From the NCBI GenBank assembly GCA_021030905.1, contig JAGFMI010000015.1, positions 744,001-808,000 of the forward strand: DNA of 64,000 nt, given 5' to 3'. The notes below the pieces were generated by a model. It had not been told where the DNA came from, did no database searches, and saw only the letters and a program-made list of their open reading frames with translations. A program made the translations under genes and the position numbers. Each line of letters opens with the position of its first letter. The stretch's first letter is position 1. Positions 1 to 64,000 of the stretch are shown here, piece after piece. The DNA is from Pyrenula massariospora. Lineage: Eukaryota > Ascomycota > Eurotiomycetes > Pyrenulales > Pyrenulaceae.

Positions 1-1568
1 CGCTCGTGCAGTTCTTGAACGTCATCCTCATTTCTTATTCCTGTAAGTAGACTCTTCAAAGCATAATGGATCCAGAGGAACACGCCGTCTGCTTTTTCCC
101 TCATCTTGATTATAATTCCCTTAATGGCTTCTTCCATCGAGTCGTGTAGATGATGGCTGTCAAGCGCACTTTGAAGTGCATCTTTCGCGCAAGTTTCAAT
201 ATCCTTAGCTGTAAGATCCTGAAGTCGAAGCTTCTTATATCGCGACAGCTGTTTCTCCAGGTAAGCTTCCGGTCTGCTAGAGATACACAATTTCACATGT
301 TGAAATGACGATAGGTGCTCAATCAGACGTAAAACGTCCTGAACGTCCTCGCTTTGATCGAATTCGTCAATACCGTCGAGGAAAATGCAGATACATTTGT
401 TTTCGCTCGCTGAGCCAATTGAAGAGAGGAAGAGAGCTCGGAGTTCTTCTAAAGACCAATCGCCAACCGTCCGCTTCCATGATAAAAGTTGGCGATTACC
501 ACATACTTTGTCGAGAACTTTGCTATCATTGGTGAAAATCTGGCGAACAAGAGAGCAGAGCAAGCCTTTCATACTGCGTTGTAACTTGCTGCCTGATAGC
601 CAGAAAAAGAATGTCAAGACCATACAATCTTTGCCAATAGACCAGGCTTCAAGACCTCGATATGTTCGCTGATCGTTCGTGATAAACTTCATCAAGGTAC
701 TCTTTCCAGATCCCGCTTTACCATTGACCCAGTACACACTCTGACCGTATTCAAGCCATTTTTGGAAGCTGTCCCATGAATGACTTATCTCGTCATCAAA
801 AATCCATCTAAAAGTCTTGGAATTGGGTTCGGACACGTCGTTTTGGCGACTATTGATATCATCAAACCTCAGTGATTCCAAAATTAGCTCGTACCGTTTT
901 TCAAGCTCTCTTTGCTGATCTTTGGTAGCGGTCAATGTGTGTACAGTGACGTCAAAATGGTTTCTGGTGACATCATGCTCTTGTGTATTAGCCTTGATAG
1001 CTCGGTCGATTTCAATCTTCAAACTTTGAGCTGTTGCGATTTGACAAGAGGCTAGATCTGTGGCTAAAGAGGAAAGCTTCTGGTCGATTGCGCTGTTGTG
1101 CACTTGTTGCAGTGAAAGCAAACCAGCAATGATCCGCCTGGCATCGACCAAAACTAGCGTATCAAGTGTCTTCCGGTACTCATCTAGCCTATTCTTACGA
1201 CTTTCAATCTCTTTGACCTTTCTTTTCGCCTGAATATACTTTGCTAGAGCCTCACGGCGACTTCCACCAGGACTCTTTTGCAGCGCCTTTAATTCATTGA
1301 GTAAATCTTGGGCCGATTGGCGGCATTTTGCACTGAATTCTTCGAGATCTATGCCGCTCTTTGTGGGAGGAAACGGTTGACCAGTCGTTAGTGTATTCTC
1401 GAGTGTTGAGTAGCATTGGTGAAGCTTTTCACTGGTTTCTGCTATTTGGAGGTCCTCGATTGAAGCACCTAGCTTGTATATCCGATAGCAAGCTGTGGCA
1501 GCGTCTGCTGCAACGTCAACAAGCTTGAGAATGTTTGAAACGAGACCAAGGACTGTTAGGGGATCCAT
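1..1568 (-). CDS. NACHT-domain NTPase (fungal NLR-like), 3' part outside window
   Basis: An open frame runs without a stop from the ATG at 1568-1566 to the left edge (522 codons). The N-terminal ~230 residues are an alpha-helical, Lys/Glu-rich domain of the kind that precedes NACHT in fungal STAND proteins (start MDPLTVLGLVSNILKLVDVA). The P-loop GKAGSGKS lies at residues 283-290, the Walker B FLDGIDEF at 396-403, and the sensor-like SSRPE follows about 30 residues later. These three motifs in order are typical of NACHT NTPases, which act as signalling switches in fungal non-self recognition. The C-terminal repeats (WD40, ankyrin or TPR), which would define the ligand side, are beyond the window, so the exact subtype is unknown. 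The call of NACHT is firm; the biological role is inferred from the family. Confidence 0.9.
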   Translation of the reverse strand, partial: MDPLTVLGLVSNILKLVDVAADAATACYRIYKLGASIEDLQIAETSEKLHQCYSTLENTLTTGQPFPPTKSGIDLEEFSAKCRQSAQDLLNELKALQKSPGGSRREALAKYIQAKRKVKEIESRKNRLDEYRKTLDTLVLVDARRIIAGLLSLQQVHNSAIDQKLSSLATDLASCQIATAQSLKIEIDRAIKANTQEHDVTRNHFDVTVHTLTATKDQQRELEKRYELILESLRFDDINSRQNDVSEPNSKTFRWIFDDEISHSWDSFQKWLEYGQSVYWVNGKAGSGKSTLMKFITNDQRTYRGLEAWSIGKDCMVLTFFFWLSGSKLQRSMKGLLCSLVRQIFTNDSKVLDKVCGNRQLLSWKRTVGDWSLEELRALFLSSIGSASENKCICIFLDGIDEFDQSEDVQDVLRLIEHLSSFQHVKLCISSRPEAYLEKQLSRYKKLRLQDLTAKDIETCAKDALQSALDSHHLHDSMEEAIKGIIIKMREKADGVFLWIHYALKSLLTGIRNEDDVQELHE

Positions 1569-3577
1569 AGCGAAGTGGGTAGCCGTCGTTTAGCGGGTTT
1601 GGGTATAACGGTCAAAGCGCTCCCTGCGGCAGGTGTACGGCTAAGCTAAAGTAGATGCTCGAAAAGGTTTCATCGACCTTGATGGAAATTTTCTCCTACT
1701 TCGCCGGAATACCATTCTTGTATTATATAGCAAGCCGAGGGGATAAAAGAAAGCAAAAGTTGCAATGCCGCCAGTCTCCAAAAGCTTTCAACCACTCAGC
1801 GTTGCAACTACTGAGGGGAAATTGAAACCCATCAGCTTGCCAAGACCAAACCCCGTTCCCTATATTACTAGTCACAGACGCTCGCGTCGCAACAGACAGT
1901 CCTCTGTTGGAAAGTACGTACAAATCTGCCAGTAGATAGTCACCCACATCTGGCGTTACGGCTCAATTTTCTAAGCAATACGTAGTAGCCTACTCTTGTA
2001 GCAGCTGACCTACACAGGAATAGGTATTTATTGACACTCGAGCCAGGCTCGGATGTAAAGGGGGGGTGGATACGTTCCCACCGCAAGCAGCTCGGGCCGC
2101 CAACCCAGCAGCTAACACTTCATTTTACCGTAACTCGACAACTACAAATATAATTTTCATGGCCACGTGTCTGTTATCCGTTACAATAAAGGCGAACAAG
2201 TACCGATATTTCTCCACCTCGTTGTTGTCCACTGCCTCACGTACTCGCGCTTGGTGCAGTCGCTTTGCAGATCGAAATCTGGCCTGCCGTATCTGCATGC
2301 ATCTATAAAGACTTTTCAGCCGCTCTCGAAATCTTAGCTAGCGGCATAGATGGCAAAGTATACAAGAATTGCTAAATTGTACATCGTCTGGACTTGTGTA
2401 CCTCGACGCGTGTTGAGGATAGGCATGAGCCTCTGTGAGTGCCAAAAATTTGAAGGGGAGTGGATCCTGACAAAAAAATATATATGCAGGGTATGCCAAG
2501 AGTTGTTGGCTGCCGATCCAGCCGCGAGGGGCTGTCTGCGTTCTCACCAAGTTTAAGCCTAGCTGTCGACACACAAGGCCAGACGCGATACGCGATCTGG
2601 CGAATCGCCGTCTGGGCAACAACAGTAAGCGAGCAGATCTTTGTGTTATCGAGCAGTAGTTGGCAGCTGATGAACGACGGTTTCAGTAATCCGGAGACCA
2701 CTTGGTGTGCTTGGTACGTCTCGGACAGATTCGGGTGTGCCGACTCAGATCCGGGAGCTATAGCCACTATCCCTTTTCGCACCTCCAACTCCCGATTCTA
2801 GCCGGCAAAATGTGATACTAGCTGGCACACTGTCAGTTCGCGCTCTACTCTTACAGTGCTCTTAGTTGGCTGAGGCAGCTGTGACATGGCTAATCTTGTT
2901 ACTTGCGGCCATAGGTTGCCTGACACCGCAGGAGCCTCAATTAGAATCGATCTAAAGAGAAACACCAATTGTTGTTCCAATAAATCGGTATGCGTGTGTC
3001 ACGGAACAGCCGGTAAAGGTATAAGTTACGGAATTCCAGCCAAAAGACCTAGTAATAGCTCAATAGACCGTGGAACTTGCACTTTGCATATATTCCATTA
3101 CATAGCTTCCACTCTAGAAAAGGCTCGAGCTCCGATACACACACAAACGACACCCAAGCAGACACATAAGTAAGGAATATCCCTAGACTCTCTCGAAGAA
3201 TCTCGCAAGTGCTTCTCTCGCTTCGAGTCTATCAGCTAGAAAGCCATCGCCGACATCCTCCCTCGGGCATTGTCACGAAGTTATGATTTGAACTCGCAAC
3301 CTTCTAACCTTGAAGAGCTGTCAAAGGATACACGGAACAACCGGTACTGGAATAATAAACGTGATCCTGACCAAGAAATCAAATTGAGAGCTCAACATAA
3401 TACCATCGGTGCACCTTATGAGCATTCTAGGACATCTATTAGGCATTTTGAACGTCTCCCCGCAACGAGAGAGGATCTGATAACCCGCTCACCTGTTCAT
3501 TTGTCCAATATTTCCTTTTGCACGTACTGATCGAAGCATCGTTCTGTACACTTCCTTATTTTGCCCCCTCTGTAAAG
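1569..3577. other. Intergenic, no supported gene
   Basis: About 2 kb between the start of the NACHT gene and the secreted-protein gene, so both may take their promoters from here. Short open frames on both strands overlap each other, carry no recognisable motif and have no consistent splice structure. I see no RNA gene or element that I can support. Confidence 0.5.
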
Positions 3578-5428
3578 ATGAGGTCTTTTCTTATCCTACT
3601 CGTCTTGAGCCTCTCTTCAACCTCCTTTGCCGATCCAACGAACCTTAATATCTGCCCTCCGGGAACGTTGACGACATGGCTGTGGCCTAGCACCAAGCAA
3701 CCGTATAGGCTACTTACAGAAGATGAGAATCTAGGCATCGCCGGCGGTATAATCAGAGATCTTACCTTAAGGGCAAAAAATAAAGACCCAAACTTAGGGT
3801 ACTGTCAGTCATTATTTTCCACAAGCAAAGTAGTGCGCCCCCGCGACGATAAGTCAGTTCAAGATGCCACGACGGAAGAGGGGGCTCCTTTGAGTATTCT
3901 GATCATACCCTGTATGAGAGTCATACTAAAATTCCACAGAATGTCTTTCTCCGGAACGGTACGCGTATCTTTTGGGCAAAGAGCAGACGGTGGAGTCGAT
4001 AAAGCGATATTTTACTTCTGCCGATGCAGATTCGACGTTTTGGGATAACCCAAACGTCCAACAGTTGAAGTCAATAGCTCTTGATGAAGGGACTCAGGGT
4101 TCGGTCGCCGCACCGCCTTCACAACATTTCAATGGTGTTTGGTCATTTCTTAATAGCGTGAACTATGTCGCTGAATCATGTACATCCCTTGCTTCAGGGT
4201 TCTATAAGCTTACGAAATTTTACCTGGCAAAAGACAGTGAGTTCCGGAAACTCTGCGGAAGAGCAGTAGGGTATGTCGCCATGTCACAACTTTTCGCTTG
4301 TGTTATAGTACTTATCATTTTTACAGAGCGTTGAATGGTGTTGGCGCTGCTATCGGGCTTCTGCAAGGTGTTTTGATGCTCCGACAAGCCGCGCGTGCGG
4401 GCTGGTATGGTGGACGCTTCGCTCGCGACTCTGTTGGAGATCCATGGGCCTTGAACATCAAGGTTCAGACACGCGGACCGTTGCCCCAGGGTAAGAGTTA
4501 CATTTAACAATTGTTCTTTGTGCTAAATTTGATACTCCCAGATGCCCCCGTGGTAGACAAAATACCGGTGACTCAGCTCGAGGGCGATAATATACCGCCT
4601 GACTATGCAAACAAATGGCTCACAGACTCTGGACGTTGTAAACCAACCAGAAACGTCCGAAAATTCGAGGCAGAGAATCCACGGCAGGTCTCCAAACGCG
4701 ATGATACGAACGATGATCGAAGCGTTGTGAGCAGCTACGACGACCTCGAGAGCATCCTCACCAGTCTCATCTGGTCAGTTTTTCTCCCGGCAGCCGAGCA
4801 AGGCAAGTCTGCCGCTTCCTATACGATATACAACGAGGGTCACGGTGGCGCGAACGACATTACAAACGGCGGCGCGATCTGGATCGACCTCTGGCTATCC
4901 CCAGAGCCAGACCTGAAGAACCTCCAGAGTGCTCCCCACAAAGACCTCCCAAGCTGGAAGTACCAGACCGAAAACCCCTCCGTCACGGGTCAAGAATGCT
5001 TCGATGTCTACGTCCCCGCCGGCGCGGCCGTAAAGAGCCCCGGGTATGACGGCACTCCGACCAAACACTGGAACTTCGCCTTCTTCGATGCGTGTAAATC
5101 CCAGATCGGCACGGGCAAGGCCACGCCGAAGGACTTCTCGTACTCCGGGCCGGGATATAACTCCAACGTCGGCAATAAGCGTGGGGGTAATTCTAATTCT
5201 CCAGATGCGTGGAACGGCGCGGGATACAGGGGAACGTATCATGCTGACGGGTGCACGACTCCGATCCGGTGCACCGATATCGTGGGCACGGATGGGATGG
5301 CCTTTGATGGTGATCTGCACAATCATTTTGGTGTGTGTAAGGGGAAGACGAAGGATGGTTTGTATCATGGGGGGATCTTTTATCACCCGAAGTGCGGTTG
5401 GTTTGAGATCGAGCCTCTGGGGGCTTGA
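3578..5428 (+). CDS. Secreted protein of unknown family, 565 aa
   Basis: Four exons fit together in phase: 3578-3893, 3940-4270, 4327-4490 and 4542-5428 (1698 nt, 565 residues plus stop). The first intron has a weak GTATTC donor but a clear TACTAA branch site and CACAG acceptor; the others start GTATGT and GTAAGA. The protein begins with a signal peptide (MRSFLILLVLSLSSTSFA). Its middle has a hydrophobic Gly/Ala-rich stretch (around GVGAAIGLLQGVLML), and a Lys-Arg pair (QVSKRDD) that could be a kexin site precedes the C-terminal half. The C-terminal ~250 residues are Gly/Trp/His-rich with several Cys and look like a compact extracellular domain. I do not recognise the family. The ATG at 3518 is ignored because it lies 20 codons upstream of a perfect signal peptide. 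The exon joins are inferred. Confidence 0.7.
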
Positions 5429-6190
5429 GGCGTGGGAGAAGAAGGGGAGCGGGCCTTGGCTCTAAGAGCGTCAAGAGAAAAGGCCAATTTATATGAAGCT
5501 GTTCTATAGGGCGGTGCATGAGCGATTTCTAGCCATCGGTGGCGAGAGATTCTCTCAATTAAAAAAAAAGGGAGGGGGGAAGGGATTTGCCAGGCTTGAT
5601 CGGAGTCGGAGGCTTCCACAATAGACTATTGGTATTGCATTGAGGATATCCCGGCAGCATGCACCAGATCATGCATCTCCATCTTATCTCTCTAGATGTT
5701 GCATATAACTGTGGAGTACAGAGCTGTGCAGTCCCGTGGGAAACGATCTTTTCTCACTGACCAGGCGTATGTATGGACAGTACATATAATGCGCCATGGC
5801 GCCGTTGTCTTTAAGGAAACGGGAGCTTCGTGCTCATTTGCAAACGGCATGCACCCTCTTCCTTCACCGTCTTGCGCAGCAGCGTCAATGTGGTCGAAGG
5901 TCCTTTTCGCATGAATAGCGCTTGGTATTGCCTGCGGTCCTTAGCATTAGCTACGGGTTTGCCCAGCAGGCCGCGCGGGGCACTGCTCGGCTTGGCGTAC
6001 GTACGTTGTGCAAACGAAACCCGAGATAGATAGAAGCAACACCCAACACTGCTAAATTCAGGGCCATTTCGCCTATCTGGGCCTACCGATGCTTTCCATT
6101 TCCCGCAGTGCTGGAGCTGGGAGATTTTCGCACTACCAGTAGCCTGCGATTTTTTCCAACTTCAACTAAGTAATCGGTCGCGTTGAAAAG
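5429..6190. other. Intergenic, promoter of COX16 gene
   Basis: Holds the 3' end of the secreted-protein gene (an A-rich stretch near 5560 is a possible poly(A) region) and the upstream region of the COX16 gene. No other coding signal is supported. Confidence 0.5.
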
Positions 6191-6682
6191 ATGCCAACCT
6201 TCCGATCCAAGACTTTCCGCCGGAGCACCATCGTGCAGAATGGCTCCCCCGCCGAAAAGATCGGGCACTATTACCGGACCAACGTGAACCGCCATCCATT
6301 CTTGCTCTTCGGCTTGCCCTTCCTCACAATCATTGTGGCCTCTTCGTTTTTTCTCACTCCAGTTACGGCCCTACGATACGAGAAGCACGATTTGAAGAAC
6401 CGGCAGATGAGTCAAGATGAGGCGATGAAGATGGGCTTGCGGACTTCTGATGGCAAAGAACATTTCAATCCGCGGAGAAGGGTGGTACAGAAGGGTAACG
6501 AAGCGGAAGAATACTATGTATGTGACACTTCTTGATCATGGCAATGCACTACTCCGTGATTGGTTCTATTGAAGATGGCTGACTATCCTTAAACCACACA
6601 GAGATTGATGGCAAAAGATATCGACAACTGGGAACAAAAGCGCGTCGAACGATTTCCTGGAGAGCCTGATGGTAGGCTTTGA
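6191..6682 (+). CDS. cox16: Cytochrome c oxidase assembly protein COX16
   Basis: Two exons, 6191-6517 and 6602-6682, joined in phase 0 across an intron with GTATGT donor and CACAG acceptor, give a 135-residue protein, the usual COX16 size in filamentous fungi. A single transmembrane helix (FLLFGLPFLTIIVASSFF, about residues 38-56) is followed by the family hallmarks TALRYEKHDLKNRQ and, in exon 2, the DIDNWEQKRVERFPGE block. COX16 is an inner mitochondrial membrane protein needed for maturation of cytochrome c oxidase. This is a conserved housekeeping gene and marks this part of the window as ordinary nuclear chromosome rather than a fully dispensable region. Confidence 0.95.
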
Positions 6683-7728
6683 CGAAAGCAATATAATGTC
6701 GGTTACAGCATACTACCTCTCGCCAAGAGGAATCAAGAGTTACGTGGAGCTCTGATTTGTCACTGACCGACCCGACCCAAGCCATCACCACCGTTCCACA
6801 TTCCATAGGATCCTTACGCTGGATTCCTACCCATCAAATCCAAACGCACCTTCCATATCTCGAACCACGCCTCACCATCCCTCCCCTAACCCCCTCTACC
6901 TCCCGCCCCAGCAGCAACTCCATACTATAACGGCGCCGGATTCCTAAAACTCGGCCGCGGACCCGGCTTATGCGCCGTCCACGGCCCAGGATGCGGTTTA
7001 TCGGACCGCTTTGAGAAATACTTTGGCTCCTTGTACGGCTTGGACGGCTTTGGAGCACGCTCCTCCTTCTCGGGTTGGCGAGAGTCGGAGAAACACATAC
7101 TGCCGGGGGGAAATGGTCTGGGTAGATAGCCTGTGCGCTACGAATATCAGTTTCAGGCCATGACTGGGATGTTCTGGGAGACTCTGCTCACGCTGTTTGC
7201 GTCTCATGGGATGCGCTACCATTTACCAAGCTCACGACTTGAAGAATTTTTAAGAAGAAGAGACGTTGTGCGGCGAATGATCCCCATTGTCTGCGTATTA
7301 ACTTCGTATCGGAGCCAAGCCTTGCAGCGGATGACAGCAGCGCCGGGGCAGAAACGTGCCGGATATGGGTTGCACAAGCGTGGATCTCAGCCTCGTGTTC
7401 TGGATTAGGTTTCACGAGGCGGAATCCGTCCTCGAGAGTGGTATTTACACTTTTGAGTTTGGATAAATTCTTATGTAGATATTATATGTAGACGCTGATT
7501 GGCCTGCGTTATATTGCTGAGCATCTTTAAGGCACGCCTTAAGCTTAACGCTAGGTTTTTTCCAATGGATTGCCTCTTGTATTACTAGCTCAATACTCAT
7601 ACACCGCATTCGCCTCCGCCAGTTTAGACCATATTATTCGGCCAGCTTCGTACCCATTGAAAAAACGTTACCGTCAAGAACCTCAATTCTTCCTACCCAA
7701 CCGCCCTTCCATTCCTCGCGATCGACCT
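6683..7728. other. Intergenic, with one open Gly-rich stretch
   Basis: Between COX16 and the convergent short-chain dehydrogenase. On the + strand 6890-7126 is open for 79 codons and reads Gly/Pro-rich (contains YYNGAGFLKLGRGPGLC), but it has no ATG and no obvious partner exon. It could be an exon of a gene I cannot assemble or a remnant. Nothing else is supported. Confidence 0.35.
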
Positions 7729-8799
7729 TCAAGGCTCCATGGCAACCACCCCCCTCGCCACCGCATCCCGAAACCCCTCCTGCACCCACCACGCCCACCC
7801 CCTAATCCCCCTCACCCACTCCATCCTCGCCGGCAGAATCACCCTCCCCCCCTTACAACCCAGCACCTGCCCCACCACCGCCCTCGCCACGCTCTCCGCG
7901 TCCAGCATGCGCCCCTCGCCGTGCTCGATCTTGGCCTTCCAGCCCGCCGTCAGCGGCGTGGCGACCCAGTGCGGATGTATGCACGAGGTCAGCACGCCGG
8001 GGCGGCGGTGTAGCGCGCGCAGCTCGGCGGTGAGGCCCTCGTGGAAGGCGAGCGCGGCGGCCTTGGTGCAGTTGTAGTCTACAATCGTCGGGATGGTGAG
8101 GTAGGAGGCCGTACTGGCGAGGGTGACTATGTGGCCTTTGTTGGCGGCGAGCATGGATGGGAGGAAGGCCTGGATGGTGTGGTAGTGGGCGAAGATGTTG
8201 ACGGCGAAAATTTTTTGGAGGAAAGGTTCGGGGGTGGTGAGGATGGGGTGGGAGGTGCCGATGCCGGCGTTGTTGATGAGGATGCTGGGGGCGCCGTGGG
8301 TGGTGGTTATCGCTGTTGCGGTTTCTTTGATAGAGGCGGAGGAGGTGATGTCGCAGTGGTAGAAGTGCACGCGGTAGTCGGATTTGAGGGGCGCGGGGGG
8401 TTCTTGGATGTCGAGAATGCAGACGGTGAGGCCGCGCTCGGTGAGCTGGCGGGCGGTGCAGGCGCCGATGCCGCTGGAGCCGCCGGTGATGACAGCGATC
8501 TCGCGGGGGAAGTTCCAGTTCTTGCGCGTAGAGAGGCGCCAGTTGCGGGCGGCGTAGGCGTCGAGGAGGCGGCTGAGTGTGCGGAGTTGGCCGAGGAGGA
8601 AGAGGAGGCGGAGGGCTTTGAGGAGGGTGGGTAGTGTGATATGCGATTGAGCAGTGATCAAACGGCGGAGGCGAGCACGGAGGGAGAAGGGTCCGTAAGT
8701 GAGAGCTAGGAGAAGAGGCCCAGTGAGAAGGGGTTGGAGGGCAAGGCGTGTGGTGAGGTTGACAGTTCGGAGAATGACAGGGATGGGTTTGGTGGACAT
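7729..8799 (-). CDS. Short-chain dehydrogenase/reductase, membrane-anchored type
   Basis: A single uninterrupted frame of 356 residues from ATG 8799-8797. The NAD(P)-binding motif TGGSSGIG is at residues 105-112, NNAG at 176-179, and the catalytic Tyr and Lys (YNCTK) at 242 and 246. About 100 residues precede the Rossmann fold and contain hydrophobic helices (around LLTGPLLLALTYGPF and LLKALRLLFLLG), so it resembles the retinol dehydrogenase/DHRS-like SDRs that sit on ER or lipid droplets. The gene is very GC-rich at third codon positions compared with its neighbours, which is why long antisense frames accompany it. The substrate is unknown. It lies about 8 kb outside the cluster, and nothing ties it to the cluster. 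Confidence 0.9.
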   Translation of the reverse strand: MSTKPIPVILRTVNLTTRLALQPLLTGPLLLALTYGPFSLRARLRRLITAQSHITLPTLLKALRLLFLLGQLRTLSRLLDAYAARNWRLSTRKNWNFPREIAVITGGSSGIGACTARQLTERGLTVCILDIQEPPAPLKSDYRVHFYHCDITSSASIKETATAITTTHGAPSILINNAGIGTSHPILTTPEPFLQKIFAVNIFAHYHTIQAFLPSMLAANKGHIVTLASTASYLTIPTIVDYNCTKAAALAFHEGLTAELRALHRRPGVLTSCIHPHWVATPLTAGWKAKIEHGEGRMLDAESVARAVVGQVLGCKGGRVILPARMEWVRGIRGWAWWVQEGFRDAVARGVVAMEP

Positions 8800-9499
8800 G
8801 GTTACGATAGAGAGGCGATTCTACTATTGTCGCTTTGGAATTCTTGACCAAAAGGGTGATTGAGTAGCAGGCAAAAGTGACCTGAAGCAGCTCAAATTGC
8901 GAAAAAAAGCATCACTTGAAGCTGATAAATCGTAAATGAGAGGAGAACAAACTTTGGAATACATGAAAAATGGTCAGAAATCTTAGGAGAGTAACAACAG
9001 CATGGGGGGGCATTGAAACGAAAAACGATCAACTTCCACGGTTTCGTGGCGTGAGAGGGGTCTTGAGCCTCGGTTGCTGCCGCCGATCTTGACATTTGCT
9101 TTCGGCAGCATCTTCGGCGGAAGACGGAGTGAAAGGCTCTGATCGTCGGTTTCCTGGACACCCAATTTGAAGTGAGTAATCTGGTCGGAGCAATTGTTAG
9201 ATAAGATGGGTCGAGAAAATTAAGTTCAATTGGAATGATCTTGGGTGGGTGTGTCCATTTTCGGCAAAGCGTTATAAACTCTATGCTGAGGGCGGCGCCG
9301 TGCAAAGCATTCCCTTGCAACACATGATTCTAATACCGAGACTCGAGATTCAATATGGGCTGTTTAAGTGAAAGCAAGACACGCTCACTAGCCAAGGACA
9401 AATCGCTCGACTCGTAACGCGCAGGCTAGCAATTTCTTGAGACACCAGCGTTCCTGGTCGCGATTCGTGGCGGTCACCTGATGGCATTGGCTGCGAAGT
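8800..9499. other. Intergenic, promoter of SDR gene
   Basis: Upstream region of the minus-strand SDR. A 143-codon minus-strand frame at 8892-9323 has atypical composition and no family signature; I do not annotate it. Confidence 0.4.
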
Positions 9500-10044
9500 C
9501 GAGGAGCAAGCATTCAAGTTTTGAGCAGCATTGCAAGAAGTTATCGAACTTGTGATGGATCTCTACCTCGGGGAAGCTGCATGTCAGCTGACAATAACAC
9601 AGATCCGCGGGCTACACCAGCTACGATCATTTACCATCGTCGAGAGCGCCCGAGAGTGGTTCAACTGTGACCTATCAGAGAGAATCGCAGTGAGCTAGTA
9701 TGATTCAAGAGCAACATTCTGGCAATTCATTATCGGGGTTGAAGTTTTTGGTCTCGAGTTGATATCGCTCCTTGACACCGGACATTTCACCTTTGATCTG
9801 GAAATTCACATCGATTATGTCCGCTGCTGAGCTCCCGAATGGGAAATAGCGTATTCCTTTATTCAATATGCCGTCGCAAATGCTCTAATATCGAAAGCCA
9901 ATCAATCTTATACGCGCTCACCCAGTATTAGTCCATGATATCCTCAATTTGGATTGGTACTGGCCAATGTGGGACGAGCCGGATTGGTGGCGCATTTGTG
10001 ACGATATGAGGGATATTTGGCATCGAAAAATTTATAGTATTTAA
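9500..10044 (+). pseudogene. Decayed gene of unknown family
   Basis: The + strand shows long stretches with protein-like composition that no longer form one open frame. Examples are a segment reading ESAREWFNCDLSERIA, a following one containing FWQFIIGVEVFGLELISLL, and a Trp-rich end reading LDWYWPMWDEPDWWRICDD. They lie in order at sensible spacing, separated by at least three interruptions (stops and a change of frame), with no introns that would repair them. I read this as the remnant of one host gene of about 190 or more codons. I cannot name the family. Confidence 0.45.
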
Positions 10045-10972
10045 TGCTGACGGCGTGTTACCGGGGCGGTCACAGCCGAAAGGTGGAGGTTCGATCGCAA
10101 AAGGGGCGGAAAGAATCTCTGAAAATAGTGTGAAAGATAAATTTTGCGATGAGGCTTAAACATTAGATGACAAAAAATATTATGCAGATGAAGCGAGTCA
10201 GCTTGTAAGGACTATGACGATATCTGGTGGGCTAAGATAGATACATTATTTAGGGCCGATATCCGCTAATCTTTTCATAAGCTCTCCGTTCGATAGTCAT
10301 TGAATTATTGGCTGCCGCGCTTCTGATTTTAGCTGTACAGAAAATAAGGGCATTCTAACGGCATTTCGGAGATTCCAGAGCCCCGCTTTCAAGATCAACC
10401 TAAGTATCCAGCAATAAAGCGGGACATGGGCCATCTCCAAACCAAGAGAATTCTGCACCAATTAATGTCACCGGCTAGGGGAGAGAAAGCAGGTTCTGGG
10501 GGCGGAGCTCCAGGCGTCGGACGTAAGCACTCCCTTCTCGGTAATGGGGCTGTTTCAGAAACCTGAGATGGAGGGTTACACGATTAGGCCTGGCGCCCAA
10601 AGGCGGCAGCCTGACATAGTTTGAGATTTAAATGCGCAGTTCTTCAATCGACTGCACAAGCAGAATTACTTGATTTCTCAATTGATTACTCCTGCGCAAT
10701 TTGATTGTTTTCGACGAACCACAGAGACAAACTTAGCCATTAATTGTTCCGCAATTGCCTTGTCTTTGGTGCGAGGCACGTTTTGCCAGTGAATCTCTAT
10801 TTTAACACATTAGACTTACAAACTTTCGAACTTCGTTATCTCCCACGACGGATCTTGATTTCGAAGCAGGAGCGCAGAGATGAGAAAGAATATGATCGGC
10901 AGGATTATTAGAACTGGCTTGCTCAGTCGTTTTTGCCATGGTGAACATCTACCTGCAGCCTGAGCTTTGAGA
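10045..10972. other. Intergenic, upstream of HET gene
   Basis: AT-rich sequence with no supported coding region. It may hold further decayed sequence continuing from the remnant on its left and the promoter of the HET gene on its right. Confidence 0.35.
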
Positions 10973-12700
10973 ATGCGTCTAGTTAACACGTCTTCCTTAT
11001 CCCTTGAGGAATTCCATTCCAAGGTCCCCGATTATGCGATCTTGTCGCACACTTGGGGAGATGGGGAAGTTACGCTACAAGAGTTTCAAAGCGGGAATTG
11101 CGGTGGCAAGTCTGGCTATGAGAAAATCCGAAGATTTTGCCAGCACGTACTGGCTCAAGGTTTATCCTATGCCTGGATCGATACATGCTGTATCGACAAG
11201 ACAAGCAGTGCCGAGTTGTCTGAAGCAATTAATTCAATGTTCGCTTGGTATCATAATGCCAAAATATGTTGGGCATATCTTTGCGACGTGTATGAGTCCA
11301 AGGTATCTACAGATCAGTCCGTATCTCTAGATGACCTTCTTCGTCAAAGTCGTTGGTTCACAAGAGGCTGGACCTTACAAGAGCTTCTTTCACCTGATGA
11401 AGTTATTTTCTACGATAAAGAATGGCGAAAGATTGGCACCAAAACGACATTAAGGTCGTTACTACATCAGATTACAGGTATTCGAGATTTTACGACTTAT
11501 CACCAAGCACCCATCGCTCAAAAGTTTTCGTGGGCCGCAAAGCGAGAAACAACCAGAGTTGAAGACGCTGCGTATTCTTTATTTGGTATATTCGGCGTGA
11601 ATATGCCGCTTCTATACGGTGAAGGCTCAAGAGCGTTTATACGATTGCAAAAAGAAATCTTAAACGAGTCTGACGATGAAACTATTTTTGCTTGGGGTCC
11701 TAGTGAAGCCAGTGAAGAAAATACCATAGCAGGGTTGCTGGCCACATCACCACGCCAATTCATGAATTGTGCCGACATCGAACGCGACATCTTTGACGAA
11801 GCAAGACCGGTCTGGAGCATGACGAATCATGGCTTTCAATTTTCAGCCCATACTTGTCCTACCATAGATTTCCGAACTTCTGATGCAAGCTTACGGGGCC
11901 TGATAATGGTTCCTTTGAATTGCTGTCGAGCTGCTGATAGACGCTTGTTAACAATATTTTGTCAGCGAGTAGGAAATTCTAACCTACCAGCGCTCCGAGG
12001 GTACCGAAGAGTGGTTATGGCTCCACGCTATTACCTGAACCGAGAACTTCTATCTGACTTCAAAGAAAGAACGACGATGGTTTTCTCGCCCAATTCACTC
12101 ACCTTACGTGAGCCTACCGAATCAGTCAAATTGTACGATGGTTCCTTTTTTATCTGCTTTGACACTGCATCGCTTGAGTTTCATGGATTTAAAGTGTTGC
12201 GCCAAGCTTTTTGTTTACCAAAAAATCGTATTTGGTACAATCGGAGTGATCAAAAGTGGACACTTTCAGGACAGACTTTCAAAGACTGCCGTCTGAGTAT
12301 TGGCGGGTATTTAAACGACACCAGGCTCCACATGGACCAGGTTGTGGGATTTCATGAGTGTGAGGCTAATCTAGACGTTGGTCCGAACTCTACAACCGTT
12401 TACAGGGCGCGGCTACAAGATTCTGAGAGACATCCGCTCAATATTCACGTCGTCAGCTTGAAGGGCTCAGGATTCGGTGTTAAAGTGGATAGGGAACCCT
12501 ATCGTCATCACCATATTCTCGACAGTTTCAAGGTTCGGTCTACCTACCGGAACTCGAATGAGATCGGCGTGATCGCGACTGTTACTAAAATTTCCAGCCA
12601 TCTCTATGGTTCGCTCTTCAAAATTTTGGTAACTGCTTCTAAACACATACCACCTGATTCTAATTTCAGCACAATGAGCGAAACAAATATGTCTGCATGA
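10973..12700 (+). CDS. HET-domain protein (heterokaryon incompatibility family)
   Basis: An intronless 575-residue frame. The start is the ATG at 10973, giving the classic MRLVNTSSLSLEEF opening. The HET blocks are all present: YAILSHTWGDGEVTLQEF near residue 20, YAWIDTCCIDKTSSAELSEA, then WFTRGWTLQELLSP, then VEDAAYSLFGIFGVNMPLLYGEG cut across its middle by no gap. HET domains are TIR-related and trigger cell death after non-self recognition in many ascomycetes; this layout (N-terminal HET, long variable C-terminal part) is the common 'HET plus DUF' form. The frame looks intact. Together with the NACHT gene 10 kb away it marks this flank as rich in non-self recognition genes. Confidence 0.93.
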   Translation: MRLVNTSSLSLEEFHSKVPDYAILSHTWGDGEVTLQEFQSGNCGGKSGYEKIRRFCQHVLAQGLSYAWIDTCCIDKTSSAELSEAINSMFAWYHNAKICWAYLCDVYESKVSTDQSVSLDDLLRQSRWFTRGWTLQELLSPDEVIFYDKEWRKIGTKTTLRSLLHQITGIRDFTTYHQAPIAQKFSWAAKRETTRVEDAAYSLFGIFGVNMPLLYGEGSRAFIRLQKEILNESDDETIFAWGPSEASEENTIAGLLATSPRQFMNCADIERDIFDEARPVWSMTNHGFQFSAHTCPTIDFRTSDASLRGLIMVPLNCCRAADRRLLTIFCQRVGNSNLPALRGYRRVVMAPRYYLNRELLSDFKERTTMVFSPNSLTLREPTESVKLYDGSFFICFDTASLEFHGFKVLRQAFCLPKNRIWYNRSDQKWTLSGQTFKDCRLSIGGYLNDTRLHMDQVVGFHECEANLDVGPNSTTVYRARLQDSERHPLNIHVVSLKGSGFGVKVDREPYRHHHILDSFKVRSTYRNSNEIGVIATVTKISSHLYGSLFKILVTASKHIPPDSNFSTMSETNMSA

Positions 12701-14823
12701 TGCCTCTTTGAGCATCTAGTCCTAATATGTTGCATAAAGATGGTACTTACGACAGAACATCATTGACGCAAAATGTTAAATCAAGCGTCATTAGTGAGGC
12801 CGCGAACAGAATGTAGAAGGCGAGAAGAATGATTATTTTTACAGCGGAGACAGGAGACGGACATGACGACAGGGTCAACGATCCTATAATCGACAATCAA
12901 AAGCAATGAGATTAGCCATTCACCTTCAAAAGAGCTTTTCGCATGGATTACCATGCCGCACCTGAACGTTGTTAGATGGCCGCCGTCTCAGCCGGAAGTA
13001 AGCCCTTCCATAATCGACAAGACTATGTGGGAGATGATTTCTGCAGCATTTTGATCGATTGAGCTCGATCTAAACTCATAAATGGGTATTAGGGCATGGT
13101 CTAAAAACTTCGGCTCTACCACGTGAAGTTCAGGATCATTGACAGGAATTCGAGCCAAGTATTTTGCTAGCTAAAGCTGGGAAAACTCGGCCGCAACTAT
13201 TGCCTTTGACTTTCGACTGACATAGGCTAAATATTACTGCGAGAGAAATGCAGGTGGGCTACGAAACCTATTGATCTTTACAAAGGCTACGGTCTATTTG
13301 GATGTCACCCGCTTGAGTTTCTCAGGATAGACCATCAGTCGAATTTGTGGTTTCTGTTGGAGGGATGAAAACTCTAGCCTCCATGAGATTAATTTCGACA
13401 TTCTATCTACGCTGATCTTGAGAATGACTGGAAGGAAAATCTTCGAAAGATCGTTGTGTGGAGGCAAGATCTAGAACGGGCCTAAATGCTTCGATTGCAT
13501 GTGTTCCAGGATCAGGATTAGCAGATATCCTTGATGAAGAAAGTTATGCTTGACGCATACAAAGGAAAGATGAAGCACTGGCATTTTGGAATTCCGTTGA
13601 TTGAATGTGAACCGAATACGAGTATGCTGAGGGCTGCGAACTTCTAGCATTTAGATATCCCAAATGCTTGGTATATATCAATCTTTTGTACTTCGGAAGT
13701 CGTTAGCTCCTGGTTGGGAATGAAGTCGATTTCTGCCTATTGAAATAGGCTCTAATGATGGGTAAGAGCGCTGAACATTGGAAAATTAAATATATCCCAT
13801 CGTAGATTCACAAAATGAAAGCTCGCTCAAATAGCTTCCGGACGTCTGTCCCATGATATGGACCTAACAGCCCTGACTCTTATGGCGCGTTTACAGAACA
13901 TCGGCTCAAGGACAAATTTGCGTTTGTCATTCGACAGAGTCGGTTTGTAAATCGAATGAATCACTGGCTTATGATTGAGACTAATAGCTTGATAATTCAA
14001 TAAGGCTTGCCATGAAAAAGGAAGGCGGGTTCTTCCCGTGTCAATGGTAACATTCTGTCATCCTGATCTCATTGACAGTTCAGCGACGAGTAGCACGCGA
14101 GTCACATCCGCAATATCTCCTGCTGACCATTGAGATGAAAGGCCCGGATATTCGTTGCCAGCAACCTTAAAAAGGGATGTTGCTCGGAAGATCGTCAGAT
14201 CTTGTTCTCTGCCAAGCCTCGCACTCCCACTGACATCATCTTTTTCCCTTTCCGCCCCCACACCAAACGCAGCGCAAAGCCAGCGGGTCACCGATCTTCA
14301 AAGCCTCGTGCTCAGCCTTGCTACAGACCTCGTTTTGTCCCCAAGGCAGCCCTCCATCAGAGACATGCCATTGGCCGCCGCATGTTGGATGACGGATCAC
14401 CCATCGAAGAATAATGCGCTAGAAGCCTTCTAGAATGCGGACGCGGATTGAGGCGCTCATCTAGAGATGCATGATGATACGTATCGGGGAACGGGGCTGA
14501 CTCCTAACAGCGGGAAAAGGTGACGTGCCTCGAGCAGGAAATACGAGATTTACGTATAGCTAGTTTTAAGGCTAGGTATAAGAAGGTGAGATGTCCTCGG
14601 AGGATCAAAGTTTTGTTCAACTTTTGAACAGAGCCTGCCCAGACACAGGGAAAATCATCTACACACAGAGGAGAAACCTTGAGCCATTCCGCTTATCTTT
14701 ACCACCCATAGCTATTGCAACGCTTCCAATCAACGCATGATTGTTCTTCTCACCTGATTCTCAGCAACGACTGAAAAGCTCAGCTGCCATTTGTCTCGCT
14801 TTCCTCTCTCCCAGCGCCTCACG
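12701..14823. other. Intergenic with decayed coding-like segments
   Basis: No intact gene. On the + strand 13350-13960 contains fragments that read like old coding sequence in changing frames (for example ENDWKENLRKIVVWRQDLE near 13410 and YKGKMKHWHFGIPLIECE near 13560), with many interruptions. They suggest a decayed coiled-coil or Lys/Trp-rich gene of unknown family. From 14000 to 14820 I see only the likely promoter of the small Gly/His-rich gene. Confidence 0.3.
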
Positions 14824-15105
14824 ATGTGTTTCTCAGACTCTGATAGAGAGACCTCCTACCCCCCGCGGCCTTCAAATCAGGCCTACTATTACGGACAACC
14901 GCAAAGATATGGACACCGAAAGAGAAAGGGATACTACTCTGGCGGCGGAGGCGGATATTATGCAGGTGGTGATGGGTCAGGAGGAGGAGGACACCATGGA
15001 GGATTTTTCGGCGGTGGGCACCATGGCGGAGGTGGACACCATGGCGGGGGCGGCTGTGGTGGTGGTGGCGGAGGTGGGGGATGCGGAGGGGGAGGTGGAG
15101 GCTAG
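14824..15105 (+). CDS. Small Gly/His-rich protein, 93 aa
   Basis: Starts MCFSDSDRETSYPPRPSN, followed by a Tyr/Arg/Lys patch (GYYSGGGG) and a C-terminal ~55 residues made almost only of Gly and His with two Cys. Short proteins beginning MCF with an adjoining PRP motif and a low-complexity tail are common in ascomycetes and have no defined function. The ATG at 14824 is chosen over an upstream in-frame ATG at 14791 because it restores this typical start. No signal peptide or transmembrane segment is visible. The repeated GGHH pattern might bind metal ions, which is only a guess. Confidence 0.6.
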   Translation: MCFSDSDRETSYPPRPSNQAYYYGQPQRYGHRKRKGYYSGGGGGYYAGGDGSGGGGHHGGFFGGGHHGGGGHHGGGGCGGGGGGGGCGGGGGG

Positions 15106-15289
15106 GTTGATGAGGATATCAAAGATTTGATTGTGATATTTGGATAGGATGTATGGCGTTTAGGAATTATGATATGCTGAATTCACTGAGGGCTTGGATT
15201 GACTACGCGCCATATTGAGCGGGTGCGTACAAATTAAACTGACATGGAAGCTTAGAAAGACAGACCTATGTCCTAGCTTAAAACTACGC

Positions 15290-16000
15290 TGTACACCACG
15301 ATTTTCTCAAAGCGTACTCTTCATGTCGCAACTGGTCCTGCCTGACTCTGACAGATTTTTGGCGCAGTTGTAGAGACAAGTTGCTCTCCAGACAACTTTC
15401 CTGGCGGAGCGGAATCGAGTGTCTTCACGGCTCGCCTCCCACATAGCTTTCTCGGCTTCGAGCTCCTTACGTCCCAGTAGGTTCAGTTCGACTCGAGTTT
15501 CTTATGCTCGGTGTCCCGTTGCATCTGCGATGTCTTACGGGGAATTGCATTGGGCAATGTTGAATGCAGCAATTTAACTCCTTTCTCAATCAGGAGGTCA
15601 TGTGGGGCCTACTATCTACAATGTCGTCAATGATCTCCAATGCTCATGGATGACTAGTGCCATACCTCATGGCTGAGCTACCGGGTGCGTGATCGACCAT
15701 GTTTCACTATTTATTGCTGCCGACAGCTCATTCGTGCTTATTCCTTTTGCTGCTTGAGTATTACGATTTCAGATTATTGTTGTTGTTCTGTCTTAATAGT
15801 AACAAGAATATCTCCTCTATATCCATATCATAACCCTAGCGCGATCGCACGGTCTAGCACAGCGAGGACTCAACGGCTGACAAGACCCCAACCCATGACC
15901 GATCTCGACACCGTGCTGAACAAATGTCTTCGTGAAAGTGCATTTACCTGAGCTAGTGCGGCCCATGATCGTGCTAAAGAAGTGCGTTGATGTATTTAGA
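15290..16000 (-). pseudogene. Decayed P-loop GTPase (AIG1/G-domain type) gene
   Basis: On the minus strand near 15960-15850 the text reads IMGRTSSGKCTF followed by VEIGHGLGSCQP, which matches the P-loop and switch I region of fungal AIG1-like small GTPases (typical GxTGSGKSTF then VGHxLxSCT). About 350 bases further on, charged heptad-like segments (RDTEHKKLESN, then GRKELEAEKAMWEASRED) resemble the coiled-coil tail of the same proteins. The part that should carry the DTPG motif and the rest of the G domain is missing or scrambled, and frames change several times. The P-loop Ser/Thr is Cys. I read this as a dead gene bordering the metabolite cluster. Confidence 0.45.
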
Positions 16001-16010
16001 AAATCTTTGT

Positions 16011-18483
16011 TTATTGCCAATTGGCCAGAACGGTATCTTCCTTGCTGACTTGTGCATATTTTAGACTGTCCCGCCAGAGTTGACCCGATTTCCTCTTATC
16101 CTTTGCTTCTGGCCCAGCATCTGTCACCTCAGAGCCGTTTAGGTATATGCCATTTGGGTGGTGACCCAGCGAATTGGTATCGAAAGCTGCGCGGATGATG
16201 TCGCGGGCTGATTTTGACGTGGTCCTGAAGGGTCCATTTGGCCAGAGAAGCATAGCCAGGCTCGCTACGATACGAAGCAGGATCTTTCCGATAAAGATCC
16301 GCCGGTACCATCCATCCCGCCGCGTAAGACCGCTAGGCATAGCTCCCGGATCAAGTCCGAGAACGGAGATACTAGATAACTCTGGGTCGTTCGCCAGGCG
16401 TGTGGAGAGCTCTCGGCTACGTTGACAGTCAGAATCTTCGGCTTCCTGGACAAGGTGGTAGACTAAATCAGACTCACAACATCATCACTTCGCAGAGCTT
16501 TGCGGCACCGTATCGTCTGGTGCCGGCACTGAAATCTCTAGGATGCTCTTTTTCCGAGCTCCATATACCTTTCGCAAGACTCTTGGTATCGTCAGGGTCA
16601 TTGAAAATTTGCGAATACTTGCCCGTATACATGTTCGTAAAGTCGCCGATCTTGTTAGCAGGGTGGGCTGTGCTATCAATTGCTGCATTTAGCGCTTTAT
16701 GCCTCGCAATGCAGCATACCCAAGGGGTCTTACTCATGAGTCCAACTTCCAAGCACGATGATTCGCCCGTGCTTCTTATCCATACTCTGCAACAGTAATA
16801 GAACAAAGAGGAAGTGCGACAAATAGTTCACTTGAAACGACATGTCGAAACCATCACCGGTAAAGGTCTGTACTGTCTGCTCTTGATACCCGGCATTCAA
16901 GATCAACGTTCGGATGGGTGCAAGAGACTCATTTGCGACACGTTTGTTGATAGATTTAGCAGCATTACGGACGCTGGCTAGACTAGCCAAGTCAACATAC
17001 GCAATTTCATGACTATGCTGCTTTGACTTCGCTTTACAAAGCGCCTTGTTGATATTTGCTGTATTTTCGGGGTTGCGTGCAGTGTAGAGTCCATGATAAT
17101 GCTTAGCAAGGTTAGGCCTCTGGAGTATACTGTGGATAACAGAGCTTCCCAGACCTCCGTTGCAGCCAGTGACTAGTATTGAGCCACTGACTGCGCCTAT
17201 CCGATAGAGTTGCTCGTTATACCACCTCTGTTGTAAGCCATGTCAGCGCCAGATTCACAGACGATGTCTCGTACCTACCATCTCAAAGCCTGCGCCAATG
17301 ATTTTAATCCCCGTATATTTCGACCAGCTTGGAACTTTGACTTTCTTAGCGTGTGCGATAGCTTGAAGCTCGGGTACATCTAAGTTTAGGAGAACTTCGC
17401 GAGGGAGCTTTGGTTGTAGCACTGCCGGTCGGGCTAAGCCAACCATATCGCAGCTCCCCTCCATTAAAGCCTTTTCCATACCATGGCGTGTCCGGAATCC
17501 ACCGGTAACTATTAGAGGGAGCTGGGGGAATTTTGATCTGACAGTCGCTGCAAAGTCGAGGAAGAACGCTTCACGTGCATTCGGTCCCGCGTGACCAACA
17601 TTGAAGGTTGGATCTGCAAGACTACCTCCACTGATCTCCACAAAATCGATTCTAGAGTCTGCAATAGCCTGGAGCTGCTCAATACAATCATTCATATCAG
17701 ACTGATGGTCAACCGAATTGAATTTGATCCCCACGCAAAAGTCAGGGGGCGCAACAGTCCGAATAGCATGAATGATCTCGAGCAAAATCTTAACCCTCCC
17801 CAGGGCAGAGCCACCGTATCTATCAGTGCGTTTGTTCGAGCTAGCTGAAAGAAATTGAGTCAACAGATAGCCATGAGCGGCATGAATCTCGACTCCTGAA
17901 AACCCTGCTTTAGCAGATAGTTGTGCGGCATAGGCAAACCTCTGAACAACATCCTCAATCTCCTCCAGCGTCATCTCTCTTGGCTTCCGGAACACAATTG
18001 ATTTGGCGATCCAGGGTATCATGCCTTTACCAAAATCTGCTGATATTGCGCTTGGAGCAATGCCCTTTGCAAAAGGGGTCTGGCGACCTGGGTGGTTGAT
18101 TTGAACAATTGCTTTCGTTCCATTCTGGGTGCATGCGCTTGCCCAGGCTGTCCATGTTGGTAATATCTCTTTCTCTGGCATGGATTTGTCAATGGCAATA
18201 TCCCCTGGACCACCGAGAAAAGCTGCGTCTACTTGCACATTTCCTATGGTACGTGAGTTCGGTTGAAAATGAGTATTTAGACAGTAATACCTGTTAGTAC
18301 TAGTCCCCAGCCACCTCTTGCCCATTCCCTGTAAACATTAAGGCAGACCTCACTTCCTGGAAGGTGGTCTTTAGGGGCAAAATTCTCAGCCATCGCCGCC
18401 TTGACGAGGCGGTTCGGTAAAGTAAGACCGCATTGAAGCGTAATCGGGTGAGCAGTCCTCAACTTGGTCCCTGAGTTTGACAT
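16011..18483 (-). CDS. Old yellow enzyme fused to short-chain dehydrogenase (OYE-SDR), cluster tailoring enzyme
   Basis: Five exons on the minus strand, 18483-18291, 18243-17279, 17227-16734, 16672-16478 and 16416-16011, give 2253 nt and 750 residues with every phase agreeing. The N-terminal ~400 residues are an FMN-dependent NADH:flavin oxidoreductase: [10 protein letters not shown] near the start, [15 protein letters not shown] with the active His pair, TDRYGGS, and the FMN-phosphate region [14 protein letters not shown] plus GLARP. The third exon continues OYE ([11 protein letters not shown]) and passes without any Met into an [14 protein letters not shown] in LILNAGY, Ser in VLGSWTHD, YGAAK, then [14 protein letters not shown]. 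The frame would otherwise stop at 17255 just past the OYE body, and the SDR has no start codon of its own, so fusion is the best model. Inferred role: reduction or isomerisation of the released product. An OYE-like epimerase is known in ilicicolin H biosynthesis (IccE). Confidence 0.85.
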
Positions 18484-19130
18484 CTCAACAACTTACCGGC
18501 AGACATGCGCTGGTGACTTGGAAATTATTGATAGCAAAACTACTCCCGAGAAGACTCATGTTCCACTTCCCACAAAGAATTGCTCAGAAATGGCACCGCA
18601 TAGTAGCGCATGGAGCGCAGCAGTCCATCCACTATTCTCAACCCAGTGATTTCCGTCCAAAATGTTGAGCCAATGCCACTGCAAACGACTCATACCCCCT
18701 GAAGGCCGTGGTCAGCTGAAGAGCGGAGAGCCGGCTTACATTGCACAACAGCGGTGTATTACCCGCCGGGCAGCAATCTCTGATGCCGAACTCGTACTTC
18801 ATTGCCGATCTCGGGCCGGAACATCGTCGTGTTGCCGGTTTTTAAAGATACGCGGAGGAGAAATTGATTTGCAGCTCCATGAATTTGATGTACACTCCGT
18901 TAGGAGTATACCACATTCCGTCATATGCCGAGACTCCGCAATAATCCGTGATCCTGCAGTCGAACTCCGAAGTAAGGCAGTCCCCGGCTTGGAGTACCCA
19001 AACAATCCAAATCAGCTTGGCTCACTATGCCCCTCTAAATGGCAATTTTTTTCTCTTCTAAGAGCGAAGGAAATTTGCAGTGGAAGTAGAATCCCTTCTT
19101 CGCATCGTCGATTTTCACGCTGCCCCAGCC
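18484..19130. promoter_or_regulatory. Divergent promoter, OYE-SDR / P450 (a)
   Basis: 647 bp shared by two cluster genes pointing away from each other. It holds several CTCCG or CGGAG half sites (near 18851, 18896, 18934 and 18965) of the kind bound by Zn2Cys6 regulators, and ATTCCGTC at 18915-18922. These are short words, so only their clustering is suggestive. Confidence 0.5.
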
Positions 19131-20837
19131 ATGGCACCTCTAGCAACCCTTCTACCGCATCCTCGTGATTATCCATACCTCATTGTTCTAGTTAGCATTA
19201 TTGCTGGTATTGTTTTATATCAAAGATTTATAGCCACTCCATACTATCCAGACTTACCCTTGGTCGGGGAGCCTTCTGGGCGAAGGTGGTTCAGCCCGCG
19301 TACGAGATGGAGGTACTATACAGATTGCGCTAATCTTTTCAACGAAGCTTACCAGAATGCAAGTTCCCCCAGTGTAGTCTAAGAGGACAATCAATGACTG
19401 TTAACACGTTAATAGTACGCAAAGCGGGGCAAAGCAGTCTTGGTACCAAGCTTTGGTCCGCACACTGAAATGATAATGCCAGAGAATTCTCTAGAATGGA
19501 CAATGACACAACCAGATGACGCCTTGAGTGTCTCGCAGGCATTTTTAGAGATCAATCAGACTAAATACAGCCTTGGCCATGAAAGATACTGGGGAGATCC
19601 ATGGCAATTTACCCTGGTGAAGACGCACTTGAACTCCATCTTACAAAATCTTATTCCCATGCTGAACGACGAATTGACCGACGCTTTCGAGAAGCAATTT
19701 GGTAATGACACTCAAGAATGGAAAGAAATTGAGTTAGAGAGCACAGTCCGAAGGGTGGTGGCACAAGCCTCAAGCCGCTTTATCGTTGGCCTCCCTTTAT
19801 GTACGTCATTAATTCTTCTCATTCTGAAACCTTGGACGTATAATTGACATCACTGATCATAAGGTCGTGATAAGGAGTACCTGGAAAGAAGTTACCGCTT
19901 CATTGAAGGGTTAATGACTAATATTTTTGCCACTGTTCCGCTGCCCAAGATCCTCCGGCCAATTACTGGTCCTATCGCAAGCTGGCCGACACAGCGCAAC
20001 ATCAAGGGAATCAAGAAACTCTTAGAGCCAATGTATAAGGAGCGACTGAGCCTTTTGAATGGTGAGAATGATTCGAACGCACCGCAGCCAACGGACCTAT
20101 TCCATATCATGCTTAAGTTTGCTCAAAAGAAACGACCGCATGAGCTCAACGATCTCGACATCTTGACAAGGCGAGTCTGCGCATCTAGCTTCGTCAGCAT
20201 GCATCAAACAACTATCGCAGTGACAAATATGATCCTGAACATCATTGGTACAGATTCAGAGTTCAACACTATTGCTCAACTACGAGAAGAAGTCAAGACC
20301 ATCCTAGGAGGAACAGATGGGGCAAATTGGACCAAAGAAAAGTTCGCCGAGATGGCCAAGACCGACAGCATTGCGCGAGAGACGATGCGCCTGAATTCTC
20401 CCTTTGGCACGCGGGGCTCGATGCGCAAGGTGATGAAAGACGGAGTCGTGACAAAAGATGGCATGGCGCTGCAAAAAGACACCATCATCTCATTCCTGGC
20501 CGCTCCAGCGCAAATAGATCCAGAAAAATTCGAAAACCCTATGAAGTTCGACCCGTTTCGCTTCTCACGTCCTCAAGCGCAAGGGAAAGGTGCATGCCCA
20601 CAGACTTTTACTACAACGTCGCCTGAGTATCTCCCATTTGGACATGGCAAACATGCGTGCCCTGGGCGGTTCATGGTCGATTTTGAGCTGAAGATGATTG
20701 TTGCATATATACTGACGCATTATGATATTGAATTTCCTCCCTCATATGGAGGCAAGCAGCCACCTAATACCTGGGTGGCGGAAGTATTGATTCCGCCCCC
20801 AGGGGCCAAGATCAGAGTGAGGAGGCGCAAAGATTAG
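19131..20837 (+). CDS. Cytochrome P450 (a), ent-kaurene-oxidase-like type
   Basis: Three exons, 19131-19358, 19416-19800 and 19864-20837, give 528 residues. The N-terminus has a membrane anchor ([15 protein letters not shown]) followed by a Pro-rich hinge. I-helix SMHQTT, ExxR as ETMR, the FDPFRF block and the heme loop [12 protein letters not shown] (axial Cys in HACPG) are all present. The first intron is GC-AG: donor GCAAGT, acceptor AATAG. It is required because the only GT alternative would leave a 38-bp intron and insert seven residues. The [12 protein letters not shown] type heme loop and the I-helix form are those of ent-kaurene-oxidase-like fungal P450s, the group that includes ring-expanding enzymes of pyridone pathways such as TenA; this assignment is an inference. 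It acts at the ER membrane. Confidence 0.9.
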
Positions 20838-21580
20838 AGGGCTTACATTCTACGTTCATTCTATATTGGTGACATTTCTTTCAATATTAAATCTCTGTAT
20901 TCGGCTAGGACTTAGTGAACTTCCTCTGCTCTTGGTGGCTATCCCCTCTTAGTGATAGTACTATGTAAGGGCCTGGCACAGTCTTAGAACATTAGTATGT
21001 CCAGATATGGCTAGAATTCCGGTACACCTATCACCTACCCTCCACACACCGTGACTGCCTTTGCCGAGTGTATTCTTTAACCTTTTGGCTTGCTGTTCTC
21101 CCTTCATGGCAATGCACTGTTTGAGAATGAGCCATTCCTTGACAATTGAGTTGTCTTGAAACTCTAGACTAGCTTTTTATAACCCTGATATTACTGTACT
21201 TTTGGTTGGACTCTCGTTAGTGTGATCAACTGCGCTCCGGTTATTCCTTGCAGAAGTTTCGAGGACCAATAGAGCATGTTGCAATTTTTCTATCTTTCAA
21301 GATAATTTAAGGCCCTCTTAAGTCTTATGCCCTTAGGATTCCAATAGTTCCCATGTCCCTTATACGGTTTTCACATCACGAACATGAGCAAAATCGCTTC
21401 CAGAATGTCATACATAACGTTTCAGAGCTCTATGAACGCTTGTGATAGGTTATGAGCGTTCCTAAATTGGGTTAAATTCTGGATAAAAATATAACACAAA
21501 ACATCCTTGCAATGGCCTTACCATCTCCGCAAGATATGTACCCAGAAAACAACTCACGTGGAGTGAGTCTCATATTACAT
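20838..21580. other. Intergenic between two convergent P450 genes
   Basis: About 740 bp of AT-rich sequence taking the 3' ends of both P450 genes. I see no gene, element or repeat. Confidence 0.5.
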
Positions 21581-23209
21581 TCATTTGTAGAAAGCAATTT
21601 TCACTCCATGCAAACTAGAAGGCCCAATTCGCATAACGGCTGTGTAGGGATTGGGATCGCGGGCCTCGATCCGGCGGTAAATCTTGGCGAGGCGAACTAG
21701 CATGTATGCACATTCCGTCTGCGACATCATCTGCGCTGGACAGCGGCGTGGCCCACCTCCGTACGGAAGAAATTGCCAGGTCCCTCGAAGATCCTTAAAT
21801 CGTTCCGGTCTATACACGTCCGCGTCCGGACCCCAATAGTCTTTGTCGCGATACATGACCGTCTTTGTCACGGAGACGATGTCGCCTTTGCACACCGCGA
21901 GAGGCGATTTGCCGTCTGGCCCCCCTCCCAGAGGTAGTGTGGTGTCATGAAGGCAAGCCCGGACCTGGGTGACATTATTGGGAATTAGACGGTGGGCTAT
22001 AATGAATAGTTAGCGGGCAAACGGTTTTTGCTGGCCTAGCCAAAGGCGGAAGGACGACTTGCTCTCGTTTATGACATAATTGAGGTAAATCATATTTCGC
22101 AGCAGCTCGAAAGTTAGGGGTTTGTCTCCAACAGAAGCGACTTCTTCACGGAGTTTCTGCCAGACCTCGGGATTGCGCGCTAGATACCAGATGCAGTTGC
22201 TGATTAACATGGATGTGGTATCGTTGTTGGGGACAATTATCAGACTAAGCTGTGATCTCAATAAGTCCTCATTTCTACAATTATTGGCCATGGACCATAG
22301 CAGGTCTGTGCGCTCAGGCTCGACGGTTCCACCTTTTTTAATGCATGTCTCGCGCTCTTCAATTTCCTTCAATGTGGATCGGATATATGGGTTGAGCATG
22401 GCATGGACCTCGTCCACGGCCTTGAACCAGTAATCCCATTCAATCCACCGAAGGACCCTATACATCTGTGCCCGCCGACGGGCACCATTGAGCACGGTCA
22501 TCATGAGCTGAATGATCTTAGTCTTGCTCTCGTCCCTCAATGAATCCATAGACTTTCCAAACATAAACTCAGAAGTAATATCAAGAAACTGCTTCTCAGT
22601 CAGCATTCATCTCAACTTGCCCCTGAACTCACTGACCCAGCGCTGAACCAAGGGCTGTATGTCAAACGTGACACCATCCCCAGGGATTAGGTTCAGAAAA
22701 CGGTCAGCAAATGGTTTTATGCGGTCAGTGCTGTGATACACATCGCGTTCAAAGAAGGGCTTGATGAGGAACCGACTGAAGGCCCAATCGTCGCCATCAG
22801 TTGTACTGACCCCCTTGTCAGCAAAAGGCATTAGTCCCGGGGGCCGACGGCGGATTGGCTCGATGCCGAAGTCCTTGAAATTGGTTGCGTAGACAGTCTT
22901 TAGGATCTCGGGTTCAATCGAGTAGATCCATCTCATGCCGAGATAGTTAATTGAGAAAGTCTTGGTAGACATTCTGGCATGGAGATCCCTTAGCCAATCA
23001 AGGTAACGGTTCGACTGCAGGGCCCTGAATTGACTTATTACAAGATCAAGTCCAAAAAAGGGGTCCCAGTGCGGGTACTGAACTTCAGGCAGGCACCCAT
23101 TGGTAGTGCGGATGACATCTTGCTTTCCACGACCAACAAGCTTCCCCAGTAGGAGGGCAATAACGCCTGTAGATAGAACGAGCACCGGTAGATTGCTTGA
23201 AACGGTCAT
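21581..23209 (-). CDS. Cytochrome P450 (b), CYP52-like
   Basis: Minus-strand exons 23209-22637, 22588-22063 and 21996-21581 give 504 residues. The N-terminal helix ([16 protein letters not shown]) is followed by [18 protein letters not shown], a signature seen in CYP52-like alkane and fatty-acid hydroxylases. The I-helix PNNDTTS, ExxR (formed across the second intron as ETHR), PERF and heme loop [12 protein letters not shown] are present; the usual Gly after the Cys-Pro is Ala. Intron 2 is GC-AG with donor GCAAGT, the only choice that restores ExxR and the frame. Like the fungal CYP52 relatives, it may hydroxylate the hydrophobic polyketide chain; the actual substrate is unknown. Confidence 0.9.
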
Positions 23210-23425
23210 TTCGATGATAGCCTGATGATATAGTATAGTCTCTCAAGTACAACTAATTTGATCTGTTTCGATATAAGTAAACCGTTAATACTGAAGGTAA
23301 TATCCGAAAAACTTGCACGCGTAGAATGGCTGTCGCTTTGTTCAAGTCCACGGCCTGATCCTCAGAATCTTCGACCGATATAACTGGCATGTGCTACATT
23401 GTGCATCCACCATTCTGAAGTCAAT

Positions 23426-23450
23426 CTCCGTATCGGAGAGAGAGGCTCCG
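23426..23450. promoter_or_regulatory. Candidate Zn2Cys6 binding array
   Basis: CTCCG (23426-23430), TAT, CGGAG (23434-23438), seven bases, CTCCG (23446-23450). This gives two overlapping dyads, one everted with a 3-bp gap and one inverted equal to CGG-N11-CCG, the forms commonly bound by Zn2Cys6 dimers. Lies upstream of P450 (b), whose start is 217 bp away. Binding is inferred. Confidence 0.4.
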
Positions 23451-23606
23451 TTGACGGTAAACTATACCAAATGACGCGATCCAGCGTGGTTGCGGCATTT
23501 TCTGAATCTGGAATTCCCCGGCAGGTTTTCCGATCATTGCCGAGGGGTTTCACGAAGCACCAAGCCTCGGCAGCTAGCGCATTTAAGAAGCATGAGAAGC
23601 TGCAGA

Positions 23607-23644
23607 GGCTCACCGCAGGGGCTCACCGCAGAGGCTCACCGCAG
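23607..23644. repeat. Three tandem copies of a 13-bp unit
   Basis: GGCTCACCGCAG occurs three times at 13-bp spacing (23607, 23620, 23633) with one varying base between copies. A short promoter-region tandem repeat; no function can be read from it. Confidence 0.8.
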
Positions 23645-24442
23645 ACCTTGGAGAAATACGAGGTACGCTGGCTGAATCTCTGATCGTAATTTTACCCGAA
23701 GCAGTGGCGTAATTTACCCAGCTGAGTATGAGACGGGGTAGTCACAAGAGTTATCAACAATAATGACTATTTACCTATGGAGAGCTAGCGCGGAAAACGG
23801 AGCCTTTGGGAGCCCTTGCGAAGCCTTGTCAGTCTCCATTACAATGCTTCCATGATCTACTTACTGTGGAATATAGTGCATTACCCTGTAATACCTTTCA
23901 TTATACCGGCCTGTTTCTTCGGGTGAGGTTGTGGGTCGTTGGAGCGGCTGCAGATGGCACGACAGAATCTTCTGCAACTTGACGGACAACCTTGTAGGTC
24001 CACAAAGACAATTACTGGTTACACTATGCAGGCAGTCATCTTTCAGGGATCAAAAGCAATTCATTGCAGCTGAAGATAAAAACAGGAAATTAAGATACCG
24101 TGGCCAGAATCTCAGTTCTCGCATCCTGAGAGACATAATCATGAAAGCACTTTGGAACTTGACTTATCCCGGAATATTTTGACATTTTCTCGCATGGAAA
24201 AAATTGGCTCTCAGCTGTCAACTGTAACGTCTCTTGTCTACGCAATAGAGGCGTTATACCAAAACTTAAGGCGTTCCCCATAAAGCCTTTTGCTGAGTTT
24301 TGACATGGTCTTTTCCTAAACCGATTTTTCATTGGCTCGTCTGCCCACGAAAGCTTAAGAACTCCTTGATTCTCAAAGTCCCACATCGGAAAAAGGTTTT
24401 CTTAAACTGCATAACCTCAAGGCAGGGTTCTCTATCCTGGTG

Positions 24443-26798
24443 ATGAATCCAGGCCCAGCACACAAGCGCAGGCGGCCTGCAGTAGCGTGAGTAATCTACA
24501 TCTCGAGCTATCTGGATATAGAACTTAATTTATGCAATCTCTAGATGCACACAATGCCGTCGGCGCAAGATCAAATGTGACCGTGGTTCTCCATGTGGGC
24601 CCTGCAGTAAGTCTGTCCCGAGCCTGCGGTGCGCGTACAACAACAGTGGGTTAGAACTCGAAGTTGACCGACGCGTACATCATGTGTCTCTGTCACAACC
24701 ACCGGAGCTCCAGCCAATATTAGGTTTCGATTCTTTCGAAGAGAATTTCGAGGATCTAGACTTTCTTTCTTATGATGTATTCCCGGCGTATAATGAGGCT
24801 GGTACTAGCTTTGTCGATATGGAATGTTTTGGCCCAGGTCACCCTCCTTCTAAGCCTGCATCTACAGGCTCTCCGAGCTCATGGATCAATGGTGAATCAT
24901 CTAAAGGAACAAGTACAAGTCCATACTCTACCAAAACCAGCAGCCAGACCAATTTCGCACAGCCGCAGCCAAGCCCGCCAACCGCAAGTTCCAGCTCAGG
25001 GGTGGACCTGCGGTCGGATCTTCAAGTATATCTTGAGTCTAACGAGAATCACCATAAAATTAATTGGCTAAATTCATTTTCACGGTGCAAAAGACTACAG
25101 CCCCTCATCCGTGGTATTTCTAGCCACTCGCTCGAGGATGGTGAGCCGCTACAGCGCAAGCATGATGCACTGCGGCCTCTCATGGAGAGATTTGCGAGAT
25201 TGAATCGAAGTAACCAGCAGGAGCGCACTTGCAAAGCCTTAACACTGAGCTGGGCAGTAAGTTCTGAAGTGGCTCCATGCCCTGCTCGAATGCTTTTGCC
25301 ATCACGCTCCATCTGCGATATGCTCCTGCATGCATACATCAAAACGTTTCAATCAGTTCTTTCCATACTACACGTACCATCTTTCTTAGAAAGCTATGAG
25401 CATTTCTGGGAATCGATAGATCCGGATGAGGCATTCACATATAAGCTATTGATTATCCTTGCGCTAGGATCTTGTGTATGCTCTGGTACTCTTTCTCCTA
25501 ACGACCTCGGGCAAGTGCAGTTGTCGTCACTACGACAGCAGGCGGGTGACTGGATTGTTCGAGCTAGACAATGGCTTGGGAGTAAAGTGAGAGCGGGATC
25601 ACCTTCAGACTTGGACTATGCCCAGCTTGCGTGTCTTCTTGCTCTGGCGCGGCACACTGTGCGTCATAGTGGAGTAATAGCCAGCATTTCATGGCGTCCA
25701 GAGGATGATCTGACGCGGATCGGAATCCAGATGAGTCTTCATCGGGAGCCACGCATTCGTTTTCGGACCGTGTCATTCATGGAAGCAGAGATTCGTCGAC
25801 GGTTGTGGGCAATTATGCTTGAGCTCTCACTGCAGCTGTGTCTTGATGAAGGACTACCACCTCCTTTGGCCCCCGAGAGCTATGACTGCGAGGCACCTTC
25901 AAACGCTACGGACGAAAACCTTGAAATAGCCATAGATTCACCCGACTGTGAATCATCAAGTATTCTCAGAATCCTGGCACAAACACAGTGCCTTCGTCTC
26001 AAAATCCTACATCTTGTCAACTCACCTGGTGCTTCAAAGGCTTATGAAGATAGCTATCGACTTGCTAATGAACTGGACACTGCATGCCGCGTGAATCTAG
26101 ATGCACTTCGGAGTATGACAAAATTCCAGCCAACAAACTTCCAAGTCAAGCTCCTAGAGATGTTCACGCGGCCATTTGTCCTAGCTCTCCACGAGCCCTT
26201 CGCAGACCAGGCTTCGAACATGCCGGCATATTATTTCTCACGCAGAAAGCGTATGGAAGTATCAACAACGCTGTTAACACATCCATCGACTCTAGGATTT
26301 ACGGTCAGCAATATCTCCATACCTAGCGTCACATTATCGGAGACAAGGAGCCCGATAGCTACTACTTCGGCCATGTCAGCCACGGCCCTTAAGCGGGACT
26401 CTGTTACAGCACTCTGCATCCAAGCAGATGGTCACTTTGCCCTCGTCCAGCGGCAGGCAACGGCGGCACTATGCATAGATCTCATCAGTGAGCTCGAAGA
26501 GAATGCATTTCCCATTTTAGACGGCGCATCGTTGAAGCAGGTTCGTAATGTGCTACGTGCAGCTGTGGGCACTTTTGAGCGACGGTTTAAAGTAGCGGCC
26601 GACCCTGATGCAGCCCGCGAGTTTCTGCTGTTTGCGTGTTCCAACGCGTACATTGACGCAATGCAGCGTGGGTGCCAGTCGGAAGAGATTGACAAAGCGA
26701 TTGCAGAGTCGGCTCGGGTGGCTTTCAATCTCTGTTGCGATGTCATGGAACGGAAGCGGTTTTCAAGAGAGACTACCGCGGAAGTTACGAGCCTGTGA
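24443..26798 (+). CDS. Zn2Cys6 transcription factor 1 of the cluster
   Basis: Two exons, 24443-24486 and 24545-26798, 765 residues. The short first exon encodes MNPGPAHKRRRPAV; after a GTGAGT intron the binuclear cluster follows at once (CTQCRRRKIKCDRGSPCGPC, then a further Cys eight residues on: CX2CX6CX5CX2CX8C). An acidic Phe/Asp/Glu stretch (around FEENFEDLDFLSYD) may be an activation region. The middle holds a fungal-specific transcription factor domain (SILHVPSFLESYEHFW, then LHREPRIRFRTVSFMEAEIRRRLW). No leucine zipper is obvious. It shares its upstream region with P450 (b). Intron position and domain order match those of the second regulator, so the two are paralogous in type. A pathway-specific activator role is the natural inference. 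Confidence 0.9.
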
Positions 26799-27694
26799 AA
26801 AGGGAACAATGCGGAAGACACATAGATGTAGGCGTGAATGCTCAGTAATAGACAGACAGACGACAGCAAAGTTGTCTCCAGCAGCAAAAGCCTAGAATTC
26901 GGATTTGAAAAATGGATGATAATGATCATTGGGAATGGTAGATAGACCATTTTTGTATCTATGCTGTCTGAGATCTAGCCAATTTATTAAGAGCACTCTG
27001 TACGTGTCTATCAATCGTCTGGCACCAATTTCTTAAGGTTAAGGGATAATTCAGAACAGGTCGAGTCAAGTAGCCGTCAATGGTTGAACGACAGCTCACG
27101 GACCCATTCAAAGCTCTAAGATTAATAAATCGTATGAGTCGTATAATACACCATTACATATTATGTTGCAATTATCATAACACCATTTTGCCAAATAAAC
27201 GGCTTTTTGCACAAAGCTTGGGCACTTGTGACGGAGCTGGCAATCTGTCTTGACCTGAATTAACAGTCACATCTAATTTAATAATCTTGTCTTGATGCAG
27301 ATCTCTTTTAGTAGATGGACCATTAGAGCAAAAAATCCGGTTTACTCCAAAAACCTTAACCATGGACTAAGTTCAAGAAATATCCATGAGCTTCATCAAT
27401 TGCACCATGGGTCTGGTTTGTCTATTAAGGAAGTTTGTGTCCCAGATCTCCACGTGGCGTACAATATTGATACAAAGCATTAACCGATAGGTGTGATTTT
27501 TAAACAGAGTGTCTACTAGCCAGATGCTCTTAGTCGATAGCTCATAGTAAATAGGCTTTCTGGATAGTCATCAAGAATGAATAGCATTCGGGCGGTATTA
27601 TGCTCCTTTCTTGGAGTCCTTTAGAGAGTCTTTAAAGTTTTCACTAACGTCTATATCTTCGAACTCGTTATATTTGAGTACTTTTCTCTGCATA
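26799..27694. other. Intergenic between convergent regulator 1 and enoyl reductase
   Basis: About 900 bp, AT-rich, receiving two 3' ends. No supported gene or repeat. Confidence 0.5.
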
Positions 27695-28834
27695 TCACGC
27701 ACAGAATTCTTGGGCAATAGGATAAACTAGCTTTCTCCCCTTAATCTGCCCTTTACGAACCTCCTCCATTCCCTCCGTCACTGCCGCCAACCCTCCACTC
27801 CGCTCCTCCTTCGGATGTGCCAAGATAAAACCATCATCTAGGAATCGCTGGGCAAGTACATACCAAGCTTCGGCGCAATCACGATCATCCAGCCGTTCGT
27901 CCAAATTGTATGGATACTCCCAGGCGATAGGTTGTCCAAATTGCGTGTACGCGCACAGCCAATCAGGTATCACACTACGGCGATCGTGTTTGCGGAGTGG
28001 AAAGGGATCTAGTGCGACGTATCTTCCACCCTGTGATCCTAGCGCTCCATAACAGATGACCATGGAAGTAGAATCGGTGACACAATCCAACGCCAGCGCA
28101 AGCGAGTTGGCTGTATATTCACGAATCTCGGCGCCGCAAGTCGGTGAGTTGTAGTCGAATGCCGCTGCTGCGCCGAGCTCTTTGGCACGTGAACCTGCAG
28201 TAGGCGAGCATGTAGTGATTGGAGTGAAGCCAATTAGCTTCAGGATTTGGATTGCCATGGCACCGGTTGATGTGCCACCACCGTACACCAGCACGAAGCG
28301 CGAGGATTCAGGGGCGGAGCAACTTGACTTTGAGCTCGAATTTGCTGGCATTGGCAACTGTAGGTAGTGGAATAGTGATAGCCCAACCGTGGCCAAACCG
28401 AGTGGTAGCGTCGCGGCCGTTGCAAGATCCACATCCACAGGTACATGCCAGACTAAGCGAGCAGGAACAGCGACATACTCTGCAAAGGCACCGTTGTCGT
28501 GACGAAGCGGATTGTTTCCGAAGACAAAGCCTAGGACGCGGTCGCCTATCTTGACAGGCTTCATCTTGTTGATAGATCGAAAATTATCAGCTTCTACGTC
28601 GGCTCCCAATGCTACAACAACGCCTGAGAAATCGGTTCCACAGGTCGCCCCCAGGGACGGTGACATCTCCGCGGATTTGCCATCGACTGGGTTTATTGAG
28701 ACATAGGCAACGCGCACCAAAACCTCTGAGGACTCGAGCGTCGTCAGTGACGCATCAGTACATAGAGCGACGGCGTTAGAGCCGGCGATCTTGAGAGCTG
28801 TATGTGTGGGTGGGAGGGCAGTGGAGACTGTCAT
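27695..28834 (-). CDS. Trans-acting enoyl reductase for the PKS-NRPS
   Basis: A single-exon 379-residue protein of the medium-chain dehydrogenase/zinc-binding superfamily without zinc ligands. It reads SINPVDGKSAEMSPSLGATCG, then GDRVLGFVFGNNP, GAFAEYVAVPA, and the NADPH-binding LVYGGGTSTGAMAIQ. This is the pattern of stand-alone fungal ERs such as LovC, ApdC and TenC, which dock onto highly reducing PKSs that lack a working ER and reduce chosen enoyl intermediates with NADPH. It starts 654 bp from the PKS-NRPS start, divergently, so the two are probably co-regulated. The ER reaction decides where the chain is saturated and so is part of product programming. Confidence 0.95.
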   Translation of the reverse strand: MTVSTALPPTHTALKIAGSNAVALCTDASLTTLESSEVLVRVAYVSINPVDGKSAEMSPSLGATCGTDFSGVVVALGADVEADNFRSINKMKPVKIGDRVLGFVFGNNPLRHDNGAFAEYVAVPARLVWHVPVDVDLATAATLPLGLATVGLSLFHYLQLPMPANSSSKSSCSAPESSRFVLVYGGGTSTGAMAIQILKLIGFTPITTCSPTAGSRAKELGAAAAFDYNSPTCGAEIREYTANSLALALDCVTDSTSMVICYGALGSQGGRYVALDPFPLRKHDRRSVIPDWLCAYTQFGQPIAWEYPYNLDERLDDRDCAEAWYVLAQRFLDDGFILAHPKEERSGGLAAVTEGMEEVRKGQIKGRKLVYPIAQEFCA

Positions 28835-29488
28835 CGTAAAATATACACTTCGATGAGCTGTCTAAGGCGAACATTAGTAGGGCCATTCTTTAAACATTGG
28901 GCAGATTGGCCACTACATTTTATGAAGGTCGACACGAATGGTGAGACTTCCGAGGGTTTTCGCTTTGGCCCCCAACCCAAGCTCAACATTCTCGGCCTCT
29001 CACGGAAAATGCTGAATGGCGCGATTCTGAATCTTCTCCTTGAATCACCAAGACGCCGCAAGACCCTCTAAAACCCTCGGAATATTCGATCTTACGTCAG
29101 TGTGTCTCCGAGTTCACGTACCCTGGGAAAACATTCCGTCGGCTGACTGAAGATAATATGTAGAATTCGCCGCGAATTGGTGGTGGCTTGCTCCAGAACG
29201 GACAACGGAATATTAATCTGAAAGCAGACAACGAGCTTTGACACATCCGTCGAGCTGAACGATGAGGCAATTCGACATGGCGCGTGCAAACGAACAGACA
29301 CGAGCATGTTCTCACGTGCTACAGTGTCCAGAACCTCGACACTCGGCGTTGCGAGGTCTGCACTTCACGTGGTTGTTAGACCAAAGTAGTGCTTGTATAG
29401 AAACGTCAATCATCAGTAATTCGCTGGTGGTGTCAAAGTGAGTTATAATTTTGCTACTAATCTAGGACAAAATCATTGTTTCCGCACT
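28835..29488. promoter_or_regulatory. Divergent promoter, enoyl reductase / PKS-NRPS
   Basis: 654 bp. Visible elements: a 13-bp perfect inverted repeat (TTCCGAGGGTTTT at 28948-28960 and its complement at 29070-29082); TTACGTCA, a bZIP/CRE-type site, at 29092-29099; CTCCG at 29106-29110; TTCCGTCGG at 29134-29142; two CACGTG E-boxes at 29313-29318 and 29366-29371. Which of them work is not known. Confidence 0.5.
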
Positions 29489-32400
29489 ATGTCTCAGCAA
29501 AAGCAGTATCCTCAGGAGCCTATAGCCATTGTTAGTTCGGCATGCAGGTTCCCAGGCGGATCTAGCTCGCCGTCTAAGTTATGGGATTTGCTTCGTGAGC
29601 CTCGTGATGTCTTAAAAGAATTCGATCCAGACCGGCTCAACTTAGAACGATTCTATAATCCGGATGGTGAGGCACATGGATCCACAAACGTCACCAACAA
29701 AACATACCTCCTCGAAGAGGACAGCCGACTCTTCGATGCCTCCTTCTTCGGCATCAGCCCCGTCGAGGCGGCTGGTATGGATCCTCAGCAGCGTATTCTG
29801 CTGGAGACAGTCTACGAAGCCTTCGAGATTGCGGGCTTGACCCTTGAGCAACTCAAGGGCTCCTCAACATCGGTCCATGTTGGTGTTATGACATATGACT
29901 GGAACAACATCCAACTTCGAGACCCGGAAACAGTTTCAAAGTATGTTGCGACGGGAACTGCCAACAGCATCATCTCGAACCGCATTTCGTACGTTTTCGA
30001 TCTCAAAGGCCCTTCCGAAACCATCGATACGGCCTGTTCCAGCTCGCTGGTTGCCCTGCACCATGCGGTTCGAGGTCTACTAAGTGGTGACTGCGAGACA
30101 GCTATCGTTGGTGGCGTTAATCTCATCTTTGACTCCATCCTCTACATCACTGAGTCTAAACTTCACATGCTATCGCCTGATGCGAGGTCTCGCATGTGGG
30201 ATAAGTCTGCAAATGGCTACGCCCGAGGCGAGGGCGTAGCCGCTCTGGTCCTCAAGTCCCTAAGCAAGGCGTTAAGAGACGGTGATCACATCGAGGGCCT
30301 AGTTCGGAGCACGGGTATCAACTCGGATGGTGCCAGCCAGGGTATTACGATGCCTTTTGCCCCTGCACAGGCGGCGCTCATTCGCGAGACGTATCACCGT
30401 GCTGGTCTCGACCCAATCAAAGACCGGCCACAATATTTTGAGTGCCAGTATGTGTTCCAAAATAATCTTCAAGATCCGCCTTTCCCAAAAGAAAAAAACT
30501 GACTCTCGTTTCCTCTCAGCGGCACCGGCACCCCTGCAGGTGATCCCGTGGAGGCTCGCGCTATCAGCGAGTCTTTCGTTAAGGGTAGCTACGATATATC
30601 AGCAAAGAATCCAATGTACGTAGGATCGATCAAGACTGTTCTTGGACATCTAGAGGGCTGCGCCGGCCTCGCTGGTGTTATGAAGGTACTCCTCGCCATT
30701 AAACATCGCACCATTCCCCCAAATCTGTTATTTAACGAATTAAACCCGGCTATTGCTCGCTACTACGGGCCACTTCAAATTGCCACCACAGCACTTCCAT
30801 GGCCTCACTTACCCGCTGGCACCCCTGCCCGTGCTAGTGTCAACAGCTTCGGATTCGGAGGCACGAATGCTCATGCCATCATTGAGAGCTATGACAGTGA
30901 CAATGTTCAGGATACAGAACAAGCTAAGGGTGAGATCGAAAACACCAGTGGCGTAGTTGGACCTTTGGTTTTCTCGGCCGGATCTGGGGCATCATTATTG
31001 AAGACTGTCCGGGGCTACGTGGAACATCTGAATCAGCATCCAAAACTTGACCTCACGGACTTAAGCTGGCTACTTCTTACTAAACGATCTACGCATCGAA
31101 ATCGGGCATACTTCTCTGGCGAATCGCGGGATGTTTTATTAAAGAGCATGCAGAACTTCGTCAAAACCCATGATAAAGCTTCAGCTGCCGAGATTGGGTA
31201 CCAGCCTCAACTTGTCAACCCAAAGGAGATTCCTGGTATTCTTGGCGTCTTCACAGGTCAGGGCGCACAGTGGCCGAGGATGGGGCGACTATTGATACTC
31301 AAATCATCACTCTTCCGCAAGACAATAGAGGAATGCGAGATGGTCTTGGGAGCTCTGCCATCAACTGATGCTCCGCAATGGTCGCTGCTTCATGAGCTGA
31401 TGGCGGACGCCTCTCAGTCGAGGATATCGGAGGCAGCAATCTCACAGCCGGTGTGTACTGCTGTGCAGCTTGCTTTAATTGATCTGCTTACTACCGCTGG
31501 CATTAAATTTGATGCCGTTGCGGGACACTCTTCAGGGGAGATTGCAGCTACGTATGCGAGCGGCATTCTCACCCTAAAGGGAGCGATACAGATTGCATAT
31601 TACCGAGGCCTCTACGCTAAACTTGCCGCTGGTCCTCGTGGTCAAGGTGGAGGTATGCTAGCAGTCGGATTGTCGCTGAAAGATGCTACAAAGTTTTGTT
31701 GTCGCCCAGAGTTTGAAGGCCGTATTCAAGTAGCAGCCAGCAATGCTCCACAGAGTGCAACTCTTTCAGGAGATATCGACGCGATTCAAGAGGCGAAACA
31801 GCAGCTCGACAAGGACCACATTTTTGCACGCCAGCTCAAGGTGGATACGGCGTACCACTCGCACCACATGAAACCGTGTGCCGATCCATACCTTAAATCG
31901 TTGCTTGCTTGCAACATTGAAGTGCGAAAGCCACCGTCTGGTAGTTGCGTTTGGAACTCGAGTGTGCGCGGTGACACTTATCTTCTCAAGGGTGATTTGA
32001 GTTCCCTTAAAGGTCCATACTGGGTAGCAAACATGGTCCAAACTGTGCTCTTCTCTCGAGCCGTCGAGTCATCGATCTGGCACGGTGGTCCGTTTGATCT
32101 AGCCATTGAAGTTGGACCTCATCCCGCGCTCAAAGGTCCAACAGAACAGACCCTAAAAGCCGCTTACGGCTCATTTCCACCCTATGTGGGTACGCTGAAA
32201 CGGAATGAAAATGATGCCGAGGCTTTCACTGTAGCTGTTGGCGCCACCTGGGCACAGTTGGGCCCGTCTTCTGTCAGCATCGCGGGATATGAGAAGATAT
32301 TTCGTAAGTCGCAGCCTCCAGCTCGAAAAGTTATCAAAGACCTTCCTCAGTACTCCTGGGATCACGACAAGGTCTACTGGCGCGAGTCTCGCATCTCACG

Positions 32401-35400
32401 GAGATTTCGAACGCGCAAGGATTCGGTGCACGAGCTTCTTGGTCGGCGGACGCCCGACGACAATGACCGTGAGATGCGATGGCGCAACATACTAAAGCTA
32501 AGCGAGATACCTTGGGCTCGCGGACACGAAGTCTTGGACGAAATCATTCTGCCTGGAGCTGCCTACGTGGCCATTGCGGTCGAAGCCGGGAAGCATATAG
32601 CGGCCGCAAAAGGCAAGTCAGCTCGGCTGCTCGAGGTAGAGAATGTGAACATTTACCGCCCCGTAGTTGTGCCTGACAATAAGGATGGTGTGGAGACCTT
32701 GTTCACCGTTAGTTTACTCGACGGCCCGTCAGTAGAAGACGTCTTGCACGCACGATTCTCATACTACGTTTGCAACGATGAGTCGGTCGGTCTGATGGTT
32801 CACACTTGCAGTGGTTACCTCTCCGTCCACTTCGATACTCGGTCCGAATCTGAGTATGGACAAGTCTTGCCACCGAAAAACGAAGTTTCATCCGAGCTCG
32901 TCCCCATCGACAGCGAACGCATCTATTCAATGTTTGGGGACCTCGGCCTCGTATACACTGGCGCTTTCCGCAGCATCAAGGAGAGTCGTCGTTGTTTAAA
33001 CTACGCCACCGCAGCAGGCGTTTGGGATAACAGCTTATTAAGCGAAAACTATGCAGTTCATCCTGCAATTCTTGACGTTGCATTCCAATCTCTGTTCGTC
33101 GCCCGTTCCCATCCAGCCAGTGGTCAAATCACCACAGCCTTGCTCCCATCACACTTCGATCGGATCCGAGTCAACCCCTCGATGAAAATACTACAACCTA
33201 ATGGGGTAGGCCTGACCAGGGTAGACTTCGAATCGTGGGTGGTTAAACAGAATGCCTTTTCTTTAACGGGAGACCTCAATGTGTACGAAGCTCCATCTGG
33301 ACAAACATTTTTGCAAGTCGAGGGCCTAGAGGTCAAGATGATAGGAGAGCCGGATGTCCGCCATGATAAGCACATGTTTTCCAAGACAGTCTGGGGTGGT
33401 GACGTCTCGCTAGGTGGAATGGCCGCCCCAGTGCGTGATGTGGCTAAGGATGCCGCGTTATTGCGGCAAGCTACGGCTACCGAACGTGTTGCTCTATTCT
33501 ATATGAGACGCATCTTGGACGAAACTAAAGATGATGATAGGCTAAAGTTCAAGTGGTTTCATCAGCGCCTATTCGAAGCCTTTGAGAACCACATGGTCAT
33601 GGTGAAGAATGACGAGCATCCTATCTTGCGCTCTGAGTGGCTGGCCGATGGCTCGTCTGTGCTGAAGGAAGTCGACGCAGAATATCCTGATTCAGTTGAT
33701 CTGAAGATGCTTCATGCTGTGGGTAGCAACATGACAAGCATAGTCAGAGGTGAACAGCACGCTTTGGAAGTCATGGGCAAGAACGACTTGCTCAACCGCT
33801 TCTACATGTATGATGAAGCGCACATCCAGATCAATAAATTCATCGTCCATGCAATGCAGCAAATCACTTTCAAGTTCCCCCGGTGCAATATCCTTGAAAT
33901 CGGTGCTGGCACTGGCGGCACGACATGGAGCGTTCTGAATGCGATTGACAACGCATTCGATACCTACACTTACACCGATATTTCGCCTGGCTTCTTTTCA
34001 AAAGCTACTCAAAAGTTTAAAGACTTTGAACATAAGATGGTTTTCAAGGTACTCAACATCGAAAATGAGCCCACAGCACAAGGATATGCAGAAAATTCTT
34101 ATGACGTTATTATAGCGGCTAACGTGCTGCATGCTACCCGTAACATGCAAAATACGATGCGTCATGTTCGATCACTGTTGCGGCCAGGAGGGTATTTATT
34201 GTTATTTGAAATGACAGGAACATACACACTTCGCTATACCTGCGAGTTTGGCGGCCTTGAAGGTTGGTGGCTGGGTGAAGAGGATATACGGCGTCTCGGG
34301 CCGCTGATGTCCGTCATGGACTGGGACAAAGTCTTAACTGAGACAGGCTTCTCGGGCGTCGACGCAGTCAACCATGACGTGGCTGTAGAAGGTAAGCAGA
34401 CAGCATCAATGCTTGTCAGCCAGGCCGTTGACGACCAATTTCTGCGCCTGCGCGAACCGCTGTCCTTCGCGGCTGAGTTGGCTTCTCCTGCAGAACCGGT
34501 GATGATCATCGGCGGGAAGAAGTTCGTAACATCTAGAATGATAGGCGAGATTCAGAAACTCCTTCCCAGGCCGTGGAGAAGTCGAATTAAAACAGTTGAC
34601 AGCATCGAAAGGCTTGAAGCTGCCAACTTCACTCCCGGAATGGATGTAATTTGTTTGCAAGAGGCTGACGAGCCGCTATTTACGATCCCCATGACAGCAA
34701 AGCGGATGGCCAACCATCAAAATCTTTTAATGAACTCGAGAAATATGCTCTGGGTCACAACGGCAGGTCAGTCTCTTAGACCGCAGGCAAGAATGTTCCA
34801 TGGAATCGCTCGCGTGATGACCCAGGAGTTGCCGCAGCTTAACCTGCAGGTTCTCGGCCTGGAACTTGGAGGAGCACCATCTGCGGCAGCAAAATATATC
34901 GTTGAGGCTTTCCTACGTTTAAGAGAAATATTAGAGACCAATGCAGATGAAAGTCGCGTTTGCGACGCGCTATGGTTGCACGAACCCGAAATTGATGTTC
35001 TCCTCAATAATCAGATCATGATCCCTCGGGTAGTGCTGGACGTCGCTATGAACGAGATATACATTGCGTCGACGCGCACAGTCACGAAGAGAGTAAATGC
35101 GGCTGACGTCGCCGTGGAAGCTGTCTCTGGCACTGCTAAAATGATGTTGAGGCAGATCACCGAGGTCAGTGGTCTGGATACGCTTGCCTGGCATGCACAC
35201 GTCCAGGTTAAATATGCGTTACATATCCCTGATAGGGGCTATGACGGTATCTACCTTATTTGTGGCAAGCTTCAGGGTAAAAATTCGGCCTCGTCGTGTA
35301 TAGCTATCTCCAAGGTCAATGCCTCTATCGTTGGCGTGGAGTCTGAGCATTATATCCCTATCGACGACATCGCTTGCACGCCGAGCATGCTTGTGGCAGT

Positions 35401-38400
35401 AGCAAGTCGTATGCTTGTGCAATCCATTGCAACTTTAGCGACAGAATCTTCCAATGTGCTCTTCTACGCGGCCCAGGAACCATTCGCTACCGCGGTTGCT
35501 GCTGAGCTCGCGAAACAGGGCGGTCAAGTCCACTTTGCGTCTTCCAACGCTGATGCTCCGAAATCAGCGATCAAGATACACTCAAAAGCAACCAGGCGCG
35601 CTATTCGGAGAGCTATACCACCTGATATTAAGCTCTTTGTTGACTGCTCCAGCCACCCATCTCCTGCTAGCGATACGCTCCGCACGGCTTTGCCACCGAC
35701 TTGTTTGCATTTGCAGCTTGACGCAGGTCTTCTACAGGATAACAACCGTAATTTTAAAGAAAACATGTTTAAATGCCTAGAAGATGCGTACTCTCACGCT
35801 AAGATGGCATTTGTGCAGAGGCAAGACTGCGACATCATCGCCGCTGCTGAACTGGCAGGTGCTGATACGCCCACACTCCAGCATAAGACATACGTGACTG
35901 ATTGGCAGAAACGCGACTCCCTTCTCCTCACCGTTCCACCACTCCAGCTCCACGGTATTCTTCGACCAGACAGAACTTACTTTATGGTTGGTATGGCGGG
36001 AGGCTTGGGTTTGTCCATATGCCAGTGGATGATACGCAACGGCGCAAAGCATATGGTCATTACAAGCCGGAGCCCGAAAGTTGACCGAGGCATGCTCGAG
36101 GACGCACGCCGTGCTGGTGTATCTGTGCGAATTCTTCCAATGGATGTCTCTCAAAAGAGTGCCGTTGAGCGTGTCGTCCATCAAGTACGAGACACCATGC
36201 CTCCAATTGCTGGAGTTTGCAACGCAGCTATGGTGCTCCACGATAAGCTATACCTAGATATGGACGTGAACCAGCTTAACGGTACACTTGCACCCAAAGT
36301 TTACGGTACAGAGCATCTCAACGCTGTATTCGCCGACACACGGCTCGACTTCTTTGTTCTTCTATCATCTGCCGCAAGTATGATCAACAACATTGGGCAA
36401 TCCAACTACCACTGCGCCAACCTCTTCATGGAAAGTCTTGTCGCTCAGCGTCGCGCTCGTGGTCTTGCTGCCTCCATTATCCATATAGGTTGGGTCTCTG
36501 ACGTCGGCTACGTGACACGAAATCAGCTTGAAGGGCAGTTCGACACCAAACGTCTGTACATCCTGTCAGAGACTGACGTGCACCACGCTTTTGCCCAGGC
36601 GGTCAGAGGCGGAGTTCCCGGAAGCTGTTCGGGCTCACACGACATTATCATGGGTATCCTACCAGCCACAGAGCCCATAAAATCAGGTACAGCTGCGCCA
36701 TGGTTGGATGACCCTCGTTTCGGTCACTTCGTCCCGGTCAAGGCGGTTGAAGTTCAAAAAGAGACTACATCTAGCATAGGTACAGTCGGACAGCAGTTCG
36801 AGGAGGCACAAACTGAAGATGAAGAGATCAAGGTCGTGCTCGAAGCCTTTTGTGGCAAGCTTGAGTCCATCCTACAGCTGCCTACGGGAAGCATCAAAGA
36901 GAATGTCCAAAGAGCTATTATCGATCTAGGCATTGACTCATTGGTAGCGGTCGAGATACGCACATGGTTCCTAAAGCAACTAGAGGTTGATGTGCCCATT
37001 GTCAAGATTCTCGACGGCGACACTATCCTGCAGATCAGTACATTGGCTGCGAGGATGATGGCCAAGAATCACAAGAAGAAGATTCCAGAGGCGGTACTAG
37101 AAGACGACAAGACGACGGTCGAGAGTTCCGCTGCTGTCCCTAAGGCTGATCATATTCCTTCACCTAGCGTCAAAGCCTCTCTCACACCTCCCTCTCATGT
37201 TACAACTCATTCATCGCCCGGACTACTGGAAATTCCTAACGGATCCCTTGAACCTGATAGTACTAGCGTCTCCGAGACTGACGACGACTCGGCCATTCTC
37301 AGACCAGATCACAAAGCCATCATTTCCAGAAAAGGGAAAATATCATTCGTCGAAACCGATATTACTGAACCAACTTCTCCAGAGCCCCAGGAATCTTCTG
37401 AGTACTTTGAGAAGACAAAAACAGCTACAGTGAAGCCCACCGTGATTCGCGAAGGCCCCATGTCCGCAGCACAAGCCCGCATTTGGTTTCAGTCAAAGCA
37501 CTTAGAAGACCCAGCCGCCTACAATATGGTTTTCCATTATCGTATCAGTGGTCCTGTTAGCATGTCCCGTTTACGACACGCCTTGCACGTGACAACAACC
37601 CACCATGAGTGCCTCCGAATGTGCTTTTATCCGCGTGTGGGAGATGGACATCCTATGCAGGGCGTTATGGCGTCTTCGGCTTACGAGCTGAAACATACGC
37701 CGGATGCAAACGAGAAGGACCTGCAGAGGGAGATTACTCAGCTTAAGAGTCGCACCTGGGATCTCGAAGCTGGAAAGACATTAGGGGTGGCGGTGCTTCG
37801 CAACAGCCATGACGAGTACGACATCGTCTTTGGATATCACCACATCGTGGCCGATGTCGTGGGCTGGCACGCTTTTATCCAAGATCTAGACAAGGCATAC
37901 CGAATGCATGCCCTTGATAAGAAGGTAGCAGGCTCACATATCGAGCACACAGCGCAGCAGCTCGAGCGAGAGAAATCGGGTGCTCTAGAAAATGCCCTTG
38001 CCTTTTGGCAGGGCGAATTCCTGACCCTACCAGAGCCTCTTCCACTACTCCCCATGGCAACTGTCGGTGCTCATCAAACAACGGAAAGCCGTCAAGGGAG
38101 CCATTACGATCACCGAGAGCTTGACCAAGCGCAATTCAAGGCCATTAAGGAAACTTGCCAGCGTCTCCGTATAAGCCCTTTTCATCTTCATCTCGCCGTC
38201 CTGCAGGTTTTGCTCGCTCGCTACACCAGTACCGAAGACGTCTGTGTGGGTGTTGTCGATGCCAACCGCAACGAAGCTACCGCTCACATGGTTGGTTGCT
38301 TTGTCAACATGCTTCCCCTCCGCTCCCATATATCTAGCAATGCTACGTTAGCAAGTGTTGCCAAGGCTGCGTCGCGAAAGGCCCTCGCGGCATTTGCGCA

Positions 38401-41400
38401 CGCCGCCGTGCCCTTCGACATGATCCTGGATAAGGTGAAGGCTCCGCGATCATCGGAGACCACGCCACTATTCCAGGTCGCGGTGAATTATCGCACAAAG
38501 GTAGCTTGGGAGCTGCCGCTCGGCGAGTGTCGGATGAAGTTGACCCCAGACGATTTCAAGGATGCTGAGACTCCGTATGACATAAGCTTGGGAGTTTTTG
38601 ACACGGCTGATGGAAGCGCGGTTGAAATGTACTGCCAAGCTAGCAGGTATACTCTCGAGGGCTGCAAAACGCTCCTAGATGCTTATATGCATGTCCTTGA
38701 GAGTTTTGTTGCCAACTCGAACACGCATGTCAGGGAATGCGCTATTTATGATGAGGTTCAGGTCAGTTGACCCAGCATTCCGAATGTCATTCCTTATCAC
38801 ACGTACTCTTAGCTTAACCCTTAGGCCTACCATAGCAAAGTCACTGACACTTGAAGTCTCTATAGGTCAAACAGGCTCTCGAACTTGGCAAGGGACAGGT
38901 GATGGACTTTGAGTGGCCTACCACCCTATCCCAGCGTTTCCTAGACATGTGCAAGCTGCATTCGGATAAGCCTGCCGTCAAGGACAATGGGGTCAATCTG
39001 TCGTATACCCAAATACTTTCTAGGGTTGACGCTGCAGCGAATGCGATCCTCAGTTTAGGCTTCGTCGCCGGTTCCCGCGTTGCTGTCCTGTGCGAGCCAT
39101 CTGCAGACTCCGTCGTCGTTATGCTCGCTATTTTGCACCTCGGAGGCGTATACGTTCCCCTAGACATAAGCTTACCAACGGCTCGCCACGCGTCGATTGT
39201 TCAGAGCTGCAAACCACTACTTATAATTTACCACACCGCTACTGAGGGACGGGTGCGAGACCTTGGCAAGGAAGTTGATTTTGTCATGGGCGAGATGCGC
39301 GTCGACGCCATCTCGGAAGAGCGAGCTGCACAGAAGGTGTTCTGCTCCGCGGAACCGGACGTGCCCGCAATATTGCTGTACACTAGCGGCTCGACTGGCG
39401 TCCCTAAGGGCATCCTACTCTCCCAAGCCAATTTCGTCAACCACTTGGCACTTAAGACGTACGAGCTCGGCCTGGGCGAGGAGCGTGTCCTGCAACAGAG
39501 CTCGTTGGGCTTTGATATGTCCCTAGTGCAGACCTTCTGTGCGCTTGCTAATGGTGGCTGCCTCGTCATCGTACCTCCGGACGCCAGACGTGACCCTGTC
39601 GAGCTGACTAGCTTGGCAAGTAGCAGTCAGGTTTCGCTTACGATTGCCACACCGTCTGAGTACATTGCCTGGATGCGCTACGGGAACCTGGAGCAGAATA
39701 TGTCATGGCGCCATGCGTGTATGGGCGGGGAACCTGTCTCACAGCAGTTGAAAAATGAATTTCAACGTCTTGGTTTAACAAGCTTAAGACTGACGAACTG
39801 CTATGGACCTACAGAAATCACTGCGGCGGCTACGTTTCAGCCTATCCATCTTGATGACCACGGTGAGAACGAGAAAACCAAGTACGCTGTTGGAAAAGCG
39901 TTGCCAAATTACTCCGTGAGAGTACTCGATGCTTTTGGTAGACCATCGCCTGTTCAACATACTGGTGAAATTTGTATCGGCGGCGCCGGGGTCGCACTAG
40001 GTTACCTGGACTTGCCAGATGAGACGCGCTCCAAATTCATTGTTGATGGTGGTCAAAGGCTGTATCGCACGGGTGATCAAGGGAGACTGCTACCCGACGG
40101 CACGCTGTTGTGCCTTGGCCGTCTGGAAGGAGATAATCAGATCAAGCTTCGCGGTTTGCGCATTGAGCTCCAGGAAGTTGAGTTGGCCGTTCTCCAGGCA
40201 GCAGAAGGCCTTCTGTCCACGGTAGTCGTCTCGCGACGGGGGGATGTGCTTGTCGCCCATGCGATCATGGCGCCTGGAAAAGAAGTGGCCAGCGAAGAAG
40301 AGCCGACTCGGATTCTCGCCCGTCTTAAACTGCCACAATATGCCATCCCGGCCACCATTGTCATCCTTCCCACGATGCCGACCAACGCTAACGGCAAGCT
40401 TGATCGCAAAGCCATCGGCGCTCTCCCTCTAACCCTCAGAGATAATGCGAATTGGCCGCCGGAGAAAATGACGGTCCATGAAGGCGAGCTGCGCCTGCTG
40501 TGGGAGCGTGTTCTTCCCGCGGAAGCGATCACGAGTCGCATCGAACCTTTCTCGGACTTCTTCCTCGGCGGCGGCAATTCGATGCTCTTGATGAAGTTGC
40601 AAACGGCCATCAAGGAGTCCATGGGTGTGTCAGTGTCCACAAGAGCTCTCTATCAAGCTAGTACCTTACGTGATATGGCACGGTGCATCAACGAGCGTCG
40701 TGAGACCGGAAACGAGGATGCCGAAATAGAAATTGACTGGAAAGCAGAAACAGCTATCCCGCCATGGCTAAATAACCAGATCCGTAAACTGCCCTCGCCA
40801 ACGAAAAGATCGAGGTCACCTAAGACAGATGGTGTCGAAATTCTGCTAACCGGCGCGACGAGCTTTTTCGGCGGACGTCTCCTCCTTTCCCTCTTGCAGT
40901 CCCCTGCGGTGCGCAAAATCCACTGCATCGCAGTCCTGGCCGATGACGAGCACCTCCTGCCCCATCACGACAAGCTCGCCTGCTACACGGGAAGCCTCCT
41001 CGATTCCTCAACACTGGGCCTTAGCGCAATGGAACGCAAACACCTCGAACAGACCGTCGACGTCATCATCCACGCCGGCTCGAACGGCCACTGCCTTAAC
41101 ACGTACACTACCCTGCGAACTCCTAACCTGCTATCCACCCACTTGCTCGCCTCCATGGCATTGCCCCGATCAATCCCGATCCTCTACCTATCCTCGAACC
41201 GCGTCGTCCTCCTCACCGGCGACACCGCGCCCCCACCAGCCTCCGTCTCCGTATTTGCGCCTCCATCAGATGGCGCAGAGGGCTACACCGCCAGCAAGTG
41301 GGCGAGCGAGGCTTTCCTAGAGAACCTGGTGGCGGATCTCCAGCACCAGCACAATGGTCCGCACCTGACCGTTTCGGTCCACCGCCCGTGTGTGCTGGTC

Positions 41401-41826
41401 AGCGAGCACGCCCCCAACTCCGACGCGCTGAACGCGATCCTGCGCTTCTCGGCCACGATGCGCTGTGTCCCGCGCCACGACAACGTCCGGGGGTATCTCG
41501 ATTTTGGGGAGGCCGACACGGTCGTCGGCGAGGTGGCGGAAGCAGCCCTGCAGCTCGGGAGAGGGGTTGGTCACGATGAGCAGGCCGGTGCGGAGATCCG
41601 GTTCAGACACCACTCGGGGGGCGTCAAGGTGCCGATCAAGGAGCTGCGGGCGCACATGGAAAAGGTGTATGGCGTGCCCTTCGAAGAGGCCAGCTATCCG
41701 GATTGGATGAGTCGGGCCGAGGAGGCCGGGATCGATCCTCTGATCACGGCGTACTTGAGGGGGATCTTGGAGACTGGGACCACGATGGTATTCCCGTATC
41801 TTGGGGAGAGGGAAGACGGATCGTAG
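29489..41826 (+). CDS. PKS-NRPS hybrid synthetase (HR-PKS with C-A-T-R module)
   Basis: Three exons, 29489-30447, 30520-38761 and 38866-41826, give exactly 4054 codons (4053 aa). Intron 1 (72 bp) splits the KS His codon of HGTGTPAGD; intron 2 (104 bp, phase 0) joins C to A, so what look like two genes are one. KS: active Cys183 (DTACSSS), [16 protein letters not shown], Ser657. DH: His989 in [10 protein letters not shown], later LDVAFQ. cMe[12 protein letters not shown] near 1446. No recognisable ER motif. [10 protein letters not shown] near 2142, Tyr2283. ACP: GIDSL, Ser2460. After a disordered linker, C: HHIVADV, His2761 and Asp2765. [12 protein letters not shown] near 3239, [21 protein letters not shown], Ser3639. 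[10 protein letters not shown] near 3729, YTASK with Tyr3874 and Lys3878. Makes a methylated polyketide, amidates it to an amino acid and releases it. ATG 29489 is chosen because [16 protein letters not shown] is the usual short KS lead. Confidence 0.97.
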
Positions 41827-42193
41827 ACGAGGATTGCTCATAAAGAAAACTCGGATAAAGAGCCCTTTCAAGCAGCCGCCAGCGAGTTTCTAGACTTCAC
41901 TTGCGCTGTGAAGTCGTGGTCCCTCGTTGTAGCTTGATACCTCGTCAAATATTGCCATCTCGTAGAAAGTGTAGCCTAGACCGTGCAGACGCTTGTTGGT
42001 ATCATCGCCTAACCAACAGGCATCGGCAATGTTATTGCGGGTTTGATCCTGGTCGCTATTTGCGTGGAATGTCTTCTTTTAGCAAGTATGGACAAGTTTT
42101 GTAATGTTGATGTTGGGTCTAGAAGAGAATTTAGAGCAGCAAAGTGATAGAGAAGACCTCAGAATCTGATTAGTGATTCTGTATAGAGGTGGT
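41827..42193. other. 3' flank of the PKS-NRPS gene
   Basis: Terminator and poly(A) region of the synthetase. No gene is supported. Confidence 0.4.
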
Positions 42194-42541
42194 TGTTACG
42201 GAACGCACAATTAGAGTAGAGTACTACCTAGCACCTGTCGGTGTTACCAAAAGACCGAGTTGACAACCCCTTGTCAAGCTCCTCTACTATAATATATAAA
42301 GCTCCTTGACACTATGTCCCTTTTCTTTAGAGCTTATTCCGAGCTCACCATTTTCAGTTCTTTCTTCTACAAGACTGTGCTAGAGGCACCCAGCTCACCA
42401 TTACGTTGAATGCCCCCAACCTAATTCCTGTACGCTAATCTGGCCCTTACTGAGACACCCTACTAATTTGGGGGGTTAAACCTCGCAGGCTTAGATGCGA
42501 ATTAAATCTTCGGCTATTTAATGAAGGATAAACTATCAACA
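42194..42541 (+). mobile_element. Solo LTR-like fossil, copy 1
   Basis: 348 bp beginning TGTTACGG and ending CAACA, i.e. TG...CA ends as in LTR retroelements, with an internal TATA-like stretch. A diverged relative begins at once on its right in the same orientation. No internal coding region is present. The family (copia or gypsy) is not determined; it looks old. Confidence 0.4.
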
Positions 42542-42890
42542 TGTTATAGAGCACTCGGTCAGAGTAGAATATTAGCGGGCACCCGTCGGTGTTACTAAAA
42601 TACAAAGTCGGCAGGTCGCTGTCAAGCTCCTCTACTATGATATATGACGTCCTCTAACAGTACTTGATTGTATACCGCTTTTCTACTCCTCTGTGGAAAA
42701 GAATCCTCGTAGAAAATTGGTCAACTGTCATCCTGACATAGATATCTGTTGAACAAGGTAGGGCAAGCTAGAAACAAGCATATATCACTGCCTGTATAAA
42801 ATTGTATAAGGTTTCGCGAGCAGACAGAGTCTCACCTCTGCTCGGCATACCCACCTTGCCAGGTAAACCTACCTGAAACGGCTGCTCTAT
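42542..42890 (+). mobile_element. LTR-like fossil, copy 2
   Basis: Begins TGTTATAG and matches copy 1 over its first ~110 bp (shared words GTCGGTGTTAC and GTCAAGCTCCTCTACTAT), then diverges. The right end is not clear and the coordinate is approximate. Divergence between copies suggests an old event. Followed by a T-rich stretch near 42910. Confidence 0.35.
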
Positions 42891-43103
42891 TTGACAATAT
42901 CTATGTTTCTTATTTTTATTTTTTAAATTTCTTTCCTTTTTGATCTAGAAACATTCATGACAACCCAAATAAGCCTAAATTAGATTGACATGGACGTTCC
43001 CAAACCAATGGGAAAACGTTGACATTTGTGCCCGGAAAGTCGATAGGTAGAGAATTGCATTACATAATTAGGAAAGGGAAGGAACCACTCCGTATCCTCA
43101 CAG

Positions 43104-45514
43104 TCAAACGCCAGGGATAATCTCATCATTGAACATCCAGTCGATCGGCTCCGCGCTGCCTGTATGGAACAAGGCGTCCGACATCTGATATAAGCGTCAG
43201 CAATGAGCAATTGCAGCATGTCCTGGGGTAACTGACAATATAGTCCCAATCTTCCACCACTTCAGGGAGTACGTTGGATAAAGTCTGGCAAGGCATTTCT
43301 ATAGCCCCCTCCATCTGTTCTTGCGCCGCCATCCTTTCCAGCATCGGCTGGCATTTTTCTACGGCATTTTCTATCGTCTTGACCAAAAGCACTGGAACCT
43401 CGTCTTCCCCAAGATCTCGCGTCAATCCTTGTATCTGTGCAACAACGACACTCATGAGCAAGTAACCCTTGATGTTGGTCTCTCCAGCTTCAATGCACCG
43501 CAGACACCAAGTTTTTGCGTCATCCAATACCGAGAGTAAATCTTGCCGCAAAGGTACAGGGGTTAGACCTGCTTCCTCTTCAAGTTGTGTTCTAAGCTCC
43601 GCCCCTATCAGCAGGGCCGCTTGCATGGCAACGGTACGAAAGAATCCAGAGCCACAGGCGGCGAGGCGCGCCAGGTCATCTCGATGCGACGGAGCGATGT
43701 CGCTGTAGAGCTGAGTGGCGATGGTGTAGGTGGCCGGATACGCCATGTTCCATATTTTGAGAGAGTGGTCTACAACTCTCTTCCTGGAGAATGCATATGC
43801 AGTTTCGCGCAAAGCTGGGCCGAAAAAGGGGATGTGCAAAGAGGAGAGATAGCGTTGCATAAGGAAATCGGCAACCCGCAACTCAAATTGAGTGGGCGAA
43901 GGTCCAGCACTAGACCCGTACGCCTGCAGGGTTTGGGAGAGAGTTTTATATGATGCCCTCAGCTCAGCGTCAAGTTGAAGCATTTCCTCGTACTTACCAC
44001 AAAAGGTAAGATTGTTCAGGAACTTTGTGACTGCTAGACGCAACGGAAATGTTCTGCGAAGAGCGATTGCAATTGACATCTGGGTGAACCCGTCTTCTGG
44101 TTTCGGCACAGGGTCCTCGGTCAGAAGCTGTTCATCATCAAAATTACCAGGCGGTAGGGTGTCAAAATCGTCGAGAGAAATCAGTGGCAAAGCCCCACTG
44201 GTCAAGCTTGACTGCAGACCTACCTCCAGAATTGTGTTCCACAGCCTCCGGCGCATCTCAGCAGCAATTACTGTATTCGGCAGACGTGCAGGATCTCTGT
44301 GCAATCCCATGTACATCGCTCTTCTAAGCAGTGCGCCGAATGAGACCCACATCGAGTCTCCGCCGGCACCTACCAGCTCTTGGGCGAACATCAGCAGGAG
44401 ATTTGTCTGTAGAAATGAGATGTCCAATCTAGACTTGAATCTTGGTTCTGAAATCCAAGTTTGAGCCTCGTAAACCCATCGCACAGCCGGAGAGCGCAAA
44501 GAGAATTGCTCATCATACGTGGTAGCTCCAATTGCAAATACCAGCTTAAGCTGTACTATGAACGCCATATCCGGCTGAGCGTTAGATGTCCAAAGTGCTT
44601 TGTAAGCGTTTGTGAAGCTGGGGACGTGCAAGATACGATAGGCCTTCTCAATTGTCCGAAGATAGCAATTGACGAGTTCATCAGCAACGTCCTCTTTGGG
44701 TAGGTCTGTCGTCGGGGTTGAGGGCCATGGAGGCGCCCGCCGTGATTTGATAGCCTTCGCTAAAGACTTACACCTTTGTAGTACGGACAAAGCCCTGGAT
44801 ACATTCTCTTGAAGAAATGGGTCATTTAGCTGAAAAATGTTGCGGAACTATACATGTCTCCGTCAGTCATTTATTGCATAAACGAGGTGATTAACATCTA
44901 GACTTGCCAGCGAAACTCCATTGATCCAATGGCTCTGACCAAAGAATCGCGTTTTATGTGTAACGCTATGGGCCATGGGCATAGGTTGCCCAACCAAGCT
45001 TGTTTCACGATGGAAATGAAATGTTCCTCCTATACGTGAGGTTATTGTCTCCATGTCAGAATTGACAGTCGAGGCGGCAGAAGATTCTGGTGTCGCCGCC
45101 GTCGCTTTCGATAACTGTTTTTCAAGGGATGTGATTTGACTTTTCAGAGACTCGACTTCCTGCTGATGCGACATTGTCAAAGTAGTTAATTGTGAGTTCG
45201 ATCGTTGGCTGACGGTCGTTGACTCGCCACTAGGGCTAGAAACGCTTTGAGAAGAAGTTCCCTGAGGGAGCGACTTTAGGCCGAAGATTGTTTGGCCACG
45301 GCCAAGTGGCTGCCGCGGTACAGGCGTGAGACTGTCATAGCTGCAGTTTTCGCTCTGAGACTTCACACAGTTGCTGCAAGGCGTTTCTCGATTGCATCGT
45401 AGCTTCCGTTTCCTGCAGAGCGAGCATGAGCTACTCCACGTTAGCATGGATTCTGCCAAGTTCGAATTTTGCATACACAGCTGGCCTTCTGCGCCGGCGT
45501 TCAGGTTCGCTCAT
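43104..45514 (-). CDS. Zn2Cys6 transcription factor 2 of the cluster
   Basis: Four minus-strand exons, 45514-45477, 45430-44908, 44847-43237 and 43184-43104, give 750 residues. Exon 1 encodes MSEPERRRRRPAV, so the start is 45514 and not the Met at 45474, which lies in intron 1. The zinc cluster is CSLCRKRKLRCNRETPCSNC plus a further Cys. A heptad segment (EVESLKSQITSLEKQLSKA) follows as a probable dimerisation coil. The fungal-specific transcription factor domain covers the middle (YRILHVPSFTNAYKALW, then GLHRDPARLPNTVIAAEMRRRLW). Intron 2 is GC-AG with donor GCAAGT and is needed to give WINGVSLFRNIFQL. Intron 3 (GTCAGT) gives the end DYIMSDALFHTG and an acidic tail. Divergent from the MFS gene. 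A second pathway regulator, possibly hierarchical with the first. Confidence 0.88.
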
Positions 45515-46313
45515 GATAGTCTGGTGACAGCTAATGAGGTCTGAGGACTAGAAAATTGATCGATGAGAGAACAACTACGTACGATGAGAATCCAGTAAGC
45601 TAAGAAGCAGAGGCTGGTTGTCAGAGGTCGCGACGCATATAACATACGACGGGCGGCCGCCAATGCTAACAATCAGGTGCATCACAACCTCTAACACTTA
45701 AGTCTCGAGCGGATATGTGATACCTACCTAGCATCGAGTACTCCACGAATCTCAGCGACACTGAGAGACCCTTCCGTCGGAGCGACCTTCCATGCGGGTC
45801 CTATCGAATAGATTTAGCCTAGATTGGACACCTGCCAGCTGCCTTAGAACAACAATCCCAATCATTGTGTTCTCCAACAACCTGCTAGAGTTCAACAATA
45901 TGCAGAACTGCGTTTATGGCTGCTAACAATTGCCATTGTCCGATCGTTCCAGATGACAAAGCAAAGTGGTCATGAACACGAAAACTGCGGTTATGGTCTC
46001 TACCCCTTCCCATTTGCCGTGCTGTCGGATCCGAAGTCCATTACGGGTGAAGTTTTGCTCCGACGAGATTTCTAAATGGGACAGCCATGTCCGCCACTGT
46101 ATGCAAGGAACCATTTCTTTTTATTCTTTGCCAGTCTGACTCAGAAAACTTACACTTCAGCCGATAGCGAGCCAGTCTACCGGCCCATGGTGTTACAGTT
46201 CTGGTTTTGAAGTATCGCACCAAAGCACCCTAATAACCAAACCCTTCTAATTTCTATATCTACCTTACCACTCTCAAAAGAAATACAACAAGTCTCTCTA
46301 GTTCAAACACAGC
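45515..46313. promoter_or_regulatory. Divergent promoter, regulator 2 / MFS
   Basis: About 800 bp shared by two cluster genes. TTCCGTCGGAG starts at 45772; its first nine bases also occur in the enoyl reductase/PKS-NRPS promoter. No coding sequence is supported. Confidence 0.45.
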
Positions 46314-47674
46314 ATGTCGACAACACCACCCGAGTCGAGCCCTTTGAGCCGGGGCGCGGAAGGCGAGGCACCAAACTCAAGCACCGGTGTTGAATCAGAT
46401 CAGGAGAAGGCAATTCCCAACTTCGCACCTGCACCTGATGGTGGTGCTGTAGCATGGCTGGTTGCTGCGGGCAGTTCTTGCCTCTTCTTCTCTTGCCTTG
46501 GCTTTTCCAACTCATTTGGCGCTTTCACAGAGTACTACCTAAACAATCAGCTCCGCGGTCAATCGCCAGACAACATTGCCTGGATTGGTTCCTTGTCCGC
46601 TTTCCTGCAATTTTTCTCTGGCATGATTGGAGGACCCCTGTTCGATCGGTTTGGGGGATGGGCAAGTCATTGGTTTTGCCTACCGATTAAGTTCGCCTGC
46701 TAACGTAACACTAGGTCATCCGGCCCGCAGCTGCCGCCTATGTCTTCGCCATGATGATGCTGAGTCTGACGAAGACGTACTGGGAAGTCATGCTCGTGCA
46801 GGGCGTTCTGATGGGAATAGTCATGGGGCTCTGCCAATTTCCGTCAATTGCAGCAGTTTCGCAGTGGTTCGACAAAAAACGAGGAGCTGCTATCGGTGTG
46901 GCAGTGTCTGGATCATCCATTGGCGGCATCGTCATCCCCATTGCCGTGTCAAAGATGTTAAATAGCTCTTCTCTGGGCTTCGGCTGGTCAGTGCGGATCG
47001 TCGGGTTTCTTATCCTGCCCTTCATGGGCTTTGCCCTTCTTACAGTCAAGGCTCGCGTGCCACCGAGACGCAGCAGATTCTTCATGCCCGAGGCTTTGAA
47101 GGATCCCAGAATCATCATGCTGGTCATCTCTATGTTTTTCACTTTCATGGGCATGTTCACCCCGCTCTTCTTCATCCCAACATACGCTGTCACGAGAGGC
47201 ATGAACGCAACACTAGCCGGCTACTTGCTGGCTATCATTAATGGTGCTTCGACGTTTGGCCGTGTCATTCCGGGTGCACTATCAGACAAGTTTGGGAAAA
47301 TGAACGTATTCGCAATTGGGGGCGTCGTTACTGGTATTATCACCTTCTGCTTGGACCAGGCGAAAACCAATGCGGCTCTGATCGTTTATTCCGTCTTTTT
47401 TGGTTTTGCTTCAGGCACCATCATCTCTGGGGCTTCCGTGGCATTTACTGCCCTCGTCGACAACCCCCAAGACATAGGTACGTATTCCGGGATGGGAATG
47501 GCTCTCGGTGCGATTGGTGGTCTGATAGGTCCTCCACTAAATGGGTTAATGATACAACATTACGGAGGATTTTCTCAGTCAGCCATATTCAGCGGTGCCT
47601 TGTGTACATTTGGTGGCTTCGTCGCGTTTCTGACCAAGCTTGCAACCCCCCAGGGTCTTTTCGGAAGGGTTTGA
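46314..47674 (+). CDS. MFS transporter, monocarboxylate-porter type
   Basis: Two exons, 46314-46661 and 46715-47674, 435 residues, with about 12 membrane helices. After a ~40-residue hydrophilic lead comes PAPDGGAVAWLVAAGSS, the family opening, then GFSNSFGAFTEYYLNNQL and GPLFDRFG (helix 2-3 loop). The intron is GC-AG: donor GCAAGT after the Trp codon, branch TGCTAAC, acceptor CTAG; it joins DRFGGW to VIRPAAAYVFA and no GT donor gives an open frame. MCT-like MFS proteins of this kind are common in fungal metabolite clusters. Export of the product is the natural role but uptake cannot be excluded. Divergent from regulator 2; closes the cluster on its right. Confidence 0.9.
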
Positions 47675-49338
47675 GATGTTCGACGGGTAGATTCTTATTT
47701 GTCCTCGTTAGACTTAGTGTTATCGCCTGCCTGTATTTAGCTTCCCATGAGGATCCCTTAATATAAAGAGGAGAGGAGCGACATTACACATCCAAGTACC
47801 TCTACAAAGAGCCATTATCCAAGCTATCAAGGTCTTTTTTCCATCATTGTGATGCCCAAAGATCTATCCTAGACCCGGTAATGGGCTCTCTTTTTGGGAA
47901 TCGCACGCTACTCAATACCTATAAGGATTCAGCGAGGAAAATCGTTTCTCACTAGCATTTCCCGAACCAAGTGCTCCAGAACGTTTGTTCGTTCGACACG
48001 GAAAATGCATTGATGAACGATGACATGTTTTCAATCGAGCAACGGCCTAGTAGCACGCTGAAAGCGCCTCCAAATTGGAGATGTCGATATATACGCTTAA
48101 ACAGTATCCAAACATTGTGAGAAACATGTCTAGCAGTGAAGCAATGCAAGGTTGGTATCTGCGAGGTGAAACGAACCTGGACCTAGGAATACCACGGTGT
48201 CTTGAGATCTGTTGGGACGACAGGACCATGCGATCGAAGTATAGTGCGAACGGCAGTTTTGGAACCAACCAGTACTACTGAAGATTACTTCCACGCAAGT
48301 AGTAGAGAATAGTACGGTAGGAGACTTACAGTTCACTAAATAGATGGCCCAACTTTCACAAGTAAGAAGAGAGAGTATTAGCACCGTGATTAAGTGGGGA
48401 CGAGTGGCAACAAGGACTCGTTCATACTTGTCTTGCACACTGCGCAGCTTCCATTGATGTTTTCACAGCCTGGGTAATACGCTGCTTACCGAGATTTGAA
48501 GTACAGCCTGATAAGTGTTTTCAAGGCTGCTACTCCTGCTTCGCTTCTAAGCTATGCATTGTTGACGAAGAATCGCGCAAGACAGCATCCATGTGGCACA
48601 TATCTCATTTCAAGTGCCAGAAGTGCACTTCGAGATGCCTTCAATGACTGTAGAACTCGTAGGAGTCGCGCTTATAAATGAGCGATCAAGCAAGGCCCGT
48701 ACATATCGCAGTGGTCTTATACACTTTTTCTTCCAGCGATCAAAGACATATCGGACCACAAGTATCCGAATGGATGTGGGTAAAAATCAGGATAAGCGAA
48801 AAATGTGAACCCAAAGCAGGCGTTTAAAAGAGAATAATATCTTCGGAATGATCGGAATAGAAAGTCAAAGAGCGACAAGTTAAAACGCGTAATGTAAGAG
48901 GTCTGGTAAAGATAGTACTGGGTAGGTGTGATTGCATGCTCCCGCACTCATTGCTGCCGGGAGCCAAGCCTCCCGCTAAGAACAATTTACTCTTCGGAGA
49001 GGGATCTCATCCAGACAAGAACTAGTACATGATGTATTCAGCCGGCAACTACAATCGTTCTCAACAACTTTGCTCCTCCCCTGAAGGCTGATAGGTTACT
49101 AACAACCAGTCACGAAGCGAATTCCATGTACGTAATAAATTGTCAAGCATAATTACCTTCTGCTGCGAGTCTTTACCCGAGGTTTCCAGGACTAAACATT
49201 GCCTGCGCCGAACGTCTCTGGTTGACCATCTCATTCATCTACGAGTTGAATACGGCACTGTCTATTGTGTAATGCAATTCATGGGGACTCCTATGACTGA
49301 ATTGATTCTTACCTGAGGACAAATATCGTAGCCTTCCG
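47675..49338. other. Intergenic right of the cluster
   Basis: 1.66 kb with no supported gene. Short open frames on both strands overlap and have no family features. It separates the metabolite cluster from the BTB gene. Confidence 0.4.
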
Positions 49339-50715
49339 ATGGCCTTGTCTTCCGGATGCGCTATCATCGCCATGGAACCTCAAGGCTCACGCGATGCCTC
49401 AATCTCGGCCTTTCAGACCTTCGAGCTTGACCCTTCTTCAGATGTGACCTTGATACTACACCGGAACGATTCCCGTAAGATAGACCAGGTGAGTCCCACA
49501 TGCAAACTCTTTCTGCTTGATAAGCGTGGTTGTGTTTGACGAACAATCAGGAAGTCACTCCTCAGATACGGGTTCATGTATCAGCCAAGTGCCTCAGCCT
49601 TGCTTCAGCGGTATTTCGCAGAATGTTACAAGGGAGGTTCAAAGAGGCCGATACTTTGCGCTCTAAAGGCAAGGTGGAGATCGACTTGCCAGACGACAAT
49701 GCCGAATGCTTTCTAACCATTCTTAACATTATCCACTACCACCATCGGAAGGTCCCGAACAAGATTAATCTCGACCAATTGACCCAATTGGCCTGCTTAG
49801 TTGACAAGTACGAGCTCCATGAGGCAGTCGAGATGTATTCTAATGCCTGGGTGACTTACCTAAAGAGGAAGATGCCAGAGAAATTCGATTCCAGTGCCAT
49901 TCAGTGGATGTGTATCGCATGGATCTTTAAGAAGAAAGAAGTATTTAAGACTGTCACCTGCTTGGCAGTGCAGAAAAGCTTGCATATGGTAGACGTAGAT
50001 GGTTTACCTATTCCTCAGGACATTTTAGGTGAGCACTCCTTGGTGAAGCTAGTTGATAGAAATTGTCGTGCGTCTGGTTGTTAGCACTGGCACCCCTCCT
50101 GCTACCAATTGATGCCCCACGATTGCTGCTACTGAGCCTTGTGGAGAACATATCAATATTATCTTTGCTAGCCATCGTCTCGGCTGACCTACGATTATCT
50201 GAACAGACTCTATCAATCAGAAACGACACAAATCTTTCCTCCGCATATCCGAAGCCTTGCGTAATCAACGAGAGTCATTGATGCGAGATAACAATGTTTG
50301 CACCTTTCTTTGTGACGCCAGGTATCTTGGTGTACTCTTTAAGCAATGCAAGTATCTCTCTCTTCTCGAATATTCCCCAGAGCAGCCTTTACCATACGGT
50401 GTCCTTTCAGTGACCGACCGGATCAGGAGGAGGCTTGTTAAAATGTTGGAGCCACTTTCAATCGGATGCACTAAAGGGAGCGATGCTCGCATCTGCAACT
50501 GCGGGAACGGTCACAGATACAGAGCCATTGAAGATCTCTTGAAGGATGTCGAGCATGACGCGCAGGGAATTGACCTGACCGAATACTTCGCGAAAAAAGG
50601 ACGCCGAATTAAAACTGTACCAGCTTTAAAGCGAAAGCTCCAACCAGGCTTTTCAACATCGGCCAGCAAAAGGCTACATGTTCAACGTGGCGTCTTTGTT
50701 ATGCCACTACAGTAA
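49339..50715 (+). CDS. BTB/POZ-domain protein
   Basis: Three exons, 49339-49488, 49551-50028 and 50207-50715, give 378 residues. Introns begin GTGAGT and GTGAGC; the second is 178 bp, long for this region. The BTB fold runs from DPSSDVTLILHRNDS across intron 1 (RVHVSAKCLSLASAVFRRML) to the FLTILNIIHYHHRKVP and LACLVDKYELHEAVEMY helices. The C-terminal third contains Cys/His residues (CTKGSDARICNCGNGHRY) of unknown use. Fungal BTB proteins of this type are numerous, mostly uncharacterised, and often serve as Cullin-3 adaptors or nuclear factors. The function here is unknown. Confidence 0.82.
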
Positions 50716-52266
50716 AACCGGGATATAAGCATCAAGCACGTCGTCCTATCCAATGCTCCTTTCACAGGTAAAATGAGCTCACTCTAATTACCAGTGACCT
50801 ACTTCCGAGAACTTTAAATCTTAAAATATGTCTGTGAAGATTTTGATTTGTTCAGACAGAAAAAGGACTTGAAAGTTGGGAAACAAGGCAATTGCTTATA
50901 TCGAGGTTTTGCTGTATAAGCCAAAGTCAAGGCACCACACCAGGCTACTCTCCGCTACTATGCGCAAAATTCAAGTTCGGGTCAGCAACCTCTAGATATC
51001 GCGGCTTAGAAGTCACCTTCTTTCGATGGAACGGCCGTCCGTACTCTTACCCGCTGAAATCGTTTCATTGCTTAGCCATGTCAGCAGCTATCACCCACCT
51101 TAAATCCAAGACAATTCCCATCAGTGTACACAACAATGGCCTTCCCCAAAGTCCATGCCTCCAGTAAAATCCAAGTGTGGCTGGCCATCCAAGCCCTCAG
51201 CACCGACTTCCCGACCACACTTCTCAGACCATACCTTGGGAGACCTTGAGTCCCCGACGGCCTCCAGGGTCTCAGCCCCAGGCTCCAAACCAATGGAAAT
51301 AGCCTCACACTAAGAATCTCAAAACTAAAACTCCCCAGGCCACCGCCAGCCCTCCTCCTCATCCACCCTTGTAGCCGTCTCATGTCAGGCAGCGATAATT
51401 GAAACCACGTTCAAAACACAAAAGCCCCAATCACCTTCTGTCGAATTATCTCTTAAGTGACCAAACGCCGCAACCGGTATCCTTTCGTTCATCGGGAACA
51501 TACGATACGAAGTATATGCAACGACGAACCGTCGGGGGAACACCTGCATACTCTAACTCGCTCAGCTCGAGAGCTTTTCCCCCCCGCGAGATAGAATCAC
51601 GCTTCGCAACATCATTCCCCATTTACAGCACATCAGCCTCCTCCCACCCCCATCTTTACCACTATCAACCTCCAACTTACGCCCCTTTCCAATCCGAAAT
51701 TCATCTAACATCAACCCTTCTCCCTCCATCGCACTCAAAATTCAAAATCCAATCCCCAAACCCAACCAACATATAAATCTTCACACGCAAAGAAAATTTC
51801 ACACACAAACACTATCCAAAATCATAATCTACCCAATCCAATCTAATTCATTCAATTCTGTTCTGTTCTGCTCTGTATCTCTCGTATGATAAGTATGATA
51901 GTATAGACAAAAAAAGTCGTACCCCAACCCTACACCTACACCTACACCGTCCAATCTCCTGCCTACTTCCCCAACCAACCCACCCCATCTAAATGAATAA
52001 AAAATCAGCCCAGCCAGCCAGCCGCCTTTTGCAAGAAGCGTAAAAAACGTAAAAACGTTAAATGCGGACCCCACAAGCTTACAAGCCTAGCCTAGCCTAG
52101 CCGGCCAAAAAGCTGCAAGCCTGAGCCGAGTGTGGGTGGGTACGATGAAAAAAAACCATGCGGTGTATAGCACAGTATGTATGGTCGATCTTTCTTCTTC
52201 TTTCGAGTCCTATCCACGTCCCCACCCCAAACCCTCCCAGAAGCGGCAGTTTTCTCTCCCCCTCAA
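50716..52266. other. Intergenic
   Basis: 1.55 kb between convergent BTB and kinase genes. The right part (about 51600-52100) is C/T- and A-rich with short words repeated (CTACAC near 51935, CCTAG near 52085), probably 3' untranslated sequence of the kinase gene. No gene is supported. Confidence 0.4.
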
Positions 52267-54373
<2,107 letters not shown>

Positions 54374-55202
54374 TCTGAATCAAAAATTGGATTATGTTGC
54401 TCGCGAAAGAACGAGCAAGTCACCGTGAAAAGATTAGTCGTTTCGTGGCGGTGTGGAGGAGCTGAGCTCTGGACGGTGCTGCGGCCGTCGCGACTACTCC
54501 GCAAAGAAGCTAACGAGGTTGAAACTGCGGCCGTGACGAATGTTTGTACAACAGCTGGGAGCGACACAAGGCAAGGCGGCGGAGGTGGTGGAGGTAGACC
54601 AGAGAGATGGTGAGCTCCGTTTGCGACTATTAAGCGCCGGAGCAGCTATAGCGGGGGCGTGATTGGAGGTCGAGGAAGGTTGATCCTGGAATGATGCGAT
54701 TCCGCGGGTAATCTCTACACACACCGGGGGCGCTCAGCAGGACGAGCCCGCCATCATGAACGCGAGCCTTGAGCTGGGTAATTGAAGAGTGCGCGGACAA
54801 GTAGACGGAAGCGCCGCAAGGTGGTGATGAGCGGATGGAAGCACGGGTCGAGAACAGCAGGGCGGACAACAAGAGTGGCTCGAGTGGGATGTGCGCTGCT
54901 GGTCAATGCTTATTCGGAGGCTGTGCGGTGAGTGAGCGGGGGAGGCGATTGACCGCGTCCCGGCAGCAGTAGGTCTTATTAAAAGTAATCCCAAATGCCT
55001 CAACGGCGCGCTGGCCTGACGCGGTTGACGACCTAAGAAACGATGAAAAATTATCCTGGGGCCATACGTTGAGAGAGGCAGGTTGTTAAGGTACCGGGGA
55101 GTCGAGGAGAAGGGCGACAGTAGGGGACGTGTTGCGGGACAAGCATCGATCTGGGCTTTTGGCCGATTCGCACGCCACCGCAACACCATCCACACAAACA
55201 CC
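54374..55202. other. Intergenic, GC-rich
   Basis: Upstream region of the kinase gene. Overlapping frames on both strands (one minus-strand frame at 54734-55255 is 173 codons) have odd, Pro/Arg/Ser-rich composition and no motif. Probably promoter and 5' untranslated sequence. Confidence 0.35.
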
Positions 55203-55752
55203 TCACTGGCCGCACGCTGCCCTGTTGACCCCCGCAAGCTCCAAGCTTCAAACACACCAGCCTCTCCCGCGTCAGGTACCTATACACGAAACCGTCAAAG
55301 AACCCCCCGACATCTGCAACCAAGCCTCCCGCACCCGACAAGCCCACCTTCACCGGAAGAGGTGATCGCAACGGACGAGCAGTGATCTGGTGAGCTCTGG
55401 GCCAGCAACGCAGAGCATCTTCCACCTCGAGACCCTTTCCGCCACTTCCGCTCACTTTGCCATCGTATCCTAGCAATATCCACGAGTTCATCCCCGTTAC
55501 TCTAAAGCCGGCCTGCATGAGCGCTGCAACCTCCCGATGACGTCCCACCCCTCCACCAGGTTTTCCAGAGCCTTGGATAGAAACCCTCCTACGCCTTGTC
55601 CATAGCCCAATCGATGCAGCCACCGTCAGCAGCGTCAAAGATAGACCAATTGCCCATTCCCAAACGCTCGCCTCATTGATAAAATCGCTCTATCGGCTGC
55701 AGTAGCCTGCTGGTCCTCCCGCTCACGATACGATCGGCCGTTGAGATTCCAT
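55203..55752 (-). CDS. Hypothetical small protein with one transmembrane helix
   Basis: A tentative three-exon model, 55752-55732, 55689-55280 and 55221-55203, gives 149 residues in phase. The start is MESQRPI, then SDFINEASVWEWAIGLSL with a transmembrane helix, an Arg-rich patch (WTRRRRVS) and a Gly-rich soluble part. Intron 1 would be 42 bp, short for this genome, and the last exon only 19 nt, so the ends are uncertain. The frame could also run on to a stop at 55051. I recognise no family. Kept because the middle exon has a sensible membrane-protein layout. Confidence 0.38.
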
Positions 55753-56021
55753 GCAGAAGGTTGCAGGCGACAAACAATTGGAGTGAGAGTCAGAAAACAT
55801 CCTCAGCCTGTGTAGAGGGAGGAGGCTGGCTACTGAAAAATCATAGAGGCGTGCGGTACTCGATCTAAGATACCAGATATACCAACTCGTCCGATGCATG
55901 CACGTTGAGGCAGTTTCTGATGACAGGGTAATTGACGGCTTTTTGCGAAGGTGGCATTTGTCGAAGATTCCCGTGCTTTGTTGGAAGCAAACAATCCGAA
56001 AAGGCTCTATGTTGTGGCCAG

Positions 56022-57032
56022 ATGTTTCCTTCGTTGTTTAGCAAAAGGTCTCTCTTTGAGCCTCCTCACCCTATATTATCAGTCTTTTCCGCCCCACTGA
56101 CTTTTGTACTACAACTCTTCTATCGATTTCTCGTTCTTCTTCGTGGCTCGGCTTACAAGCTTCCATCAGCTGCAATCCGAGTCGTCTGTGTCTCAGATAC
56201 GCACTGTAAAACTATAGACATCCCAGATGGCGACATTCTCATCCACGCCGGCGACCTCACCAATGCTGGCACTGTCTCGGAGATCCAAGTTCAACTTGAT
56301 TGGCTGAAAAGACTTCCGCACCCGCACAAAGTAGTGATCTGTGGAAACCACGATAGCTATTTTGATCGGCGGACGCGGCGATCCGAGGACCGAAATAGCT
56401 CTTTGAAGCCGGACTTTGGGCCGATCAGATATCTACAACATTCTTCCACCGAACTATCTGTTCTTCCACAAGGCCATCAGAACGCCCGAGTCTTCAAAGT
56501 CTACGGTGCTCCCCAGATCCCTGAAATAGGAGACCCGACTTTTGCCTTTGAATATCCGCGCGAGAGGGATGGCTGGTCCAACACGATCCCTGAAGATGTT
56601 GATATTCTGGTCACCCACACACCACCTAAATGGCACCATGACGCTTGTCAGCCTCTTCGGAACGGTCTAGGATGCGAGTGGCTGCTGAAGGAATGCTGGC
56701 GAGTGAAGCCCACTTTGCACGTCTTCGGACATGTCCACGCCGCTCCTGGGAAGGAAGCGGTGTATTGGGATAATATACAGACGACCTACGAACGGGTCTG
56801 TAGAAGGACGTATGAGAGACCATGGACTGGACTGATTGGAACTGTGCTGGATGTGCTAAGTTTCGGAAACTGGCGAGATGCGTTGACATTGATGTGGGAT
56901 GGCGGGAGAGCAGTATTGTGGACACGGGTCTGGGGCGGTCAGATAGCGAGGGGAGGTTGGATGGTAAATGCAACGGCTACGGAGTGGAGGAGCGGTCAAT
57001 TAAAGAACAAGCCGCAGGTCATCCTGTTGTGA
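56022..57032 (+). CDS. Calcineurin-like metallophosphoesterase (MPPED type)
   Basis: A single-exon protein of 336 residues from ATG 56022. A hydrophobic segment (LTFVLQLFYRFLVLL) precedes the catalytic fold and may anchor it. The five metal-binding motifs are in order: VSDTHCKT (DxH), GDLTNAG (GDxx), CGNHDSYFD (GNHD), VTHTPPKWHHD, and FGHVHAAPG (GHxH). This order is that of the class III metallophosphoesterase family related to MPPED1/2, which hydrolyse phosphoesters with a two-metal centre. The substrate is unknown. The frame is open 30 codons upstream but without another ATG. Confidence 0.9.
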   Translation: MFPSLFSKRSLFEPPHPILSVFSAPLTFVLQLFYRFLVLLRGSAYKLPSAAIRVVCVSDTHCKTIDIPDGDILIHAGDLTNAGTVSEIQVQLDWLKRLPHPHKVVICGNHDSYFDRRTRRSEDRNSSLKPDFGPIRYLQHSSTELSVLPQGHQNARVFKVYGAPQIPEIGDPTFAFEYPRERDGWSNTIPEDVDILVTHTPPKWHHDACQPLRNGLGCEWLLKECWRVKPTLHVFGHVHAAPGKEAVYWDNIQTTYERVCRRTYERPWTGLIGTVLDVLSFGNWRDALTLMWDGGRAVLWTRVWGGQIARGGWMVNATATEWRSGQLKNKPQVILL

Positions 57033-57347
57033 AGATTTTCGCTGCAGCGTATACGCAAACAAGTAAAGAGAATGCGTTCACAAGTATATGACCGGCAGGA
57101 ATTCTAGTAAAAGTCTCGTTCTAGATTTTGGCTAAATGGGTTATCATAACGTGCATACGCATCAATAATAAGTATATACAGATGTCGACGCGGACATCAC
57201 CGTGCTTTATAAACAGTGAAGGACCCTCACAAAGGCCGGCAAAGTAAATCAAGATACCTCGAGCTCGAGCGCCAAAAATGATCCACCCTATCTTGCTACA
57301 GAATGTTGACAAATAAAGAGTCTATGTCGCAGAAAAGGATCCAATAA
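57033..57347. other. Intergenic between convergent genes
   Basis: About 315 bp receiving the 3' ends of the metallophosphoesterase gene and the minus-strand hypothetical gene. Nothing else is visible. Confidence 0.4.
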
Positions 57348-58295
57348 TCATTGCCAGCCATAGACTGGCCTCCATTTATCTTTCTCACTCCATCTTGCCG
57401 TAGCATTAACACCATTTTCAATTTGCATAGCCTCGTTCCCGCCCGTAGCTTGCCATTCACCTTCTTCCATAGCCTCAATCTCCTCTCCGTAGCCTTCATC
57501 AATATCTTCTTGCCCCATCACCGGTCCATCTTCTTCTATCGCCTCATCCATTCTTTCCTCGTACATATGCTGTTTCGAATTGTGCTCCACACAATCACTG
57601 GATAATATTCCACACACCAACACAGCAGCAACGCCAGACCGGCCTGACTCCTGACCGCTCTCCACATAAAAGGCGACTTCACGATCCCGCCGGATATACC
57701 AAGCTTCGGTGAAGTTTCTACCATCGAGCCTGCCAATTGCGCATTGCCTCGGAAGTTCGTAGCCTCCAAAGATCGGGTCCCTCTCCTGAACAAAGGCCCG
57801 AATCGAAACACCAGGGTCGAAAAAGGTTGGAATGATCAATCGGTTTTCGGGAAACACCATCTTTTTGCATGCTGAGAATTCTTCTCCAGGGGCCGAATAG
57901 TTCAAGGAGATCACGTCGGGGTTGAGGGAATGAAAGCAACCGGTATTGCAGTCCTTTTCTTGAAGATAGTGGCCGACATCGCAGAAGATGTGGTTGTAAA
58001 ACTCTGCCACGGCCGTCCTCCATTCGGTACGTACGGCGTCTTTGTTTGGATGCTTTGGTACAGCTATTCTCTGATCTTCAGTGCGTTGATAGTCGGCTCC
58101 GATAAAGTCACTGATCGCCTTCGGTAGATTGACGGCATGGCCAGACTTTGAAGCAGCTGCTGGAAGGGTCATCCAAGCATTGCGAAGATGCTTGCTGACG
58201 ACTGACACCGCCGGACTGTCATCAAAGTTGATCTTGCGAAATGCCGGATCATGACTGGCGAGGGTCGAGGTGTCAGACCTGGGTTCTATGTACAT
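57348..58295 (-). CDS. Hypothetical protein, 315 aa (main exon)
   Basis: A clean open frame from MYIEPRSDTSTLASHDP to an acidic C-terminus (EEGEWQATGG). Residues around SGHAVNLPKAISDFIGADYQ and KDCNTGCFHSLNP look like an ordered globular protein. No family is recognised. The same reading frame continues upstream of this ATG past one TAA for another ~55 residues of protein-like sequence (see next entry), so the gene may be longer or be damaged at its 5' end. Confidence 0.6.
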   Translation of the reverse strand: MYIEPRSDTSTLASHDPAFRKINFDDSPAVSVVSKHLRNAWMTLPAAASKSGHAVNLPKAISDFIGADYQRTEDQRIAVPKHPNKDAVRTEWRTAVAEFYNHIFCDVGHYLQEKDCNTGCFHSLNPDVISLNYSAPGEEFSACKKMVFPENRLIIPTFFDPGVSIRAFVQERDPIFGGYELPRQCAIGRLDGRNFTEAWYIRRDREVAFYVESGQESGRSGVAAVLVCGILSSDCVEHNSKQHMYEERMDEAIEEDGPVMGQEDIDEGYGEEIEAMEEGEWQATGGNEAMQIENGVNATARWSEKDKWRPVYGWQ

Positions 58296-58899
58296 TGTCG
58301 AATGTTAGACCCTATCCCCCGTTTGAACGTCAGGATAGTGTATCACGACCAGGCGGCTGCCTGATCGAGGGTCCAACATCAATTTATCATATCCAGGAAA
58401 TCTGTTCTCAAAGGTGAACCGTCCCGTATAATGTTCGACTATCTCCAGAGCGTGTTCCCCTAGCCCCCAACGAGGCTTGCCCTTGTCACATCATTCTTGG
58501 GAAGCTCGGCGAGAAACCCGTTTAGCCTTTGTGGGAGAAAAGAGCATCGCTGGTTCGGGTATGTTCACACGAATAGTGGCTAACTGGTGGAACTGGGGCC
58601 GCACGAGCCGTAAGCCTCGTTGACAAGCCGAAAGGCTCAGTCCTGGGAAGGCAGAGTTTCCAACATACCAATGGGGCCAGAAAATACGCCAACACGAGGC
58701 AACTGGAAGCTTGCGCCTCTTCAGCTGCCTTAGAGCCCGTCACACCGTCCCAACGGACCAGGTTTAGCAGGTGTATGGCGCTCTTGTCGGTAGCTTCAGG
58801 ATTGGCTCCCTTGAAACGGTGTTCTTTTGAAGCCAATTCGCGATAGAAGATATTATGTAGAGCAAGGAATTCGACGCCAAGCCGGCTCTCGTGCTTCAT
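58296..58899 (-). pseudogene. 5' part of the neighbouring gene, coding-like but interrupted
   Basis: Minus-strand segments in order: MKHESRLGVEFLALHNIF from 58899 down to a GTATGT donor at about 58670; then, after a CACAAAG acceptor, LNGFLAELPKNDVTRASL; then in another frame GEHALEIVEHYTGRFTFE and DKLMLDPRSGSRLVVIHY, ending at a TAA just before the ATG of the 315-residue frame and in phase with it. One shift near 58465 and one stop near 58310 block a single protein. Either a gene broken at its 5' end or introns I cannot place. Low certainty. Confidence 0.3.
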
Positions 58900-59224
58900 G
58901 CCCTAACTGCCTCTTCAGGGACGGTCGATTGACAACCGACTTTCTGCCGAAGAGATGGAGAAGCAGCGATGCGGGGGAGCTTCTCGCCCAGCTTTCCTCC
59001 ATCTTTCCGAGAGACGAGAACCTGGATGAACTGCCGTCATGCACTTCGGGATCGACAATTAGTCCATATCGTCCAGATTCCCATTCTCTGAAATGGCGAA
59101 CCTTGTTAACCCGATCCCATATTTCGTGGTTGCACTGGACCTTCGTTCGTGGCGTGGATTGATCCTTGTCCTCTAGAGTCTTTTATTTCCTACTGTGCCC
59201 CTCCGTTCTGATAGACTTACAGCC
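58900..59224. other. Intergenic, upstream of cytochrome b2
   Basis: Promoter region of the flavocytochrome gene and possibly the divergent hypothetical gene. No motif stands out. Confidence 0.4.
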
Positions 59225-60789
59225 ATGGCTAATCAGGGCCAAAAGGAAGACTCCAAGCTTACTGGGGAGGAGATAGCGAAGCACAATTCGAGAGAATCAT
59301 GCTGGGTTATTGTTCACGGTAAAGCCTACGACGTGACGGAATTCCTTCCAGGTACGATTGAGCCTATGCTTGCGCGGAACGGCGTTGATAACTTCATCCA
59401 GAGCACCCTGGTGGCCCAAAGATAATATTAAAATACGCTGGGAAAGATGCGACGGAAGAATATGAGCCCATTCATCCTCCAGACACCCTCGATAAGTATC
59501 TCGACAAATCGAAACATCTTGGCGATGTCGACATGAATACTGTTGAGCAAGAGGAAAAGGAAGACGACCAGGAAGAGATCGAGCGACAAGAACGCCTCAA
59601 AGTGATGCCAATCCTAGAACAATGCTACAACCTCATGGACTTCGAAGCTGTTGCGCGGCAAGTCATGAAGAAGACTGCATGGGCATACTACTCCTCAGGC
59701 GCCGATGACGAGATTACAATGCGCGAAAACCATTCTGCATACCACAAGATTTGGTTTCGACCCCGGGTTCTTGTCGACGTCGAGAATATCGACTTCCGCA
59801 CAACAATGCTCGGCACTCCTGTCTCGATCCCCTTCTACGTGACCGCAACTGCTCTGGGCAAGTTGGGCAATCCGGAAGGCGAGGTCGTCCTTACACGCGG
59901 AGCCCACAAACACCAAGTCATACAAATGATTCCTACTCTCGCATCCTGCTCCTTCGACGAAATTGTCGATGCACGTCGAGATCCCCAGGTCCAGTGGTTG
60001 CAACTGTACGTTAACAAGGACCGCAAGATCACAGAGCGAATTGTCAGGCATGCTGAGAAACGCGGTTGCAAGGGACTCTTCATTACTGTTGATGCGCCTC
60101 AGCTTGGCCGGCGTGAGAAAGACATGCGTAGCAAATTCTCTGACACCGGATCCAATGTTCAGGACACGGGTGGAGATGATGTGGACCGCAGTCAAGGTGC
60201 TGCGAGGGCAATTTCATCTTTTATAGATCCAGGTCTTAGCTGGAAAGACATTCCTTGGTTTCAAAGCATCACCAATGTGCCCATTATCTTGAAAGGTGTG
60301 CAACGGGTCGAGGATGTCCTCCGGGCCATCGAATACGGTGTTGCCGGCGTGGTTCTGTCGAACCATGGTGGCCGCCAGCTCGATTTTGCGCGGTCAGGCA
60401 TCGAGGTTTTGGCAGAAGTTATGCCTGTGCTCCGTGAACGCGGCCTTCAAGACAAACTCGAAATCTTCGTCGACGGCGGCATACGGCGCGCTACAGACAT
60501 CATCAAAGCGCTTTGTCTTGGTGCAAAGGGCGTTGGTATCGGGAGACCCTTCTTGTACGCAATGAGCGCGTATGGATTACCAGGCGTAGATAGGGCGATG
60601 CAGCTGCTGAAGGACGAGATGGAGATGAACATGCGGCTGATTGGGGCGCGGACGGTGGCAGACTTGGGACCCGAGATGGTGGATACTAGAGGTTTAAGCT
60701 TGCACAGTACGAGTGTGCCGAGTGATACGCTTGGGTTGGGAGTGTATGATCCGTTGGCAGGGCCGCAATGGAAGCAGGCAAAACTGTAA
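59225..60789 (+). CDS. FMN-dependent dehydrogenase with cytochrome b5 domain (L-lactate dehydrogenase, cytochrome b2 type)
   Basis: Two exons, 59225-59351 and 59402-60789, 504 residues. The intron falls inside the heme-binding loop; splicing gives FLPEHPGGPKIILKYAG with both the HPGG and the following axial His region intact. After a charged linker comes the FMN-dependent alpha-hydroxyacid dehydrogenase fold: SSGADDEITMRENHSAY, RPRVLVDVENID, LYVNKDR (Tyr), the catalytic SNHGGRQLD (His), VDGGIRRATDI and GIGRPFLYA. The enzyme oxidises L-lactate (or a related hydroxyacid) and passes electrons via the b5 heme to cytochrome c. There is no long mitochondrial presequence before the b5 domain, unlike yeast Cyb2, so location and acceptor are uncertain. 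Confidence 0.92.
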
Positions 60790-61164
60790 GAGCAAGATTG
60801 GTAGGTTGGAACATTGACCTACATTCGGATATCTATAATTGGTCATGCACATATGTACTTTGTGACTTTAGTGTATATAGCCATACAGAGCAGCACCTTG
60901 TCGTAAATTTGCCTTCAGCTTCTTTTCTTGAAAAGATGGTTACAAAGCACTTTATCAGATTGTCAGTAATTTCATCCAGTCAAGAGCGATTCCTGATTAC
61001 TTTTATGGCAAACGCTGTATTTTTCACGATGTCGAACAATCGAGCTACAAATATATGATTGAGGGATTTAATGGCATATTTTATGGTCCAAACCGTACCC
61101 AGATACTTGCAGTAGCATGCTTGGTACCTTATCTAGGTAGGTACCTAAGGTATAGCTAGGTACC
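60790..61164. other. Intergenic with TAGGTA/TACCTA-rich stretch
   Basis: 61122-61164 is built of overlapping TAGGTA and TACCTA words (palindromic around GGTACC), a composition often seen in fungal intergenic DNA. No gene is supported. Confidence 0.5.
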
Positions 61165-61166
61165 TA

Positions 61167-61725
61167 CCTTACGGGGGCTTGCTGGTTTTTCACTTCCGTT
61201 TTCAGACAGTCTCGAGACCGTCGCGAGCTTTATACATATCAAAGAGAGCAACGGCCTTAAGTTAAAATCATAATTAGACATATCATCCTCGATACGTCGC
61301 CAAATTGTACATTCTTTATAAAAATTAAGGTTTTTCCGCGTACAGAGATTGGAAACATAGAATTCAGCCTATAAGAGGAACTACAACTAACAAGACAACT
61401 TTCTACAGAAGAGGTTCGAACTACCTACATCCTACAATACTCTACTCTACTCATTACGGCTACACTATACAGACATTCATCGACCAGAGCGCGCACTTAC
61501 AAAATATATCTTTCCAAAGTATACCTTCCTCCTTACTATAACCCGCGCACGCAACTATCTCAAGACTCTTTCGAGACGGTCTCGCAATTAATAAATATTA
61601 TAAAACGGATCGAAACAAAAACGGGTTAAATCAGCGACAAAATTAGATCGAATCAGTCGTTGACCCATCTTATAAAACTGGACAATCTCTACACAGAGGT
61701 TCAGAAACAGCAAGCCCCCGTAAGG
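61167..61725. mobile_element. Non-autonomous DNA transposon (MITE-like) with TIRs and TA target duplication
   Basis: CCTTACGGGGGCTTGCTG at 61167-61184 is repeated as an exact inverse at 61708-61725 (18 bp; one outer base pair beyond the TA also matches). Each end is flanked by TA (61165-61166 and 61726-61727), the target duplication of Tc1/mariner and Fot1/pogo elements. The ~560-bp element is AT-rich inside and has no transposase. Two inside segments near the ends resemble each other on the + strand (QSRDRR-like left, ETVSQLINIIK right), so it may be an internally deleted and mutated copy. I cannot name the family. Confidence 0.7.
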
Positions 61726-61727
61726 TA

Positions 61728-62077
61728 GTTAAGGTATGCTAATCGTAGGAGGAAAAATATTCCTCCGAAATTATTCTTCATCTCCACCCCGTCGACGTGA
61801 TTTTCGTTCTTCTTTCTACATATTTACCGGTCGCCGTGGAAATTTACATCATCGGTGTGCAAGGCTTGGAGTGCTCAAGAGCGCAGAAGATGCTCGCTCG
61901 GTCTTTTCACGATGTCAATCCCTGTCGTCAGCTTCAGGACGAACGGTATGATTTATAGCGAAGGTGAAGTGAAATGGACAGGCCTCTACATTCTGCGTTT
62001 GTTTCCTATATCTCCGTCAAAAATCTTTTTTTTATTGTGGATTTTGCTGCTTGATTGTCTTTGAAGTTAAAAAAAAA
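61728..62077. other. Intergenic, promoter of GDSL esterase
   Basis: 350 bp ending in an A-tract just before the esterase ATG. Short open frames here have no features. Confidence 0.4.
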
Positions 62078-63351
62078 ATGTTCTCATCACGACCCGTCTT
62101 CAACCTCTTGTCCTTGATCTGCGCCATTCTCCCATTCTGCACGATCTCCCAAGCTCACACTCCAATCCAATCTCGATCATTCAATAATTCCACCAACATC
62201 TCTCGCCTCATCTTCTTCGGCGACTCCTTCACCGACCAGTCCCGCTCCCACAGCATTGCCAACGGCACCTACCCAGGCAAAGACTACCAACAAGTCTATC
62301 CGCCGGAAGATCCAGGAATCAATGGCGGTATTTCCTGGCCTTGGTCCGTCCCAAACATTCCATTTCTCCTATACCACTAACCCCAATAATAAAGGTACCT
62401 AAGCCAATACACCAGCCTCCCCTTCGACAACTACGCCTGCGGCGGCGCGGCCTGCAGTAACACGCTCACCCCCCTCGGGCCCCCCGACGTCTCCACCGGC
62501 CAGCTGAACTGGTTCACCCAAGACCACGTCCCCTCCAACTCCACCCACGCCCTCGACATCGACGGCTCAACCACCATAGCCCTCCTCTGGATCGGCACGA
62601 ACGACCTGGGGATCCACTCCCTCCTCGCCCCTGACACCTACGCGCCGCCGTACTCCCCTACCATCCCCCCCATATCCCCAGGCCACGACAACGCCACCAC
62701 CATATCCGACCTAGCGACCTGCCAACTAAACCACCTCCGCACCCTCTACACCTACGGCCTCCGTCACTTCCTCCTCCTCGCCCCGATTCCCCTCCACCTC
62801 ACCCGCCTCTACGCCCCGCTCGACACAGGCACCATCTACTGGCCACAAACCCACGACGGGAAGCAGTGGAACTTGCAAATCTACCACCTCTCCACCGCAC
62901 TCAGCGCGCTGCTTCGGCTCGGCGTGGATGGACTTGCGGCCGAGTTTGGCGCGGACATTGACGTCCAGTATTTTGACACTTACCGGTTCTTTGAGGAGCT
63001 GTACCTTAACCCGGGGAAATACTATAATGGGACTGCCCCGGTAACGGTCACGGGTCACTGCCATCAGTGCCCAAATGCGAGTGACTGGCATTACTGCGGG
63101 ATGTGAGTTTTTGATCTCTTTCCCCCGTTTTCTGCCTCACCCGCATAGCAAAGGCTCCAACCTTTTAAAACTTCACACACAAAAACTCTCTCACACACTG
63201 GCTAATGCACGTACGTTGATCTAGAGGGGACTGTACGGGCAGCGAGAGGGATAGCTACATGTGGTGGGACGAGCTACACCCGAGCGAGCAGACGGGGCGG
63301 CTGTTGGCCGCGGAGGTGGCGAGGAAGATTGAAGGGCGGTCTACCTATTGA
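62078..63351 (+). CDS. Secreted GDSL/SGNH esterase (CE16 acetylesterase-like)
   Basis: Three exons, 62078-62343, 62395-63102 and 63225-63351, give 366 residues. A signal peptide (LLSLICAILPFCTISQA) leads to block I FFGDSFTDQS with the Ser nucleophile, NYACGGAACSN (block II Gly), LLWIGTNDLG (block III GxND) and, in exon 3, WWDELHPSEQTGR (block V Asp and His). This is the SGNH order of carbohydrate esterase family 16 and fungal GDSL lipases. Several N-glycosylation sequons are present. Acts outside the cell on acetylated oligosaccharides or lipid esters; the exact substrate is inferred. Middle exon codons are very C-rich. The third intron boundary (GTGAGT to CTAG) is chosen because it gives GDCTGSERDSYMWWDE. 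Confidence 0.9.
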
Positions 63352-63380
63352 ACGGAACGGAACGGTGCTGTGCTTATGGT

Positions 63381-63442
63381 GAAAGGGGGAGGGGGAAAAG
63401 GGGAGGAAGGGGAAAAGGGGAAGAAGAGGGAAAGGGGAGGAG
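63381..63442. repeat. Polypurine (A/G) low-complexity tract
   Basis: About 60 bases of G and A only, in runs such as GAAAGGGGGAGGGGG, just past the stop codon of the esterase gene. Simple sequence; probably in its 3' untranslated region. Confidence 0.8.
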
Positions 63443-63888
63443 TAGGTAGTAATAAAGACTTTATTCCCAGAACCTTGTTCGAAAAGTAGAAAATTGCAAC
63501 CATTGTCGATGTTGGGGGTTCTGCATGAGGCCAAGGATGATCGGCTGCTGGGCTGGTGGAGCTGGTCTGTGCGTTGGGTGGTCTGTTGACATGACGTTGC
63601 GGCGCATTGAGTTCCAAGAAATAGCCTCCATTTTCCATGCTTCCCTCCAAGCTCGCAATAATGCATGTTTGAGAGAAGGAGTTGCAGTAATCATGCTCAG
63701 ACAGAGATATCTCTTGCGCTGACAGCACCCATTTTGAGAAGGATTGCGTTGTCTCCCTGCCTCCACCCCCGGCGACAATAAAAGCGGTCGAGCTCTTGGA
63801 CGCCCATCACCGCACCAGCCTCATCTGAAGCCAGATTCACACTCCATAAGCAAAGCTCAGGCATCACACAGCCTCAAATTCTTCTAAC
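63443..63888. other. Intergenic, upstream of the last partial gene
   Basis: About 445 bp between the esterase gene and the partial gene at the right edge; probably the promoter of the latter. Short frames on both strands have no features. Confidence 0.4.
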
Positions 63889-64000
63889 ATGTCGAGTCCG
63901 AAATCGGCAGGCAACTCTTTATCTCAGGGCAACTACGGAACCGACTATGTCATCATCTACCGGTTTCATGATCTCGGTATCTTTCACCCCTTCACGTCTT
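63889..64000 (+). CDS. Start of a gene cut by the window edge (possibly TMEM16/anoctamin-like)
   Basis: ATG 63889 opens MSSPKSAGNSLSQGNYGTDY followed by VIIYRF; a GTATCT donor right after FHDL may end exon 1. The NYGTDYVIIYRF pattern resembles the NFGVDFVIHY start of fungal TMEM16 scramblases, but 37 codons are too few to be sure. It could be any other protein. Confidence 0.35.
   Translation, partial: MSSPKSAGNSLSQGNYGTDYVIIYRFHDLGIFHPFTS

Follow-up and report, generated by a model that had tools for sequence, protein, structure and literature searches.

A gene on the minus strand at positions 16011-18483 of the window (the whole stretch of 64,000 nucleotides of Pyrenula massariospora DNA that was analyzed) raises the question of whether an old yellow enzyme (OYE) and a short-chain dehydrogenase (SDR), which normally occur apart, can be joined in a single polypeptide, and of what such a protein would do next to a PKS-NRPS gene cluster. 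A sequence-only reading of the window had described an uninterrupted frame distributed over five exons, and an independent five-exon model gave the same product, 2253 nt including the stop codon, which encodes 750 amino acids with no internal stops. The four introns are 47, 51, 61 and 61 nt long and all have GT-AG borders; the splice sites were picked partly by homology, and the gene model rests on genomic sequence. Exon 1 (18291-18483) encodes the OYE N-terminus, residues 1-64, and exon 2 (17279-18243) continues the TIM barrel to residue 386 and carries His185, His188 and Tyr190. Exon 3 (16734-17227) begins with the final stretch of the OYE tail (residues 387-398), passes directly into the SDR at residue 399 (TGCNGGLG), and thus contains the join. 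The SDR portion then continues through exon 4 (16478-16672), where the YGAAK motif with Tyr605 and Lys609 is located, and ends with the C-terminal part in exon 5 (16011-16416). Comparison with Pfam identified Oxidored_FMN (PF00724) at residues 13-348 with 164.9 bits against a cut-off of 27 (E 3.8e-48), and adh_short (PF00106) at residues 403-548 with 52 bits against a cut-off of 26.6 (E 8.2e-14). The GC3 values of the two halves are similar, 0.462 and 0.526. The motifs of both families named in the sequence-only reading were found again in the translation, HAAHGY at 185 and YGAAK at 605 together with TGGFRTRHG and TGCNGGLG, and its view that the SDR half has no start codon of its own also held, as the only methionines after residue 380 are at 386, 515, 535, 565, 614, 615, 642 and 671. 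At the level of genomic sequence the fusion is confirmed as a real and well-supported observation, and the larger claim, one OYE-SDR polypeptide beside a PKS-NRPS gene with both catalytic sets present, is likewise supported.

The join was located by comparison with proteins in which the two halves are separate. An OYE paralogue in the same genome (L005, a single 483-aa open frame on contig C29) aligns to residues 11-398 of the fusion with 37% identity, and an SDR paralogue (L009, on contig C11) aligns from residue 399, also with 37% identity, its presumed start methionine lying at 399. In a second SDR paralogue (L013, on contig C1), there is a methionine about 3 residues before that point. This puts the join, at residues 398/399, within exon 3 and 12 residues past intron 2; intron 2 is not the domain border. 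Residues 388-397 correspond to the OYE C-terminal tail in the alignment with stand-alone relatives, and the same tail is present in bacterial stand-alone OYEs, for example EVTWYTRQLRRIG (L040) and EVAWYGRQLRRMG (L041). The alignment included 63 relatives: L005, two loci from a first bacterial phylum (L033 and L034, out of three fetched from its 26 matching genomes), and 60 of 64 bacterial places, the four with the lowest scores being left out. Position 392 is Gln in 58 of the 63 relatives, position 393 is Leu, Ile or Met in 62, position 395 is Arg in 46, and position 397 is Gly, Ser or Ala in all of them. Other tail sites are less constant (Trp388 in 27/63 and Tyr389 in 19/63), and the complete pattern W[YF]xxQ[LIM]xR[LIMV] is found in 15/63. 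Past column 398, the stand-alone relatives continue for another 28-63 residues (median 35), and in the predicted fusion the SDR takes the place of these last residues. According to the gene model, the OYE thus passes into a complete SDR with no linker between them, and does so within a single exon and a single frame. A predicted structure of L005 had a mean pLDDT of 72.5; since residues 394-417 were below 50, the model is uninformative about the tail.

Stand-alone OYEs with this tail (L005 and bacterial loci such as L040, L041 and L033) share approximately 36-47% identity with the OYE half in the matched stretch (40% for L005 and 42% for L033) and have the same tail and catalytic residues as the fusion, but each carries 28-63 further residues after the position of the join and no SDR. 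His185, His188, Gln112 and Lys238 of the fusion are each the same in 63/63 relatives and Tyr190 is the same in 62/63; Arg336 is also retained, as it is in 28/63. The OYE half therefore has the substrate-binding His pair (His185, His188) and the proton-donor Tyr190 expected in the family. The SDR half has the Rossmann TGxxxGxG motif (TGCNGGLG) and the catalytic YxxxK motif (YGAAK, 605-609). Its counterparts in the same genome (L009 and the L011/L013 gene) are 41-46% identical over matched stretches and have related YG..K and DPG(A/T)M motifs, but they are separate genes, each with its own presumed start codon. An arginine after the second SDR strand is associated with a preference for NADPH, and the Arg of the TARN sequence in the SDR half suggests NADPH as the cofactor.

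It is plausible that the protein reduces both C=C and C=O. We consider it somewhat better than an even chance that the gene encodes one bifunctional tailoring reductase of 750 residues belonging to the adjacent PKS-NRPS cluster, in which the OYE carries out the C=C step and the SDR the C=O step. In this mechanism, the FMN of the OYE half would take a hydride from NAD(P)H, and the OYE half would reduce (or isomerize) an alpha,beta-unsaturated carbonyl of a cluster intermediate. The ketone released in this way would next be reduced by the SDR half, and one protein would thus perform two tailoring reductions in turn.

The alternative that fares best is that the fusion is real but the OYE half acts as a redox-neutral epimerase or isomerase, only the SDR half being a reductase, and the neighboring ketone reduction would fix the stereocenter. 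We regard this as a tentative and rather unlikely explanation. It is kept alive by the unusual residue at position 32, a flavin-proximal site that presumably corresponds to Thr37 of OYE1. This residue is Ala in the fusion and in none of the 63 relatives, all of which have a polar amino acid there (Glu in 33, Thr in 17, Ser in 9, Asn in 2, and Gln and His in 1 each). The Thr or Cys typical of OYEs at this site is thus missing, a feature that is itself inconstant among the 63 relatives. The best PDB match of the OYE half is 7fev (E 6.2e-60), which we take to be ArOYE6. His196, His199 and Tyr201 of ArOYE6, a class V enzyme, match His185, His188 and Tyr190 of the fusion, whereas its Thr40 and Arg42 stand against Ala32 and Asn34, Thr40 of 7fev being the residue aligned to Ala32. 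In one source, where ArOYE6 is called class III, Thr40 is predicted to hydrogen-bond FMN and is given as the equivalent of Cys26 of YqjM (PMC4002455). A precedent for epimerization is the TIM-like enzyme IccE/TriliE of ilicicolin H biosynthesis, which is also found in a PKS-NRPS cluster; compared by description only, it is not described with a fused SDR in the available parts of the reports (PMC8705728, PMC6631495, PMC11895301). According to the same excerpts, ilicicolin H was made without IliE when the Neonectria genes were expressed in A. nidulans, and some was made without the epimerase in A. oryzae (PMC8705728, PMC6631495, PMC11895301), which indicates that the need for the epimerase varies. 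On the other side, retention of the His pair, Tyr190, Lys238 and Gln112 speaks against this alternative. A more specific version, in which an OYE deprived of its polar flavin-tuning residue isomerizes or epimerizes the substrate and hands a labile product to the SDR, where ketone reduction traps the stereocenter, is an improbable one.

The assignment of the two reductions to the PKS-NRPS pathway depends on the position of the gene. The fusion (ATG at 18483) and a first cytochrome P450 gene (19131-20837, plus strand, intron-interrupted, ATG at 19131) are divergent and separated by an intergenic region of 647 bp (18484-19130). These are followed by a second cytochrome P450 gene with several open frames (21581-23209, minus strand), an open frame for a Zn2Cys6 transcription factor (24522-26798, plus strand), a gene for a trans-acting enoyl reductase-like protein with ADH_N and ADH_zinc_N domains (27695-28834, minus strand), and the PKS-NRPS gene (29489-41826, plus strand). 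The start codons of both P450 genes, the enoyl reductase-like gene and the PKS-NRPS gene were assigned in this analysis. The PKS-NRPS has the organization KS-AT-DH-MT-KR-ACP-C-A-T plus a terminal NAD_binding_4 domain, and a domain search of this protein revealed no apparent enoyl-reductase domain in the PKS. The terminal domain could be either of the R or of the Dieckmann type; according to PMC7421883, no residues have been found that are diagnostic of the Dieckmann domain. Farther along are a second Zn2Cys6 transcription factor gene composed of two open frames (43126-45510, minus strand) and part of an MFS transporter gene (46715-47674, plus strand). The PKS-NRPS region lies between the two Zn2Cys6 regulators, at 24522-26798 and 43126-45510, which are encoded on opposite strands. 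By analogy, the gene set resembles those of tetramate/pyridone-type pathways such as osd.

The fusion could also be genuine yet serve a different pathway, its place near the PKS-NRPS cluster being accidental. It is the last oxidoreductase on that side of the cluster, followed by genes of a different sort, such as an open frame with a HET (heterokaryon incompatibility) domain at 10964-12700, and a search for a shared promoter motif found no 8-mer present in each of the three main intergenic regions. However, the fusion is divergent from the very P450 gene that separates it from the remainder of the cluster, and the order that follows, a second P450, the trans-enoyl reductase and the PKS-NRPS, supports a cluster enzyme; we judge a chance neighborhood to be distinctly unlikely. 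The intergenic regions 18484-19130, 23210-24400 and 28832-29480 contain 4 CGGN7CGG direct repeats where 1.25 would be expected, but this pattern was picked from 39 and so is weak and was not counted.

Several other features of the window were recorded. Upstream of the second P450 gene there is a 13-bp tandem repeat, GCAGAGGCTCACC, with 3.4 copies at 23602-23645. The HET-domain open frame is near the edge of the cluster, and between it and the fusion gene lies an open frame (14758-15105) rich in glycine, with runs of GGG, YYAGG and HHGG. A stand-alone SDR (adh_short, 124 bits) is encoded at 7729-8820, roughly 7 kb farther out than the fusion gene, and a flavocytochrome b2-like sequence with an FMN_dh domain and a cytochrome b5 match is found at 59392-60789.

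If the fusion is taken as a bifunctional reductase of this cluster, its possible functional precedent is OsdN of the oxysporidinone pathway. There, the TenA-like P450 OsdM is reported to oxidize the phenol ring, after which two successive reductions are carried out by OsdN, a protein labeled flavin oxidoreductase/NADH oxidase (PMC10967133). Both proteins are also named in PMC10381429. OsdN is like the fusion in its OYE-type name, in its location in a PKS-NRPS cluster with a trans-enoyl reductase and P450s, and, if the proposed mechanism holds, in the two consecutive reductions; compared by description only, it differs in being listed apart from two SDRs, OsdB and OsdH (PMC10967133). A precedent for the ketone-reducing partner is TopH of the trichodin/asperpyridone pathway, an SDR ketone reductase of a PKS-NRPS cluster that, compared by description only, appears without an OYE part in the excerpts available (PMC10609478). 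By comparison with OsdM and OsdN, the preferred yet least certain guess about the substrate is an amino acid-derived ring that would be dearomatized by either of the P450s. That this ring is derived from tyrosine is a guess; the fusion, which lies beside two P450s, could take a dearomatized ring of this kind from dienone to alcohol.

All of this presupposes that the two halves are made together. Intron 2 (17228-17278, 51 nt, with GT-AG borders and a CTGAC branch-like site) lies within the OYE tail and must be removed, because the unspliced OYE frame meets a stop at 17255. An OYE-only product that would lose the conserved tail is therefore possible from intron 2 retention. Furthermore, 98 of 2000 dinucleotide shuffles of the region 17278-17189 also permitted a valid in-frame join, so the splice join by itself is weak evidence. 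Both facts lend something to the idea that the cell contains no fusion protein, either because intron retention leads to a short OYE while the SDR is not made or because other splicing splits the halves. Nonetheless, a scan of the real sequence gave three in-frame joins, all of which yield a fusion; the two additional ones would sacrifice most of what exon 3 contributes to the OYE tail. No methionine precedes residue 515 in the SDR half, which means that an intact SDR cannot start alone from this frame; a product begun at 515 would lose the start of the Rossmann fold. Finally, exon 3 carries the OYE tail and the SDR in a single frame. That an uninterrupted exon shows homology to an OYE before the join and to an SDR after it is a stronger argument than the one from splicing, which was insufficient alone, and it is the main reason why a chance or artefactual join was rejected. 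The absence of a fusion protein is, on this balance, very unlikely. Most improbable of all is that the OYE half is catalytically dead, a structural or docking part of what would be in effect a ketoreductase: position 32 lacks a polar residue and the last 28-63 residues of the relatives are gone, but the remaining catalytic and flavin-contact positions are conserved and the frame is intact across 398 codons.

To place the arrangement among other proteins, the genome of the organism (37.8 Mb in 33 contigs) and bacterial genomes were searched. The introns and the neighboring genes are in keeping with a filamentous fungus. Oxidored_FMN matches were found in at least six places of the genome. The five besides the fusion are on contigs C29 and C18 and the two closest SDR paralogues are on C11 and C1, so the fusion is the only fused pair seen there. 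In a first bacterial phylum, 26 of 198 genomes matched at E <= 1e-30 (30 matches, up to the five best candidates per genome), and in a second one 56 of 398 matched at E <= 1e-45 (64 matches, up to the two best candidates per genome). Among these 94 best-candidate matches from 82 of 596 bacterial genomes, there was no fused relative and none passed residue 406 of the query; because scoring was confined to the best candidates of each genome, a weaker fused copy may have been missed. A scan of viral contigs found no relative of the fusion, and a scan of genome contigs with patterns from the OYE half returned 14 loci, 13 of the OYE type and one SDR, none of which matched both halves. A 761-aa open frame (L036, in genome G524) was considered as a possible fusion and rejected, as the locus has no SDR match and the surplus length is upstream of the OYE. 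The literature searched, consisting of titles, the openings of abstracts and text passages, contained no description of a natural OYE-SDR fusion. In comparison with its own genome and with the bacterial genomes, the predicted OYE-SDR protein joins two known families in a new way.

In a tree of OYE sequences, the OYE half pairs with L005 (support 0.884), and the sister group consists of 63 tips, bacterial relatives plus another OYE from the same genome (L006), with a low support of 0.445. The distances from the fusion are 1.66 to L005 and 3.02 to L006. The latter looks ArOYE6-like by its KAAMTER motif; the tree was built without ArOYE6 itself, although this is the best PDB match. An SDR-type open frame was found in the stretch of about 7 kb covered at each locus (5.5 kb at one of them) at 9 of 60 loci of the second phylum. 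At two of the 60 it was directly downstream on the same strand, overlapping in L053 and 55 bp away in L074, and an origin from an operon is therefore possible but not favored; bacterial OYE-SDR operons as forerunners of the fusion came out weak. At L053, which is the same place as L041, the SDR domain match begins 3 bp ahead of where the OYE stop codon ends, and the two genes lie in the order seen in the fusion. The fusion probably goes back to a deletion that took out the last 30-60 or so codons of an OYE gene together with the spacer behind it and the beginning of the SDR gene that followed.

Ene-reductases and ketoreductases are often paired by hand by chemists to set neighboring stereocenters. 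If both halves of the P. massariospora protein are active, it would be a naturally fused ene-reductase and ketoreductase, and it would point to the last reductive steps in the formation of the PKS-NRPS product. It would also offer a direct test of the channeling of unstable intermediates by domain fusion. Should the improbable version with trapping of an isomerized or epimerized product be the true one, the protein would be a natural one-protein device for dynamic stereocontrol in a PKS-NRPS pathway.
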